From contig NC_133168.1 in NCBI RefSeq assembly GCF_040802235.1, positions 33,189,759-33,253,758 of the forward strand: DNA of 64,000 bases. Reading direction: 5' to 3'. How positions within the stretch are numbered: the first letter of the stretch is position 1; each line of letters opens with the position of its first letter. The notes below the pieces were generated by a model. That model had not been told where the DNA came from, made no database searches, and worked only from the letters and a program-made list of their open reading frames with translations. Positions 1-64,000 of the stretch are shown in pieces. The position numbers and the translations under genes are program-made. The DNA is from Manis javanica (lineage: Eukaryota; Chordata; Mammalia; Pholidota; Manidae).

Positions 1-1668
1 CTACTAGAACTGATATCGGAATACAGCAAAGTTGCAGGATACAAAATCAACACACAGAAATCTGTAGCTTTCCTATACACTAACAACGAATCAATAGAAA
101 GAGAAATCAGGAAAACAATTCCATTCACCATTGCATCAAAAAGAATAAAATACCTAGGAATAAACCTAACCAAGGAAGTGAAAGACTTATACTCTGAAAA
201 CTACAAGTCACTCTTAAGAGAAATTAAAGGGGACACTAATAAATGGAAACTCATCCCATGCTCATGGCTAGGAAGAATTAATATCATCAAAATGGCCATC
301 CTGCCGAAAGCAATATACAAATTTGATGCAATCCCTCTCAAATTACCAGCAGCATTCTTCAATGAATTGGAACAAATAATTCAAAAATTCATATGGAAAC
401 ACCAAAGACCCCGAATAGCCAAAGCAATCCTAAAAAAGAAGAATAAAGTAGGGGGGATCTCACTCCCCAACTTCAAGCTCTACTACAAAGCCATAGTAAT
501 CAAGACAATTTGGTACTGGCACAAGAACAGAGCCACAGACCAGTGGAACAGATTAGAGACCCCAGAAATTAACCCAAACATATATGGTCAATTAATATTT
601 GATAAAGGAGCCATGGACATACAATGGCAAAATGACAGTCTCTTCAACAGATGGTGCTGGCAAAACTGGACAGCTACATGTAGGAGAATGAAACTGGACC
701 ATTGTCTAACCCCATATACAAAGGTAAACTCAAAATGGATCAAAGACCTGAATGTAAGTCACGAAACCATTAAACTCTTGGAAAAAAACATAGGCAAAAA
801 CCTCTTAGATATAAACATGAGTGATCTCTTCTTGAACATATCTCCCCGGGCAAGGAAAACAACAGCAAAAATGAGCAAGTGGGACTACATTAAGCTGAAA
901 AGCTTCTGTACAGCGAAAGACACCATCAATAGAACAAAAAGGAACCCTACAGTATGGGAGAATATATTTGAAAATGACAGATCTGATAAAGGCTTGACGT
1001 CCAGAATATATAAAGAGCTCACACGCCTCAACAAACAAAAAACAAATAACCCAATTAAAAAATGGGCAGAGGAACTGAACAGACAGTTCTCCAAAAAAGA
1101 AATACAGATGGCCAAGAGACACATGAAAAGATGCTCCACATCGCTAATTATCAGAGAAATGCAAATTAAAACTACAATGAGGTATCACCTCACACCAGTA
1201 AGGATAGCTGCCATCCAAAAGACAAACAACAACAAATGTTGGCGAGGCTGTGGAGAAAGGGGAACCCTCCTACACTGCTGGTGGGAATGTAAATTAGTTC
1301 AACCATTGTGGAAAGCAGTATGGAGGTGCATCAAAATGCTCAAAACAGACCTACCATTTGACCCAGGAATTCCACTCCTAGGAATTTACCCTAAGAACGC
1401 AGCAATCAAGTTTGAGAAAGACAGATGCACTCCTATGTTTATCGCAGCACTATTTACAATAGCCAAGAATTGGAAGCAACCTAAATGTCCATCTGTAGAT
1501 GAATGGATAAAGAAGATGTGGTACATATACACAATGGAATACTACTCAGCCATAAGAAGTGGAAAAATCCAACCATTTGCAGCAACATGGATGGAGCTGG
1601 AGAGTATTATGCTCAGTGAAATAAGCCAAGCGGAGAAAGAGAAATACCAAATGATTTCACTCATCTGA
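1..1668 (+). CDS. L1 ORF2p, C-terminal 555 residues (partial)
   Basis: The reading frame is open from base 1 to the stop at 1666-1668, so the first in-window Met (178) is not a real start. It is the end of L1 ORF2, the endonuclease/reverse transcriptase that copies L1 RNA at a nicked target. The visible part follows the catalytic FADD motif and covers the RT thumb and C-terminal region. The cysteine-rich C-terminal motif (Cys-x3-Cys ... His-Cys-Trp-Trp-x-Cys) at about 1237-1290 is intact. The homologous minus-strand copy has a stop here. A few substitutions separate the two. With no break in 555 codons this is a young copy; whether the N-terminal half is intact cannot be seen. Confidence 0.9.
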
Positions 1669-2041
1669 GGAGTATAGGAACAAAGGAAAAACTGAAGGAA
1701 CAAAACAGCAGCAGAATTACAGAACCCAAAAATGGACTAACAGGTACCAAAGGGAAAGGAACTGGGGAGGATGGGTGGGCAGGGAGGGATAAGGGGGGGG
1801 AAGAAGAAGGAGGGTATTAAGATTAGCATGCATGGGGGGGAGGGAGAAAGGGGAGGGTGGGCTGCACAACACAGAGAGGACAAGTAGTGACTCTACCACA
1901 TTTTGCTAAGCTGATGGACAGTAACCGTAATGTGGTTGTTAGGGGGGACCTGATATAGGGGAGAGCATAGTAAACATAGTATTCTTCAGGTAAGTGTAGA
2001 TTAAAAATTTAAAAAAAAAAAAAGAAAGAAAGAAAGAAAAG
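1669..2041 (+). other. L1 3' UTR and first A-rich tract
   Basis: Follows the ORF2 stop. It contains the purine/G-rich segment typical of L1 3' UTRs (about 1760-1860, with several runs of G) and ends in an A-rich tract followed by GAAA repeats at about 2004-2041. In an ordinary L1 this tract would be the terminal poly(A). Here non-L1 sequence continues beyond it, which marks the start of the 3' extension. Confidence 0.8.
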
Positions 2042-3845
2042 GGGGATTACTCCTTAACAGGATAAAACTATTGGTAAATCAAAGATCAACGCATGCTTTA
2101 AATATCCTTAATGTTGATCACTTAAAGGGTGTCAGATGATCAGCTATGGAGGTACTCTTTTCTGATAATATTCCTTTCTCTTAATTAAAAAAAAAAAAAA
2201 AAAAAGCAGTTCCTGTGTGCTGACCTCCAATGAGTTCTGCACAGTGGTATAGAGGGCATGTCAAAGTGTGGGCAAAGGGTCTGTTTGTTTCTACGCAGAA
2301 GATCAAGGCCTAGCTTGGATACCCAGAAAATGAACTAAGATACGATATGAGGAGGAGCTTCCGGCATCAGCACTCTCTGGAGGACTCGTGCCGGGGGATG
2401 ATCATCAAAAAGCCTCCACAGGGATCCGGACGATGCTGCGGTTGTGGCTGCATCCAGCCCACCGTCTCCTGGACTTGCCATAAGAAGGAGGAGGGAGATG
2501 TCTAGGCTGGCATGTGCATACAGTGAGACAACGAATTTGACTGGATCTGTACTGTTGGAACTCAACCAGGAGTTGGGAGGGGTGCAAGTTGTAGCACCCC
2601 AAAATCTCATGACTATAGACTATCTATGGTTAAAAGAACATATGGGATGTGAACAGATCCCAGAAATGGGCTGCTTTAATTTGTCTGATGGTTCAAGTAC
2701 AGTTGGACAATATCCATCATATCATAGATAAATTTTCACAAATGCCTAGGGTGCCTAAATGGTTTTCTTGGCTTCACTGGAGATGGTTGGTAATTATAGA
2801 TTTGCTTTGTTTATGTCACCGTATTCCTATTATGTTAATATGTGTGTGCAAATTAGTTAGTAGTTTAAAACCTATACATACTTAAGGTACTATACAAGAA
2901 GATATGTCAAAGAAATAATCAATCCTCCCAAGTTTCCTTCATATGCTACATCTATAGCTTTTCTTCTTCCTTCCTAATTACAAACCTTAAATAGAATTCG
3001 TGCCTCATATCGAATTTACCGAGTATCATAATTCCTCCAGGTGGTAAAGATACCTAGAGACAAGTGCTGGGCATAGAAGCCACAGGGCATAAATCTGCAA
3101 AGAAGTAAAAAGCTAACCTTTGCAAACAATATGGCTTCTCTCTCACTTACCAACTTTACATTTCCCTGTATGGCCCCGGAAGATGACTGGTTAGCCAGAG
3201 ACGGGTAAGATTCCTCAAGGGAGGAACAACCTAAGACAGGCACAGTCGCAGGGGGGCCATCAGGTGAGAATTTGGGGGTCAACAGAGGTGAGGCTCAGAA
3301 CCTCACCCCCCATGCTTTGAGAGAAATCTTCTGCATCCGTGGATGTCTTGCTGCCCTTGTCTAGCCTGGATTAATACTTAGTCCATAGGCACACACCTGA
3401 TCATCTGATCATCTATATTTGCCTTCTTACAGCACTAAACTATGTTTTCTACCTTTATCTTGCATCTACCTACCACTTCAGCATTTTATTAAAAATAAAA
3501 ATAATAATAATAATAGGAGAAATGTGGGATCAACATATAAATCAAGTACAAAAATCAAATGAATATTCATATTTGACCTGATGGTTTATAGGTCATATTG
3601 CATGATCAAAACCGAAAGTTTCTGTGATGAATGCCCTTGTACTGTTCACCATGTAAGAATTTATTCACTCTGTAAGAATTCGTTCACCATGTAAGAACTT
3701 GTTCGTTATGCTTCAGAAGATTGGAGACTGACGAGAATTAGGCTTGAGATGGATTAATGATTGTACATTGAGCATTGACCCCCCTATACTGAATTTTATT
3801 GTTGTTAACAACCAGTTGATCAATAAATATGAGAGATGCCCTCTC
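2042..3845 (+). repeat. 3' transduced segment: env-TM relic plus LTR U3-R
   Basis: Non-L1 sequence between the first A-tract and the terminal poly(A) of the L1. A reading frame in 2444-2731 contains Cys-x7-Cys (2648-2674), resembling a retroviral TM CX6CC motif with the first Cys of the pair changed to Gly. An overlapping frame to 2885 holds a Trp-rich juxtamembrane stretch and a hydrophobic span with Cys residues. At 3515-3523 a purine tract abuts TGTGGG, as at a polypurine tract/LTR junction. About 320 bp later AATAAA (3822) precedes the poly(A). I read this as the 3' end of a degraded retrovirus read through by L1. The family is not identified, and the env call rests on motif shape. Confidence 0.6.
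3523..3845 (+). repeat. Probable LTR (U3-R) supplying the L1 poly(A) signal
   Basis: Begins TGTGGGATC directly after the purine tract AGGAGAAA, contains a short direct repeat of a GTAAGAA-type motif (about 3651-3700), and ends with AATAAA 18 bases before the poly(A). U5 is absent, as expected if the transcript was cleaved at the end of R. The same segment closes the minus-strand L1 at 18966-19289. Confidence 0.55.
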
Positions 3846-3961
3846 AAAAAAAAAAAAAAAAAAAAAAAGGAACAGGTTATGTTGGTGTTCCAAATTCACC
3901 TGACAAATGCTATTGCTTAGATTTTTGCTTCTAGCATTAATAAAAGAATAATTTCCGTGTC

Positions 3962-3998
3962 AAAAAAATAAATAAATAAATAAATAAATAAATAGATA
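3962..3998 (+). repeat. AAAT microsatellite
   Basis: Simple tandem repeat of AAAT, about nine units, at the end of a short AT-rich stretch that follows the L1 poly(A). It may be the decayed tail of an older retroposon covering about 3869-3998, which I could not identify. Confidence 0.8.
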
Positions 3999-4639
3999 AA
4001 AGCATTTAAAAAGACAACTTTATTGAAATAATTTTATTAAAAATTTTTTATGTTCATTAGCTATAATTTATATTTTGTCTTTTAATTTTTATAGAGGTTT
4101 TAGAGCATTGTATAAGAAAAATCCTTTTAAAATCATATTAAAATAATTCAGTGCTCTTAAACTAATTTTAACTTATTAAGATTAATCAGATTTTATGCAT
4201 ATAAAAAACCGTTTAGATGATTACTGTCAAAGAAAGACAAATTGCATGAAATTTTATTATAATTGGGGATTTTGCTGAAATGAAAGCAAGAAAAACAAAT
4301 TTTATAGAATAAATGTATAATAATTTATGAAGTAAAAAAAAAAAAAAAAAAAATATTCTGATTTTCACCTTGTTAGTCCAAATTGCTAAGATTTTTACAG
4401 TATTTCATCATTTTTAGGGAAAATGTTTTCAGTCAAGTTTTCTTTTTTTACTTAGACTGTAGACTATTTTCTTAAGTGGGAAAATGGTTGCTGAGTGTGC
4501 AAAATGAGTACAAAAGACTTTAGCAGGAAGACACTATGATCATTTGAAATTCTTCATCCCTGGAAAATTCTCCAATTAGGCTTATGAAGGCAATCCAATT
4601 TAGCAAACTGCTAATTGGAGAAAGCAAGAGCTTATTGGC

Positions 4640-4830
4640 AGGGCTGGAAATTGCACTGCACTTGTCCTTGGCTCCCACAGTGCTCACGCCCCGGGTAATG
4701 CTCCCGCAGGTCCTTGAGCTTGCCCTCCAGCAGGGCCCTTGTCCCAGCCCCACGCTGCAGGTGGTGCTCTCTTGAGGCTACGTCAGCCTGAGTGGGACTG
4801 GGTTGGCAACTGATTTCTTGCTGGTCCAAC
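4640..4830. other. GC-rich island in AT-rich DNA, unidentified
   Basis: About 190 bp much richer in G+C than the flanks. On the minus strand a 70-codon open frame (4632-4844) reads as a charged, helix-prone peptide with Leu/Glu/Lys/Arg-rich spacing. The island could be a fragment of a processed pseudogene or an old conserved element. No splice sites or homology are evident to me. The rest of 3999-5490 shows only AT-rich unique sequence with a poly(A) run near 4334-4353. Confidence 0.3.
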
Positions 4831-5491
4831 AACTTAAAAGACACTAAATCTAAAATCAGACATGATAATGAGGGTTTTCCATGCCTTTACTTTATTATAC
4901 ATTTAGTACCCCAATGTCTTGGATTTTTTTTCTATAGCACAGTGTAATTGGGAGGAAAAGTTAGTACCTTAGTCAGCTGAGGGCTTAGGTGAGGTGATTT
5001 CAGGATAGTAGGTGATGGACTGGGAATTTAAGGTGTCTGTCTCTGGGTTTGTATGTCTCTTTTTCTCTCTATTCCCTAGTTTCTCTCACTCCTTTGGGAC
5101 TCTAGTTCCTATTTGTGTAATTATACTTGAAATTCCTTGGTTTCCGAAATGGTTTAGTTTCAGCTTTATGATCCAGTAGAAACTTCACTATTTCTTAGTT
5201 TTTTCTCTTTGCAGCTAGAGCTGTTTCACAAAGCCGCATGGTGCCACTAAAACCTCTGGAAGGAATACGAAGTTTCAGATGTAAAAGGAGTAGCTTATTA
5301 GAAAGCCCTAGTGGACCTACTGTAATGAGCTGGAGATTTCTCTAGAGGTCAGCTGCTTGTTTGATGAAAAGATGAAACATTTTGCTAAATAAGAAGATTT
5401 AAAACCTCCAGCGGAAGTATGCTACTAAGTCATAGGGTTTTTATTTCTCTCTTCCTAGCTCTATCAGAAGTGGCTGTGGCTGTTCCCCCAC

Positions 5492-5844
5492 TGTCTGAAA
5501 ACAATGGGTTTCAGTCCCAGGCAAGTTCACTATGGATTCAGTGAGACTGAGGAATGACAATGGGACGTTCTTGGGGTGAAAGGGTTTATTACCTGGCTTG
5601 TTCTCCCAGTGATAGATCGAACACTAGAATTACATCTGCATCCAATAGTCTGCAGGTCTGTAATCCTCCTTGTCTCTGCCTCTGTGCAGAGAACTGGGCA
5701 GAGCTTTTTATATAGTGTCTCAGTCAATAATAGCTTATTGCCTGTGGATGTGGAAACAGTAGCCTAGCAGCAGGCCAGTTACATCATCAAGTAGTTTAGG
5801 TTCAGGTGAGGATCCTGGCCAGAGGAACCTTCACTTTATCCTCA
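5492..5844 (-). repeat. ERV LTR, type B, minus orientation
   Basis: Reads on the minus strand as the same LTR type found at 46717-47067 and 47506-47853. It has a U3 with the TGATGTAACTGGCC-type segment, a TATA-like element (about 5710 on plus), and an R/U5 with the CCCTTTCACCCCAAG-type block and terminal AAACCCATTG...GACA. The extreme U3 end is eroded. Together with the plus-strand LTR at 6006-6407 it forms a U3-to-U3 pair separated by about 160 bp of unrelated sequence. Confidence 0.75.
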
Positions 5845-6005
5845 CCCAGTGGAATGAAATCTACCTCCAAAAATATCTTCACAGGCTGGGCCTCCTACTT
5901 TAGGTCTCTGTGGGGAGGCTCCAAGGATTTGAAACAATTCTCAGACTTAGGAAGCAGAACTGGAAATCATAGTGTTTCTTTCTTAGCATGATGAAGAAAC
6001 ACTGG

Positions 6006-6407
6006 TGTGGATAAAATGAAGGTTCCTGTGGCCAGGATTCTCACCTAGCCCTGGTTGGCTAACTCACTACACATGTGTGGGCAATACGTTGTTATTGACT
6101 CTATATAAACAGCCCTGCCCAGTGGTCTGGGCAACACTGTGGTAAGCTGCAGGAGAGCAGAGGCTGGAGTGGTGGCAGTGCTGAGGACAAATACTGGGCG
6201 GCTGTGCAGGCAGAAAGGCCCAGAGGCAGAGACCAGCTTGCTGCATGTGGACTCGCTCTGAGTGAACAGGATTTTAGTGATTGACCTGCCACTGTGGGAA
6301 TAAAGTTGGGTATGACCCTTTCACCCCAAGAATGTTTTTCTGTCACATCTTTGGTCACACTGAATCCATAGTGAACTTGCCTGGGGCTGAAACCTATTTG
6401 CAAGACA
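6006..6407 (+). repeat. ERV LTR, type A, plus orientation
   Basis: A 402-bp LTR beginning TGTGGATAAAATG and ending GCAAGACA. A TATA box lies at about 6101 (CTATATAAAC) and AATAAA at 6299. The R/U5 block ends with the motif shared by every LTR of this family in the window. No internal retroviral sequence adjoins it and no 4-6 bp target duplication is evident. Confidence 0.8.
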
Positions 6408-6479
6408 ACTGGCTTATTGGGATAAAAATAATAAATGATGAAGTCAGCATAAGTCAAAGTAATACACACCATTGGTAGC

Positions 6480-6662
6480 AGTCACAAAGTTTAGGAAAAA
6501 TTTGAGATATATAAAAAATTATTGGGGGGGATGGGGAGAGGGTAGAAGGGCACAATAATTTGCAGTCACAATAGACGTTGATCACAGGGACTGTTGAACA
6601 ACTATGATGTACATCTGAAACCAACATAATATTGTGTATTAATGATGCTTTAATAAAAAAAC
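6480..6662 (+). repeat. L1 3' end fragment (older L1M-type)
   Basis: A G-rich stretch followed by the typical older-L1 tail (TGATGTACATCTGAAACC..., then TTTAATAAAA). A truncated 3' end with a decayed poly(A). Confidence 0.6.
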
Positions 6663-9600
6663 AAACAATGGTTACTCATTGTATTATACAGCAGCAAGTA
6701 CTTGGCAGAAAATATTTGGGCCTCTCATGTGTTAAATGAATCTATAGTGTCATTTGTTGTGGACTTAACCATTGTCATTTCCATGAATTTTTGTCACAGA
6801 TAGAAGCTAAATATCCTAATTTTCATTACTACCCCACAGTTCTGAGGCTTAGCAGTAGTGAGGTTTTATTGCAATGTTTGAAGTTGGGCTTGAGACTGAA
6901 ATTTTTCTGAATAATAACTTACATTTATTGTTTTTGTTTATGAATTTATTAAGCAATCATTAATATTGAACAATGGTTTTGAAAATTAACTTCTACTGCA
7001 GACTTGATATTGCTTCTTAATGAATTCAATCTAAAATTAAAAGCCAAAACAGTGTTTACAGGCAAACTTATATCCTTTTAATGGTAACTAACATTGCTTG
7101 AATCACAAGTAATCCCAGGCTGCTTTACACTTTGCTTTCAAAAGTTAAAATGAGAAGTTAGATCTCCATTCCCACACTAATTTTAGTGGATATATTTTCA
7201 GAGCTTAAAGTATAGTTCCAACAACATTTTTGAACCTCCATGCAAGTATAAAGGAAATTACCATGTTTCAAAATCTATTTAATTTTAATTGAGGAGCTTC
7301 CACGTGATCTTCAATTGGAAGTGACTAATCTGCATTTTAATGCCATGCTTAAAAGGCAAATAGGAAGAGAATCTAAATAGAATTTTGAAACTATGTTCCA
7401 AACAATGAATATGCTCAATTAAAATTGTAGGCTTGTGGATTGATATCAGTATTTGGAAGTACCTGGCTGTGTGAAAAGATGAATACATGAAATTTCATTA
7501 CAGATCAGTATTAATTGAAGCTGAACATTTGCAATAGATTTTGACGAATGCTAGTGAAAACACTAACTTTGAGCTCCAATTAAGCTATTAAAATATTAGC
7601 CTCTCCCAAAAAAGAGTTCCATCCTTACCATTAGTAGGCCTCTGTTACAAAAAAATTGTACTCAGTTATTATTATTGTTGTTGTTCTATATTTTGGACAT
7701 GGTCAGTAAGAGTTTTATGGTAATTTGTATTCTCTCTTGTTGTCAAGTGTCTACATAAAATCCTCAGTTTAATATCTTTACCTACAAAGCCTACAATATT
7801 TACTGTCTAGTCCTTCACAGAAAATGTTTGCTGGCCTTGGATCTGGAGGATGTACACTGAAACAGTGACAGTGGTTTTCCCCGAGTAGGCAGATTATGAC
7901 TATTTTAATTTACTCTTTATTCTTGCTATTTGTATTTTCTCATTTATTAGCTATGAACATGTATTAACCATGTAATAAAGAAAATAAGCTATTAAAAATC
8001 ACTGAGAAATTTCTATTCATTTTTAAACGTTTGTCCGTAAGTCTAGGAAAAGATTGCCATCTTTCAACTTTACTGGTGAAAAACCTAGGTCAAAGTTTTG
8101 AAATATCAATGTTCTAATGAGGTATAACTGATGCCAGATTCTGTATTTTAATTTCATCATGGTTTAAGGGAGAAGGGATTGACATTCAGACTGGAAACTC
8201 TCACTCTAGATCCACTGCACAGTAAGCAAGAAGGCAGGCCTGTCAGCGCGTGCTGGCATCATGCCTGTTCCACTGTGAGAGAACAGCATCACTGCTAATT
8301 GAAACTGTAGAGGTGATTACCCAGGCTGAACCTTGAGAAGCAATATATATACCAACACTGGAGGGAAAAGGGCTATTTATTTGAAAAGTTCACCATCAAA
8401 TCACTGGACAGGATAAACAATTCATGAGGAAAATCAACACTTATTACAGTCATTGTAATTTGCTGATTTCTCTAGGCACTCTCAGTATGATGTTAAACTC
8501 CCTCAACCATCTTCTATTGGATAAGCAGCCATGATTGTGAAAAATCCATCACCTTTTTTTTCTTGATACCTCTTTCTACAGTTTTCAGAATTATATTTAA
8601 GCATGGTACAGACTGTATCTAATATTAGTAAGCACCCAATTTAGGATTAATTTCTCTGGAGGAACTAAGAGCCATATATGTATGTTAGTAATAACAACAC
8701 TGTGCAATTTGATCATTTATGAGCAGAATGATATATTTTTCATCTTAGGGAGTTCTGAGAGTTTGTATTCATTTTTGAAGCATCTGCAGCTTTCAGTACC
8801 AAGGCCACACAAATTTTCTGATCTTATTTTATTTAATGTCTCTACTGATTTGACTCTGATTAGAAGTTCAAATAATATAGTGATTCTTCTATGCCTTAAT
8901 TATGTGAAGGTATTTTTGTCTCTCTCCCAGCACAGCAGCAACTACAAATAAATTAACTGTTACACAGCTGTAACAGAGCACCTCTAGGTGGCTGTCTTTG
9001 AGGTGGCTATTATGCTAGGTTTCCAGATGGTTGAGATTTTTTTGCAATAGACTCAACCCCACTTCATAAATACATTTTCACAAGGGTACAGAAATCCAAC
9101 AGAGAATCACATATTTCCAAGTGCTCTCATGTGCACAACAGCTTTGATTTTGGGGGCATGTAAAATAAAATGGGTAAAAAAAAAAATGTTGCACATAGAG
9201 TAATTTTAATCCATTCCATTTTTAAATACCACAATAAATTTAATTTTCACAATAAATTAAATAGCCATATTCAGTTTACAAAATAGAATTACTTAGTGTG
9301 AAACCAGTATTTACAACAATATACATTATGTACACGACATTCTCTTTGTTGACACAGAACATGGAAGTAAAAGGACGACTTCCTAATGTGATTGACATGC
9401 TACCAGGGACACCACGGTCCATGTGAGAAAACGATAGTGCAAAATCACAACAGGAACTTTGGAACAGTGTCAGTTTTATGAGATAACATATTTTCTTAAA
9501 TAATAAGAAAATAGTATTTTCTGTTTTCATGACACCAATTCAGCATCTGAATTGAAGAGCCAGCTTGCCCTTAGAAAAGAATGCATACTGAATCCTTTAC

Positions 9601-9977
9601 TTCCTGAAGCCTCACAGCCATTGGTATGTTTTCACACATAAATCTTTTGGCTTAAATCTATGAAAATGGTAGGTGACAAATTCTGACTCAAAGGTAGACT
9701 AACTCTTTTAGAATAGCTGAAGTCACTTTTCCCCCAAACCACCACCTCTTCTTTTTGTAAATAGCTTAAAAGATGCAACTATGCAGACAGCAAATTGTAT
9801 TTTGTAAATTTTCAATAGAAAAAGAACTGATCTTATATTTGGTCACACACTGCATATGTGCAAGTATAGATGGAAAAATGAACTGGATAGTTGTGTCTAG
9901 GAAAAGTGCATATTTTAATCTTGAAGAGACAGTGCTCGTCTCCGGGCACAACACATAGTGTTGTATGACTTACTATT
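6663..9977 (-). other. HS3ST5: HS3ST5 3' UTR and 3' flank, limits unresolved
   Basis: AT-rich single-copy sequence with no recognisable repeat downstream of the HS3ST5 stop. The proximal part is expected to be 3' UTR because the terminal exon continues past the stop. Minus-strand AATAAA candidates occur at about 8825, 8354 and 7913 (TTTATT on plus). Sequence alone does not show which is used. Open frames here are short and look like chance. Confidence 0.4.
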
Positions 9978-10908
9978 TTAGGGCCAGTTCAATGTCCTCC
10001 CAGTGATCTGGTAAAATTTTTGATTAAAAGGGTGAAAGAATTTGCGCAATTTGGTAATGACAGAGGGGTCCACCTCTGGATGAATGCGCCCCTTGCTGCC
10101 TGCCAGGCACTTATTAAAGATAATGTTAAATCGCAAGCAGTAAAACCCTCTGGTAGCATTGAAATATAAATTGTATTGACTTATCCTTGGGGGAAGATTT
10201 AAGAACTTCTCCACGAGCTGAAGTTCTGGCAGAGGTTCCGTGATGAGGCGATCTCCATCGACAATGTGAAATTGTTCAATCGGAAAGTACTTTAACCATC
10301 TCTCCAGATGTTTGGTGTAGATACTGGTTCTTACTGCTTTGTATTTTGTGTTCACTTCACAGGTATTAGGGTCTATTGCCAGCTTCTCAAACTTATAGTA
10401 AGTTTTATTCTTCCTCTCCTTTCCCTCTAGCACCTGAGTGTAATCAGAAATAGCTCGTGTGGTGGGCTCCCTGACAATGATCAACAGCTTGACGGATGAG
10501 TTCATTTTGTAAATCCTTTCTGGAACCTCCTCCGTGATGAAATACGCTGGGCTCTTTTCAATTGTGATTTGCCGAGGGTAGGAAAAGGGCATCTTTTTCC
10601 TATACCACTCAGTGCCCTTGGCATAATTCTCATCGTTGTCAAAAAAGTGGATTTCTTGAGAGGCTTTGACCACTGCTGGATGGAGGTTCAGCATCTCAAG
10701 CAGAGCTCTTGTGCCTCCTTTCCTCACACCAATGATGATGGCCTTGGGGAGCTGTTGAACCAGGTCACGAAGGCGACCCTGCTCCTTGGATGTGTTGCCC
10801 TTCCGGAACTCATGCAGCAGGCCACGCTTAAACTGCAGGGCTCGAAGTGGGAATTCGGCCTGACTGCGGGCTCCGAATCGGCCTTCAATGGGGCAAATGG
10901 GTTGTAGC
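9978..10908 (-). CDS. HS3ST5: HS3ST5 terminal coding exon (sulfotransferase domain)
   Basis: Encodes residues 36-345 of heparan sulfate glucosamine 3-O-sulfotransferase 5, a Golgi enzyme that transfers sulfate from PAPS to the 3-OH of glucosamine in heparan sulfate. The family makes antithrombin-binding and herpesvirus gD-binding sites. Visible motifs in the full protein: 5'-phosphosulfate loop GVRKGGTR at 96-103, candidate catalytic Glu121 before HFFD, 3'-phosphate site Arg182...Ser190, and the Cys293/Cys303 disulfide pair. Sequons lie near 74, 172, 203 and 286. The acceptor is a pyrimidine-rich tract plus AG at 10910-10909. The phase completes codon Arg36, so the in-frame Met further upstream is intronic. 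The frame is intact to the stop. It is one residue shorter than the 346-residue human protein as I recall it, near the EGR motif. Confidence 0.97.
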
Positions 10909-13900
10909 CTAAAAGAAAAGAGAGACACTTTCAGAAGTTTATTGCAGCTAACTTTTCATTTTTCTGGTTCCCCTCTCAGACTGACACTAAATGCTTAAAT
11001 AAAACTACTGGTCCTAGCCCACTGCAAACCATAATGAGCACATGTTCGGGAAATTTTATTTTCAGCAACCCTGTCTAAAATGGAGCACACATAATTGATA
11101 GGATTTTTTTATTAGTGCTTCTTAAAATTTTATTCACCAAAAACTTAATTGACTATGGCATGTACTTATTATGTTCACAGTACAGGACAGACAAGTGACA
11201 CCAGCCATATTAATATCCTTTTAATGGCTCACCAGTTAACGTGAGCCATAACGGCTCATTTAGAAAACGTGAAAGGTGGATTATAATCTTAGCCAGGAGG
11301 CTGAAGGGCAGCTGGGAAGCTATGTCTTTTGGGTTTCGTGTAGTATATTTTCTTGCAGCTCAGCAGCACTCATAGAACTCTTAAAAATCTTTGAGGTATA
11401 ATCTGGAAAGAGGTCCCAGTCTCTGCCCTTGGCTGTTTGCATCATCAACCTGCAAAATCCAATCTTGGCATTTGCTGAGCTTTTCATTCTCTGAGAATTT
11501 CTGCTGTTGGCCTTGGGGACAACTAGAAAAGTGCTATATTTCTTCTGTCTCTCTTTCTCTTTCTATCTAAAGAGGTCAGGATTATGTTTTTACTTTGCAG
11601 GATGCAGAAACAAACCCACTGCTATCAGCAAGTGCTGTGTATCACCTACCACACCTGGGACCAGAAATCAACAAGATCTTGGCAGGGCTAGAAACTTCAG
11701 GTCCTCATTGCCAAGCCCATTTAAGTCAGGAACTTAGGCTCATGAAAGAAGAAATGCCAGGGATGGAGTCACTTCAATACTGCCCTAGATAGTAAACTAC
11801 CACCACTGCTTTTTTCAGAGAGAAAGGTGTGGGTGTGGTAACAATCCTGATGATATTAGATTGAAGTGACTATTCAATTTGGCATAGCCAATATATATGG
11901 TTAGTAAATTGCATTTACTTTTGGGTATACTCTGGAACTGAACTGAAATTCATTTTAATTTCCCTAAGTTTATCTAAGAGGGCATTTTAGCCCTCTTGTT
12001 AAAGGGTGTAATAATAGTTAAAATAGCTGTTAAATCAGTTCCTCCAACTGAAGCTTCTGGTTATCCTAAATAAATTAGAGTCTATGCCTTCTCTTTGGCA
12101 ATAAGGCCATATCTTGCTATTCTCAAGAGGTACTATTATACCTTTCCTATCTTCTGTAATGTTTATAATCAGAGGGAGAGGAGAGAATCCTCAAGGCCAG
12201 TCCAAGGCACTCTGCAGAGCAGAGGACAAAGGGGGTTGGCCTGTGCTCTGCTTAAACAGTAGCTATCATAATGCTTAATGGAAAATGTAAACATATTTTA
12301 TTTTTTGCAATATTTGTTTTTTGTGATTTAAAAAACTATTTATACTCATTGTAGATATGACAATATAGAATAGTATAAAAAGTAGTTCATCACAGTTAAT
12401 ATTTTAGAGAAACGTGAATTTTGTTTTTGTAAGTTTTGTTAACAGGATTAATATGCTAGAGCTCTAAACAGAAGTTATCAAAGTAGCAACACATACATAT
12501 TTTAACTGTGACATTGATAGGGATATCAGAAATTCATCTTTTAGCTCTTGGGTTCTGGTTGAGAGCAAGTGCTAATTTCCTAAGGAATCCCTTCAATGTA
12601 ATGGATACTACTTTTTCCCTATCCATTTAGAATGATCTAGAGACATCTTTGGGAGAATTGAGGAAATAGTCAATCAACTCCTTTTCCATAGGATTTAATT
12701 CTCTCACAGAACCCAGCGGGGAGTGGCAGAAGCAGTCTTGGCCCCATTAGAGCTGGAAAGGAATTCCCCACCTCTAGAAAGGGCCATTTTCCTTCTTTCC
12801 TTTCTTCCTCTTTCTACCTTCAGCTTTGGGAACTCACACCCTGCAGAACAACTGGGTTTTGGACTCCCTAACTCAAGATAGGAGAAAATATCACATTATT
12901 TCTACTTCCTGAAGAGTAGATTCTGAACATGGTTCACAGACTAAAAAATATGGACTCTTAAGATTGGAAGTGATACTAGAAGTAACTGAGCTCAGCCCCC
13001 CACTGAGAAGCAGCATCTTCAGTTATTGAAGGACAGGCCTAAGGAAGCATTTGTCAACTTGAGACAATTTTCTCAAATTCTCATGTGAGAGTTTTGAGAA
13101 AGTCCACTAAGCAATCTGATTCTTTATAAAAGCTATCCATTTAGAAACTAGGGACTGGATTAAAAATGAAAAGAATCATCAACTGAATAACTAATGTGCT
13201 AATGATTATAAAAATACTCAATAAAAAACAAATGATTGAAAGTTGATGAAAGCTATTGGGAATGAGTTGATATAAAAGTTCCATTTATGGACATAAGGAC
13301 AGTCGTACTGTCTCAAGGCTTTTCCCTGATAGCTAAGCACTGCTTTGGGGAATTACCTGAAGTCAGGGATAAACTGGATTATACATTTCCCATAGGTAGC
13401 AACTAGTAAGTGGGAAGTTTACTCAGGAATTTTGAATGGAAAAACATCAAAGGGATTCACTTTAGCCATAAAAACTGACACTCGCTGAAGGAAAATGAAG
13501 AACACTGCTATATTATTCATTAAATATCCAAGTGATGTGATTTTTAGATTATAAAAGAAAAACTGTAAGGACAATAATTTTATTTTAAAGTGTGGCTGCA
13601 TTTTCATAGAAAACAAGAATTTAATTCATGGAGAACATATTTCAGTCTTTCCAGCACAAGAATTAATTTTAAAGGACAAAGAAGGAAGCTTCTCAATTCA
13701 GAAATTCTCTAATCGCTCCAATCATACTGAGTATGGGACGGTGCAGAGGTGTTCAATGTAAAACTGGCTGCTATTGCTGGGACTTCTACAGGCCTAGAAT
13801 CTTTCAGCTGTTTGCTTATTTAAAGTCAAACTCTAGCTCTGTAAATTTCCTCTCCATGAATTTCCATTGCTTTCTGGGCAATTACTCTGAGTGACAGGCT

Positions 13901-14442
13901 CCTTGTCTGGTACGTTCAGGTCCTGGAAACCAGAGCTAATTAACATAGTTAAAACTCCCCAAGCTTGCATCCATCTTTCCAGGGCAATGGATTCCAACCT
14001 TGATGAGCTCCTTTACAGGTTCATACATAATTTTAACTCTCCTGGTAGCACATTAATTGCTCACTCATAAATTTCAAAATGAAGATACATAAATACATCA
14101 TCACTATTTTGCTATGGCTAGAGGTCAATAAACAGATGCACACCAACCACACTGAGCTCAAATAAATGTTACTCTACTATACACAGCTTTATCCCTTCTC
14201 TGAAAACAAATGTCAACACACACAGAATACGAATGGATGTTGACAAGCACCTTGTTTTGAGCAACTTGGATCTCTTTCTTTCAAAGGCTCCATAAATCAG
14301 AATCAGTACTGCAGAAAAGCATGTTTCTGGGGAATTTTGAGGGAGGAAAACAAATGGATAAATTTAAAATTATGTCCTAAGGAAGTTTAAGTCAAGAGAC
14401 ACTTGAAGTTTCATGGGCATAAGTATATGTTTAATCACCTAC
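10909..14442 (-). other. HS3ST5: HS3ST5 intron between the two coding exons
   Basis: A 3534-bp intron. The donor GTAGGTG starts at 14442 (minus) and the acceptor TTTTCTTTTAG ends at 10909. It interrupts codon Arg36 after its second base. The content is AT-rich single-copy sequence without recognisable young repeats or conserved open frames. Confidence 0.9.
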
Positions 14443-14581
14443 CTATCCAAGCTCCCAACTCTGGCGACTAGATACAGGAGGCTCCCAATAGCAAGGCTTC
14501 CCAGCACCAGGAGCTTCTGTCTCAGCCATGCCTGCTGTTTGAATAGCATGGCCCTCCATCAACCTTCAGGACTTCTGCAGA
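14443..14581 (-). CDS. HS3ST5: HS3ST5 first coding exon (coding part 14549-14443)
   Basis: Too short for ORF calling. From ATG at 14549-14547 it encodes 35 residues plus two bases of Arg36: a short basic cytoplasmic tail (Lys-Gln-Gln, Arg-Gln-Lys) and a hydrophobic signal-anchor at about residues 13-30. This is the type II Golgi topology of heparan sulfate sulfotransferases. The Met has G at -3. The phase joins exactly to the exon at 10908. The exon's 5' edge at 14581 is inferred from a pyrimidine-rich tract ending CTCAG on the minus strand (an alternative AG lies 6 bases inside), leaving about 32 bases of 5' UTR. An out-of-frame ATG at 14559 overlaps the start. Further noncoding exons presumably lie to the right but were not recognised. 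Confidence 0.93.
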
Positions 14582-16599
14582 CTGAGAGATGAGGACAGAA
14601 GGGATTCATCAGTAGTTGCCCTTATAGGCTCTGTTGATTGTCATGCAGCCAAGCAAGGATGGGAATCTAGTGATTAAGTGATGTCACATGAGCAATAGAT
14701 ACCATACCATATACCTTGATGGTGTTCTTGGTGTAACAAGTATTTAGCAAAACTTACCTTCCTTTCCCTGGCCAAGTAGTATAATAAACTAAGGGAAAAG
14801 ATACTAACTAGACAGAACCTGAGAACCTGCTCGGCAATTGTCAAAGTAAATTAAAATGTATATATTATAACATATATGTTATATACATAATATATAATAA
14901 TACACACACATATATATATAACATGGGAATTCTGAGTAAGGAAAAATATGCATGTATATTTGTTGTTATTGTTGCTATTCATCCAAAGAATTCTGATAAA
15001 ATGAGCAACCTGAGGCTTATCAGCAGAGCAACCAGCAAACTGAAGATTCTGCTGCAGAATAACAGGACAAATGTAGAAATTGAAATCCTAGTTCAGTAAG
15101 TTATCATTTGGGGCATAGCAATGACCCCTCTAAGTTTCATGTCTTTTGGTTTGTCCTAGTTATGAATGGAGGAAGGGGGCAAGATCAAAAGCTATTTCTT
15201 TACTTACCAAGGTATCAATGGTAGCTATCAGGATCTCAAATGTTTGAGGACAATGGCTCCAAGTGACCTCTTTTCTTTCATCTACTCTGCCTGGTACTGG
15301 ATTCAACTAACTCTGAGAACATGCTCAGAGTAGATGTTCCTGCCAGAGGAGCCCTCCTGGCTGTCAGCGAGTCAGACTGTTTCGGTGATGTGGGTCACAC
15401 TCTCACATCGTGGCAGAAGCTTACCTGAAAGCTTTGTACTTCTACACTTGAAATAAGGTGAGCTGAAGAGTAGAAGGCTTTACTAGTGCTGTTATTAAAT
15501 TTTGGGGGAAATGCAAGCTTCCAATTCAGTCTTTCTTATTAAAAACAAATCCAATCCCCCTTTCAAGATAAGACTATTTGCTTATTATTGAAACTCAAAA
15601 GAGTAACCCAAGAAGAGAGACTACAGCAATGGGTTTGGTTAGAAATTGTTTTCCTGCAAAGGTATCTCCATATTTACTATGTGAAAAGATGATCTCTGTA
15701 CAAAAGGGATATACTTGGATAGGTTGATTGTTCTATTTGTTTACTTATTAAGAAATTACTGAGTACTGATAGCGTTTCCAGCTATTTAACTCAGTTTATG
15801 AGGGGAGGGTTCCAAAAAATGATCTTGAAGGATCTAATAATGAAAAACTAATCCTGAAAAACTAATAATGCAATTAGACAATCATGAAACAACCAGAAAA
15901 CACAACCTAATTCACGTAGTGCATGAATAAATGTTGGGGTCACAAAATGAAGGAAATGGGAATGGGAGTGGGCTCCACGGGCATGCTTTCTTTATGGAAC
16001 GTAGTGCATGATCTGGTGAGGAGGCTATAGGAGGGTATCCTAAAAGGGAGAGACAAGAGCGGCATCCATTCAACACACACATCAACAGATATTCGTGGAA
16101 CATGACTTACGTGCTAGATTCTGTGCTGTGTGCTACGAAGAGGTTGGCCAATATGGGCATCTGTAGTCTAGTGGAGAAGATATAGTTACAAATTGCAGTA
16201 ACAAAGAAAAATCGCAGTGAGAAAAATAGCAAGAGGAACCTGCTTCAATTCTTCCTGAAAAAGTGACCCTGGTCTGACATCTGGAGAATGAGGAGCAGGA
16301 AGGGCATGAGTAGAACAAAGTGGATTTCAGGCAGAGGAGCCAGCAGGCACAATCGCACCAAGGAGGGACAATGCTTGGCTGGTTGAGCTGCTAAAAATGG
16401 CTGCTGTGGCCCAACACAAGGACTCAGTGACAGACAGGAAGGGCTAAAAGCCAAAGCAAAGAGGACACAATAAAAAGGGGTTTGCATGGATGGTATGAGG
16501 ATGTGGTTCTGATTTAGCATTGTTTGCTGTGTGAGTCGGTAAAACAGGAACGGGAAGGGGGAGAGAAAGTGAGGTTTACAGTGGCCTGCTATGCTACAG
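14582..16599. other. Single-copy DNA upstream of HS3ST5 coding exons
   Basis: Apart from the short AT-rich microsatellite I recognise no exon, RNA gene or young repeat here. It is probably HS3ST5 5' intron sequence. Confidence 0.4.
14858..14925. repeat. AT/ACATAT-rich microsatellite
   Basis: Low-complexity TATA/ACAC alternation about 300 bp upstream of the HS3ST5 first coding exon. Confidence 0.7.
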
Positions 16600-17110
16600 G
16601 TGGCATTTCAGGAAATTCTCAGAAAAATTTTAGGAAGCAGATAGTTATTTCCATTTTATGAACAGGTAAAGTCATACTAGGATAATTTTCTCTGACTTGC
16701 CTGTGATCATATCACACAACTGGCCAGTTACGCTGAGGCACAGGCAATAACTTCACAGTGTGATTCAGGGCTTCACTGAGAGAATCAATTTCATGTCTCC
16801 AGGTTGATAACCTAAGTCCTTCCTTCCAGCCACATGCCTTTAACACAGGGCTCTGATACCTACTGAAATGCAAATGGAGCAGCAAGATGCAGAACAGCAT
16901 GGCAGAAAGAAAACTGTGCTCAAGTGCTCCAGTCACATTCTCCACTTAGCTCTGGATCTTAAGGTGGCCACTTAGATTCTTGAGCCTTTCTTTCCCTATC
17001 TGTAAGATGGAGACAACCTCTGACTTCCCCTCTCCATTGGACTGTAGCGAGAATGAAATAGGGCTTCTACAGGTAACATCACTATGCAAAGATTTATTAA
17101 TATGCCAGAC
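16600..17110 (+). repeat. MIR relics
   Basis: Two MIR-like stretches are seen. The first is about 16620-16760, with 'ttatttccattttatgaacaggtaaa...' followed by the 'cacacaactggccag' type segment. The second is about 16900-17060, with 'ttcttgagcctttctttccctatctgtaagatgga'. Both are decayed, as expected for MIRs. Confidence 0.5.
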
Positions 17111-17389
17111 TAACATTAATGATCATGTGTCATTTATCTCTTAGTGTGAGGTTAACATGTATTCACACTGAGAGAGAATAAAAACTATTATGTAGCTGCA
17201 AACGGCCCGCTACAAATGGGAGAAATGCGAAAAGGAAAGAAAGGTGCGCTTGCCCCATGGCCTTTATGAGGATCACCACAGAGAAGCAACTTAGAGAGGC
17301 TGGGGAGGCCACCTGCCTTCCCTGCTTTCTAAATGCAGCATCCACACTTCCCTGCTCAAAACTGCCACACAAAGCTTTGTCCACTTTCA

Positions 17390-18300
17390 CTGGCTCACTG
17401 GTCTGCTTGTCTGTCTTTAGTTACAGTTCACCCATTCTAAGGTCTGCATGATGTCCAGTTCCTCTAGAAAGTTCTCTCCAGTGGACACCCTGGTCCACAG
17501 TCATCTCCCTCCTCCACTGAGTTCTTGTTCTTGCAGTCAGAACCACAGTTAGGCATTCCCTTGTTCCTATACGTTGGATGTGTGTCAGCTTCTTCTTCTT
17601 CTGTGTTTATAAACCTCTCCTAGCGATGGGTTAAACCTGCCCCACTCAGAAATAGGAGAAAGCTAACTGAAAGGTAGTGAGTCCAGAATCTATTGGCTTT
17701 GCTCTATAAGCTAGTGGTTCTCTATGGCTTGCGGAGCTGCTATAAAGCACATACAGGATACCATCCTCAGAAATCCCAGTTTAATGGATCTGGATTATTC
17801 TTGCATTGGCATTTTAAAGTGGAGTGACTGATGTAGAAAACTTAAAGCCATTCTCTAATGTCTTTCTTCCTTCAGTCACCATGGTCAGTAAATGCTTTCT
17901 CCTTAATTTCTCTTGCCTTGTCCAAGCTCTTAGTGCCTCCCTTATTTCTTAACATTTGGTTGTATTTTTCCTGTTCATTTTCTTTAGGCTGGGGGTGCAG
18001 TTATATTAATCTTCCCAATACAGTTACTTTTGTCCCTGATCTGTTTTTAGCTGTTCACTGGACCAAGGCCAGTCTCTTCCTCTTGAGAGCCTGTGAGGTC
18101 CCAGCTTGCACAGCCACCTCTGCCTCTCTTGCTCACCAGCCTCTGTGCCCCGCAGGTCAGCCCCTTTACTCCTCCCCACACCCCTTCACCCTCATCTCTA
18201 TACTTTTGTCAGCTTCCTCACTGGTCTGCAATGTCTTTCAATGCCTCCTTCTTCAAGGCTTCCAGATCATGTTACTATCTTCCTGGGGAGAATGAACTCT
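17390..18300 (+). repeat. Probable L2 LINE fragments
   Basis: Pyrimidine-rich stretches around 17400-17560 and 18060-18290 resemble decayed L2 3' sequence (phrases such as 'agttctctccagtggacaccctggtc' and 'cctcactggtctgcaatgtcttt'). Recognition is by eye and the limits are approximate. Short open frames in 17858-18408 are attributed to this. Confidence 0.35.
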
Positions 18301-18936
18301 GTGGATGTGGAATTTAGGGGAGAAAAATCCCAATACAGTTCCCATTGGTGGGTAGTAGTGGGCAGGTCCATTGTGCAGGTAATTCTTGGACCAAAGGGTA
18401 AGAGCTGAGCTTAGGGATAACACCTGGGGGGCACTGGCATGTAGGTGGCTGAGTGAAGCTCTGAAGAGACCTCATGGCTGAACTGCTTAAGGTTGGCAGG
18501 CAGGAAAAAGAAGAAAAAAATGACTGAGCATGTGAAGCCTGCTGAGGAAGTAGCTTAGAGGAACATCACAACAAAGCTGTCAAAGTCTTTTACAGCAATG
18601 AACATGTCATCTGGTAAACAGTAGATTATTAAACCTGACTGAATATGAGGTCATTATTTTTCTACTGCCACTTGGGGACCTTTTATTCTCAATGCTTCAG
18701 TACTCCACCTGTACAATTTCCCTTTATGATAAGCTCAGGTATTACCATAGAGGCTTTGCTCTGTGAGATAAGGTGCTACTGAAAGTCCAACTTCTTAGTA
18801 TCTGAGATGACTTGAATATACCCACTGGGGGTTTCTCTTTTTGGGAGACCTCATTTCTTCAGCTTTTGTTTGCAGGCCTGGCTTAACTCCTTTCACTGCC
18901 TCTTTTACTGATGGCAGACCCATACATCCTCCAAAG

Positions 18937-18952
18937 TGTCCTCATGTTTTTT
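18937..18952. repeat. Target-site duplication, left copy (young L1)
   Basis: TGTCCTCATGTTTTTT, identical to 27709-27724. The terminal Ts merge with the L1 poly(T) run, so the exact right edge is uncertain by a few bases. Confidence 0.9.
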
Positions 18953-18965
18953 TTTTTTTTTTTTT

Positions 18966-20770
18966 GAGAGGGCATCTCTCATATTTATTGATCAAATGGT
19001 TGTTAACAACAATAAAATTCAGTATAGGGGGGTCAATGCCCAATGTACAATCATTAATCCATCTCAAGCCTAATTCTCGTCAGTCTCCAATCTTCTGAAG
19101 CATAACGAACAAGTTCTTACATGGTGAACGAATTCTTACAGAGTGAATAAATTCTTACATGGTGAACAGTACAAGGGCATTCATCACAGAAACTTTCGGT
19201 TTTGATCATGCAATATGACCTATAAACCATCAGGTCAAATATGAATATTCATTTGATTTTTGTACTTGATTTATATGTTGATCCCACATTTCTCCTATTA
19301 TTATTATTATTTTTATTTTTAATAAAATGCTGAAGTGGTAGGTAGATGCAAGATAAAGGTAGAAAACATAGTTTAGTGCTGTAAGAAAGCAAATGTAGAT
19401 GATCAGATGATCAGGTGTGTGCCTATGGACTAAGTATTAATCCAGGCTAGACAAGGGCAGCAAGACATCCACGGATGCAGAAGATTTCTCTCAAAGCAGG
19501 GGGGGTGAGGTTCTGAGCCTCACCTCTGTTGATCCCCAAATTCTCACCTGATGGCCCCCCTGCGACTGTGCCTGTCTTAGGTTGTTCCTCCCTTGAGGAA
19601 TCTTACCCGTCTCTGGCTAACCAGTCATCTTCCGGGGCCATACAGGGAAATGTAAAGTTGGTAAGTGAGAGAGAAGCCATATTGTTTGCAAAGGTTAGCT
19701 TTTTACTTCTTTGCAGATTTATGCCCTGTGGCTTCTATGCCCAGCACTTGTCTCTAGGTATCTTTACCACCTGGAGGAATTATGATACTCGGTAAATTCG
19801 ATATGAGGCACGAATTCTATTTAAGGTTTGTAATTAGGAAGGAAGAAGAAAAGCTATAGATGTAGCATATGAAGGAAACTTGGGAGGATTGATTATTTCT
19901 TTGACATATCTTCTTGTATAGTACCTTAAGTATGTATAGGTTTTAAACTACTAACTAATTTGCACACACATATTAACATAATAGGAATACGGTGACATAA
20001 ACAAAGCAAATCTATAATTACCAGCCATCTCCAGTGAAGCCAAGAAAACCATTTAGGCACCCTAGGCATTTGTGAAAATTTATCTATGATATGATGGATA
20101 TTTTCCAACTGTACTTGAACCATCAGTCAAATTAAAGCAGCCCATTTCTGGGATCTGTTCACATCCCATATGTTCTTTTAACCATAGATAGTCTATAGTC
20201 ATGAGATTTTGGGGTGCTACAACTTGCACCCCTCCCAACCCCTGGTTGAGTTCCAACAGTACAGATCCAGTCAAATTCGTTGTCTCACTGTATGCACATG
20301 CCAGCCTAGACATCTCCCTCCTCCTTCTTATGGCAAGTCCAGGAGACAGTGGGCTGGATGCAGCCACAACCGCAGCATCGTCCGGATCCCTGTGGAGGCT
20401 TTTTGATGATCATCCCCCGGCACGAGTCCTCCAGAGAGTGCTGATGCCGGAAGCTCCTCCTCATATCGTATCTTAGTTCATTTTCTGGGTATCCAAGCTA
20501 GGCCTTGATCTTCTGCGTAGAAACAAACAGACCCTTTGCCCACACTTTGACATGCCCTCTATACCACTGTGCAGAACTCATTGGAGGTCAGCACACAGGA
20601 ACTGCTTTTTTTTTTTTTTTTTTAATTAAGAGAAAGGAATATTATCAGAAAAGAGTACCTCCATAGCTGATCATCTGACACCCTTTAAGTGATCAACATT
20701 AAGGATATTTAAAGCATGCGTTGATCTTTGATTTACCAATAGTTTTATCCTGTTAAGGAGTAATCCCCCT
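18966..20770 (-). repeat. 3' transduced segment (second copy)
   Basis: Reverse complement of 2042-3845 with only scattered differences. It includes the same internal A-run (T-run at about 20607-20623), the env-TM-like frame (20080-20367 and 19926-20123 on minus), the purine tract/TGTGGG junction at about 19289, and the poly(A) signal at 18984-18989. Having the identical foreign segment behind two L1 copies means both came from one source lineage. Confidence 0.85.
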
Positions 20771-21143
20771 TTTCTTTCTTTCTTTCTTTTTCTATTTTTT
20801 TAAATTTTTAATCTACACTTACCTGAAGAATACTATGTTTACTATGCTCTCCCCTATATCAGGTCCCCCCTAACAACCACATTACGGTTACTGTCCATCA
20901 GCTTAGCAAAATGTGGTAGAGTCACTACTTGTCCTCTCTGTGTTGTGCAGCCCACCCTCCCCTTTCTCCCTCCCCCCCATGCATGCTAATCTTAATACCC
21001 CCCTTCTTCTTCCCCCCCCTTATCCCTCCCTGCCCACCCATCCTCCCCAGTTCCTTTCCCTTTGGTACCTGTTAGTCCATTTTTGGGTTCTGTAATTCTG
21101 CTGCTGTTTTGTTCCTTCAGTTTTTCCTTTGTTCCTATACTCC

Positions 21144-24100
21144 TCAGATGAGTGAAATCATTTGGTATTTCTCTTTCTCCGCTTGGCTTATTTCACTGAG
21201 CATAATACTCTCCAGCTCCATCCATGTTGCTGCAAATGGTTGGATTTTTCCACTTCTTATGGCTGAGTAGTATTCCATTGTGTATATGTACCACATCTTC
21301 TTTATCCATTCATCTACAGATGGACATTTAGGTTGCTTCCAATTCTTGGCTATTGTAAATAGTGCTGCGATAAACATAGGAGTGCATCTGTCTTTCTCAA
21401 ACTTGATTGCTGCGTTCTTAGGGTAAATTCCTAGGAGTGGAATTCCTGGGTCAAATGGTAGGTCTGTTTTGAGCATTTTGATGAACCTCCATACTGCTTT
21501 CCACAATGGTTGAACTAATTTACATTCTCACCAACAGTGTAGGAGGGTTCCCCTTTCTCCACAGCCTCGCCAACATTTGTTGTTGTTTGTCTTTTGGATG
21601 GCAGCTATCCTTACTGGTGTGAGGTGATACCTCATTGTAGTTTTAATTTGCATTTCTCTGATAATTAGCGATGTGGAGCATCTTTTCATGTGTCTCTTGG
21701 CCATCTGTATTTCTTTTTTGGAGAACTGTCTGTTCAGTTCCTCTGCCCATTTTTTAATTGGGTTATTTGTTTTTTGTTTGTTGAGGCGTGTGAGCTCTTT
21801 ATATATTCTGGACGTCAAGCCTTTATCAGATCTGTCATTTTCAAATATATTCTCCCATACTGTAGGGTTCCATTTTGTTCTATTGATGGTGTCTTTCGCT
21901 GTACAGAAGCTTTTCAGCTTAATGTAGTCCCACTTGCTCATTTTTGCTGTTGTTTTCCTTGCCCGGGGAGATATGTTCAAGAAGAGATCACTCATGTTTA
22001 TGTCTAAGAGGTTTTTGCCTATGTTTTTTTCCAAGAGTTTAATGGTTTCGTGACTTACATTCAGGTCTTTGATCCATTTTGAGTTTACCTTTGTATATGG
22101 GGTTAGACAATGGTCCAGTTTCATTCTCCTACATGTAGCTGTCCAGTTTTGCCAGCACCATCTGTTGAAGAGACTGTCATTTTGCCATTGTATGTCCATG
22201 GCTCCTTTATCAAATATTAATTGACCATATATGTTTGGGTTAATTTCTGGGGTCTCTAATCTGTTCCACTGGTCTGTGGCTCTGTTCTTGTGCCAGTACC
22301 AAATTGTCTTGATTACTATGGCTTTGTAGTAGAGCTTGAAGTTGGGGAGTGAGATCCCCCCTACTTTATTCTTCTTTTTTAGGATTGCTTTGGCTATTCG
22401 GGGTCTTTGGTGTTTCCATATGAATTTTTGAATTATTTGTTCCAATTCATTGAAGAATGTTGCTGGTAATTTGAGAGGGATTGCATCAAATTTGTATATT
22501 GCTTTCGGCAGGATGGCCATTTTGACGATATTAATTCTTCCTAGCCATGAGCATGGGATGAGTTTCCATTTATTAGTGTCCCCTTTAATTTCTCTTAAGA
22601 GTGACTTGTAGTTTTCAGAGTATAAGTCTTTCACTTCCTTGGTTAGGTTTATTCCTAGGTATTTTATTCTTTTTGATGCAATGGTGAATGGAATTGTTTT
22701 CCTGATTTCTCTTTCTATTGATTCGTTGTTAGTGTATAGGAAAGCTACAGATTTCTGTGTGTTGATTTTGTATCCTGCAACTTTGCTGTATTCCGATATC
22801 AGTTCTAGTAGTTTTGGAGTGGAGTCTTTAGGGTTTTTTATGTACAGTATCATATCATCTGCAAATAGTGACAGTTTAACTTCTTCTTTACCAATCTGGA
22901 TTCCTTGTATTTCTTTGTTTTGTCTGATTGCCGTGGCTAGGACCTCCAGTACTATGTTAAATAACAGTGGGGAGAGTGGGCATCCCTGTCTGGTTCCCGA
23001 TCTCAGTGGAAATGCTTTCAGCTTCTCGCTGTTCAGTATAATGCTGGCTGTGGGTTTATCATATATGGCCTTTATTATGTTGAGGTACTTGCCCTCTATT
23101 CCCATTTTGCTGAGAGTTTTTATCATGAATGGATGTTGAATTTTGTCAAATGCTTTTTCAGCATCTATGGAGATGATCATGTGGTTTTTGTCTTTCTTTT
23201 TGTTGATGTGGTGGATGATGTTGATGGATTTTCGAATGTTGTACCATCCTTGCATCCCTGGGATGAACCCCACTTGGTCATGGTGTATGATCCTTTTGAT
23301 ATACTGTTGAATTCTGTTTGCTAGTATTTTATTGAGTATTTTTGCATCTACATTCATCAGGGATATTGGTCTGTAATTTTCTTTTTTGGTGGGGTCTTTT
23401 CCTGGTTTTGGTATTAGGGTGATGTTGGCTTCATAGAATGAGTTTGGGAGTATTCCCTCTTCTTCTATTTTGTGGAACACTTTAAGGAGAATGGGTATTA
23501 TGTCTTCTCTGTGTGTCTGATAAAATTCCGAGGTAAATCCGTCCGGCCCCGGGGTTTTGTTCTTGGGTAGTTTTTTGATTACTGTTTCAATTTCTTTGCT
23601 TGTAATTGGTTTGTTTAACTTTTGTGTTTCTTCCTTGGTCAGTCTTGGGAGGTTGTATTTTTCTAGGAAGTTGTCCATTTCTTCTAGGTTTTCCAGCTTG
23701 TTGGCATATAGGTTTTCATAGTAGTCTTTAATAATTCTTTGTATTTCTGTGGAGTCTGTCGTGATTTTTCCATTCTCATTTCTGATTATGTTGATTTGTG
23801 TTGACTCTCTTTTTCTCTTAATAAGTTGGGCTAGAGGCTTATCTATTTTGTTTATTTTCTCAAAGAGCCAGCTCTTGGTTTCGTTGATTTTTGCTATTGT
23901 TTTATTCTTCTCAATTTTGTTTATTTCTTCTCTGATCTTTATTATGTCCCTCCTTCTGCTGACTTTAGGCCTCATTTGTTCTTCTTTTTCCAGTTTTAAT
24001 AATTGTGATGTTAGACTATTCATTTGGGATTGTTCTTCCTTCTTCAAGTGTGCCTGGATTGCTATATACTTTCCTCTTAAGACTGTTTTCGCTGCATCTC

Positions 24101-24986
24101 ACAGAAGTTGGGGCTTAGTGTTGTTGTTGTCATTTGTTTCTATATATTCCTTGATCTCTATTTTGATTTGTTCATTGATCCATTGATTATTTAGTAGCAT
24201 GTTGTTAAGCCTCCATGTGTTTGTGAGCCTTTTTGTTTTCTTTGTAGAATTTATTTCTACTTTCATACCTTTGTGGTCTGAAAAATTGGTTGGTAGAATT
24301 TCAATATTGTGGAATTTACTGAGGCTCTTTTTGTGAGCTAGTATGTGGTCTATTCTGGAGAATGTTCCATGTGCACTTGAGAAGAATGTATATCCTGTTG
24401 CTTTTGGATGTAGAGTTCTATAGATGTCTATTAGGTCCATCTGTTCTAGTGTGTTGTTCAGTGCCTGTGTGTCTTTACTTATTTTCTGCCCGGTGGATCT
24501 ATCCTTTGGGGTGAGTGGTGTGTTGATGTCTCCTAGAATGAATGCATTGCAGTCTATTTCCCTCTTTAGTTCTGTTAGTATTTGCTTCACATATGCTGGT
24601 GCTCCTGTATTGGGTGCATATATATTTAGAATGGTTATATCCTCTTGTTGGACTGAGCCCTTTATTATTATGTAGTGGCCTTCTTTATCTCTTCTTACTT
24701 TCTTTGTTTTGAAGTCTATTTTGTCTGATATTAGTACTGCAACCCCTGCTTTCTTCTCACTGTTATTTGCCTGAAATATGTTTTTCCATCCCTTGACTTT
24801 TAGTCTATGCTTATCTTTGGGTTTAAGGTGAGTTTCTTGTAAGCAGCATATAGATGGGTCTTGCTTTTTTATCCATTCTATTACTCTATGTCTTTTGATT
24901 GGTGCATTAAGTCCATTTACATTTAGGGTGACTATTGAAAGATATGTACTTATTGCCATTGCAGGCTTTAGATTCGTGGTTACCAA
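21144..24986 (-). pseudogene. L1 ORF2 (endonuclease-RT), two in-frame stops
   Basis: A single continuous 1280-codon frame, close to the usual L1 ORF2 length, broken only by TGA at 24101-24099 and TGA at 21530-21528. The N-terminal endonuclease domain shows the early Asn-Val-Asn, Gln-Glu-Thr-His, Leu-Gly-Asp-Ile-Asn and Ser-Asp-His motifs. The RT domain has FADD at 22865-22854. The C-terminal Cys-rich motif contains the second stop: HCWW in the plus copy, HCW then stop here. The first stop replaces the Trp of a Leu-Trp-Asp motif seen in the other L1s. Both are TGG to TGA. No frameshift is present. As it stands the frame cannot give full-length ORF2 protein. Confidence 0.92.
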
Positions 24987-25154
24987 AGGTTCAAGGTTAG
25001 CTTCTTTAGTATCTTACTGCCTAACTTAGCTCGCTTATTGAGCTGTTATATACACTGTCTGGAGATTCTTTTCTTCTCTCCCTTCTTATTCCTCCTCCTC
25101 CATTCTTCATATGTTGTGTGTTTTGTTCTGTGCTCTTTTTAGGGGTGCTCCCAT

Positions 25155-26078
25155 CTAGAGCAGTCCCTGTAGGATGCCCTGTAGAGGTGGTTTGTGGGAA
25201 GCAAATTCCCTCAGCTTTTGCTTGTCTGGGAATTGTTTGATCCCACCATCATATTTAAATGATAGTCGTGCTGGATACAGTATCCTTGGTTCAAGGCCCT
25301 TCTGTTTCATTGCATTAAGTATATCATGCCATTCTCTTCTGGCCTGTAGGGTTTCTGTTGAGAAGTCTGATGTTAGCCTGATTGGTTTTCCTTTATAGGT
25401 GACCTTTTTCTCTCTAGCTGCCTTTAAAACTCTTTCCTTGTCCTTGATCCTTGCCATTTTAATTATTATGTGTCTTGGTGTTGTCCTCCTTGGATCCTTT
25501 CTGTTGGGGGTTCTGTGTAATTCCATGGTCTGTTCGATTATTTCCTCCCCCAGTTTGGGGAAGTTTTCAGCAATTATTTCTTCAAAGACACTTTCTATCC
25601 CTTTTCCTCTTTCTTCCTCTTCTGGTATCCCTATAATACGAATGTTTTTCCTTTTGTATTGGTCACATATTTCTCTTAGTGTTGTTTCATTCCTGGAGAT
25701 CCTTTTATCTCTCTCTATGTCAGCTTCTATACGTTCCTGTTCTCTGGCTTCTATTCCTTCAATGGCCTCTTGCATCTTATCCATTCTGCTTATAAATCCT
25801 TCCAGGGATTGTTTCACTTCTGTGATCTCTTTCCTGACATCTGTGATCTCCTTCCGGACTTCATCCCACTGCTCTTGCATTTTTCTCTGCATCTCATCCC
25901 ACTGCTCTTGCATTTTTCTCTGCATCTCATCCCATTGCTCTTGCATTTTTCTCTGCATCTCTGTCAGCATGTTCATGATTTTTATTTTGAATTCTTTTTC
26001 AGGAGGACTAGTTAGGTCTGTCTCCTTCTCAGGTGTTGTCTCTGTGATCTTTGTCTGCCTGTAGTTTTGCCTTTTCAT
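25155..26078 (-). CDS. L1 ORF1p, intact, 307 residues
   Basis: RNA-binding chaperone of the L1 ribonucleoprotein. Order: short basic N-terminus, a coiled coil at about residues 31-125, an RRM-like region with RNIRIIGIPEEEER-type core at about 145-160, and a C-terminal domain with the ARREWHDIL motif at about 255-263. The coiled coil holds three exact 11-residue repeats at 41-73 followed by two heptads (74-87). The 286-residue ORF1 at 62159 lacks these repeats. The ATG at 26078 is followed by a frame without damage. It sits 168 bp upstream of ORF2 in the usual bicistronic layout. Confidence 0.93.
   Translation of the reverse strand: MKRQNYRQTKITETTPEKETDLTSPPEKEFKIKIMNMLTEMQRKMQEQWDEMQRKMQEQWDEMQRKMQEQWDEVRKEITDVRKEITEVKQSLEGFISRMDKMQEAIEGIEAREQERIEADIERDKRISRNETTLREICDQYKRKNIRIIGIPEEEERGKGIESVFEEIIAENFPKLGEEIIEQTMELHRTPNRKDPRRTTPRHIIIKMARIKDKERVLKAAREKKVTYKGKPIRLTSDFSTETLQARREWHDILNAMKQKGLEPRILYPARLSFKYDGGIKQFPDKQKLREFASHKPPLQGILQGLL
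25860..25958 (-). repeat. Three 33-bp repeats in ORF1 coiled coil
   Basis: Three tandem 33-bp units, nearly identical at the base level, each encoding MQRKMQEQWDE. They lie in frame within the coiled-coil region. Eleven residues is a hendecad, a spacing compatible with continued coiled-coil packing. Confidence 0.95.
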
Positions 26079-27708
26079 GGTGATAGAGATAGTTTGCAGA
26101 GCTGGTACAAGTGACCGCTGGAAGAGCTTCCCTTCTTGTTGGTTTGTAGCCTTTTCCTGGGAGAATAGCGACCTCTAGTGGCTTGTGCTGGGCAGCTGTG
26201 CGCAGACAGGGCTTCTGCTTCCCGCCCAGTTGCTTTGGGGTTTATCTCCGCTGTTGCTGTGGGCTTGGCCTGGCTGGGGCTGTTCCTCCAAAATGGTGGA
26301 GCCCCGTTGGAGGGCGAGCAGCCAGGAGACTATTTATCTCCGTAAGGGGCCTCTGTGCTCCCTGCTACCCAGGGGGTTAGAGTGCCCAGAGATCCCCAGA
26401 TTCCCTGCTTCTGGTCTAAGTGACCTGTCCTGCCCCTTTAAGATTTCCAAAAAGCACTCTCCAAACCAAAACAACAGCAGCAACAATGAGAGAGGGAACA
26501 GAAAGAAAGAGAAAAAAAAAGGAAAAAAAAGGAAAAAACAAGCGATTTTTTTTTTTTTTTTGTCCTCAGGTGCCGGTCCCAGGCACCCGCTCACTGGTCC
26601 TGCTGCCCTGTCTCCCTAGCACCAGGGTCCCTGTCCTTTCAAGGCTTCCAAAAAGCACCCTCCCACCGGTCCCGCAGGGAAGGAACGCTCAATATTCTTT
26701 GTCCTCAGGCACTGGTCCCACGCACCCGCTCACCAGTCCCGCCGCCCTGCCTCCCTAGCACCGGGGTCCCTGTCCCTTCAAGGCTTCCAAAAAGCACTCA
26801 GCAAAAAGAGAGAAAAAAAAGGGGAAAAACGCGCGATTTCTTCCGTCCTCAGGTGCTGGTCTCAGGCACCCACCCACCGGTCCCACAGGGAAAAATGCGG
26901 GATATTCTTTGTCCTCAGGTGCCGGTCCCAGGCACCCGCTCACCAGTCCCGCCGCCCTGCCTCCCTAGCACCGGGGTCCCTGTCCCTTTTAGGCTTCCAA
27001 AAGGCACTCGCAGAAAAGAGAAAAAAAAAAAGGGGAAAAACGCGCGATTTCCTCTGTCCTCAAGTGCCGGTCTCAGGCACCCGCCCACCGGTCCCGCAGG
27101 GAAAAACGGGGGATATTCTTTGTCCTCAGGCGCCGGTCCCAGCCACCCGCTCACCAGTCCCGCCACCGTGCCTCCCTAGCACTGGGGTCCCCGTCCCTTC
27201 AAGGCTTCCAAAAAGCGCTCGCCAAAAAGAGAAAAAAAAAAAAGGGGAAAAACGCGCGACCTCCTCCGTCCTCAGGCACCGGTCTCAGGCACCCGCCCCC
27301 AGGTCTCGCAGGGAGAAACGCGGGATATTCTTTGTCCTCCGGCGCCGTTCCCAGGCACCTCCTCACCGGTCCCGCCACCCTGCCTCCCCAGCAACGGGGG
27401 CCCGTCCCTCTAAGGCTTCCAAAAAGCGCTCGCCAAAAAAAAAAAAAAAAAAAAAACCGCTCCGGTTTCTCTCCACCCGCCGGGAGCCGGGGGGAGGGGC
27501 GCTCGGGTCCCGCCGGGCCGGGGCTTGTATCTTACCCCCTTCACAAGGCGCTGGGTTCTTGCAGGTGTGGATGTGGTCTGGATGTTGTCCTGTGTCCTGT
27601 GGTCTCTATTTTAGGAAGATTTTTCTTTGTTATATTTTCATAGCTCTATGTGTTTTTGGGAGGAGATTTCCACTGCTCTACTCACGCCGCCATCTTGGCT
27701 CCGCCCTC
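26079..27708 (-). promoter_or_regulatory. L1 5' UTR with monomer array and YY1-like site
   Basis: A 1630-bp GC- and CpG-rich leader of the young L1. At its 5' end is a CCAAGATGGCGGC site (27698-27686 on minus) matching the YY1 motif that positions L1 transcription start in other mammals. The middle (about 26562-27450) is a tandem array of ~211-bp units. Long frames on the opposite strand (for example 27064-27744) are products of this repetitive GC-rich DNA and are not called as genes. Confidence 0.85.
26562..27450 (-). repeat. Tandem ~211-bp monomers in L1 5' UTR
   Basis: The landmark ATTCTTTGTCCTC recurs with GTCCTC at 26701, 26911, 27122 and 27333, giving periods of 210, 211 and 211 bp. 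A further shortened unit begins at 26562 (139 bp before the next). Each full unit contains a GC-rich GGTCCCGC block, a CTTCCAAAAAG block and an A/G-rich tract. Confidence 0.9.
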
Positions 27709-27724
27709 TGTCCTCATGTTTTTT
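27709..27724. repeat. Target-site duplication, right copy (young L1)
   Basis: TGTCCTCATGTTTTTT immediately 5' (minus strand) of the L1 start. It is read on the minus strand as A-run then CATGAGGACA, compatible with an L1-endonuclease TTTT/AA-type nick. Confidence 0.9.
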
Positions 27725-28000
27725 ATGATGATGAGAAGAACTAAGTTTTATTTCAGACCTCAGCTAACATGAAAGAGTTTTCAATGGTGAAGTGCAAAGA
27801 CCACTGGATAGGGAGTCAAAGGCCTTGAGTTCCATTTTAGTTTATTTTTGTAATTTGAAACTTTCTGAATTTTGGTATCCTTATCTGTAAAATGCAGGTA
27901 ATAATGTGTGTCCCACAGGGTTATATGACATGAGCCTTGCGTAAGACAATGCGGGATAGAACTTTATGAACATTTGGGTACTTTACAAAAATGAAGCATA
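27725..28000 (+). repeat. MIR
   Basis: About 27785-27990 follows the MIR pattern: 'gtgcaaagaccactggatagggagtcaaaggccttgagttcc', then 'tatccttatctgtaaaatgcagg', then the 'gggttatatgacatgagc' end. Decayed but recognisable. Confidence 0.65.
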
Positions 28001-29219
28001 GTTAATATCTTCAAGAGGCTGACAAATTTATTTTTGCAATGCATTTTAAAGAGGAAAAGAATAAAATAAGCACAGTTCTCCTTAATAGTATAATGGGATT
28101 GTGACAAATATAAGTCCATTTTAATATAAGTAGCTTTTAATGGAAACTCCCATTAAACATTAGAATGCTAATGATGTATTTTCTGTTCAAAGCAAGATGG
28201 CATAATTACCAAAAACAAAAACAAAAAGTTAACATTTATTTGGTTAGGCTGAAATGTCTTAGAATTTCTGAGAAAAGAGGAAGCCAAGCCAGTAGTTTCT
28301 AATGAGCTTCTCTAGGACACAGGAAATAAAATCTCACTCTGCTTTGTCATTAATCTCAGACTATATGTTAAGAGACAACATCAGAGCAGCTCCTGAGTAA
28401 ATCCTACCCAGGGAAAACCAAAGATACTTGGTTAATTTAACATTCAAGATGCTCCTTTGGTTTTCTGCAATATCATGAAGTGCTCAAGCATCTGCCAGCA
28501 TGGAATTTTAAAAGCTGGGAGTTACTGCTCTTGGTCTAGGAATATAAACCAAAGAGAAGCTACACCACCCAATTCTTACAGACAAAGTAGCTAATCTGAG
28601 GGGACGGTTAATTGCTCAGTTAACTCCAACCCCAAAGTCCCTTCTCTTGAGCTATGCCAACTTTAATGGGTATTTCAATAATCTTTCATCAGAGCCATCA
28701 TACCAGTAAGAGGCAGTTTATATAAAACTAAAGCTTTTAAAAAGATTATTCTTCCCTTTTACAAAAAAATGGTAAAGGCCTGTAGTGACATTTAAGCCCT
28801 CCATCTCCAATTTTTAATCTCTCATTGTTTTCCATTTTACATGTCAAGAGCAGCACAATTATAGCTTCTCTAGACTCTAAAGCAATAGTAGACAGAATAT
28901 CTTAGCTGAACAAAGAGGAGTATCTAAATAATAGAATATGTGGCCAGAAACGACAAATTGTAAAGACATCTGGCTATTTCTCCAAACCAGCACTAAACGA
29001 AGAAAAAAAATGATTCCCAAGCCAAAACAACGCAATGAGGGAATTCAAAAATAAAAATGATAAGGGCGTGTTCCAGTGCTGTTCAGAGCCTGTAGACATG
29101 GTCACTGCCAGCCCCTGGTGCCAGTAAAAACAATGACAGAAACAACAGCAGCAAAATTCATTTAAGAGAACTGAACTTATACAGCAGAATTATTCCAAGG
29201 AAATATAACTGTCTTTTGA
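28001..29219. other. Single-copy AT-rich DNA
   Basis: No exon, RNA gene or identifiable repeat is recognised. A-rich motifs near 28208-28227 look like a decayed retroposon tail. Confidence 0.4.
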
Positions 29220-29480
29220 GTATGGGCTCATTTATCCTGGGCAACAACAGCCTTATGAGGTAGACAGGAGCTATATTATGGAGCACTACTTTCTTTAACA
29301 TTTATTATCTCACATAATACAACAGACCTGTGAAGTATTATACACTTTATATTTTCTGATGGAAACTGAGGAGCAGAGAGATGAACTCATTATTTACCCA
29401 AGGGCATGTGGCTGGTAAATGCAGAAGGAAGATTTAAATTCAGAATCACCTGATCCCAAATAATGTGGCCCCTTAGTTGC
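29220..29480 (+). repeat. MIR
   Basis: Contains 'ctcacataatacaacagacctgtgaagta', then 'gatggaaactgaggagcagagagatgaactc', then 'acccaagggcatgtggctgg', in the order of the MIR core and 3' half. Confidence 0.75.
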
Positions 29481-29990
29481 CATGCCATTCATAGAGCTTT
29501 GGATGTACCTGGGAGACTCTTAATAAATACTTGCTTATTGATTGATGAGAGTGGACAAAGCTATTTAACTCCACCCCAATTACCTGTCATTGAATCTTGA
29601 AGTAGAGGATGGCAAGATAAAAAAAAAGACTAAAAGAGTAAAATGTTTCCATGGAGGGGTAGCAAACAGGGCCCAAGATCTTATGGAGATGGTGGGAACC
29701 TGATTAAAAGAAGGAAAAATACTAATAAGTAATTATAATGGTGATGATAATGAAAAGTAATGTTTTTATTGTTTACAAGGTGTTTTTCACTTTCACCATA
29801 CCATTTATAATTAAAAGTGCTGACAATCGGGAACCCCACTTGTTCTCCCTGTAATTCAAAACTGGCTTTCCTTTTGACAGATTTTATAGTAAATGATTAA
29901 CATAATATTGATTTTGACTGTCTCTTGATCCAGATTCTCATGTGCTGATCTCCATAAGATCTTCATTAAATCTGCTGATCACCTCTCATT

Positions 29991-29991
29991 A

Positions 29992-30029
<38 letters not shown>
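29991..30029 (+). repeat. (CT)n(CA)n microsatellite
   Basis: About 15 bases of CT followed by about 25 bases of CA dinucleotides. Confidence 0.95.
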
Positions 30030-30030
<1 letters not shown>

Positions 30031-30229
30031 GCCACCCCTTTCCTGCCCCATCTTCCCCTTACTATCTCAACAAACAGCCCCCTCTCTGCCCATGGGGCTG
30101 CCCAAGACAGAAAGCTTTGTACTTCATCCTCAGTTTTCCCTTGCCCTTAACATCCAACCAGCCAGCAAATGTCTACCTCCAAAATACTATTGGAGTCCAC
30201 CTACTTCTCTACACTGTCATTTTTGACTG

Positions 30230-31030
30230 CCTTGGTTCAGCCCACACTCTCTTCCTTGTAGAATCTTATGGGCTCCTAACTGGTCTCCCCACTATAAGTT
30301 TTGTTCCTGCCTCAATTTGTTCTCTATACTGATGCCAGAGTGATCTTTCCAATCAGATCATGTCGTCTTCAGGCTTAATACACTTTAGTGGGCCCCTATC
30401 ATCTATGTGGTTTTAAAAGACCCTTTATTCATTTCCACTGCCATTCCACACAATGTCCAATGCCAAAATATACAAACTTCAGCACACAAAAACTTGTGGT
30501 TCTTTTGAATAGGTGGTTAGTTTTACTTCAGGGCCTGAAGCATAAGATTTCCATAGCCTGTAAACAGTAATTCTGTGCCTCATTAATCAGGTCTGGGACA
30601 CCAATAAATGGTATGTCAATAGGGTACCAATAGCCTACTCTTAGACTGCTATGAAGAGTAAATGAGCATGTAAAGTGATTAGAATACTGTTCTGCACATA
30701 GTAATACTCAAAAAGTGGTATGCATGTCTACTAATGCTTCCTTCGCCCCTCTTGCAGGCCTTAGTTTAATACTTATCTTTTAGATCTTAGGTTCCTTGGG
30801 AAAGTCTTGATCACTTAGAGCTGGCTTACAACTTCCTCCAATGTATCACCACAGCATCTTCTATATAATTCTACTGAAACCAAATTGCAATTGCCTGTTT
30901 ACTGTGTGCTCCTCTAACTAGGATGTAACTTCCCTGAGATTAAAGACTGTGCCTTATTTGTTATTGTATCACCAGCATTTAGGGTCACAGATGCTCAGTA
31001 AATAATTGCTGAATAATCAAATCAGTTGGA
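30230..31030 (+). repeat. L2 LINE fragments with a MIR piece
   Basis: About 30230-30450 matches the L2 phrase series 'ctcctaactggtctcc', 'gatgccagagtgatctttcc', 'atcagatcatgtc'. About 30640-30720 looks like a MIR 3' end. About 30720-31020 carries the L2 3' end: 'ggatgtaacttccctgagattaaagactgtgcc', then 'tgctcagtaaataattgctgaat'. Confidence 0.65.
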
Positions 31031-31169
31031 CAGAATGAACTTTGACTCTCTTAATTGCTATGGTATCTGGATACCACATTTCTATAAGAAAGTAATAGCA
31101 ATTTATCTTTGTATAACACTTTGAAGATTTACAGAGGGCTATATGTGTATAAGTGACCTCATTTTCCTT

Positions 31170-31340
31170 ACCTTTTTATTTTGATAAATTTGAATACTTA
31201 TAAATCCTTCACCTAGATTTACCAATTGTTAAATTTGCCTCATCTGCTTTATCTTTCTCCATATATAACATGTGTTATTTTTACCAAGCCATTTGAACAT
31301 AAGTGGCAGAGTATCCTCCATTCAGCATGTTAGAAGACCC
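31170..31340. repeat. Old L1M-type 3' fragment
   Basis: 'tcacctagatttaccaattgttaaatttgcctcatctgctttatctttctcc' followed by 'catttgaacataagtggcag' follows the pattern of an old L1M 3' region. Confidence 0.5.
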
Positions 31341-31686
31341 CCAGCTCACCCCCATGAAGTCTTGTGATATAAGTGGGCATTTTTGTCCCAGAAGCCTAAA
31401 GAAGTGACATGACCTGCTCAAAGCCTCAAACTATTGAATTGGGAGTTGTTAACCGCTAGCTTGGCCCTTTTTACATTGCACCATTCTGCCTCCCTATTAA
31501 GGTCATGTAATGTTTAAAATGTTATAGATTTTATTGGTAGGAATACATCTATCATGCATCTTTTCTTAAACAATCGACTTGTCAATGTTGATGAGTTGGG
31601 TATCAAAAAGAAATAGATAAGCCTTTGGCAAAGTGTCAAAAGAGAAAATCTTCTTAGGAGATTTGTTGTCCTGAGTCTTATCTTAC

Positions 31687-32085
31687 TGTCTTGTCAATGG
31701 GTTTCAGCCCTGGGTAAGTTCACTATGGATTCAATGTGACCAAAGAAATGACAGTAGAACATTCTTGGGGTGAAAGGGTTATACCCAATATTATTTCCAC
31801 AGTGGCAGGTCAGTCACTAAAATCCCATCCACTCAGAGTGAGTCTGCATGCAGCAAGCTGGTCTCAGCCTCTGGGCCTCTCCGCCCACACAGCCATCCTC
31901 TGGGCCTCTCTGCCTGCACAGCCATCCCACGCAGCCATCCTCTGGGGTCCTCTCTGCCAGCACAACTGTCCTCTGGCCCTCTCTCCTTGGTGCTGCCACC
32001 ACTCCAGCTGCTCTCCTGTAGCCTTGCAACCCAGACCACTGGGCGGGGCTCTTCATATAGAGTCAATAATGACGTATTGCTAGTT
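31687..32085 (-). repeat. ERV LTR, type A, minus orientation
   Basis: Begins (plus view) TGTCTTGTCAATGGG, the U5 end, and runs through the CCCTTTCACCCCAAG-type block to a TATA box (CTATATGAAG on minus, near 32056). The distal U3 is missing. Local expansion of a GCACAGCCATC/CTCTGGGCCTCTCTG unit occurs at about 31870-31985. It is paired head-to-head with the plus LTR 78 bp to the right. Confidence 0.8.
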
Positions 32086-32163
32086 ATTGTGAATATCTCT
32101 CAATATTCACACTTGTTTATCTTTTCTCAATTTTGTTTAAAGAAAGAAAAATTAAAATAGCTT

Positions 32164-32559
32164 GTGGATAAAGTGAAGGTTCCTATGGTCAGGATTCTCA
32201 AATGGCCCTGGTTGGCTAGCTCACTAGACAGGTGGGCAATATGTCGTTACTGACTCTATATAAAGAGCACTGCCCAGAGCTCTGGGTTGTGGCATGGCTA
32301 CAAGGCTGCAGGAGAGCAGAGGCTGGAGTGGTGGCAGTGCCGAGGACAGAAACTGAGATGGCTGTGCAGGTAGAGAGGCAGAGACCAGCTTGTTGCATGC
32401 AGACTCGCTCTGAGTGAACGGATTCTAGTGATTGGACCTGCCACTGTGGGAATAAAGTTGGGTATAAACCCTTTCATCCCAAGAACATTCCATTGTCATT
32501 CTTTGGTCTCACTGAATCCATAGTGAACTTGTCTGGGGCTGAAACCCATTGGCAAGACA
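32164..32559 (+). repeat. ERV LTR, type A, plus orientation
   Basis: A 396-bp LTR from TGTGGATAAAGTG to GGCAAGACA, with a TATA box at about 32256 and AATAAA at about 32452. It forms a U3-to-U3 inverted pair with 31687-32085. No provirus body and no obvious short target duplication. Confidence 0.82.
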
Positions 32560-34193
32560 GCTCTTTCTACATAATGTGAACAGTAGTGGCATCCAGTGAT
32601 GCCTGTACAGTGGAACCCTGGGACTGGCCCATACTTTGCATGCCAGATGTTAAAGTCATGATTAGGAATTACATTACAGAAGTTCATAATTAAATAAATT
32701 AAAACAAAGGCAATAAATATTTAAAACTGATTATTTCCTAATTATCATACTACATTTTACTTTGTTTCTGAGATTAAGTCTGTTGTATCTGTACAGAAGA
32801 GATAATACTGTTCATCTGTTCCCAATTCCACATTCAATGAATTCAGGTTGATAGCTTAAAATTGGCCCCAGAGGGAGGATTTATACAGCTGAAAGGGATA
32901 AACACCATATACCATCCCTCCTCCCTGAGAACTGGTTGGTAAGTATTCACCAGCTCACCACTGATCATGCCCCACTCATTTTTCTTCTATGCATTCATTA
33001 ATCAGTACCAGCCAACTGTGCCATGTGGTGCCAAGCACTGTCTGGGAAAAGCAGGGTAGGTCTACCTTCCACATTTCCTTCTCTTTTTAAGCACTTCCAT
33101 CCCACTGCTTCTCTTCCTGAGGCTCGTGGGATCTCCTTCCTTTTCTTTTCACTTTCCTAGGTCTTCCTCTTCAGCTCTCTGTGCCTTCATCCTGTTTCTC
33201 CCTGCACCCCACCACTGACCATATTCTCAAAATAACAGAACTTAAAAAGAAAAAAATGCAGTGCTATTATTCTTAGGTAACAGCTACTTGTCTTAGAAAA
33301 TCTTGTAAGTTCTCAATAAATCTACAAAATAATTTATAAATAGTTTGTATGCAAAATAATACTAAAAGTCTCCATTCTCTGGTAGGCTAATGTTTTTTTA
33401 AATTGTAATATTATTAACAAGCTTCAAAACTTTCCTCTTTTTTACTCCCAGGGACACCAATTTCTTCTGAATCTCAGATCTTGCTTTCAGGGCCAGAAGG
33501 GCTCCACCAAATTCTGATACTAAAATAACTGTCTATGTTACCAGTCACCAACAAGTATTTACCAAGTAACTACCATGTGTCAGGCATTGCAGATGTCAGG
33601 AATGTGAAGAACAAGAGACACAGATCCTGCCTCTTGTTATCAGAAGTATTCAAGGTCAATTCTTGATAAAAGTGTAAGTAAACTATAGCTTCCCTTAAAC
33701 ATGGAGCCCAGATCCTCTCGGGTGGTGCTGAAGGAAGAATCCCCACAAGCACAGGGTCTGTTGAGCTTCAGAGTCTTGTCTCCAGGCCCCAAGATCTGCT
33801 TCTTCCACAGAGGGTGCCTCCTACCCAAGTAGCCACAGTCGTACCACTTTCCAAAGGGTATTATCTTCCTTTCAGAAGACTCCTCTCTTCACTGGGCATG
33901 TGTAAACCAGACTTTGCCAAAGTAAATACTTGTGACCCAGACAGACTTGTGACCTGTACACTTGCATGTGCACAGAGGGGATCCATGATTGGTTTAATGC
34001 TCTGTTGTCACTACATGAAATTCTTAATAATTTCTGAAAAAAGGTCACACATTTTCATTTTACACTGTGCCCCTCAAATTATGTGTATCATTCTGCAGCC
34101 AGACCTTCTACCTTCACACAACAGATTACTTATGTTTTGGGCCATGGCTCTTCCCAGTGGTGCCTCCTTCTTTTTCCAGAGGCTTAGCTTTAA
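32560..34193. other. Single-copy DNA
   Basis: No recognisable exon, RNA gene or young repeat is seen. Short open frames around 33570-34200 have no visible domain content. Confidence 0.4.
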
Positions 34194-34201
34194 GAGATAG
34201 A

Positions 34202-34207
<6 letters not shown>
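34194..34207. repeat. Target-site duplication, left copy (old L1)
   Basis: GAGATAGAAACTAT, identical to 40556-40569. Confidence 0.9.

Positions 34208-34277
<70 letters not shown>
34205..34277. repeat. (TA)n microsatellite at L1 tail
   Basis: About 36 TA units lying where the L1 poly(A) should be, presumably grown from the A/T-rich tail. Confidence 0.95.
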
Positions 34278-34281
<4 letters not shown>

Positions 34282-34689
34282 AATTTTTTATTAAGTTATT
34301 ATTGATATACACTCTTATGAAGGTTTCACATGAAAAAACAATGTGGTTACTACATTTACCCATATTATCAAGTCCCCACCCATACCCCAATGCAGTCACT
34401 GTCCATCAGTGTAGTAAGATGCCACAGATTCACTCTTTGCCTTCTCTGTGTGACACTGTTTTTCCCGTGATCCCCCACGCCATGTGTACTAAACATAATA
34501 CCCCTCAATCCCCATCTCCCTTCTTCCTGACCAGCCCTCCCACCCCCCTCCCCTTAGGTAACCACTGGTCCCTTCTTGGAGTCTGTAAGTCTGCTGCTAT
34601 TTTGTTCCTTCAGTTTTGCTTCGTTGTTATACTCCACAAATGAGGGAAATCATTTGGCACTTGTCTTTCTCTGCCTGGCTTATTTCACT

Positions 34690-37600
34690 AAGCACAAAGC
34701 TCTCCAGCTCCATCCATGTTGTTGCAAATGGTAGGATTTGTTTCTTTCTTACGGGTGAATAGTTTTCCATTGTGTATATCTACCACATCTTCTTTATCCA
34801 TTCATCTACTGATGGACACTTAGGTTGCTTCCATATCTTAGCTATTGTAAATAGTGCTGAAATCAACATAGGGGTGCATATGTCTTTTTGAATCTGAGAT
34901 CTTATTTCTTTTGGGTAAATTCCAAGGAGTGGAATTCCCGGGTCAAATGGTATTTCTATTTTTAGTTTTTCGAGGAACTTCCATATTGCATTCCACAATG
35001 GTTGAAGCAGCTTACATTTACACCAGCAGTGTAGGAGGGTTCCTCTATCTCTGCATCCTCGCCAGCATTTATTGTTCTTAGTCTTTTCGATGCTGGCCAT
35101 CCTTACTGGTGTGAGGTGATATCTTATTGTGGTTTTAATTTGCATTTTCCTGATAATTAGTGATGTGGAGCATCTTTTCATGTGTCTGTTGGCCATCTGA
35201 ATTTCTTCTTTGGACAATTGTCTCTTCATATCCTCTGCTTATTTTTTAATTGGGTTACTTGCTTTTAGGGTGTTGAAGCAAGTGAGATCCTTATATATTT
35301 TGAATGTTAACCCCTTAATGGATCTGTCATTTACAAATATATTCTCCCATACTGTAGGGTACCTTTTTGTTCTGTTGATGGTGTCCTTTGCTGTACAGGA
35401 AGTTTTTAGTTTGATGTAGTCCCATGTGTTCTTTTTTGCTTTTGTTTCCCTTGCCCAAGGAGATGCACTCAGGAAGAAGTTGCTCATGCTTATATTTGGG
35501 AGATTATTGCCTATGTTGTCTTCTAAGAGTTTTATGGTTTCACAACTTACATTCAGGTCTCTGATCCATTTCGAGTTTACTTTTGTATATGGGGTTAAAC
35601 AATAATCCAGGTTCATTCTCTTGCATGTAGCTGTCCAGTTTTGCCAACACCAGCTGTTGAAGAGGCTGCCATTTCCCCATTATATGTCCATGGCTCCTTT
35701 ATCATACATTAATTGACCATATATGGTGGGGTTTATATCCAGGCTGTTTAGTCTGATCCATTGGTCTATGTTTTGGTTCTTGTGCCATTACCAAATTGTC
35801 TTGATTACTGTGGCTTTATAGTAGAGCTTGGAGTTGGGGAGCATAAACCCCCAGCTTTATTCTTCCTTTTCAGGGTTGCTTTGGCTATTTGGGGTCTCCT
35901 GTGGTTCCATATGAATTTTAGAATGATTTTCTCTAGTTCATTGAAGAATGCTGTTGGTATTTTGATAGGAATCACACTGAATCTGTAGATTGCTTTAGGC
36001 AGGATGGCCATTTTGACAATATTAATTCTACCTATCCATGATCATGGGATGTATTTCCATTTATTGGTATATTCTGTAATTTCTCTCATGCGTGTCTTGT
36101 AGTTTTCAGAGTATAGGTCTTTGACTTCCTTGGTTAGGTTTCTTCCTAGGTGTTTTATTCTTTTTGATGCAATTGTGAATGGAATTGTTTTCCTGATTTC
36201 TCTTTCTGCTAGTTGGTCATTAGTGTATAGAGATGCAGCAGACTTCTGTGTATTAATTTTGTATCCCGTAACTTTGCTGAATTCAGATATTAGATCTAAT
36301 AGTTTTGGAATGGATTCCTTAGGATTTTTTATGTATAATATCATGTCATCTGCAAACAGTAAAAGTTTAACTTCTTCCTTGCCAATCTGGATGAGTTTTA
36401 TTTCTTTGTATTGTCTGATTGCTGGACCTCCAGTACTATGTTGAATAGAAGTGGGGAGAGTGGGCATCCTTATCTTGTTCCCAATTTTAAAGGAAAATGT
36501 TTCAGTTTCTTGCTGTTAAGTATAATGTTGGCTGTGGGTTTGTCATATATGGCCTTTATGTATGTTGAGGTACTTGCCCTCTATACCCATTTTGTTGAGA
36601 GTTTTTATCATGAATGGATATTGAATTCTGTCAAATGCTTTTTCAGCATCTATTGAGATAATCATTTGGTTTTTGTCCTTATTTTTGTTGATATGGTGGA
36701 TGATGTTGATGGATTTTTGAATGTTGTACCATCATTGCATCCCTGGGATAAATCCTACTTGATCATGATGGATGATCTTTTTGATGTATTTTTGAATTCG
36801 GTTTGTTAATATTTTGTTGAGTATTTCTGCACCTTTGTTTATCAGGGATATTGGTCTGTAATTTTCTTTTTTTTGTTGTGTCTTTGCCTGGTTTTGGTAT
36901 TAGAGTAATGCTGGCCTCATAGAATGAGTTTGAAAGTATTCCCTCTTCTACTCTTTGGAAAACTTTAAGGAGAATGGGTATTAGGTCTTCAGTAAATGAT
37001 TGACAAAATTCAGTAGTGAAGCTGTATGGTTCAGGAGTTTTGTTCTTAGGTAGTTTTTGATTACCAATTCAATTTTGTTGCTGATAATTGGTCTGTTCAG
37101 ATTTTCTGTTTCTTTCTGGGTCAGCCTTGGAAGGTTGTATTTTTCTAAAAAGTCATCCATTTCTTCTAGGTTATCCAGTTTGTTACCATATAATTTTTCA
37201 TAGTATTCTCCAATAATTCTTTATATGTCTGTGGTGTCCATAGTGATTTTTCCTTTTCATTTCTGATTCTATTTATGTGTTTAGACTCTCTTTTTTTCTT
37301 GATAAGTCTGGCTAGGGGGTTATTTATTTTGTTTATTTTCTCAAAGCAACAGCTGTTGCTTTCATTGATTCTTTCTATTGTTTTATTTTTCTCCATTTTA
37401 TTTATTTCTGTGCTAATCTTTATTATGTCCCTCCTTCTACTGACTTTGGACCTCATTTGTTCTTCTTTTTCTAGTTTTGTTAATTGTGAGTTTAGAGTGT
37501 TCATGCGGGATTGGTATTCCTTTCTGAGGTGGGCCTGTATTGCAATATACTTTCCTCTTAGAAATGCCTTCGCTGTGTCCCACAGATTTTGCGGTGTTGA

Positions 37601-38430
37601 ATTGTTGTTGCCATTTGTCTCCATATATTGCTTGATCTCTGTTTTTATTTGGTCATTGATTTGTTGGTTATTTAGGAGCATGTTTTGAAGCCTCCATGTG
37701 TTTCTGGGATTTTTCATTTTCTTTGCATAATTTAATTCTAGTTTCATACCTTTGTGGTCTGAGAAACTGGTTGGTACAATTACAATCCTTCTGAATTTAC
37801 CCAGGCTCTTTTTGTGTGAAAGTATATGATCTAGTCTCGAAAATGTTCCATATTCACTTGAGAAGAATGTGTATTCTACTGCTTTTGGGTGTAGAGTTCT
37901 GTAGATGTTTGTTAGGTCCATGTGTTCTAATGTGTTGTTCAGTGCCTCTGTGTCCTTTCTTATTTTCTGTCTGTTTGATCTGTCTTTCAGAGTGAGTGGA
38001 GTGTTGAAATTTCCTAGACTGAATGCATTGCATTCCATTTCCCCTGTTAATTCTGTCAGTATTTGTTTCACATATGTAGGTGTTTCTGTGTTGGGCTGAT
38101 AGATATTTATAATGGTTATATCTTCTTGTTGGATTTATCCCTTAATCATTATGTAATGTCCTTCTTTGTCTCTTGTGACTTTCTTTTGTAGTCTATTATG
38201 TCTGACACAAGTACTGGAACTCCTGCTTTTTTCTCTCTACTAGTTGCATGAAATATATTTTTCCATACCTTAGCTTTTAGTCTGTGTCTGTCTTTGGGTT
38301 TAAAGTGAGTCTCTTGTAGGCAGCATATAGATGGGTCTTGTTTTTTTATCCATTCAGTGACTCTATGTTTTTTGATTGGTGCACATTCAGAACATTTACA
38401 TTTAGGGTGATTATCGATAGGTATGTACTT
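34690..38430 (-). pseudogene. Decayed L1 ORF2
   Basis: Fragments in several frames: endonuclease and linker (38071-37166), RT with an FADD motif (36467-36042), and C-terminal pieces (36011-35805, 35616-35239, 35229-34780, the last with the Cys-rich C-terminal motif). Non-functional. Confidence 0.9.
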
Positions 38431-38779
38431 AATGCCATTGCAGTGTTTAGATTTGTGGTTACCAAAGGTTCAAGGTTAACTTCCTTACTATCTAAGAGTC
38501 TAACTTAACTCACTTAATATGCTATTACAAACACAATCTAAAGGTTCTTTTTTTCTCCTCCTTTTTCTTCCTCTTCCATTCTTTATGTATTAGGTATCAT
38601 ATTCTGTACTCTTTGTCTATCCCTTGATTGACTTTGGGGATGGTTGATTTAATTTTGCATTTGCTTAGTAATTACCTGTTCTACTTTCTTTACTGTGGTT
38701 TTATTATCTCTGGTGACAGCTATTAAACCTTAGGAATACTTCCATCTATAGCAGTCCCTCCAAAATATACTGTAGAGAT

Positions 38780-39609
38780 GGTTTGTGGGAACTCAATTCT
38801 CTCAGCTTTTGCTCATCTGGAAATTGTTAATCCCTCCTTCAAATTTAAATGATAATATTTCCAGATAAAGTATTCTTGGTTCGAGCCCCTTCTGCTTCAT
38901 TGCATTAAATACATCATGCCACTCCCATGTGGTCTACAAGGTTTCTGCTGAGAAGTCTGATGATAGCCTGATGGGCTTTCCTTTGTATGTGATCTTATTT
39001 CTCTCTCTGCCTGCTTTTAATAGTCTGTCCTTACCCTTGATCTTTTCCACTTTAATTACTGTATGTGTTGGTGTTGTCTTCCTTGGGTCCCCTGTGTTGG
39101 GAGACTGGCACCTCCATGGCCTGGGACACTATCTCCTTCCCCAGATTGGGGAAGTTTTCAGCAATTACCTTCTTAAAGACACTTTCTATCCCTTTTTATC
39201 TCTCTTCTTCTTGTGGTACCCTTATAATGTGAATATTTTTCCATTTGGATTGGTCACACAGTTCTTTCAATATTCTTTCATTCTTAGAGATCCTTTTTTC
39301 TCTTTGTGCCTCAGCTTCTTTGTATTCCTCTTCTCCAATTTCTATTTCATTTATTGTCTCCTCCACCATATCTTATATGCTTTTAATGCCCTCCATTGTG
39401 CTCTTCAAAGATTGGATGTCTGACCAGATTTCATTCCTGAGTTCTTGAATATTTTTCTGTACCTCCATGAGCATGTTAATGATTTTTATTTTGAAATACC
39501 TTTCAGTAAGATTCATGATGTTGATTTCATTTAAATATTTCTCAGGTGTTGTATTTATAATTTTACTTTGAATCAGGTTTCTTTGGCCTTTCATATTTGT
39601 AAATGGCAC
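38780..39609 (-). pseudogene. Decayed L1 ORF1
   Basis: Only the N-terminal part (39609-39373) is still open. The remainder is recognisable through antisense frames at 38929-39423 and alignment to the young ORF1. It has no 33-bp coiled-coil repeats. Confidence 0.8.
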
Positions 39610-40555
39610 CCTCTAGCATACAGAAACTCTACTCTCTGGAGTTTCTCAGCCTGTGAAGCAATATCCGGAGTCACAGGGGAGCAGTATTTCTGCCTGGGGG
39701 GAGGAACGAGCTGTGTCCTGCTTCCCAGCTGCTATACTGCCTCCACTGCCAGAACCAGTGGGTTGAGCACACAGGTATAAGCCTCTATGCTTTAAGTTTG
39801 TAGTTACAGTAGATGGGGCTTCTCTCTTGCTGACCTAACTCCAGTGTAGTGTTTGCCTGTTTGTGAGCCAGGTGAGGCTGGCTGGGAGAAAGGTGCAGTA
39901 GGCTGCATATCATGGAGGGGGTCCTTCAAGCTGTGTAGCCAGCTAGGGAGCTGGAGTGCCTGAAGATCAATAAAGTTCCCAACCTGCTGGGCAGAGTGTA
40001 CCCAGACAATTTTGTCTACTTGTCCTTTCTCCTGAGCAGTAAGCTCTGTGCAATCCTTGCCCCTTTAGCAGCCCTCTTGCTGTTAAGAAGTCTCTCAGAC
40101 TTCCCACCTTCTTTTGCCCTGAGCAGCTGGATATGGATCCCTGATTTCCAGAGTGGCTGGAATCTCAGTTTCTCTAGGTATTCTGCCTGTCTTTGCTTTC
40201 CAACTCCCCTAATCACAAGAGTACTATGAAAGCACCATGAAATATAGGTTTGTGCTCCTACAGCAGGTCTCTGGAGTTAGATATTCAGCAGTCCCAGGCC
40301 TACACTCCTTCTCTGCTCCATTTCTCTTTCTTCCACTGGTGAGCTGGGGTGGGGGAAGGGCTTGGATCCCACCAGGCCATGGCTTTGGTATGTTAGCCTG
40401 TTCCATGAGGTTTATTATTTTCTCCAGGTGTATGCAGTTTGGTACAGCCCTCTTTCCTGTTGCCCTTTCAGGATTAGTTGTATTAATTGTATTTTTGTAT
40501 TATATACAGTTTTAGGAGGAAGTCTCTGTCTCACCTCTCATGCCGCCATCTTTTT

Positions 40556-40569
40556 GAGATAGAAACTAT
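40556..40569. repeat. Target-site duplication, right copy (old L1)
   Basis: GAGATAGAAACTAT directly abutting the L1 5' end. Confidence 0.9.
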
Positions 40570-40603
40570 CTTAATCCCACTGAGATAGGAGGTAGTGGAA
40601 TGG

Positions 40604-41023
40604 TGTTTTGCCAATGGGTTTTAGCCCCAGACAAGTTTACTATAGATTCATGAGACTTAAAACATGACAATGGAATATTCTTTGAGTGAAAGTGTTTATA
40701 CTCAACTTCGTTACCATGGTGGCAGGTCACTCACTAGAATTCCACCCATTCAGATCGAGTCTGCATGCAGCAGGCTGGTCTCTGCTTCTGGGCCTCTCTG
40801 CCCCTGCAGCTGTCTCAGTCTCTGTCCTCAGTGCTGCCACCACTCCAGTCTCTGCTCTCCTGCAGCCTTGCAGCCCTGTAGTAGGGTAACCGTGTCACCC
40901 AGAGCACTGGGCGGAGCTCTTTATATAGAGTCAATAGTGAAATATTGCCCACACTTGTGAAGTGAGCTAGCCAACCAGGGTCAAATGAGAATCCTGGCCA
41001 TAGGAACCTTCTCTATCTCCACA
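40604..41023 (-). repeat. 3' LTR, type A, of deleted provirus 1
   Basis: A 420-bp minus-strand LTR (TGTGGAGATAGAG... to the CAAAACA end) with TATA near 40926. It is preceded on the minus strand by the polypurine tract at 41024-41035. Confidence 0.8.
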
Positions 41024-41147
41024 CTCCACCCCTCCAGGATTCTCACTTCTCTATCTATGCATCCTCAATCTTCTGCAATGGTCTCTGTGTGAGAAAGCTG
41101 GAACATTGTAACCAAATTCCATAATAACAACAAAAGCTACAACAATA

Positions 41148-42300
41148 TCAATAACAAATTATAAAAGCCCTCAAGCCTGAGGAGATCCATTGCTGTGAAG
41201 TGGTCATCTTGGCTGTATTCAAACTAGTTCTACTCAGATGAGTTAACCAAAGGGACCATGGGTATGCCTTCTGATACCTGTCTTCTCCAGCCTCTTTAAG
41301 AGAAAGTCTTCCAGACACACAGGCTGATCTTGTTGCTTTGTCTCTGGTTTCTGCTTCATCCTCAGCAGCTGGAACCACTGCTCCAGTCTCAATTGTTGCC
41401 ACAGCTCCAGTAATAATCTGTTTGACTTTTCATCCAATTTCTCTCTGTCTTCTCCTGCCTTTATCTGATCACCCACATCTGGGTCCTTATGACCTTCACA
41501 GTGCCCTTTATATGCTCCCTTCAAGTAGAAGACCATATTTCCTTTTGTGCTTTCATTGCTTGAACCTAAGGATAGAAGCAGAGCATCGAGTGCTCCACCA
41601 CCTTGGGAGGGGGTTGCATCTCTCCTGGTGGAGCTTGTAGGTGCTGAGTCTTTATTTCCTTTCAGGGTTTCCATCGGATTTCAAATAGGTGGAGTTTCAA
41701 CCGAGGAGGGGCTGATGCCTCCAGCACTGGCAGGGCCTCCACCCCCGTGTGTTTGTCAAACCTCAGCTCTTCCTTCATTTCTGGGGCTGACTGGACCACT
41801 GCATCCTTCACCTGCCCATGGTACCTGGCAGCCTGCAATCTCAGGCTGCTTCCTCTCAGGCTACCATTACACACATCCTTTACCATTTCCACAGCACCTT
41901 GTAGTGACACCTTCAGTCATCAGCGAATTTTTTACCCCCATCAACGGCACATTGCAGCTCATATTCTCATGATGCCTCTTCTCATGCTTCCTGCAGGAGG
42001 ACATCCTTCTCCCTGACAACCTTTCTCAGCACTATGAGACAAAAAAAAAAAAAACACCCCACAGTTTCCTCAGCCACATAGGCACTTTATTTCTGTAAGG
42101 AATTCCCTATTTTTCTGAGCACCAATTTTACTGCCTCTGGTATTGCCTCCACATCTTCCCAGTCTTGCAATAGAGCTCAGTCCTCTAGGAGGCAAACCAC
42201 ATCAGACCACATGTCCATTGGGGGATACTCGAATGTCTCCCCATGCATAGGCGCAGCCCACTGAAATACTCCTCCCATGAGAGCAGCCTGTTCTTTTCCT
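41148..42300 (-). pseudogene. gag remnant of deleted provirus 1
   Basis: Broken frames (41910-41662, 41674-41243, 41402-41148) related to gag of the neighbouring plus-strand ERV-L-like element. Shared segments include the KxxxDP..TQM and VATTE.. regions. Several stops and shifts. Its N-terminal part is not matched in the plus-strand element, whose gag start is missing. Confidence 0.6.
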
Positions 42301-42331
42301 TGGTCAACAATGAATACTGCCTTTTGCCAAT

Positions 42332-42389
42332 TGTCTTGTCAGTGGGTTTCAGCCCTGGACAAATTCACTATGGATTCAATGAAACCAAG
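42332..42389 (-). repeat. 5' LTR remnant (U5 end) of deleted provirus 1
   Basis: The 58 bp nearest the provirus body, from TGTCTTGTCAGTGGG. The LTR stops mid-block and passes directly into plus-strand gag, marking a rearrangement breakpoint near 42389. Confidence 0.75.
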
Positions 42390-42393
42390 ACTT

Positions 42394-43060
42394 ATGGCTG
42401 CACTCTGTGCTGTATGGCCCAATCAGGGTGATTTACCATCTTCCCCTGCTAGATGGCAGATGTATGCTGAGCTCCAACAGATGTTATGGGAGCAAGGCAT
42501 AGAAAATGCCATTTACAGTCCAGAGAATTACGGCCCTGATGAGGAGCTTTTTACTACATGGATGAGAAATGTTGTGCTTCAAACAGCTCCCATATCCCTC
42601 TTTGGATCTCTAGTGGCCAGTCTTGCCCCTCACTTAGGGCAGCCAATAAGTGAGGTTACCTGCACAGTAGCAGACTTAGGAGAGGCTGAAGCAATGAGAT
42701 CATGGAAAGAAATAAGGTCTGCTACTCACAGGAAAAATTTAAAGGACCCCATGAAGGTTACAGGGACCCAGATGTTGGTTGATTTAATATGGGCAGGAGC
42801 AGACAGACGGGAAGTCACATAGAATCTTACTGGGACTGTGGCAACAACTGAAACCTGAGCAGCAGTACCAGCCATTAAGAAAAAAGAGGCAAAGATGAAA
42901 AACAGAGCCACAAGTCTGGCCTGTGTGTTTACAAGATTTCCTGCTGGAGAGTGAACCAACCTCGCTTGAACCCACATAGGAAGATAATTGGGGAACATGG
43001 TCTGACTGAGGGGAAGCTCGAGGTACCTGCCCTGAGGGTCCAGGGGGGACTGGAGGCAAC
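42394..43060 (+). pseudogene. ERV-L-like gag, broken
   Basis: Open to 42822, then interrupted by stops and recognisable to about 43060. The frame before 42394 is antisense LTR, so the Met at 42394 is only the first in-element Met. It would have encoded the capsid polyprotein. The segment around 42690-42930 is shared with the deleted minus proviruses. Confidence 0.7.
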
Positions 43061-43089
43061 ATGTTGAAATAGCTATCCATTGGTCCCCA

Positions 43090-43560
43090 GTGAACATACA
43101 GTGTGTCCTGGCTCTGGAGGACACAAGGGCTGAATGTTCACTGATTCATAGTAACCCTGAGCGGTTCCCCAGGACCCCCACTATCATAGATGGATATGGG
43201 GGGAGGACTATCAGAGTGAAACAAGCCCAAATCCCTTTGGGAATAGGGTGTCTACCCCCAAAGGAGTATACTGTGTATATCTCTCCTATCCCTGAGCATA
43301 TTATGCGGACTGAAATCCTGCGGGGTCTATGGTTGCAGACTACTAGAAGTGAGTTCAGACTGAGAATACATGTGGTGAAGGCAGTTCTGAGGGGATATGC
43401 TAGGCACCCGCCCATAGCTTTGCCTGTACCTTGGCAGGTGACTAATACCAAAAAATACAAATTGCCTAGAGGGCATAAAGAAATTGGAGACACCCTCCAG
43501 GAATTAGAAATGTTGGGTATTATAAAGCACCCCCATAGTCCTTTTAATTCCCCAGTGTAG
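43090..43560 (+). pseudogene. ERV-L-like protease and start of RT
   Basis: An aspartyl protease region with the active-site triplet altered: Asp-Thr at 43120 is followed by Arg instead of Gly. It runs on through a GYGG flap-like segment into the RT N-terminal linker (ending HSPFNSPV-type, 43560), where an in-frame stop occurs. Confidence 0.75.
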
Positions 43561-44200
43561 CCTGTAAAAAGGCCAGATGGCTACTAGCATATAACCGTGG
43601 ATTATAGAGAATTGAACAAAGTCATATCCCCTATGCATGCTGCTGTCCCCCTTATTGCAGACCTGATGGATACCCTTAGTCATAAACTAGGGACATACCA
43701 TTATGTGGTAGATCTTGCTAATGCCTTCTTTTCCATTGCAGGAAAGTCAGGAACAGTTTGCCTTCATGTGGAAAGGACAACAATTGACTTTCACTGTCCT
43801 TCCACAGGGATCCCTCCACAGCCACACCATCAATCATGGATTTGTAGCCCAGGACTTGGTTACATGGGAGAAACCACCAACGGTGTGGCTGTACTCTTAT
43901 ACTGATGATGTCATGCTCACGTCTGATTCTCTTTCAGATTTAGAAGGTGCAGCACCTAGACTGCTGCAACATCTAGAGGAGAAAGGATGGGCTGTGAATA
44001 GCACCAAGGTTCAGGGACCTGGTTTGTCAAATTCTTGGGTGTCATCTGGTCAGGTAAGACTAAAGTTATACCAGAAGCAGTCATGATAAAGTGCAGGCCT
44101 TTCCTACCCCCACAACCCTGAAATCATTACAGGAGTTTTTGGGTCTTTTGGGCTATTGTAGAGTGTTTATCCTGCACTTGGCACAAATTTGAAGCTCTTA
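43561..44200 (+). pseudogene. ERV-L-like reverse transcriptase, frameshifted
   Basis: The first part (VDYRELNKV, from about 43591) stays in the protease frame. A frameshift near 43735 moves the rest into the frame starting 43715. The catalytic YTDD is at 43898-43909. The thumb/connection segment near 44090-44160 resembles that of ERV-L. The damage precludes function. Confidence 0.82.
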
Positions 44201-45230
44201 TACTGGTTGGTGTCAAAGGACGTCAGTTGGGACTGGAATGAGACATGTGCATCTGCGTTTATTACTACAGCAAAACAGGCAGTCAAGGCTGTGCAGGCCT
44301 TGAGTGTGATAGGCCCACCAAGGCCCTATGAGCTGGATGTTCATGTGACTGAAGACGGTTATGGTTGGGGTCTCTGGCTGTGCCTTGAATGAACTCACCA
44401 ACCTATTGAATTCTGGTTACAACTCTGGAAAGGGGCAGAGACAGGATACACCTTGATAGAAATACAAATGGCTGCTGTGTTTCACACCTTCCTGGCTACA
44501 GAACCCATTACTGGAATGGCCCCAAGAAAGGTAATAACCACCTATCCCATCATGGGGTGCATATGAGACTGGACTCAAAAGCCAAGGAGTGATGTAGCAT
44601 AAACACCCACCCTGGCCAAGTGGGGTGCATATCTATAGCAGCATAGAGCCCTCTCTAGTAGCACCTTGAGTAAAGAATTCCAAGGCTTATTGGGGCTGGT
44701 GACATATACTAGTGAAAAGCAGGAAGAATTTACTTTAGAACCATTACTAACAGAGTCCTTATCAAGGGGAAGAGCCCCTATACCCAAAGATATACGGTAC
44801 ACAGACAGCTCCAGCTGTGGGAAGCCCCCAAAATGTAGGGCTGTAGCTTCTCATCCTAAGACTGAGACATTATGGATGGAAGATGGTGAGGGGAAGAGCA
44901 GTCAATAGGCAGAGTTGTGGGAAGTGTGGCTTGTGATCAGCCAGGATCCCTTCCCTATCTGCACTGACAGCTGGGCTGTCTAACAGGGCTTGACCCTGTG
45001 GCTACCAACCTGGTACCATGCCAACTGGCTGGTTGGTCACCAACCCCTTTGGGGGCAAGAATTTTGGCAAGACTTATGGGCCTGTGATCAGACTAAAACA
45101 GTTATAGTATACCATGTGACAGGTCATTTGCCACTGGCATCCCCAGGAAATGATGAAGCAGATGAACTGGCCCAGATACGTTGGCTAGAAGGAAAGCCTG
45201 CCTCTGATGTGGCCTAATGGTTACATCAGT
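44201..45230 (+). pseudogene. ERV-L-like connection and RNase H
   Basis: Broken frames at 44189-44392, 44666-44908 and 44990-45217. The RNase H YTDSS motif (Asp at about 44804) is preserved, and a later GNDEADELA-type segment ends the domain near 45180. Confidence 0.75.
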
Positions 45231-45960
45231 GTTTGCTGCATGCAGGGCAGAAGACAATATGCACTATAGCCTGTCAGTGGGGCCTACCTTTGACTTTTGA
45301 AGAAGTCAGCAGAGCATGGAAAGAGTGCCTTTTATACTCAAAAAGGGACTTCCCGTGAGTCCCACACATGGGACAATAGCTGAGTGGCCGATGCCCCTTG
45401 TCAGGTGGTAGATAGACTACACTGGGCCTCTGCCATGTCAGAAGGCTAGATACATGTCATGACTTGTGTGGACACAGCTACTGGACTTCTGATTGCTTTT
45501 CCTACGCATTGTACAGACCAAAAGAGGCCTGGAGCATCTCTTTGAAGCCTATGGTCAACCACAGGTAATTGAGAGTGATCAAGGCACCTACTTTACTGGA
45601 CGGACATGCACTACAAGAATGTGTGCAATAACTGGGAATCAAATGGAAGTTTCATGTGCCATACAATTCTACTGCAGCAGATATGATAGAGAAGAACAAT
45701 GGTTTGTTAAAATTTGGACTGCAGTCAGACACCAATAATCTGTGGAGATGGTCAGTCCACTTACGGATAGTGCTATGGCATTTGAACAAGAAACCCCAGA
45801 AGAGAGCCGTTAGCCCCAAAGACACACTAATGCATATTGGTGCCTCCTTTATACAATTGCAAGTACAAACCAAGGAAGAATCACTGAAGCCAAGGTTGAC
45901 CACCATAATATCTTGCTGCCAGCACCAACTGCACCAAACCCGACTCCATTGAGTAGACGT
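45231..45960 (+). pseudogene. ERV-L-like integrase, broken
   Basis: Catalytic-triad candidates are visible across three frames: Asp at about 45415 (DYTGPL), Asp at about 45577 (ESDQGTYFTG) and Glu at about 45689 (MIEKNNGLLK). Stops at 45360 and after, plus frameshifts near 45610-45650, disrupt it. Confidence 0.78.
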
Positions 45961-46716
45961 GGTCTTGGGCATTTTGACACATGGACCAGTGATGGCTGGC
46001 CCTCCTGGCACCTTGAGGACAAGGCCTGGAAGCTGGCTTCCTGTGTATTTCTGGAGTAACAGCAGCATGGCCCCCAAAGATCACAGTAGTATATCCTGAC
46101 CAGCCAGAAGGTAGGAGCATCTTACCATGGAGTTTTGTTTTATCATTATGGTCAGTGCATGCACCTCCAGTAGCACTATATATAGCCCCCTCAGTTACCC
46201 CCAGGGTGAGGGGTAAAGGTATGATATACCAGACCTGGACGGGACTCTCTTCCTGCCACAGTCCTATCACAGGACTACTTTCTTTCATGCATCCTACCTG
46301 ATAGACAAGATTTCCCTATGTTGGTGTCATTAAAACATGTGTCTTATCACCCGTAAGGTCTTTGTGGATTTGTAATGCACCATAGCAAAAACAAAAACAA
46401 CCAAAAACCCTGCTACTTGCTGGGGTGCATGGAGCTCCCTATCCATTCCACTACTAAGTGTGAGTCATGAACTTCTTTGAGTAGAACTGGTTTTGAATAT
46501 AGCTGAAATAACCTCCCTGGGCTTGAGGATTGTTATAATTTTTGTTACCTGTATCAAAATCTTGTTGTATCTTAATTTTTGTTATTATCTCTATGCTGTT
46601 GTTATCCTCTGTTGCTGTTGTGGAATCTGGTTAGTGCTCCAGCTTTCTTGCACAGGGGTCATTGTGGAAGACTGAGAGCATGTAGATTGTGAGGTGAGAA
46701 TCCTGGTTGGGTGGAG
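45961..46716 (+). other. ERV-L-like 3' non-coding region and polypurine tract
   Basis: Sequence between integrase and LTR with no env-like frame. It ends GGTTGGGTGGAG directly before the LTR TGTGG. About 46460-46716 is shared with the deleted minus proviruses. Confidence 0.65.
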
Positions 46717-47067
46717 TGTGGATAAAATGAAGGTTCCTGTAGCCAGAACCCTCACCTGAACCTAAACTACTTGATGATGTAACAGGCCTGCTGCTAGGCT
46801 ACTGCTTCCACACCCTAGGCAATAAGCTTTTATTGACCGATTCACTACATAAAGAGCTCTGCCCAGTGCTCTGGATGGATGCAGAGACAAAGGAGGATTA
46901 CAGACCTGCAGACTGTTGGATGCAGAAGTGATCCTAGTGCTCAACCTATTTGTGGGAGAACAAGCAGGGTAACAAACCCTTTCACCCCAAGAATGTTCCA
47001 TTGTCATTCCTCGGTTTCCCTGAATCCACAGTGAACTTGTCTGGGGCTGAAATCCATTGGCAAGACA
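46717..47067 (+). repeat. 3' LTR, type B, of plus-strand ERV
   Basis: A 351-bp LTR from TGTGGATAAAATG to GGCAAGACA. U3 carries the TGATGTAACAGGCC-type segment of type B. A TATA-like CTACATAAAG is at about 46844. It differs strongly from type A in U3 and R while sharing both ends. Confidence 0.82.
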
Positions 47068-47284
47068 GGCAATAAATCAGCTAGTTTAATAATTTCTGAG
47101 AATAGCAATCATTATGCCAATGTGAATTTAGAACATTAACTCCAATCACCTTTTCTCAACTGATATGTATATTTTTGGCCAAGATTCCCTGATTCTCCAA
47201 CCCCTCTTAAATTAGACATTTTTGTTGTTACTGTTTTACACAATCATTATTTAGTATTATCCACACTTATTAATACCATCACAC

Positions 47285-47505
47285 ACTATTTTTTTTATTG
47301 GTTTCAGCCTTATTGAGATACAATTCACATACCATGTAATCCACTGATTTAAAAGTATAACTTCAGTGGATTTTAGTATACTCAGAGTTGTGCAACCACC
47401 ACAACAATCAATTTTAGAAAATTTTCCTCACCCTCAAAAGAAACACTTCCTTTAGCTGTCACTTCCATGTCCCATCTCTCCTCTCCAGCTCTAATCTACT
47501 TTATC
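47285..47505 (-). repeat. Old L1M 3' fragment between ERV units
   Basis: 'ttattgagatacaattcacataccatgtaatcc', then 'agagttgtgcaaccaccac' is the well-known end of ancient L1M elements, in reverse sense. Its presence shows that 47068-47505 is host DNA older than the ERVs, so the two flanking ERV units are separate insertions or a rearrangement. 47068-47284 is unidentified. Confidence 0.75.
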
Positions 47506-47853
47506 TGTCTTGCCTGAGGGTTTCAGCCACAGGCAAGTTCACTATGGACTCAGTGAAACCAAAAAATGACAATGCAATGTTCTTGGGATAAAAGGGTTTA
47601 TACCTGGCTTTATTCTGGTGGTAGGTCACGCACTAGAATCATGTCTGCATCCAACAGTCTGCAGGTCTGTAATCCTCCTTGTCTCTGCCTCCACCCAGAG
47701 CACTGGGCAGAGTTCTTTATATAGTGACTCAGTCAATAATAGCTTACTGCCTATGGGTGTGGAAGCATGAGCCAGGTGGTAGGCCAATTACACCACCAGG
47801 TAGTTTAGGCTCAGGAGAGGATCCTGGCCATAGTAACCTTCACTTTATTCACA
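47506..47853 (-). repeat. 3' LTR, type B, of deleted provirus 2
   Basis: A 348-bp LTR, end to end, resembling 46717-47067 rather than the 5' LTR of its own provirus. Confidence 0.8.
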
Positions 47854-47929
47854 CTCCACCTCTCCAGATTCTTGCCTCTCAATCTATGTGCCCTCAATCC
47901 TCTGCAATGATCCCTGTGCAAGGAAGCTG

Positions 47930-48784
47930 GAACATTGTAAAGGAACCATGGGTGGGCCTTACAATACCCACCTTCTCCAGCCTCTCCAGACACATGGGCT
48001 GATCTTGTTGCTTTGTCTCTTGCTTCTGCTTTGCCCTCAGCAGCAAGAACCTCTGCTCCAATCTCAGTTGTTGCCACAGCTTCAGTCATCCAATTTTTTT
48101 CTGTCTGTTCCTGCCTTTTCAAACCAACCCACATCTGTGTCCTCATGATTTTCACAGGGCTCTTTAAATTCTTCCTTTGAGAAACAGACCATATTTCCTT
48201 TTGTGCTGGAGCCTGAGGATAGAAGCAGAACATGGAGTGCTCCACAACCTGAGGAGGGGGCTGCACCTCTCCTGAAATAACCTGTAGTTGCTGAGTCCTT
48301 TGGGCTTTCCACCAGCTTTCAACCAGGTGGGGTCTCAACTGAGGAAGGGCCGATGCCTGTGGCACCAGCAGGGCCTCCACCCCCACCTGTTCGTCAAACC
48401 TCCACTCCTCCATTTCTGGGGCTGACGGCTCCACTACATTCTTCACCTGCCCCATGGCACCTGGAAGTCTGCACTCTCCTGCTGCTGCTTCTCATGCTGC
48501 TCCTCCTTGGGCTGCTGCTCTTTCTTGTGCTGGTTCCTCTCAGGCCACCACTACATCCTTTACCATTTCCACTGCACCTCGTAGTGATGCCATATCAGTC
48601 AGCAACAAATTTTCTTTCTTTTGGGGTGAACCCCAGTCCCCAACCCCTTCCCAGTACCACATGTCCATTGGGGGACACTTGAATGTCTCCCCGTCCATAT
48701 ACACCACCAACTGAAACACCCCTCCTATGAGGGCAGCCTTTTCTTTTCCTTGGTCAACAATGAATCCTGCCAACTAACATCAAT
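47930..48784 (-). pseudogene. gag remnant of deleted provirus 2
   Basis: Open frames at 48773-48540 and 48455-47811 with internal damage. It aligns with copy 1 gag and, for the later part, with plus-strand gag near 42700-42900. The first frame starts just after the 5' LTR and could represent the gag N-terminus. Confidence 0.6.
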
Positions 48785-49241
48785 TGTCTTGACAGTGGGT
48801 TTCAGCCACAGACAAGTTCATTATGGATTCAGTGTGACCAAAGAAATGACAGTGAAATGTTCTTGGGGTGAAAGGGTTATATCCAACTTTATTCCCACGG
48901 TGGCAGGTCAATCACTAAAATCCTGTTAACTCAGAGTGAGTCTGCATGCAGCAAGCAAGCCAGCCTCTGCCTCTGGGCCTCTCTACCCACACAGCTGTCC
49001 TCTGGGCCTCTCTGCACAGTTGTCCCGCACAGCCATCTCAGTCTCTGTCCTTGATGCTGCCACCACTCCAGCCACTGCTCTGCTCTCTTGCAGCCTTGTA
49101 GCTGTGCCACCGTGTTGCCTAGAGCACTGGGTGGAGGTCTTTATATAGTCAATAACAATGTATTGCCCACACGTGTGTAGTGAGCTAGCCCACCAAGGCC
49201 AGGTGAGAATCCTGGCCATAGGAACTTACACTTTATTCACA
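48785..49241 (-). repeat. 5' LTR, type A, of deleted provirus 2
   Basis: A 457-bp LTR (TGTGAATAAAGTG... to TCAAGACA) with TATA near 49143 and a poly(A) signal near 48890 (minus AATAAA). I could not match the sequence 3' of it to a tRNA primer-binding site. Confidence 0.82.
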
Positions 49242-49922
49242 AATGGGTTAAGATGTTTAGTGCCCAGTAAAGACTTTTTAGGCTGGTATTCCCATCTAAA
49301 CATAAAGAAAATAGGAATGAGTGAAGTCGAGTAAAGTTGGACACTAGTTAAAGGTGGTAAGGACAGATTTTATGCAGTAATACTACCAAGCAGGGGAAAG
49401 AGACTTCAGTTTAGAAGGAAGCTCACCTCTGATTCAGCAGAAATAACTGGGCATTTTAAACCGAAATGAAACAGCAGAAAGGAGGAAGAGTGGGGGCTCT
49501 TATAGAGTCAGGAAAGTGGAAAATTACTAAAAGTGAGAAGGGGTTTGGTCACTGTGATTAAGCCATCTGGGTTTGTTAATTGGTGATTATCTGGAGAAAA
49601 AACAAACTTCTTATATCTTCAGGACAGGAGGTACCTATGCAAATTGGAGCAAGGCATCCAACTTAATTAGGCCCTACTATCCCACAGCGACTGGGAGGCA
49701 AGAGACTGAAGCTGCCTCCCTGGAGGTTGCATTTCCAGGTCCTTAAGGAGACAGTTCTGAGTGGCAGAAGATTCATATCTCAAAGAGGCAGAGAAAGGCT
49801 TTATAATTGTAAGTTTCCTAAAGTAACTGCTTTAGGTAGGCATTTTAAGGAAGGCTGGGATCATCCCAGGGACATGGCCTTGGGCTGCTAGAAGCCATGC
49901 TAGAGTTTGTTCAATTCTTTGT

Positions 49923-49966
<44 letters not shown>

Positions 49967-50180
49967 GCCGAGCATGGGGTAGGAATGGACGAAAGTGTTT
50001 GTTCTGAGTGTCTGCAATTCTTATACACTAAGGTTCAGGTCTTGTTAAGAAGACTCAGAGGAACCTGACTAGAGTTTAATCAAGGAGGGAGTCTTTGTCA
50101 GTGCCTACTATGTGGTAGTTAATGAGTCTAACACTTAGCATTTGTGTGACTGCCATGTTTTTTTTGACTAGGAAATCATA
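49242..50180. other. Single-copy DNA with (GT)n
   Basis: No gene is recognised. A GT dinucleotide repeat occupies 49926-49968. Confidence 0.5.
49926..49968 (+). repeat. (GT)n microsatellite
   Basis: About 20 GT units with one GC interruption near the right end. Confidence 0.95.
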
Positions 50181-50189
50181 ACAAAAGTT

Positions 50190-50410
50190 CCAAAACTATC
50201 TCAGGTAATCATAATAGGAGTAATAGTAACAGTATCACTTATTGGGCACTTAAGACAACCAGTTACTATATTAAGTGCTTAATGTACAGGATCCCATTTC
50301 ATCATTATTGACATACTCATTTGTCACATGAAGAAACTTGCCCAAGTGGTAGAGTCAGGAATCTTACTATTCTAAGCCTGGGTTCTTAACAGTTACGTTA
50401 TTTTAGTTTT
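50190..50410 (+). repeat. MIR
   Basis: 'cttattgggcacttaagacaacc', then 'ctatattaagtgcttaatgtacagg', then 'acatgaagaaacttgcccaagtgg' follows MIR order. Confidence 0.6.
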
Positions 50411-50579
50411 GGCCTGATTAACATCTTAGCCTGAATCTTTCCCCTATGGATTAGATATTTTTATTGTTTTTATTGCTTAACACAATAAATGTTTGGATCA
50501 TTTACCTTTTAACTGAAATAGAATTTCTTTTGGTAAAAGTCGTCAAGTGAAAATTCACTGACTTTGTATTAAATATGAG

Positions 50580-51480
50580 TGTCATTTTCATGCCTATTTT
50601 TATATGATAGTTTGGGTGTAGAATTCCAGGAGGTGGTTATTTTCTTTCAGCATGTTCTGTTGTCTATTTTATATTACTGTCTCTAGCATCCATTTTTTGC
50701 TGATTTGAAGTTGATAATTAGGTTCACTGTTGAGCCTTTGACAGATATCTCTTTTCATTCCTTCTGCTTTTAAAATCTTCTCTTTTATTTTGGTGATCTG
50801 TATCTTTACTATATCTTGCTAGAAATGTTTCATTTACCTTATTCAGGATTTACCAGATTTCCTGGTTCTCAGGATTAGTATCTTTCAAATATTTTGGAAA
50901 TTACCAAAATTTTGTAATCTACTTCCTTCAGAAACTCTGATGAAATGTATATTAAGCCTTCTTATTCTATTGTCTATAACTCTAGTTTATGTTTTATTAA
51001 CTTAAAATTCTAGTTTATTTCTTAGAATGGATCTTCCATTTCACTATATTCACTATATCTTATCTGCTGGTAGTACCTTCATTGCATTTTACTTTTCAGT
51101 GATTACATATTACTTCCCAGAATCTAACATTATTCAAATATGGCCGGTTATTTTTTATGGTCCCATGTTCGCTGCTCACATTTTCAAGCTTTTGGTAAAT
51201 TTCATTAAATGTAGCTATTTTATATTCTATGTCAACAGTTCCATTATCTGTGGTTTGTTATAGTGTCTTGTTTCCTCAGTTCTGTGATTCTTCATTCTGG
51301 TTTGTTTGTTTTCTAAGGAACCTTTTTTGTTGGTATTCATTGAAGGCTGGGTAATGATCAAATCTTCCAAAGAAGTTAAAATTTGCTGCTTCCAACTGCC
51401 TCAGGGCAGGTCCTCTGCGGTCATGCTCAAGGGTTTTTGGACCACACATGTAGCATAAATCAGAAGCCCAAACTCAAGAG
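50580..51480 (-). repeat. Probable ancient L1 fragment
   Basis: Phrases such as 'ttttaaaatcttctcttttattttggtgatctg' and 'tctttcaaatattttggaaatt' resemble antisense ancient L1 ORF1-region sequence. Decay is heavy and the limits are uncertain. Confidence 0.35.
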
Positions 51481-52079
51481 AAGACCATTTTGCGATCATG
51501 AATCTTCAGAAAATTCTGTCCTCTGACTCAGTGCCAGAACTGATTTATTTGTGGAATATTAGGGTTTATTTCTAATTCATTTGTACAGTGACAGTATTGT
51601 CCTCTAGGATACTATGTTTACGAGTGCACTGACTAGGTCCTGTGCTTCTTCTCTTAGCTAAGCCAACACAACCTTCAAAGCAGAAGCTAAAGGATCCTAG
51701 GGTTTGACAGAAATCCTCAAAGTAACTAATTATCACTTTGGAACTTACTTACCAATCATGTTGCTTGAGTTTATTTCAAGATTTATGAGCTCTGTTAGTT
51801 CCTTACTTTTAAGCAGCTTCATAACTACAGTTATATAATTTAGTTATTTCACTACAGATTTTCAATAGTGAGGGTGATACAGGCTACCTATTGGACCATA
51901 GTGCCAGAAATGAAAGTCTCCTTATTTTATTCCTTTTCCCTTAAACTCATACATCACTCAGCCTGGAGAAAGTTTGTACTTTTGTAGAAATTCAATGAAA
52001 TTTTTTTCTTTGTTTCGTCTTGTAAAGTGGCAACAGCTTCTTCCACTTATGAAACAAAATGGTTCTATCTGAAATGTAC

Positions 52080-52680
52080 TGTGATATGAAAATAAAGGGC
52101 ATGGTAGGCAGGGAAGATGTCCCCCACATGTTTTTCTCTGGTGTTACTCTTGTGATTATGTGATATTACAGAGCAAAAAGGTTTTATAGATTACAAATAA
52201 GTTTGCTAATCAGTTGAGCTTCAGGGAATCATCTAGGTGGGCCTATTTAATGAGACAAGTACTTTGAAAGTAGGAAGTGTCCCCCAGCTGGTAGCAGAAG
52301 CAGCAGTTAGAAGCCAGAGGAGGACTGGGCACACTGTTGGGAGCCTGAAGATGCAAGGAGTTGGAGAGCAACTGCTGGGGACTGAGAGTGACTCTGGCCA
52401 GCTGCCAGAAAGAACACAGGGTTCTTATTCCTACAACCACATGAGAGTCTGCCAACCTCAAGAATGAGCCTGGGAGCATGTTCTTCTGAAGAGTGTCCAG
52501 ATAAGAGCCCCAGTCAAGGTGACAGCTTGATGTCAACCTTAGGAGACTGTCACAGATAGTCTGGTCATGCTCCTCTGCACTTCTGACCTACAGAATTGTG
52601 AGCTAATAAATGGGTATTGTTTTAAACTGCTGTGCTTGTAGTCATTTGTTATGCAACATTAGAAAATAAAAAATATAAGC
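52080..52680 (+). repeat. Probable MaLR/MLT1-type LTR relic
   Basis: A long series of phrases in the order of mammalian MaLR-type LTRs: 'gatgtcccccacatg', 'gtgatattacagagcaaaaagg', 'aatcatctaggtgggcc', 'tctgacctacagaattgtgagctaataaatgggtattgttttaaactgc'. The AATAAA near 52605 lies at the expected poly(A) place. The family name is uncertain. Confidence 0.5.
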
Positions 52681-53729
52681 ATGTTCTCCACCATCTATAC
52701 TTTAAGATTAAAAGAGACAGTAGTGGCAGGATGATTAAAGATGGTGGCATGACATGTGAGACAGATAACTCAACCTAAAACCACATATAATATGAAAACA
52801 TAATTAATACAACTAATCCTGAAAGAGCAAAAGGAAAGAAGGCTGCGCTAGACTGCATACACCTGGAGAAATGAACAGACCTCATGGAACAGGTTAACAT
52901 ACCACAGCCATGATACAGCGGGCCCCAAACCCCTCCCCAACCTTAGATCACTGGTGGGAGGAAGAGAAATGGAGTAGGGAGGGAGTGGAGCCCTGGGACA
53001 GCTGAACACCTAACCCTGGAGATCTTCTCTGGAGCACAACCCTACATTGCATGGTGCTCTGGTGATTAGTGGGGTTGGAAAGCTAAGACAGGCAGAATAC
53101 CTGGAGAGATGGAGATTCCAGCTGCTTATGGAAAACAGGGATCCATATCCGGCTGCTCTGGGCGGGCAGTCTGAGAGACTTCCTAACAGCAAGAAGGATG
53201 CTAAAGGGGTAAAAATTGCATAGAGTTTACTCCTCAGGAGAAAGGACAGGTAGACAAAATTATCTGGGTGCACTCTGCTCAGCAGGTTAGGAACTTTCAG
53301 GATCTATAGGCATTCCATCCCCCTGGCTAGCTGTGCAGCTCCAAGGCTCCCTACCTTGATATGCAGGCCACTGTGCTTTTGTCCCAGCCAGCTGGCACCT
53401 GGCTCACAAACTGGCAACCCATGCCATGGCATCAGGCTAGCCAGAGGGAAGTGCTGCTTACAGTAGCAACAAACACAAAGCATAGAGGCTTACACCTATG
53501 TGTTTGGCCCACTGGTTCTGGTAATGGAGACAGGCACAGCAGCTGGGAAGCAGGAAACAGCTCTTTCCTCCCCACAGGCACCAGCACCATTCCCCTGTAA
53601 CCCCCAACATCGCTCCAGGGGCTGAGCAGCTCCAGAGAGTGGAGTTTCTGGGCACAAGAGGGCACCACATACAAATATGAAACATCAAAGGAACCTGGTT
53701 CAAACAAAAATACCACAAACACCAGTAAA

Positions 53730-54480
53730 AGAGTTAAATGAAACTGATCTCATCAATCTTCCTCAGATATCAAAATAAAAATCATAAACATGCTCCTGTA
53801 GGTACAGAAAAATATTCAAGAACTCAGAAACAAATTTAGGGGGGATATCCAATAATTAAGGAACACAATGGAGGGTATTAAAAGCAGATTAGCTACTGTG
53901 GAGGAGACAATAAGTGAAACAGAAATTAGAGAAGAGGAACACAAAGAAGCTGAGGCACAGAGAGAAAAAAAGGATCTCTAGGAATGAAAGAATATTGAGA
54001 GAAATGTGGGACCAATCCAAACAGAACAATATTTGTATAATAGGGGTACCAGAAGAAGAAGAAGAGAGAGAAAGGGATAGAAAGTGTCTTTCAGGAGGTA
54101 ATTGCTGAAAATTCCCCAATCTGGGGAGGGAGGGAGTCTCTCAGGCCATGGACAGATCTCCCAACACAAGGGAGCCAAGGAAGACAACACCAAGATATGT
54201 AATAAGTAAAATGACAAAGATCAAGGACAAGGACAGACTATTAGAAGGAGCCAAAATGAGAAAAAAAGATCGCATACACAGGAAAACCTATCAGGCCATC
54301 ATCAGACTTCTCATCAGAAACCTTACAGGCCAGAAGGGAGTGGCATGATATATTGACTGCAATTAAGCAGAAGGGCCATGAACCAAGAATACTATATATG
54401 GCAAGAATATTATTTAAATTTGAAGGAGGGATTAAACAATTTCCAGGTAAGCAAAAGCTGAGAGAATAGAGCTCCCACAA
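53730..54480 (+). pseudogene. Decayed L1 ORF1
   Basis: Broken into pieces, including 53914-54108 (with IIGVPEEEEE-type core) and 54148-54348. Frameshifts and stops occur throughout. No 33-bp coiled-coil repeats. Confidence 0.85.
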
Positions 54481-54825
54481 ATCATATCTAGAATGTATTT
54501 TGAAGGGACTGCTATAGATGGAAGTGTTCCTAAGGTTTAGTAGCTGTCACCAGAGGTAATAAAACCACAGTAAAGAAAGTACAACAGTTAATTACTAAGC
54601 AAATGCAAAATTAAATCAACTACCACCAAAATAATCAAGGGATAGACAATGAGTACAGAATATGATACCTAATATATAAAGAATGGAGGAGGAAGAAAAA
54701 GGAGGAGAAAAAAAAAAGAACCTTTAGATTGTGCTAGCAATAGCACACTAACTGAGTTAAGTTAGACTCCTAGATAGTAAGGAAGTTACCCTCGAACCTT
54801 TGGTGACCACGAATCTAAAGCCTGC

Positions 54826-57800
54826 AATGGCAATAGAAACATTCCTATCAATAATCACCCTAAATGTAAGTGGTCTGAATGCACCAATCAACAGACATAC
54901 AATCACTGAATGGATGAAAAACAAGACCCATCAATATGCTGCCTAGAAGACACTCACTCAAACCCAAAGACATACACAGACTAAAAGTGAAGGGATGGAA
55001 AAAAAATATTTCATGCAACTAATAAGGAGAAAAAAGCAGGAGTTGCAGTACTTGTATCAGACAAAATAGACATCAAAACAAAGAAAGTCACAAGAGATAA
55101 AGAAGGACATTAAATAATGATAAAGCTGTTAATCCAACAAGAGGATATAAACATTATAAATATCTATGCACCCAACAGAGGAGCACCTACATATGTGAAA
55201 CAAAAGTAACAGAATTAAAAGGGGAAATAGAATGCAATACATTCATTCTAGGAGACTTCAACACTCCACTCACTCTACAGGACAGATCATCCAGAGAGAA
55301 AATAAGAAAGGAGACAGAGGCATTGAGCAACACATTAGAACAGATGGACCTAACAGATATCTACAGAACTCTACACCCAAAAGCAGCAGCACACACATTT
55401 TTCTCAAGTACACATGGAACATTATCAAGAATAGATCACATACTAGGTCACAAAAAGAGCCTAGGTAAATTAAAAAAAGATTGAAATTGTACCAACCAGC
55501 TTCTCAGACCACAAAGGTATGAAACTAGAAATAAATTATGTAAAGAAAACAAAAAAGACCACAAACACTTGGAGTCTAACAACATGCTCCTAAATAACCA
55601 ATGGATCAATGACCAAATAAGAGCAAAGATCAAGCAATATATGGACACAAATGACAACAATAATTCAACACTACAAAATTTGTGGGATGCAGAAAAAGAC
55701 CACAAACACTTGGAGTCTAACAACATGCTCCTAAATAACCAATGGATCAATGACCAAATAAGAGCAAAGATCAAGCAATATATGGACACAAATGACAACA
55801 ATAATTCAACACTACAAAATTTGTGGGATGCAGCAAAGGCCATGCTAAGAGGGAAATATATTGCAATACAGGCCTCCTCAAGAAAGAAAAATAATCCCAT
55901 ATGAACAGTTTAAACTCACAATTAATGAAACTAGAAAAAGAAGAACAAATGAGGCCCAAAGTCATTAGATGGAGGGACATAATAAAGATTAGAGCAGAAA
56001 CAAATAAAATCAAGAAGAATAAAACAATAGAATCAATGAAAGCAGGAGCTAGTTCTTCTAGAAAATAAACAAAATTGATAAACCTCTAGCCAGACTTATC
56101 AAGAAAAAAAAGAGTATACATAAATAGAATCAGAAATGATAAAGGAAATATCACTGCAGACACCACAGAAATACAAAGAATTATTAGAGAATACTATGAG
56201 AAATTATATGCTAGAAAACTGGATAACCTAGAAGAAATGGACAACTTTCTAGAAAAATACAATCTTGCAAGGCTGACCAAGGAAGAAACAGAAAATCTGA
56301 ACAGACCAATCACTAGGAATGAAATTGAATTGGTAATCAAAAAACTATCTAAGAGCAAAACTCCTGGACCAGATGGCTTCACTGCTAAATTTTATCAAAC
56401 ATTTAGTGGAGACCTAATACCCATTCTCCTTAAAGTTTTCCAAATAGTAGAGGAGGAGGGAATATTTCCATACTCATTCTCTAAGGCCAGCATTGCTCTA
56501 ATACCAAAACCAGGCAAAGACACCCCCAAAAAGAAAATTATAGACCAATATTCCTGATGAACATAGATTCAAAAATATTCAACAAAATATTAGCAAACCA
56601 AATTAAAAATGCATCAAAAAGATAATTCATCAGGATTAAGTAGGATTTATTCCAGGGATGCAAGGATGGTACGATATTAGAAAATCCACCAACATCATAC
56701 ACAACATCAACAAAAAGGACAAAAACCACATTGATCATCTCCATAGATGATGAAAAAGTATTCAACAAAATTCAACATTCATTCGTGATAAAGGCCCTCT
56801 ACAAAATGGGTATAGAGGGCAAGTACCTCAACATAATAAAGGCCAAACATGACAAACCACAGCCAACATCATACTTAACAGCAAGAAGCTGAAAGCCTTT
56901 CCTTTAAGATTGGGAACAAGACAAGGATGCCCGTTATCTCCACTTGTATTCAACATAGTACTGGAGGTCCTCTCCATGGCAATCAGACAACACAAAGAAA
57001 TAAAAGGCATCCAGACTGGTAAAGAAGAAATTAAACTGTCCCTGTTTGCAGATGACATGATATTGTACCTAAAAAATCCTAAACAATCCACTCCAAAACT
57101 ACGAGATCTAATATCTGAATTCAGCAAAGTTGCAGGATACAAAATTAATACACAGATATCTGTTGCATTCCTATACACTAACAAGGAACTAGAAGAAAGA
57201 GAAATCAGAAAAACAATTCCATTCACAGTTGCATCAAAAAGAATAAAATACCTAGGAATAAACCTAACCAAGGAAGTGAAAGACCTATACTCTGAAAACT
57301 ATAAGACACTCATGAGAGAAATTACAGAAGATATTAATAAATGGAAACACATCCTGTGGTCATGGATAGGAAGAACTAATATGGCCATCCAGCCTAAAGC
57401 AATCTACAGATTTAATGAAATTCCTATCAAAATACCAAGAACATTCTTCAATGAACTAGAGAAAATTGTTCTAAAATTCATATGGAACCACAAAGACCCT
57501 GAATAGCCAAATCAACCCTGAGAAGGAAGAATAAAGCTGGGGGGATTACACTGTCTGACTTCAAGCTCTACCACAAAGCCACAGTAATCAAGACAATTTG
57601 GTACTGGCACAAGAACAGACCCATAGACCAATGGAACAGACTAGAGAGCCCAGATATAAACCCAAGCATATATAGTCAATTAATATATGATAAAGGAGCA
57701 ATGGATATACAAAAGGGAAATAACAGCCTCTTCATCAACTGGTGTTGGCAAAAATGGATAGCTACATGCAAGAGAATGAAACTGGATTATTATCTATCCC

Positions 57801-58769
57801 CAAATAGAAAAGTAAACTCAAAAATGGATCAAAGACCTGAATGTACGTTATGAAACCATAAAACTCTTAGGAGACAACATAGCAAAAAATCTACTGAATA
57901 AAAACATGAGCAACTTTTTCCTGAACGAATCTCCTCAAGCAAGGGAAACAAAAGCAAAAGTGAACACATGGGACTACATCAAATGAAAAAGCTTCTGTAT
58001 AGCAAAGGAAACCATCAACAGTTCAAAAAGGCATCCTAAGGTATGGGAGAATATATTTGTAAATGACATATTTGACAAGAGGTTAACATCCAACCAAAAT
58101 ATATAAAGAAATCACATGCCCCAAAAACCAAAAATCAAATAACCCTATTAAAAAACTGGTGGAGGATATGAACAGATAATTCTCCAAAGGAGAAATTCAG
58201 ATGGCCAACAGGCACATGAGAAGGTACTCCACATCACTAATTATCAGAGAAATGCAAACAAAAACCACAATGAGATATCACTTCACATAAGTTAGGATGG
58301 CCAGTATTGAAAAGACTAAGAAAAACAAATGTTGGCAAGGATGTGGAGAAAGGGGAACCCTCCTACACTGCTGGTGAGAATGTAAGCTAGTTCAACCATT
58401 GTGGAAAGCAAATGGAGGCTCCTCAAAAAACTATAAATAGAAATACCATTTGCCCCAGAAATTCCACTCCTAGGAATTTACCCAAAGAATTTAATTTCTC
58501 AGATTCAAAAAGACATATGCACCCCTATGTTTATTGCAGCACTATTTACAATAGGCAAGATATGGAAGCAACCTAAGTGTCCATCAGTAGATGAATGGAT
58601 AAAGATGATGTGGTACATACACACAATGGAATATTATTCAGCCATAAGAAAGAAACAAATCCTACCATTTGCAAAAGCATGGATGGAGCTGGAGGATATT
58701 ATGCTCAGTGAAATAAGCCAGGCAGAGAAAGACAAGTGCCAAATGATTCCCCTCATTTGTGGAGTATAA
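54826..58769 (+). pseudogene. Decayed L1 ORF2 with 141-bp tandem duplication
   Basis: Fragments: endonuclease (54826-55560), linker (55569-55904), RT N-terminal part (56237-56557), RT with FADD (56910-57506, motif near 57045) and C-terminus (58527-58769). A 141-bp segment is duplicated in tandem at about 55561-55842, in frame. Confidence 0.9.
55561..55842 (+). repeat. 141-bp tandem duplication inside L1 ORF2
   Basis: Two nearly identical 141-bp units (starts at 55561 and 55702), each encoding the same 47 residues between the endonuclease and RT domains. It is not present in the other L1 copies of the window. Confidence 0.95.
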
Positions 58770-59619
58770 CAATGAAGCAAAACTGAAGGCAAAAAACAGC
58801 AACAGACTTACAGACTCCAATAAGGGACTAGAGGTTACCAAAGGGAAGGGGTGGGGCAGGGTGGCTGGGGAGGGAGGGAGAAGGGGATTGAGAGGCATTA
58901 TGATTGGCACACATGGTCTGGGGGAGATCATGAGGAACACAGTGTAGCATAGAGGAGGGAAATAGTGACTCTGTGGCATCTTACTACACTGATGGGCAGT
59001 TACTGCAATGGGGTATGGGGGGTAATGATAATATAGGTGAATGTAATAACCGTATTTTTTATGTGAAATCTTCATAAGAGTGTATATAAATAATACCTTA
59101 GTAAGAAAAAAAAGACAGTGTGATTTTTTTTCCCCTGAAGCTTTCTTCTCACAGACTACTGAGTGCTGAACAACAAAACCACGCCTTGAAGAGATACACT
59201 ATACCCCTAATGATGCTCACTCTTGGGCTCAAACTTTGAACATAGATGATAATGCAATTGAATTTGCTGTTGGCAAGAAAGGTCAATGTAGTGAAATGTT
59301 GAATACTTTTCAGTAGATCATTCTATCTAACACCAAATCAGTACTCTGAGTTATAATGTGAAGCTACTGTCTTCATATTACTGCCTCAGAAGCTAACTCT
59401 TTGCTGCTCTTTCTCCAGCTAAAACCATGTTCCCCAATCTCATCTGTGGGCTCCAGAAGTCACTCCTCTCCCTCTTGATGCTCCAGGTCTCTGCAGCATA
59501 GTGGAACACTGTACATTCAATTAGATGTTGACCTTCCCCTTCCCTCAGTTTCTCCTTAATCAATTTTCTAGCTTCACTTCTTATCATATAGCCCACATAG
59601 TTCCTGAATTTGGCAAATA

Positions 59620-59900
59620 TTCATTGTTTTCAAGGCATCCCAGATACCTTCCTAATTTCCCTCATGCTCTTCCTTCCCACTCATCATGCTCTTTCTGTTA
59701 TTTCTACTTGTAGGAATTGTACCTATCTCTCAATATTCAGCTCAGATGTCATTTTCCCCCTAAGAATCTTTTCTACTTTATTCTAGGTGGACTTGTATAT
59801 TCTCTCTTTTGTGTTACCAAAGCATTCAAAAACAACTTTTGCTTTCTGTGGTGTCAGTGTGCACTTTCTGCATGATATTGCTAAGTTACTGACATTAAGA
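59620..59900 (+). repeat. Probable L2 fragment
   Basis: 'atattcagctcagatgtcattttccccctaagaatc', then 'tttgtgttaccaaagcattc' resembles L2 3' sequence. The surrounding 59114-60568 is otherwise single-copy with no gene recognised. Confidence 0.45.
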
Positions 59901-60568
59901 ACAACTGACCACAAGTATATAAACTCTCAAAACTGGCAAAGTTCATTAGTAGATGTATGATCCACATTTGTGGAATTGAGTGTATGGTCTAGTCAGATAA
60001 ATAAGATAATCAGGTGATGCAGAAGAATATTTCTACTTTTTCTCAGACTATATGAATTAGCATATTTTTTATTAGTTGAGTCTCATTCAGTTGGATTGTG
60101 TGGAATTGACATTCCTCCTAAACTTATATAACTGGTGAGTCAACCCCCACAGTCCATCCCCAATCACTTCAAACTCATATTTCAACAGGATTATCTCCCT
60201 GTCATATGTCCACAGTATCCTCACAATTTGATATACTTTATATGACAAAACTTATTCAGCTGGTTAAAATTGCTTTAACTGAGCCTTTCTGCCTCAGAAC
60301 TCTGTAAAGTCTCTGTCGCCTAGGGCTGCACTGTTCAGCATGGCAGTCACTAGTCACTGGACATAAGAACAACCTGAGATGTGCGGAAACTGTTAAATAC
60401 CCATGGGTTTCAAAGACATAGTAGAAAAGGAGTGTAAAATATCTCGTTAATAATGTTTTATATTATTTATATATTGAGAAGATATTTTGCCTCTGCTGGG
60501 CAAAAGGAAATATATATCATTAAAATGAATTTCACCTATTACTTTTTATCTTTTTTAACAAGATCTTT

Positions 60569-60839
60569 GTAGAAAAAATGAAAGTTCCTATGGCCAGGAT
60601 TCTCTCCTGACCCTGTTCTGGTTGCTCCCTACACACGTGTGGGCAGTGCGCTGTCAGTGACTCTATGTAAAGAACTCCGCCCAGGTCTCTGGGCTGCTGC
60701 GTGGGCTGCAGGAGAGCAGAGACTGTGGGAATAAAGTTGGGTATAAACCCTTTCACCCCAAAAATGTCCCATGGTCATGTCTTCGGTCTCACTGAATCCA
60801 TAGTGAACTTGTCCGGGGCTGAAACCTATTGGTAAGACA
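60569..60839 (+). repeat. ERV LTR, type A, solo, internally deleted
   Basis: Runs from TGTAGAAAAAATG to GGTAAGACA. It lacks about 130 bp between the TATA-proximal part (near 60660) and the AATAAA (60730) compared with other type A copies. Confidence 0.78.
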
Positions 60840-60959
60840 GTCACTAAAATTTTAAAAGTTTTAGAATTATGTATGTTGCTTGCTTATTCACCATCAGGCA
60901 GTTCTCGCCGAGGGCTCAGAGTCCCAGCACCTGAACGCAGCTCTGCAATGCACATTTGG

Positions 60960-61350
60960 CCTTCAGTCTCCTCTGAACACCCTCAGCTCTCCTGTCTCAT
61001 TCATGAAGTGTCAGTCATGGTCAGTGTTTGTTCAGAAACCCTGTTCTTTGTTATTCTTTTCCTCTGCCCATACTACTTCCTGAAAGATTTTTTTCTCTTT
61101 TCATTTCAACTATCAAAAATCCTCTTCTTCCAGACTCATTTTACCTCTACTGTCCATAAGAAACCTTCTCTGATCCCATCAACTGAAAAGATTTCTGTTT
61201 CCCTAGAGGAAGAATTCTGATATGTAATTATTTAGGAGTATATTTTGTCTCTTTTATTACATTATAAGTGCTTCAAGGACAGGGACTGTTTAATATTCCT
61301 ATCTGTATATATGTAAACAAATAGCAAGTAATGACTTCCCTCAATGACTC
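60960..61350 (+). repeat. L2 3' end
   Basis: 'tactgtccataagaaaccttctctgatccc', then 'ttacattataagtgcttcaaggacagggactg' is L2-like. It is cut off on the right by the L1 starting at about 61367. Confidence 0.6.
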
Positions 61351-62158
61351 TTAAAAAATGTGTGATGCGGGAGGCAGAGCCAACATGACAGCGTGAGTAG
61401 GACAGTGGGAATCTCCTCCCAAAAACATATATATTTTTGAAAATACAACAAATACAACTAATCCTAAAAGAGAGACCAGAAGACACAGGACAACAGCCTG
61501 ACTACATCGATACGTGCGAGAGCCCAGCGCCTGGTGAAAGGGGTAAGATACAAGCCCAGGCCAGCGGGACCCCAGCACACCTCCCCCCAGCTCCCAGAGG
61601 GAGGGAGAGGGAGCCCAGGACTCCTAAACACCCAGCCCCAGCCACCCGCACCAGAGCGCAGACACAGTGCATGCATGGAGGGCTGGAAACTAGGGAAATA
61701 GGGCAGCAAAACCTCTGAGCAGGTGCCGAAGCTGATGTCCCTGTGACAAAGAAAAGACAGTGCTCTTTAAAAGTCTTAAAGGGACAGGGCTTTAACAGCT
61801 AGACAGAAACAACACAGGTCACAGCCCAGTGGCTGGAAATTACAGGGAAAACTGGGCGCACTAACCCCCTGGGCAACAGCTCTGAGACCCTTCACGGAGG
61901 TAAACAGCCAAACAGCCCCCCCCAGTCCATTACCCTTCCCAGTGCTGGGAAAGCAAAGAAACAGCCTAAGGCAAAACACACCCACAGAAAGGCAGAAAGG
62001 AAAATTCCTGCACTTCTGCCGGGCAAGACACAAAGACCCAGCCTACACGCAATTACCCAACACAAGCCACTAGGGGTCGCAGTTGTCCCAGTAAAGAAAG
62101 GCCAGTAGCAAGTGAAAAGTTTGGCCCTCCCAGCAGACAGTCAATAGCACCTGTCAAC

Positions 62159-63019
62159 ATGAAAAGGCAAAAAAATATGATCCAGACAAGACTAACCCAG
62201 ACAGCTTTGGCATCTGCTACATCTTCCCCTGAGAAGGAACCTGGGGAGATAGATTTAGCCAGTCTTCCTGAAAAAGAATTCAAAACAAAAGTCATAACCA
62301 TGCTGATGGACTTGCAGAGAAATATGCAAGAACTAAGGAAGGAGAATACAGAAATAAAACAAGCTCTGGAAGGACTTCAAAACAGAATGGACGAAATGCA
62401 AGAGACCATTAATGGTCTAGAAAACAGAGAACAGGAACGCAGAGAAGCTGATGCAGAGAGAGATAAAAGGATCTCCAGGAATGAAAGAATCCTAAGAGAG
62501 CTGAGTGACCAATCAAAAAGGAAAACTATACGCATTATAGGAATACCAGAAGAAGAAGAGAGAGAAAAAGGGATAGAAAGTGTCTTTGAAGAAATAATTG
62601 CTGAAAACTTCCCCAAACAAGGGGAAGAAATGGCCTCTCAGACCACAGAGGTACACAGAACTCCCATTACAAGGGATCCAAGGAGGGCAACACCAAGACA
62701 CATAATAATTAAAATGGCAAAGATCAAAGACAAGGACAAAGTATTAAAGGCAGCCAGGGAGAAAAAAAAGGTTACCTACAAAGGAAAACCCATGAGGCTA
62801 TCATCAGACTTCTCAACAGAAACCCTACAGGCCAGAAGAGAATGGCATGATATACTTCATGCAATGAAACAGAAGGGCCTTGAACCAAGACTACTGTATC
62901 AAGCACGAATATCATTTAAATATGAAGGAGGGATTAAACAATTCCCAGACAAGCAAAAGTTGAGGGAATTTGCCTCCCACAAACCACCTCTACAGGGCAT
63001 CTTACAGGGACTGCTCTAG
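62159..63019 (+). CDS. L1 ORF1p, intact, 286 residues
   Basis: RNA-binding ORF1 protein: a coiled coil at about residues 40-115, RRM-like core (RTIRII..GIPEEEERE-type region) at about 120-140, and a C-terminal domain with ARREWHDIL at about 235. The frame is undamaged. It ends with the same QGILQGLL C-terminus as the young ORF1 at 25155. It lacks the three 11-residue repeats found there, which mainly accounts for the 21-residue length difference. Confidence 0.93.
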   Translation: MKRQKNMIQTRLTQTALASATSSPEKEPGEIDLASLPEKEFKTKVITMLMDLQRNMQELRKENTEIKQALEGLQNRMDEMQETINGLENREQERREADAERDKRISRNERILRELSDQSKRKTIRIIGIPEEEEREKGIESVFEEIIAENFPKQGEEMASQTTEVHRTPITRDPRRATPRHIIIKMAKIKDKDKVLKAAREKKKVTYKGKPMRLSSDFSTETLQARREWHDILHAMKQKGLEPRLLYQARISFKYEGGIKQFPDKQKLREFASHKPPLQGILQGLL

Positions 63020-63187
63020 ATGGGAGCATTCCTAAAAAGAGCACAGAACAAAACACCCAACATATGAAGAAGGGAGGAGGAGGAATAAGAAGGGAGAGAA
63101 ATAAAGAATCATCAGACCACGTGTAAAATAGCTCAACAAGCCAGTTAAGTTAGACAGTAAGATAGTAAAGAAGCGAACCCTGAACCT

Positions 63188-64000
63188 TTGGTAACCACAA
63201 ACTTAAAGCCTGCAATGGCAGTAAGTTCATACCTTTCAATAATCACCCTAAATGTAAATGAACTGAATGCACCAATCAAAAGACACAGAGTAATAGAACG
63301 GATAAAAAAGCAAGATCCATCCATATGCTGCTTACAAGAGACTCCCCTCAAACCCAAAGACATGCACAGACTTAAAGTCAAGGGATGGAAAAAGATATTT
63401 CAGGCAAACAACAAAGAGAAGAAAGCAGGTGTTGCAATTCTGGGATCAGACAAGACAGACTTCAAAATAAAGTGACAGAAGACAAAGAAGGACATTACAT
63501 AATGATAAAGGGCTCAGTCCAACAAGAGGATATAACCATTATAAATATATATGCACCCAAACAGGAGCACCAACATACAGGAAACAAATATTAACAGAAG
63601 TAAAGGAGAAAATAGAATGCAATGCATTTATTCTAGGAGACTTCAACACACCACTCACTCCAAAGGACAGATCCACCAGACAGAAAATAAGTAAGGACAC
63701 AGAGGCACTGAAAAACACACTAGAACAGATGGACCTAATAGACATCTACAGAACTCTACATCCAAAAGCAACAGGATACACATTCTTCTCAAGTGCACAT
63801 GGAACATTCTCCAGAATAGACCACATACTAGGCCACAAAAAGAGCCTCAGTAAATTCCAAAAGATTGAAATCCTACCAACCAACTTTTCAGACCACAAAG
63901 GCATAAAACTAGAAATAAACTGTACAAAGAAAGCAAAAAGGCTCACAAACACATGGAGGATTAACAACACGCTCTTAAATAATCAATGGATCAATGACCA
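63188..64000 (+). pseudogene. L1 ORF2 start, frameshifted, partial
   Basis: Met at 63188 opens the endonuclease domain (Asn-Val-Asn near residue 23). The catalytic-region Gln-Glu-Thr is followed by Pro where the young copy has His. A frameshift around 63470 ends the frame at 63475, and the domain continues in other frames to the window edge (LGDFNTPL-type and SDHKG-type motifs near 63640 and 63890). Confidence 0.88.

Follow-up and report, generated by a model that had tools for sequence, protein, structure and literature searches.

Two full-length L1 elements in the same 64,000-nucleotide stretch of DNA (the window; G000:C13:33189759-33253758 of a 2.56-Gb genome) continue beyond their own A-tracts into the same ~1.8 kb of sequence that is not part of L1. 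What is this sequence, and why do young L1 elements carry it? The original prediction held that an L1 had landed upstream of a proviral 3' end and now terminates in its LTR. The finding is larger than stated there, since it concerns an L1 lineage whose 3' end comes from a retrovirus and is, in its noncoding part, apparently under selection.

The shared extension was confirmed by comparison of the window with itself, where positions 1-2045 are 99% complementary to 20767-22811 and positions 2188-3864 are 99% complementary to 18947-20623. The first copy lies on the plus strand and begins upstream of the window (L011:206, or G000:C13:33184905). Its 3' part occupies positions 1-2005 and consists of the C-terminus of ORF2 (1-1668) and the L1 3' UTR (1669-2005). 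The L1's own A-tract, with (GAAA)n, is found at 2006-2041 and is the fusion point between L1 and retrovirus; a second A-tract is located within the extension at 2187-2206. The AATAAA signal at 3822-3827 is followed after 18 nt, as predicted, by a poly(A) at 3846-3868. The second copy, L1 plus extension, occupies 18966-27708 on the minus strand, with the extension at 20768-18966 and the LTR U3-R at 19288-18966. Its 16-bp target-site duplication, AAAAAACATGAGGACA, is found at 27724-27709 (5' copy) and 18952-18937 (3' copy) and encloses the L1 together with the extension, also as originally claimed. Chance can be excluded because, besides the plus copy of the window, all 39 scored matches (the best 40 of 2026 candidates) are 99-100% identical over the whole, or nearly the whole, segment.

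The extension is of retroviral origin on both sides of the second A-tract, including positions 2042-2186, as determined by comparison with the provirus described below. An 80-residue frame at 2489-2728 matches the TM fusion subunit of avian sarcoma/leukosis virus (ASLV; 4jpr, E = 1.3e-6, and 5h9c, E = 1.5e-6); two frames from the extension matched no family in Pfam. A pattern search for the LTR end returned two classes, in which R is followed either by poly(A) or by GCACCACTCT, which is U5. An LTR without U5, suggested by L018, was dropped once the U5 ends had been found. A pair of U5-type ends separated by 5.7 kb pointed to a defective provirus (L036) that contains two LTRs, a PBS, gag, pol, and pieces of SU and TM. 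The LTRs are 88% alike with GACCTA at both outer edges, and the PBS, TGGTGCCTGAACAGGGA, is presumably Lys3-like. Matches were obtained to Gag_p10 (7.5e-11), the reverse-transcriptase thumb (1.6e-13), and solved integrase structures (1.1e-42), the best of which we take to be those of MMTV. The TM piece of L036 is better preserved than that of the extension and matches the ASLV TM at 2.7e-11; a further piece matches IN_DBD_C weakly (E = 0.0006, below the Pfam cutoff). L036 is a provirus of the parental kind, having env and both LTRs as anticipated. Together with 417 R|U5 LTR ends without L1, it identifies the kind of source rather than the exact locus; no founding locus, with an L1 inside such a provirus, was found. 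PMC12584738 describes pangolin ERVs, some with a gamma-type env, and one that has an L1 between env and the 3' LTR.

The extension is collinear with the reverse complement of L036 at rc3605-3741, rc3755-3957 and, after a gap, rc4939-6320 up to the end of R. The order of its parts is the integrase C-terminus, the place of a missing ~0.9 kb of env leader/SU, TM, the polypurine tract, and U3-R. Collinearity with a gag-pol-env provirus with paired LTRs marks the extension as the 3' end of a betaretrovirus-like ERV. All of the following features are on the plus strand of the window. A relic of the end of pol, from the C-terminal region of the integrase, occupies 2042-2186 and is 80% identical over 137 nt to rc3605-3741. 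The A-tract at 2187-2206 is internal because the pieces that flank it are nearly contiguous in L036. A relic of the integrase DNA-binding domain, delimited by the provirus comparison, extends from 2207 to 2422, where the env leader/SU is missing. None of the copies extending this far (L016, L017, L047, the two in the window, and 16 young loci) contains the ~0.9-kb block, which is edged in L036 by a possible GT...AG; its loss by splicing is possible. The env TM relic at 2423-2882 has a broken frame and runs from the fusion-peptide region to the membrane span. The original prediction of a CX6CC-like motif was right about the identity of the TM, but the motif at 2648-2674 reads C-x7-C (GCEQIPEMGC), with Gly in place of the first Cys of the canonical CC. 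The Trp-rich stretch and the membrane span, to 2882, are present as predicted. A noncoding spacer that evolves slowly on the L1 lineage (2901-3500) connects env with a polypurine-tract-like stretch 5' of the LTR (3501-3522), for which L036 has GGGGGAAA at the equivalent place. The predicted TGTGGG start of the LTR, at 3523, directly follows AGGAGAAA. The LTR U3-R spans 3523-3845, and the poly(A) of the L1 extension falls exactly at the R/U5 boundary.

The abundance of the hybrid was determined by pattern searches of the genome (at most 3 mismatches, patterns of 29-38 nt, 0 matches for each reversed-pattern control). The R end followed by poly(A) was found at 27,085 places and the R|U5 end (GCACCACTCT) at 417, giving ~65 of the former per one of the latter, figures that are only roughly comparable since the patterns are of unequal length. 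Some of the 417 R|U5 ends are clustered on C2 and C16 in a manner resembling local duplication. The first 38 nt of the extension were found at 8,525 places and the young ORF2 end at 28,595. With 27,085 R-end signatures, and with old and young copies alike, the predicted hybrid L1/ERV family proved to be large and heritable.

Among 100 exact young ORF2 ends in C1:1-55.24 Mb, 63 are followed at a distance of 390-407 bp by an exact extension start, and a mutated extension was found in all 7 that were sampled from the remaining 37. None of the 70 young L1s checked in this sample had dropped the segment, and at 16 of 16 young loci (9.9 kb each) the extension is joined to the L1 3' UTR. The spacer is present at all nine L1-type LTR ends inspected and the env relic is reached at eight; these nine loci were chosen by the R end, and the presence of the LTR is by construction. 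The extension is also carried by the old L1s L016 and L017, and the fusion junction corresponding to 2006-2041 is the same in these two and in the intermediate copy L055. Between L016 and L017 the divergence is 8.4-10.5% in all of the seven regions except seg1 (107 nt), where it reaches 15%. The neutral rate is ~2.2e-9 per site and year, and at this rate their decay would place the capture ~20 million years ago or more. The capture is old, and the extension is present in every young L1 that was resolved. The extension is missing from two L1s of the window, with ends near 34568 and 58886, and from an L1 within L016 (rc7723-8054), which has a homologous 3' UTR and a poly(A) at the same place as the fusion point. 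These older elements show that the segment is not a general part of the L1 3' UTR in this genome. Some older L1s lack the extension and both old and young copies carry it, and therefore the capture occurred inside this L1 lineage.

Exact R ends number 100 over the first 18.8 Mb of C1, compared with 32 exact extension starts; allowing for mutated starts (63/100 exact), between roughly one half and two thirds of the insertions are without L1 sequence. These would get annotated as LTR/ERV fragments, and the L1 lineage has multiplied a retroviral 3' end.

The evolution of the captured segment was followed by polarized counts, site by site, of five young versus nine old L1-type copies, with CpG sites excluded. 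The copies were taken from good-match lists and are a nonrandom sample; L046 (5'-truncated), L040 (recent), the ERV-type L048-L050, and L036 were kept outside the nine old copies. Changes fixed on the lineage were found at 47 of 423 sites (11.1%) in the pol/env relic, 20 of 537 (3.7%) in the env-to-PPT spacer, and 13 of 282 (4.6%) in the LTR. By Fisher's test against the pol/env relic, the spacer (p = 1.0e-5) and the LTR (p = 0.0023) are both slower, and with CpG sites kept no difference was found between the rates of spacer and LTR (p = 0.31). Sites of the polypurine stretch (0/23 changes; 2/160 singletons) were left out of these tests. Singletons in the nine dead copies amount to 77/3141 (2.45%) in the relic, 96/4698 (2.04%) in the spacer, and 62/2435 (2.55%) in the LTR. 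This decay is even between spacer and relic (p = 0.24) and rules out mutability as the cause of the rate gap. Old-old distances are not perfectly even; seg1 is an outlier between L016 and L017, and other pairs scatter more.

Triplet estimates for the young branch, made with L016 and L017, were 3.1% for ORF2, 4.6% for the spacer, 6.7% for the LTR, 8.5% for seg1, 10.4% for the L1 3' UTR, 11.0% for env, and 17.4% for seg2_5. The retroviral noncoding part is closer to the rate of ORF2 than is the L1's own 3' UTR. The regional slowness of spacer and LTR is therefore supported, and selection on the captured noncoding part is the apparent reading of these rates. A hidden coding frame in the spacer was rejected, since by eye the short ATG frame at 3131 has no ATG in L036. 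The longest run free of changes, 3123-3270 (130 evaluated sites), was matched in 51 of 5000 shuffles of the whole extension; within spacer and LTR alone it was matched in 574 of 5000 and is not unusual.

The spacer contains a predicted hairpin (3184-3250) in which AAGACA (3233-3238) occupies an internal loop between GCC/GGC and GGGU/ACCU stems, and this is a candidate for one half of an NXF1-binding transport element. All 18 aligned sequences, among which five young copies are nearly identical, retain AAGACA intact, and minimum-energy folding places it in a closed internal loop in 12 of them. The hairpin is located between env and the 3' LTR, the position of a type-D CTE. It was not classed as a CTE because there is only one AAGACA in 2042-3845, and the two-fold symmetric pair of loops of the type-D element is lacking. 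Compared with shuffled sequences, the fold does not stand out (z = -1.55 and -1.77). Rfam returned nothing at the gathering threshold and seven weak matches, none of them an export element, and the strict hairpin pattern gave 0 matches in viral contigs. The substitution counts give no support for a rate peak on the hairpin. According to PMC4330393, the symmetric units of the CTE, in which the AAGACA internal loop is conserved, take one Tap-p15 each, and in PMC4174252 mutation of AAGACA weakens a gammaretroviral CTE. The latter source also reports that a comparable gammaretroviral element had little effect when present in one to three copies and that four or more were needed, a result that weakens an export reading of the single unit found here.

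We propose that the spacer, with its CTE-like position and loop, works like a CTE. Most probably the LTR serves as the poly(A) site and the spacer as an NXF1/CTE-type signal for nuclear export or RNA stability. By a bolder and only tentative extension of this proposal, the L1 lineage may have exchanged its own 3'-end and export signals for a retroviral LTR poly(A) site and a CTE-like NXF1 half-site, and may owe its long dominance to the exchange. A quite plausible alternative, from which we lean away slightly, is that the slow spacer is kept for some other reason, such as poly(A) efficiency, RNA stability, splice-silencing, or packaging by ORF1p. The constraint is equal over spacer and LTR (3.7% and 4.6%), and the hairpin shows no significant excess of constraint over its flanks, as this alternative would have it. 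Against it, the spacer is situated between env and PPT and has AAGACA in a loop, and a gag-pol of the betaretroviral kind is combined with a TM like that of ASLV; this matches the arrangement of the type-D CTE described in PMC4330393, PMC4174252, and PMC11379458.

It is rather less likely that the segment is neutral baggage, the capture being real and the segment doing nothing except ending the L1 RNA, carried along by a founder that happened to have it. A single L1 lineage tends to dominate, and the features of a CTE are incomplete in the hairpin. Moreover, 3' transductions are common by-products of L1 (10-23% overall, as quoted in PMC12593883). These points have to be set against the spacer and LTR, which evolve more slowly than the pol/env relic and the L1 3' UTR in a segment that decays evenly in dead copies, and against the 70 young L1s (63 exact, 7 mutated) without a single loss.

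The reading that we favor for the origin of the extension, and consider very probable, is an L1 3' transduction of the 3' end of a provirus that was then fixed as a hybrid L1 family. An L1 in sense orientation would have sat at the integrase C-terminus of a betaretrovirus-like provirus, and transcription would have passed through the weak end of the L1 into the provirus. A hybrid RNA may have been produced once the env leader/SU part had been spliced out or deleted and the transcript had been polyadenylated at the R end of the 3' LTR, and retrotransposition of this RNA would have given rise to the founder of the lineage that is now young in this genome. The 3' ends of new copies would then usually be formed at the captured LTR and sometimes beyond it, while selection on L1 would keep the spacer and the LTR U3-R and let the pol and env relics drift. 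The capture claimed by the original prediction is supported, with the amendment that L1 and retrovirus are joined within the provirus, at the C-terminus of the integrase, and not upstream of it.

The two sequences could also have been joined by template switching, with reverse transcriptase starting on the poly(A) of a (partly spliced) ERV RNA and jumping to the tail of an L1 RNA, in which case no L1 need ever have resided in the provirus. We regard this as unlikely. The possible GT...AG around the missing block of L036 resembles what a spliced RNA would leave, and in L023 an L1 body ~5% diverged is attached to a nearly identical 3' end, which shows that recombination of L1 3' ends does occur. 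Against it, the first base of the extension adjoins the A-rich AAAATAAAAAGGGGG in L036, and the L1 A-tail is joined directly to it, as in an ordinary insertion. A-rich stretches of this type suit the L1 endonuclease. Two successive transductions divided at the second A-tract, which parts 2042-2186 from the remainder and is followed in L019 (L1, seg1, A-tract) by another L1, can be dismissed as highly improbable, given that the aligned pieces are nearly contiguous in L036 (13 bp apart), that L016 and L017 hold both, and that L019 fits equally well an L1 inserted into the A-tract.

Target-site duplications were readable in 15 of the 18 copies examined and ambiguous in 3 (L020, L023, and L029). 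In eight copies (L021, L022, L024, L025, L026, L030, L034, and the minus copy) the duplication comes directly after the LTR poly(A). In the other seven it lies farther out, with only ~11 nt of non-A sequence intervening in L027 and ~95-470 nt in L028, L031, L032, L033, L035, and the plus copy. With 8 of 15 duplications directly after the LTR poly(A) and 7 of 15 beyond it, the LTR signal is used but leaky. The six or seven of 15 beyond the LTR, from best-matching copies that are not a random sample, exceed the 10-23% given for 3' transductions of L1 overall in PMC12593883. In all five young copies inspected, ATTAAA lies directly before the L1 A-tract (window 2000-2005); in L016 and L017 the final 340 nt of the 3' UTR contain neither this hexamer nor AATAAA. 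A retroviral poly(A) site is used by an L1 element, and perhaps an export signal is as well.

The plus copy itself was originally thought to end at 3868; its actual end is at ~4353. The 18-bp duplication AAAATATTCTGATTTTCA was found by eye at L011:188-205 and at 4350-4367 of the window, and therefore 3869-4334 is also part of the insertion. Positions 3869-3961 are a further transduced piece, taken from a unit of a ~1.69-kb tandem array (C37/C47), that is common to the L1 copies L032 and L033. Positions 3986-4334 are a private transduced flank with one mismatch in 349 nt to C4:14558928-14559276. The C4 site has no L1 in the assembly and is an empty progenitor site; therefore, the progenitor was probably in a C4 allele that is outside the assembly. 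This would point to recent activity.

L1 3' transductions are usually viewed as by-products, and here one of them has become a lasting and apparently functional module, by which route L1 can gain new RNA-processing signals from retroviruses. The capture is strongly supported; an export function, if true, would amount to transfer of a cis-regulatory element from a retrovirus to a LINE. The question of whether an export signal decides the success of an L1 lineage is made testable by deletion. Among open-licence papers, no autonomous L1 family with an ERV 3' end was found described, which is weak evidence of novelty.

The closest precedents are L1 3' transduction and the SINE-R module of SVA. As in L1 3' transduction, read-through has passed the element's own poly(A) site, non-L1 DNA with a second poly(A) follows the L1 A-tract, and the duplications enclose the downstream DNA; the plus copy repeats the process in series, with a satellite unit and then the C4 flank. 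Unlike the human transduction families, the 3' end of a provirus has here become a lasting part of the lineage, with ~27,000 end signatures and slowed noncoding evolution. The human L1 3' UTR reportedly has an NXF1-binding element, attributed in the references of PMC3045867 and PMC10982106 to Lindtner in 2002. Export of human LINE-1 RNA is likely to proceed through an NXF1 motif in the 3' UTR, according to PMC10982106. The candidate described here would be comparable, except that the human signal is the L1's own and this one would be derived from a retrovirus. The type-D CTE of MPMV/SRV likewise occupies the noncoding env-PPT region of a betaretrovirus with a non-beta TM and has AAGACA in an internal loop, but it has two such units rather than one, and the present predicted hairpin is in an L1 3' UTR. 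MPMV combines a CTE with a gamma-like env, and another betaretrovirus, as represented by the SERV-K/MER11 RNA transport element, gained an export element by recombination along with the noncoding region adjacent to env (both from PMC11379458); that gain was from virus to virus, whereas this one would be from virus to LINE. The 3' end of SVA consists of the 3' part of a retroviral env and a 3' LTR ending in poly(A) (PMC12593883), and SVA is mobilized by the L1 machinery (PMC7353768), so that both systems pair an env- and LTR-derived 3' end with L1 mobilization. SVA is a nonautonomous composite with a SINE-R from the env and LTR of HERV-K10, a VNTR, and an Alu-like region, whereas the module described here probably comes from another retrovirus, retains a pol relic and an env-to-LTR spacer, and is carried by an autonomous L1 with full ORF1 and ORF2 frames upstream.

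The L1 element at locus L023 (C14:90118440-90128340) was found to have a body that is ~5% diverged from the young lineage, and an extension (the ~1.8-kb retroviral segment 3' of the L1 A-tract) that, together with the terminal ~100 bp of the L1 3' UTR, is nearly identical to that of the young lineage. This element is a recombinant L1, and the 3' ends of L1 are thus swapped among sublineages. A piece of the captured LTR is also found within an old L1 at L018 (C1:103914000-103923999; reverse complement, ~6704-7018). This U3-R stretch runs from the LTR start to the end of R, without U5, a poly(A), or an attached hybrid L1.

When the young and old copies were compared at non-CpG sites, the changes fixed in the extension of the young lineage comprised 39 A>G and T>C substitutions versus 14 in the reverse direction. 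The usual drift is toward AT, and this excess is in the opposite direction.

The 93-bp flank transduced by a sub-lineage of hybrid L1s was found within a ~1.69-kb tandem array on contigs C37 and C47 (L037, C47:161700-163700), and thus a source L1 was probably once located in a satellite unit. The private 3' flank of the plus copy is present without an L1 at L038 (C4:14558700-14559700), which is the empty site of the plus-copy progenitor. The empty site suggests that the source element is either polymorphic or has been lost.

Elsewhere in the window, an open frame of 325 aa on the minus strand (9978-10955) contains a sulfotransferase domain (Pfam Sulfotransfer_1, 8.9e-32) and is presumably an exon of a heparan sulfate 3-O-sulfotransferase. 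Frames at 42265-46315 (for example, 43712-44086) resemble by eye the gag/pol of another old retrovirus and have no relation to the extension. In this region, frames 42265-42822 and 43036-43560 were searched against Pfam, and neither gave a match above the cut-off.

A large (GAAA)n/(GGAA)n expansion is found at the L1/retrovirus junction of L056 (C1:24286576-24287270). In the coiled-coil region of ORF1, the short sequence MQRKMQEQWDE is repeated; the minus copy (window 25861-25961) has three units and the plus copy (L011:1950-2020) has two. The 5' UTR of the minus copy contains four ~211-nt units in tandem (window 26603-27446). The L1 5' UTR at L029 (C14:18406214-18416114) lacks ~1.07 kb between GAAGGGG/GTAAG and GGAG/AGTGC, as if the transcript had been spliced before insertion, in the manner of a SpIRE.
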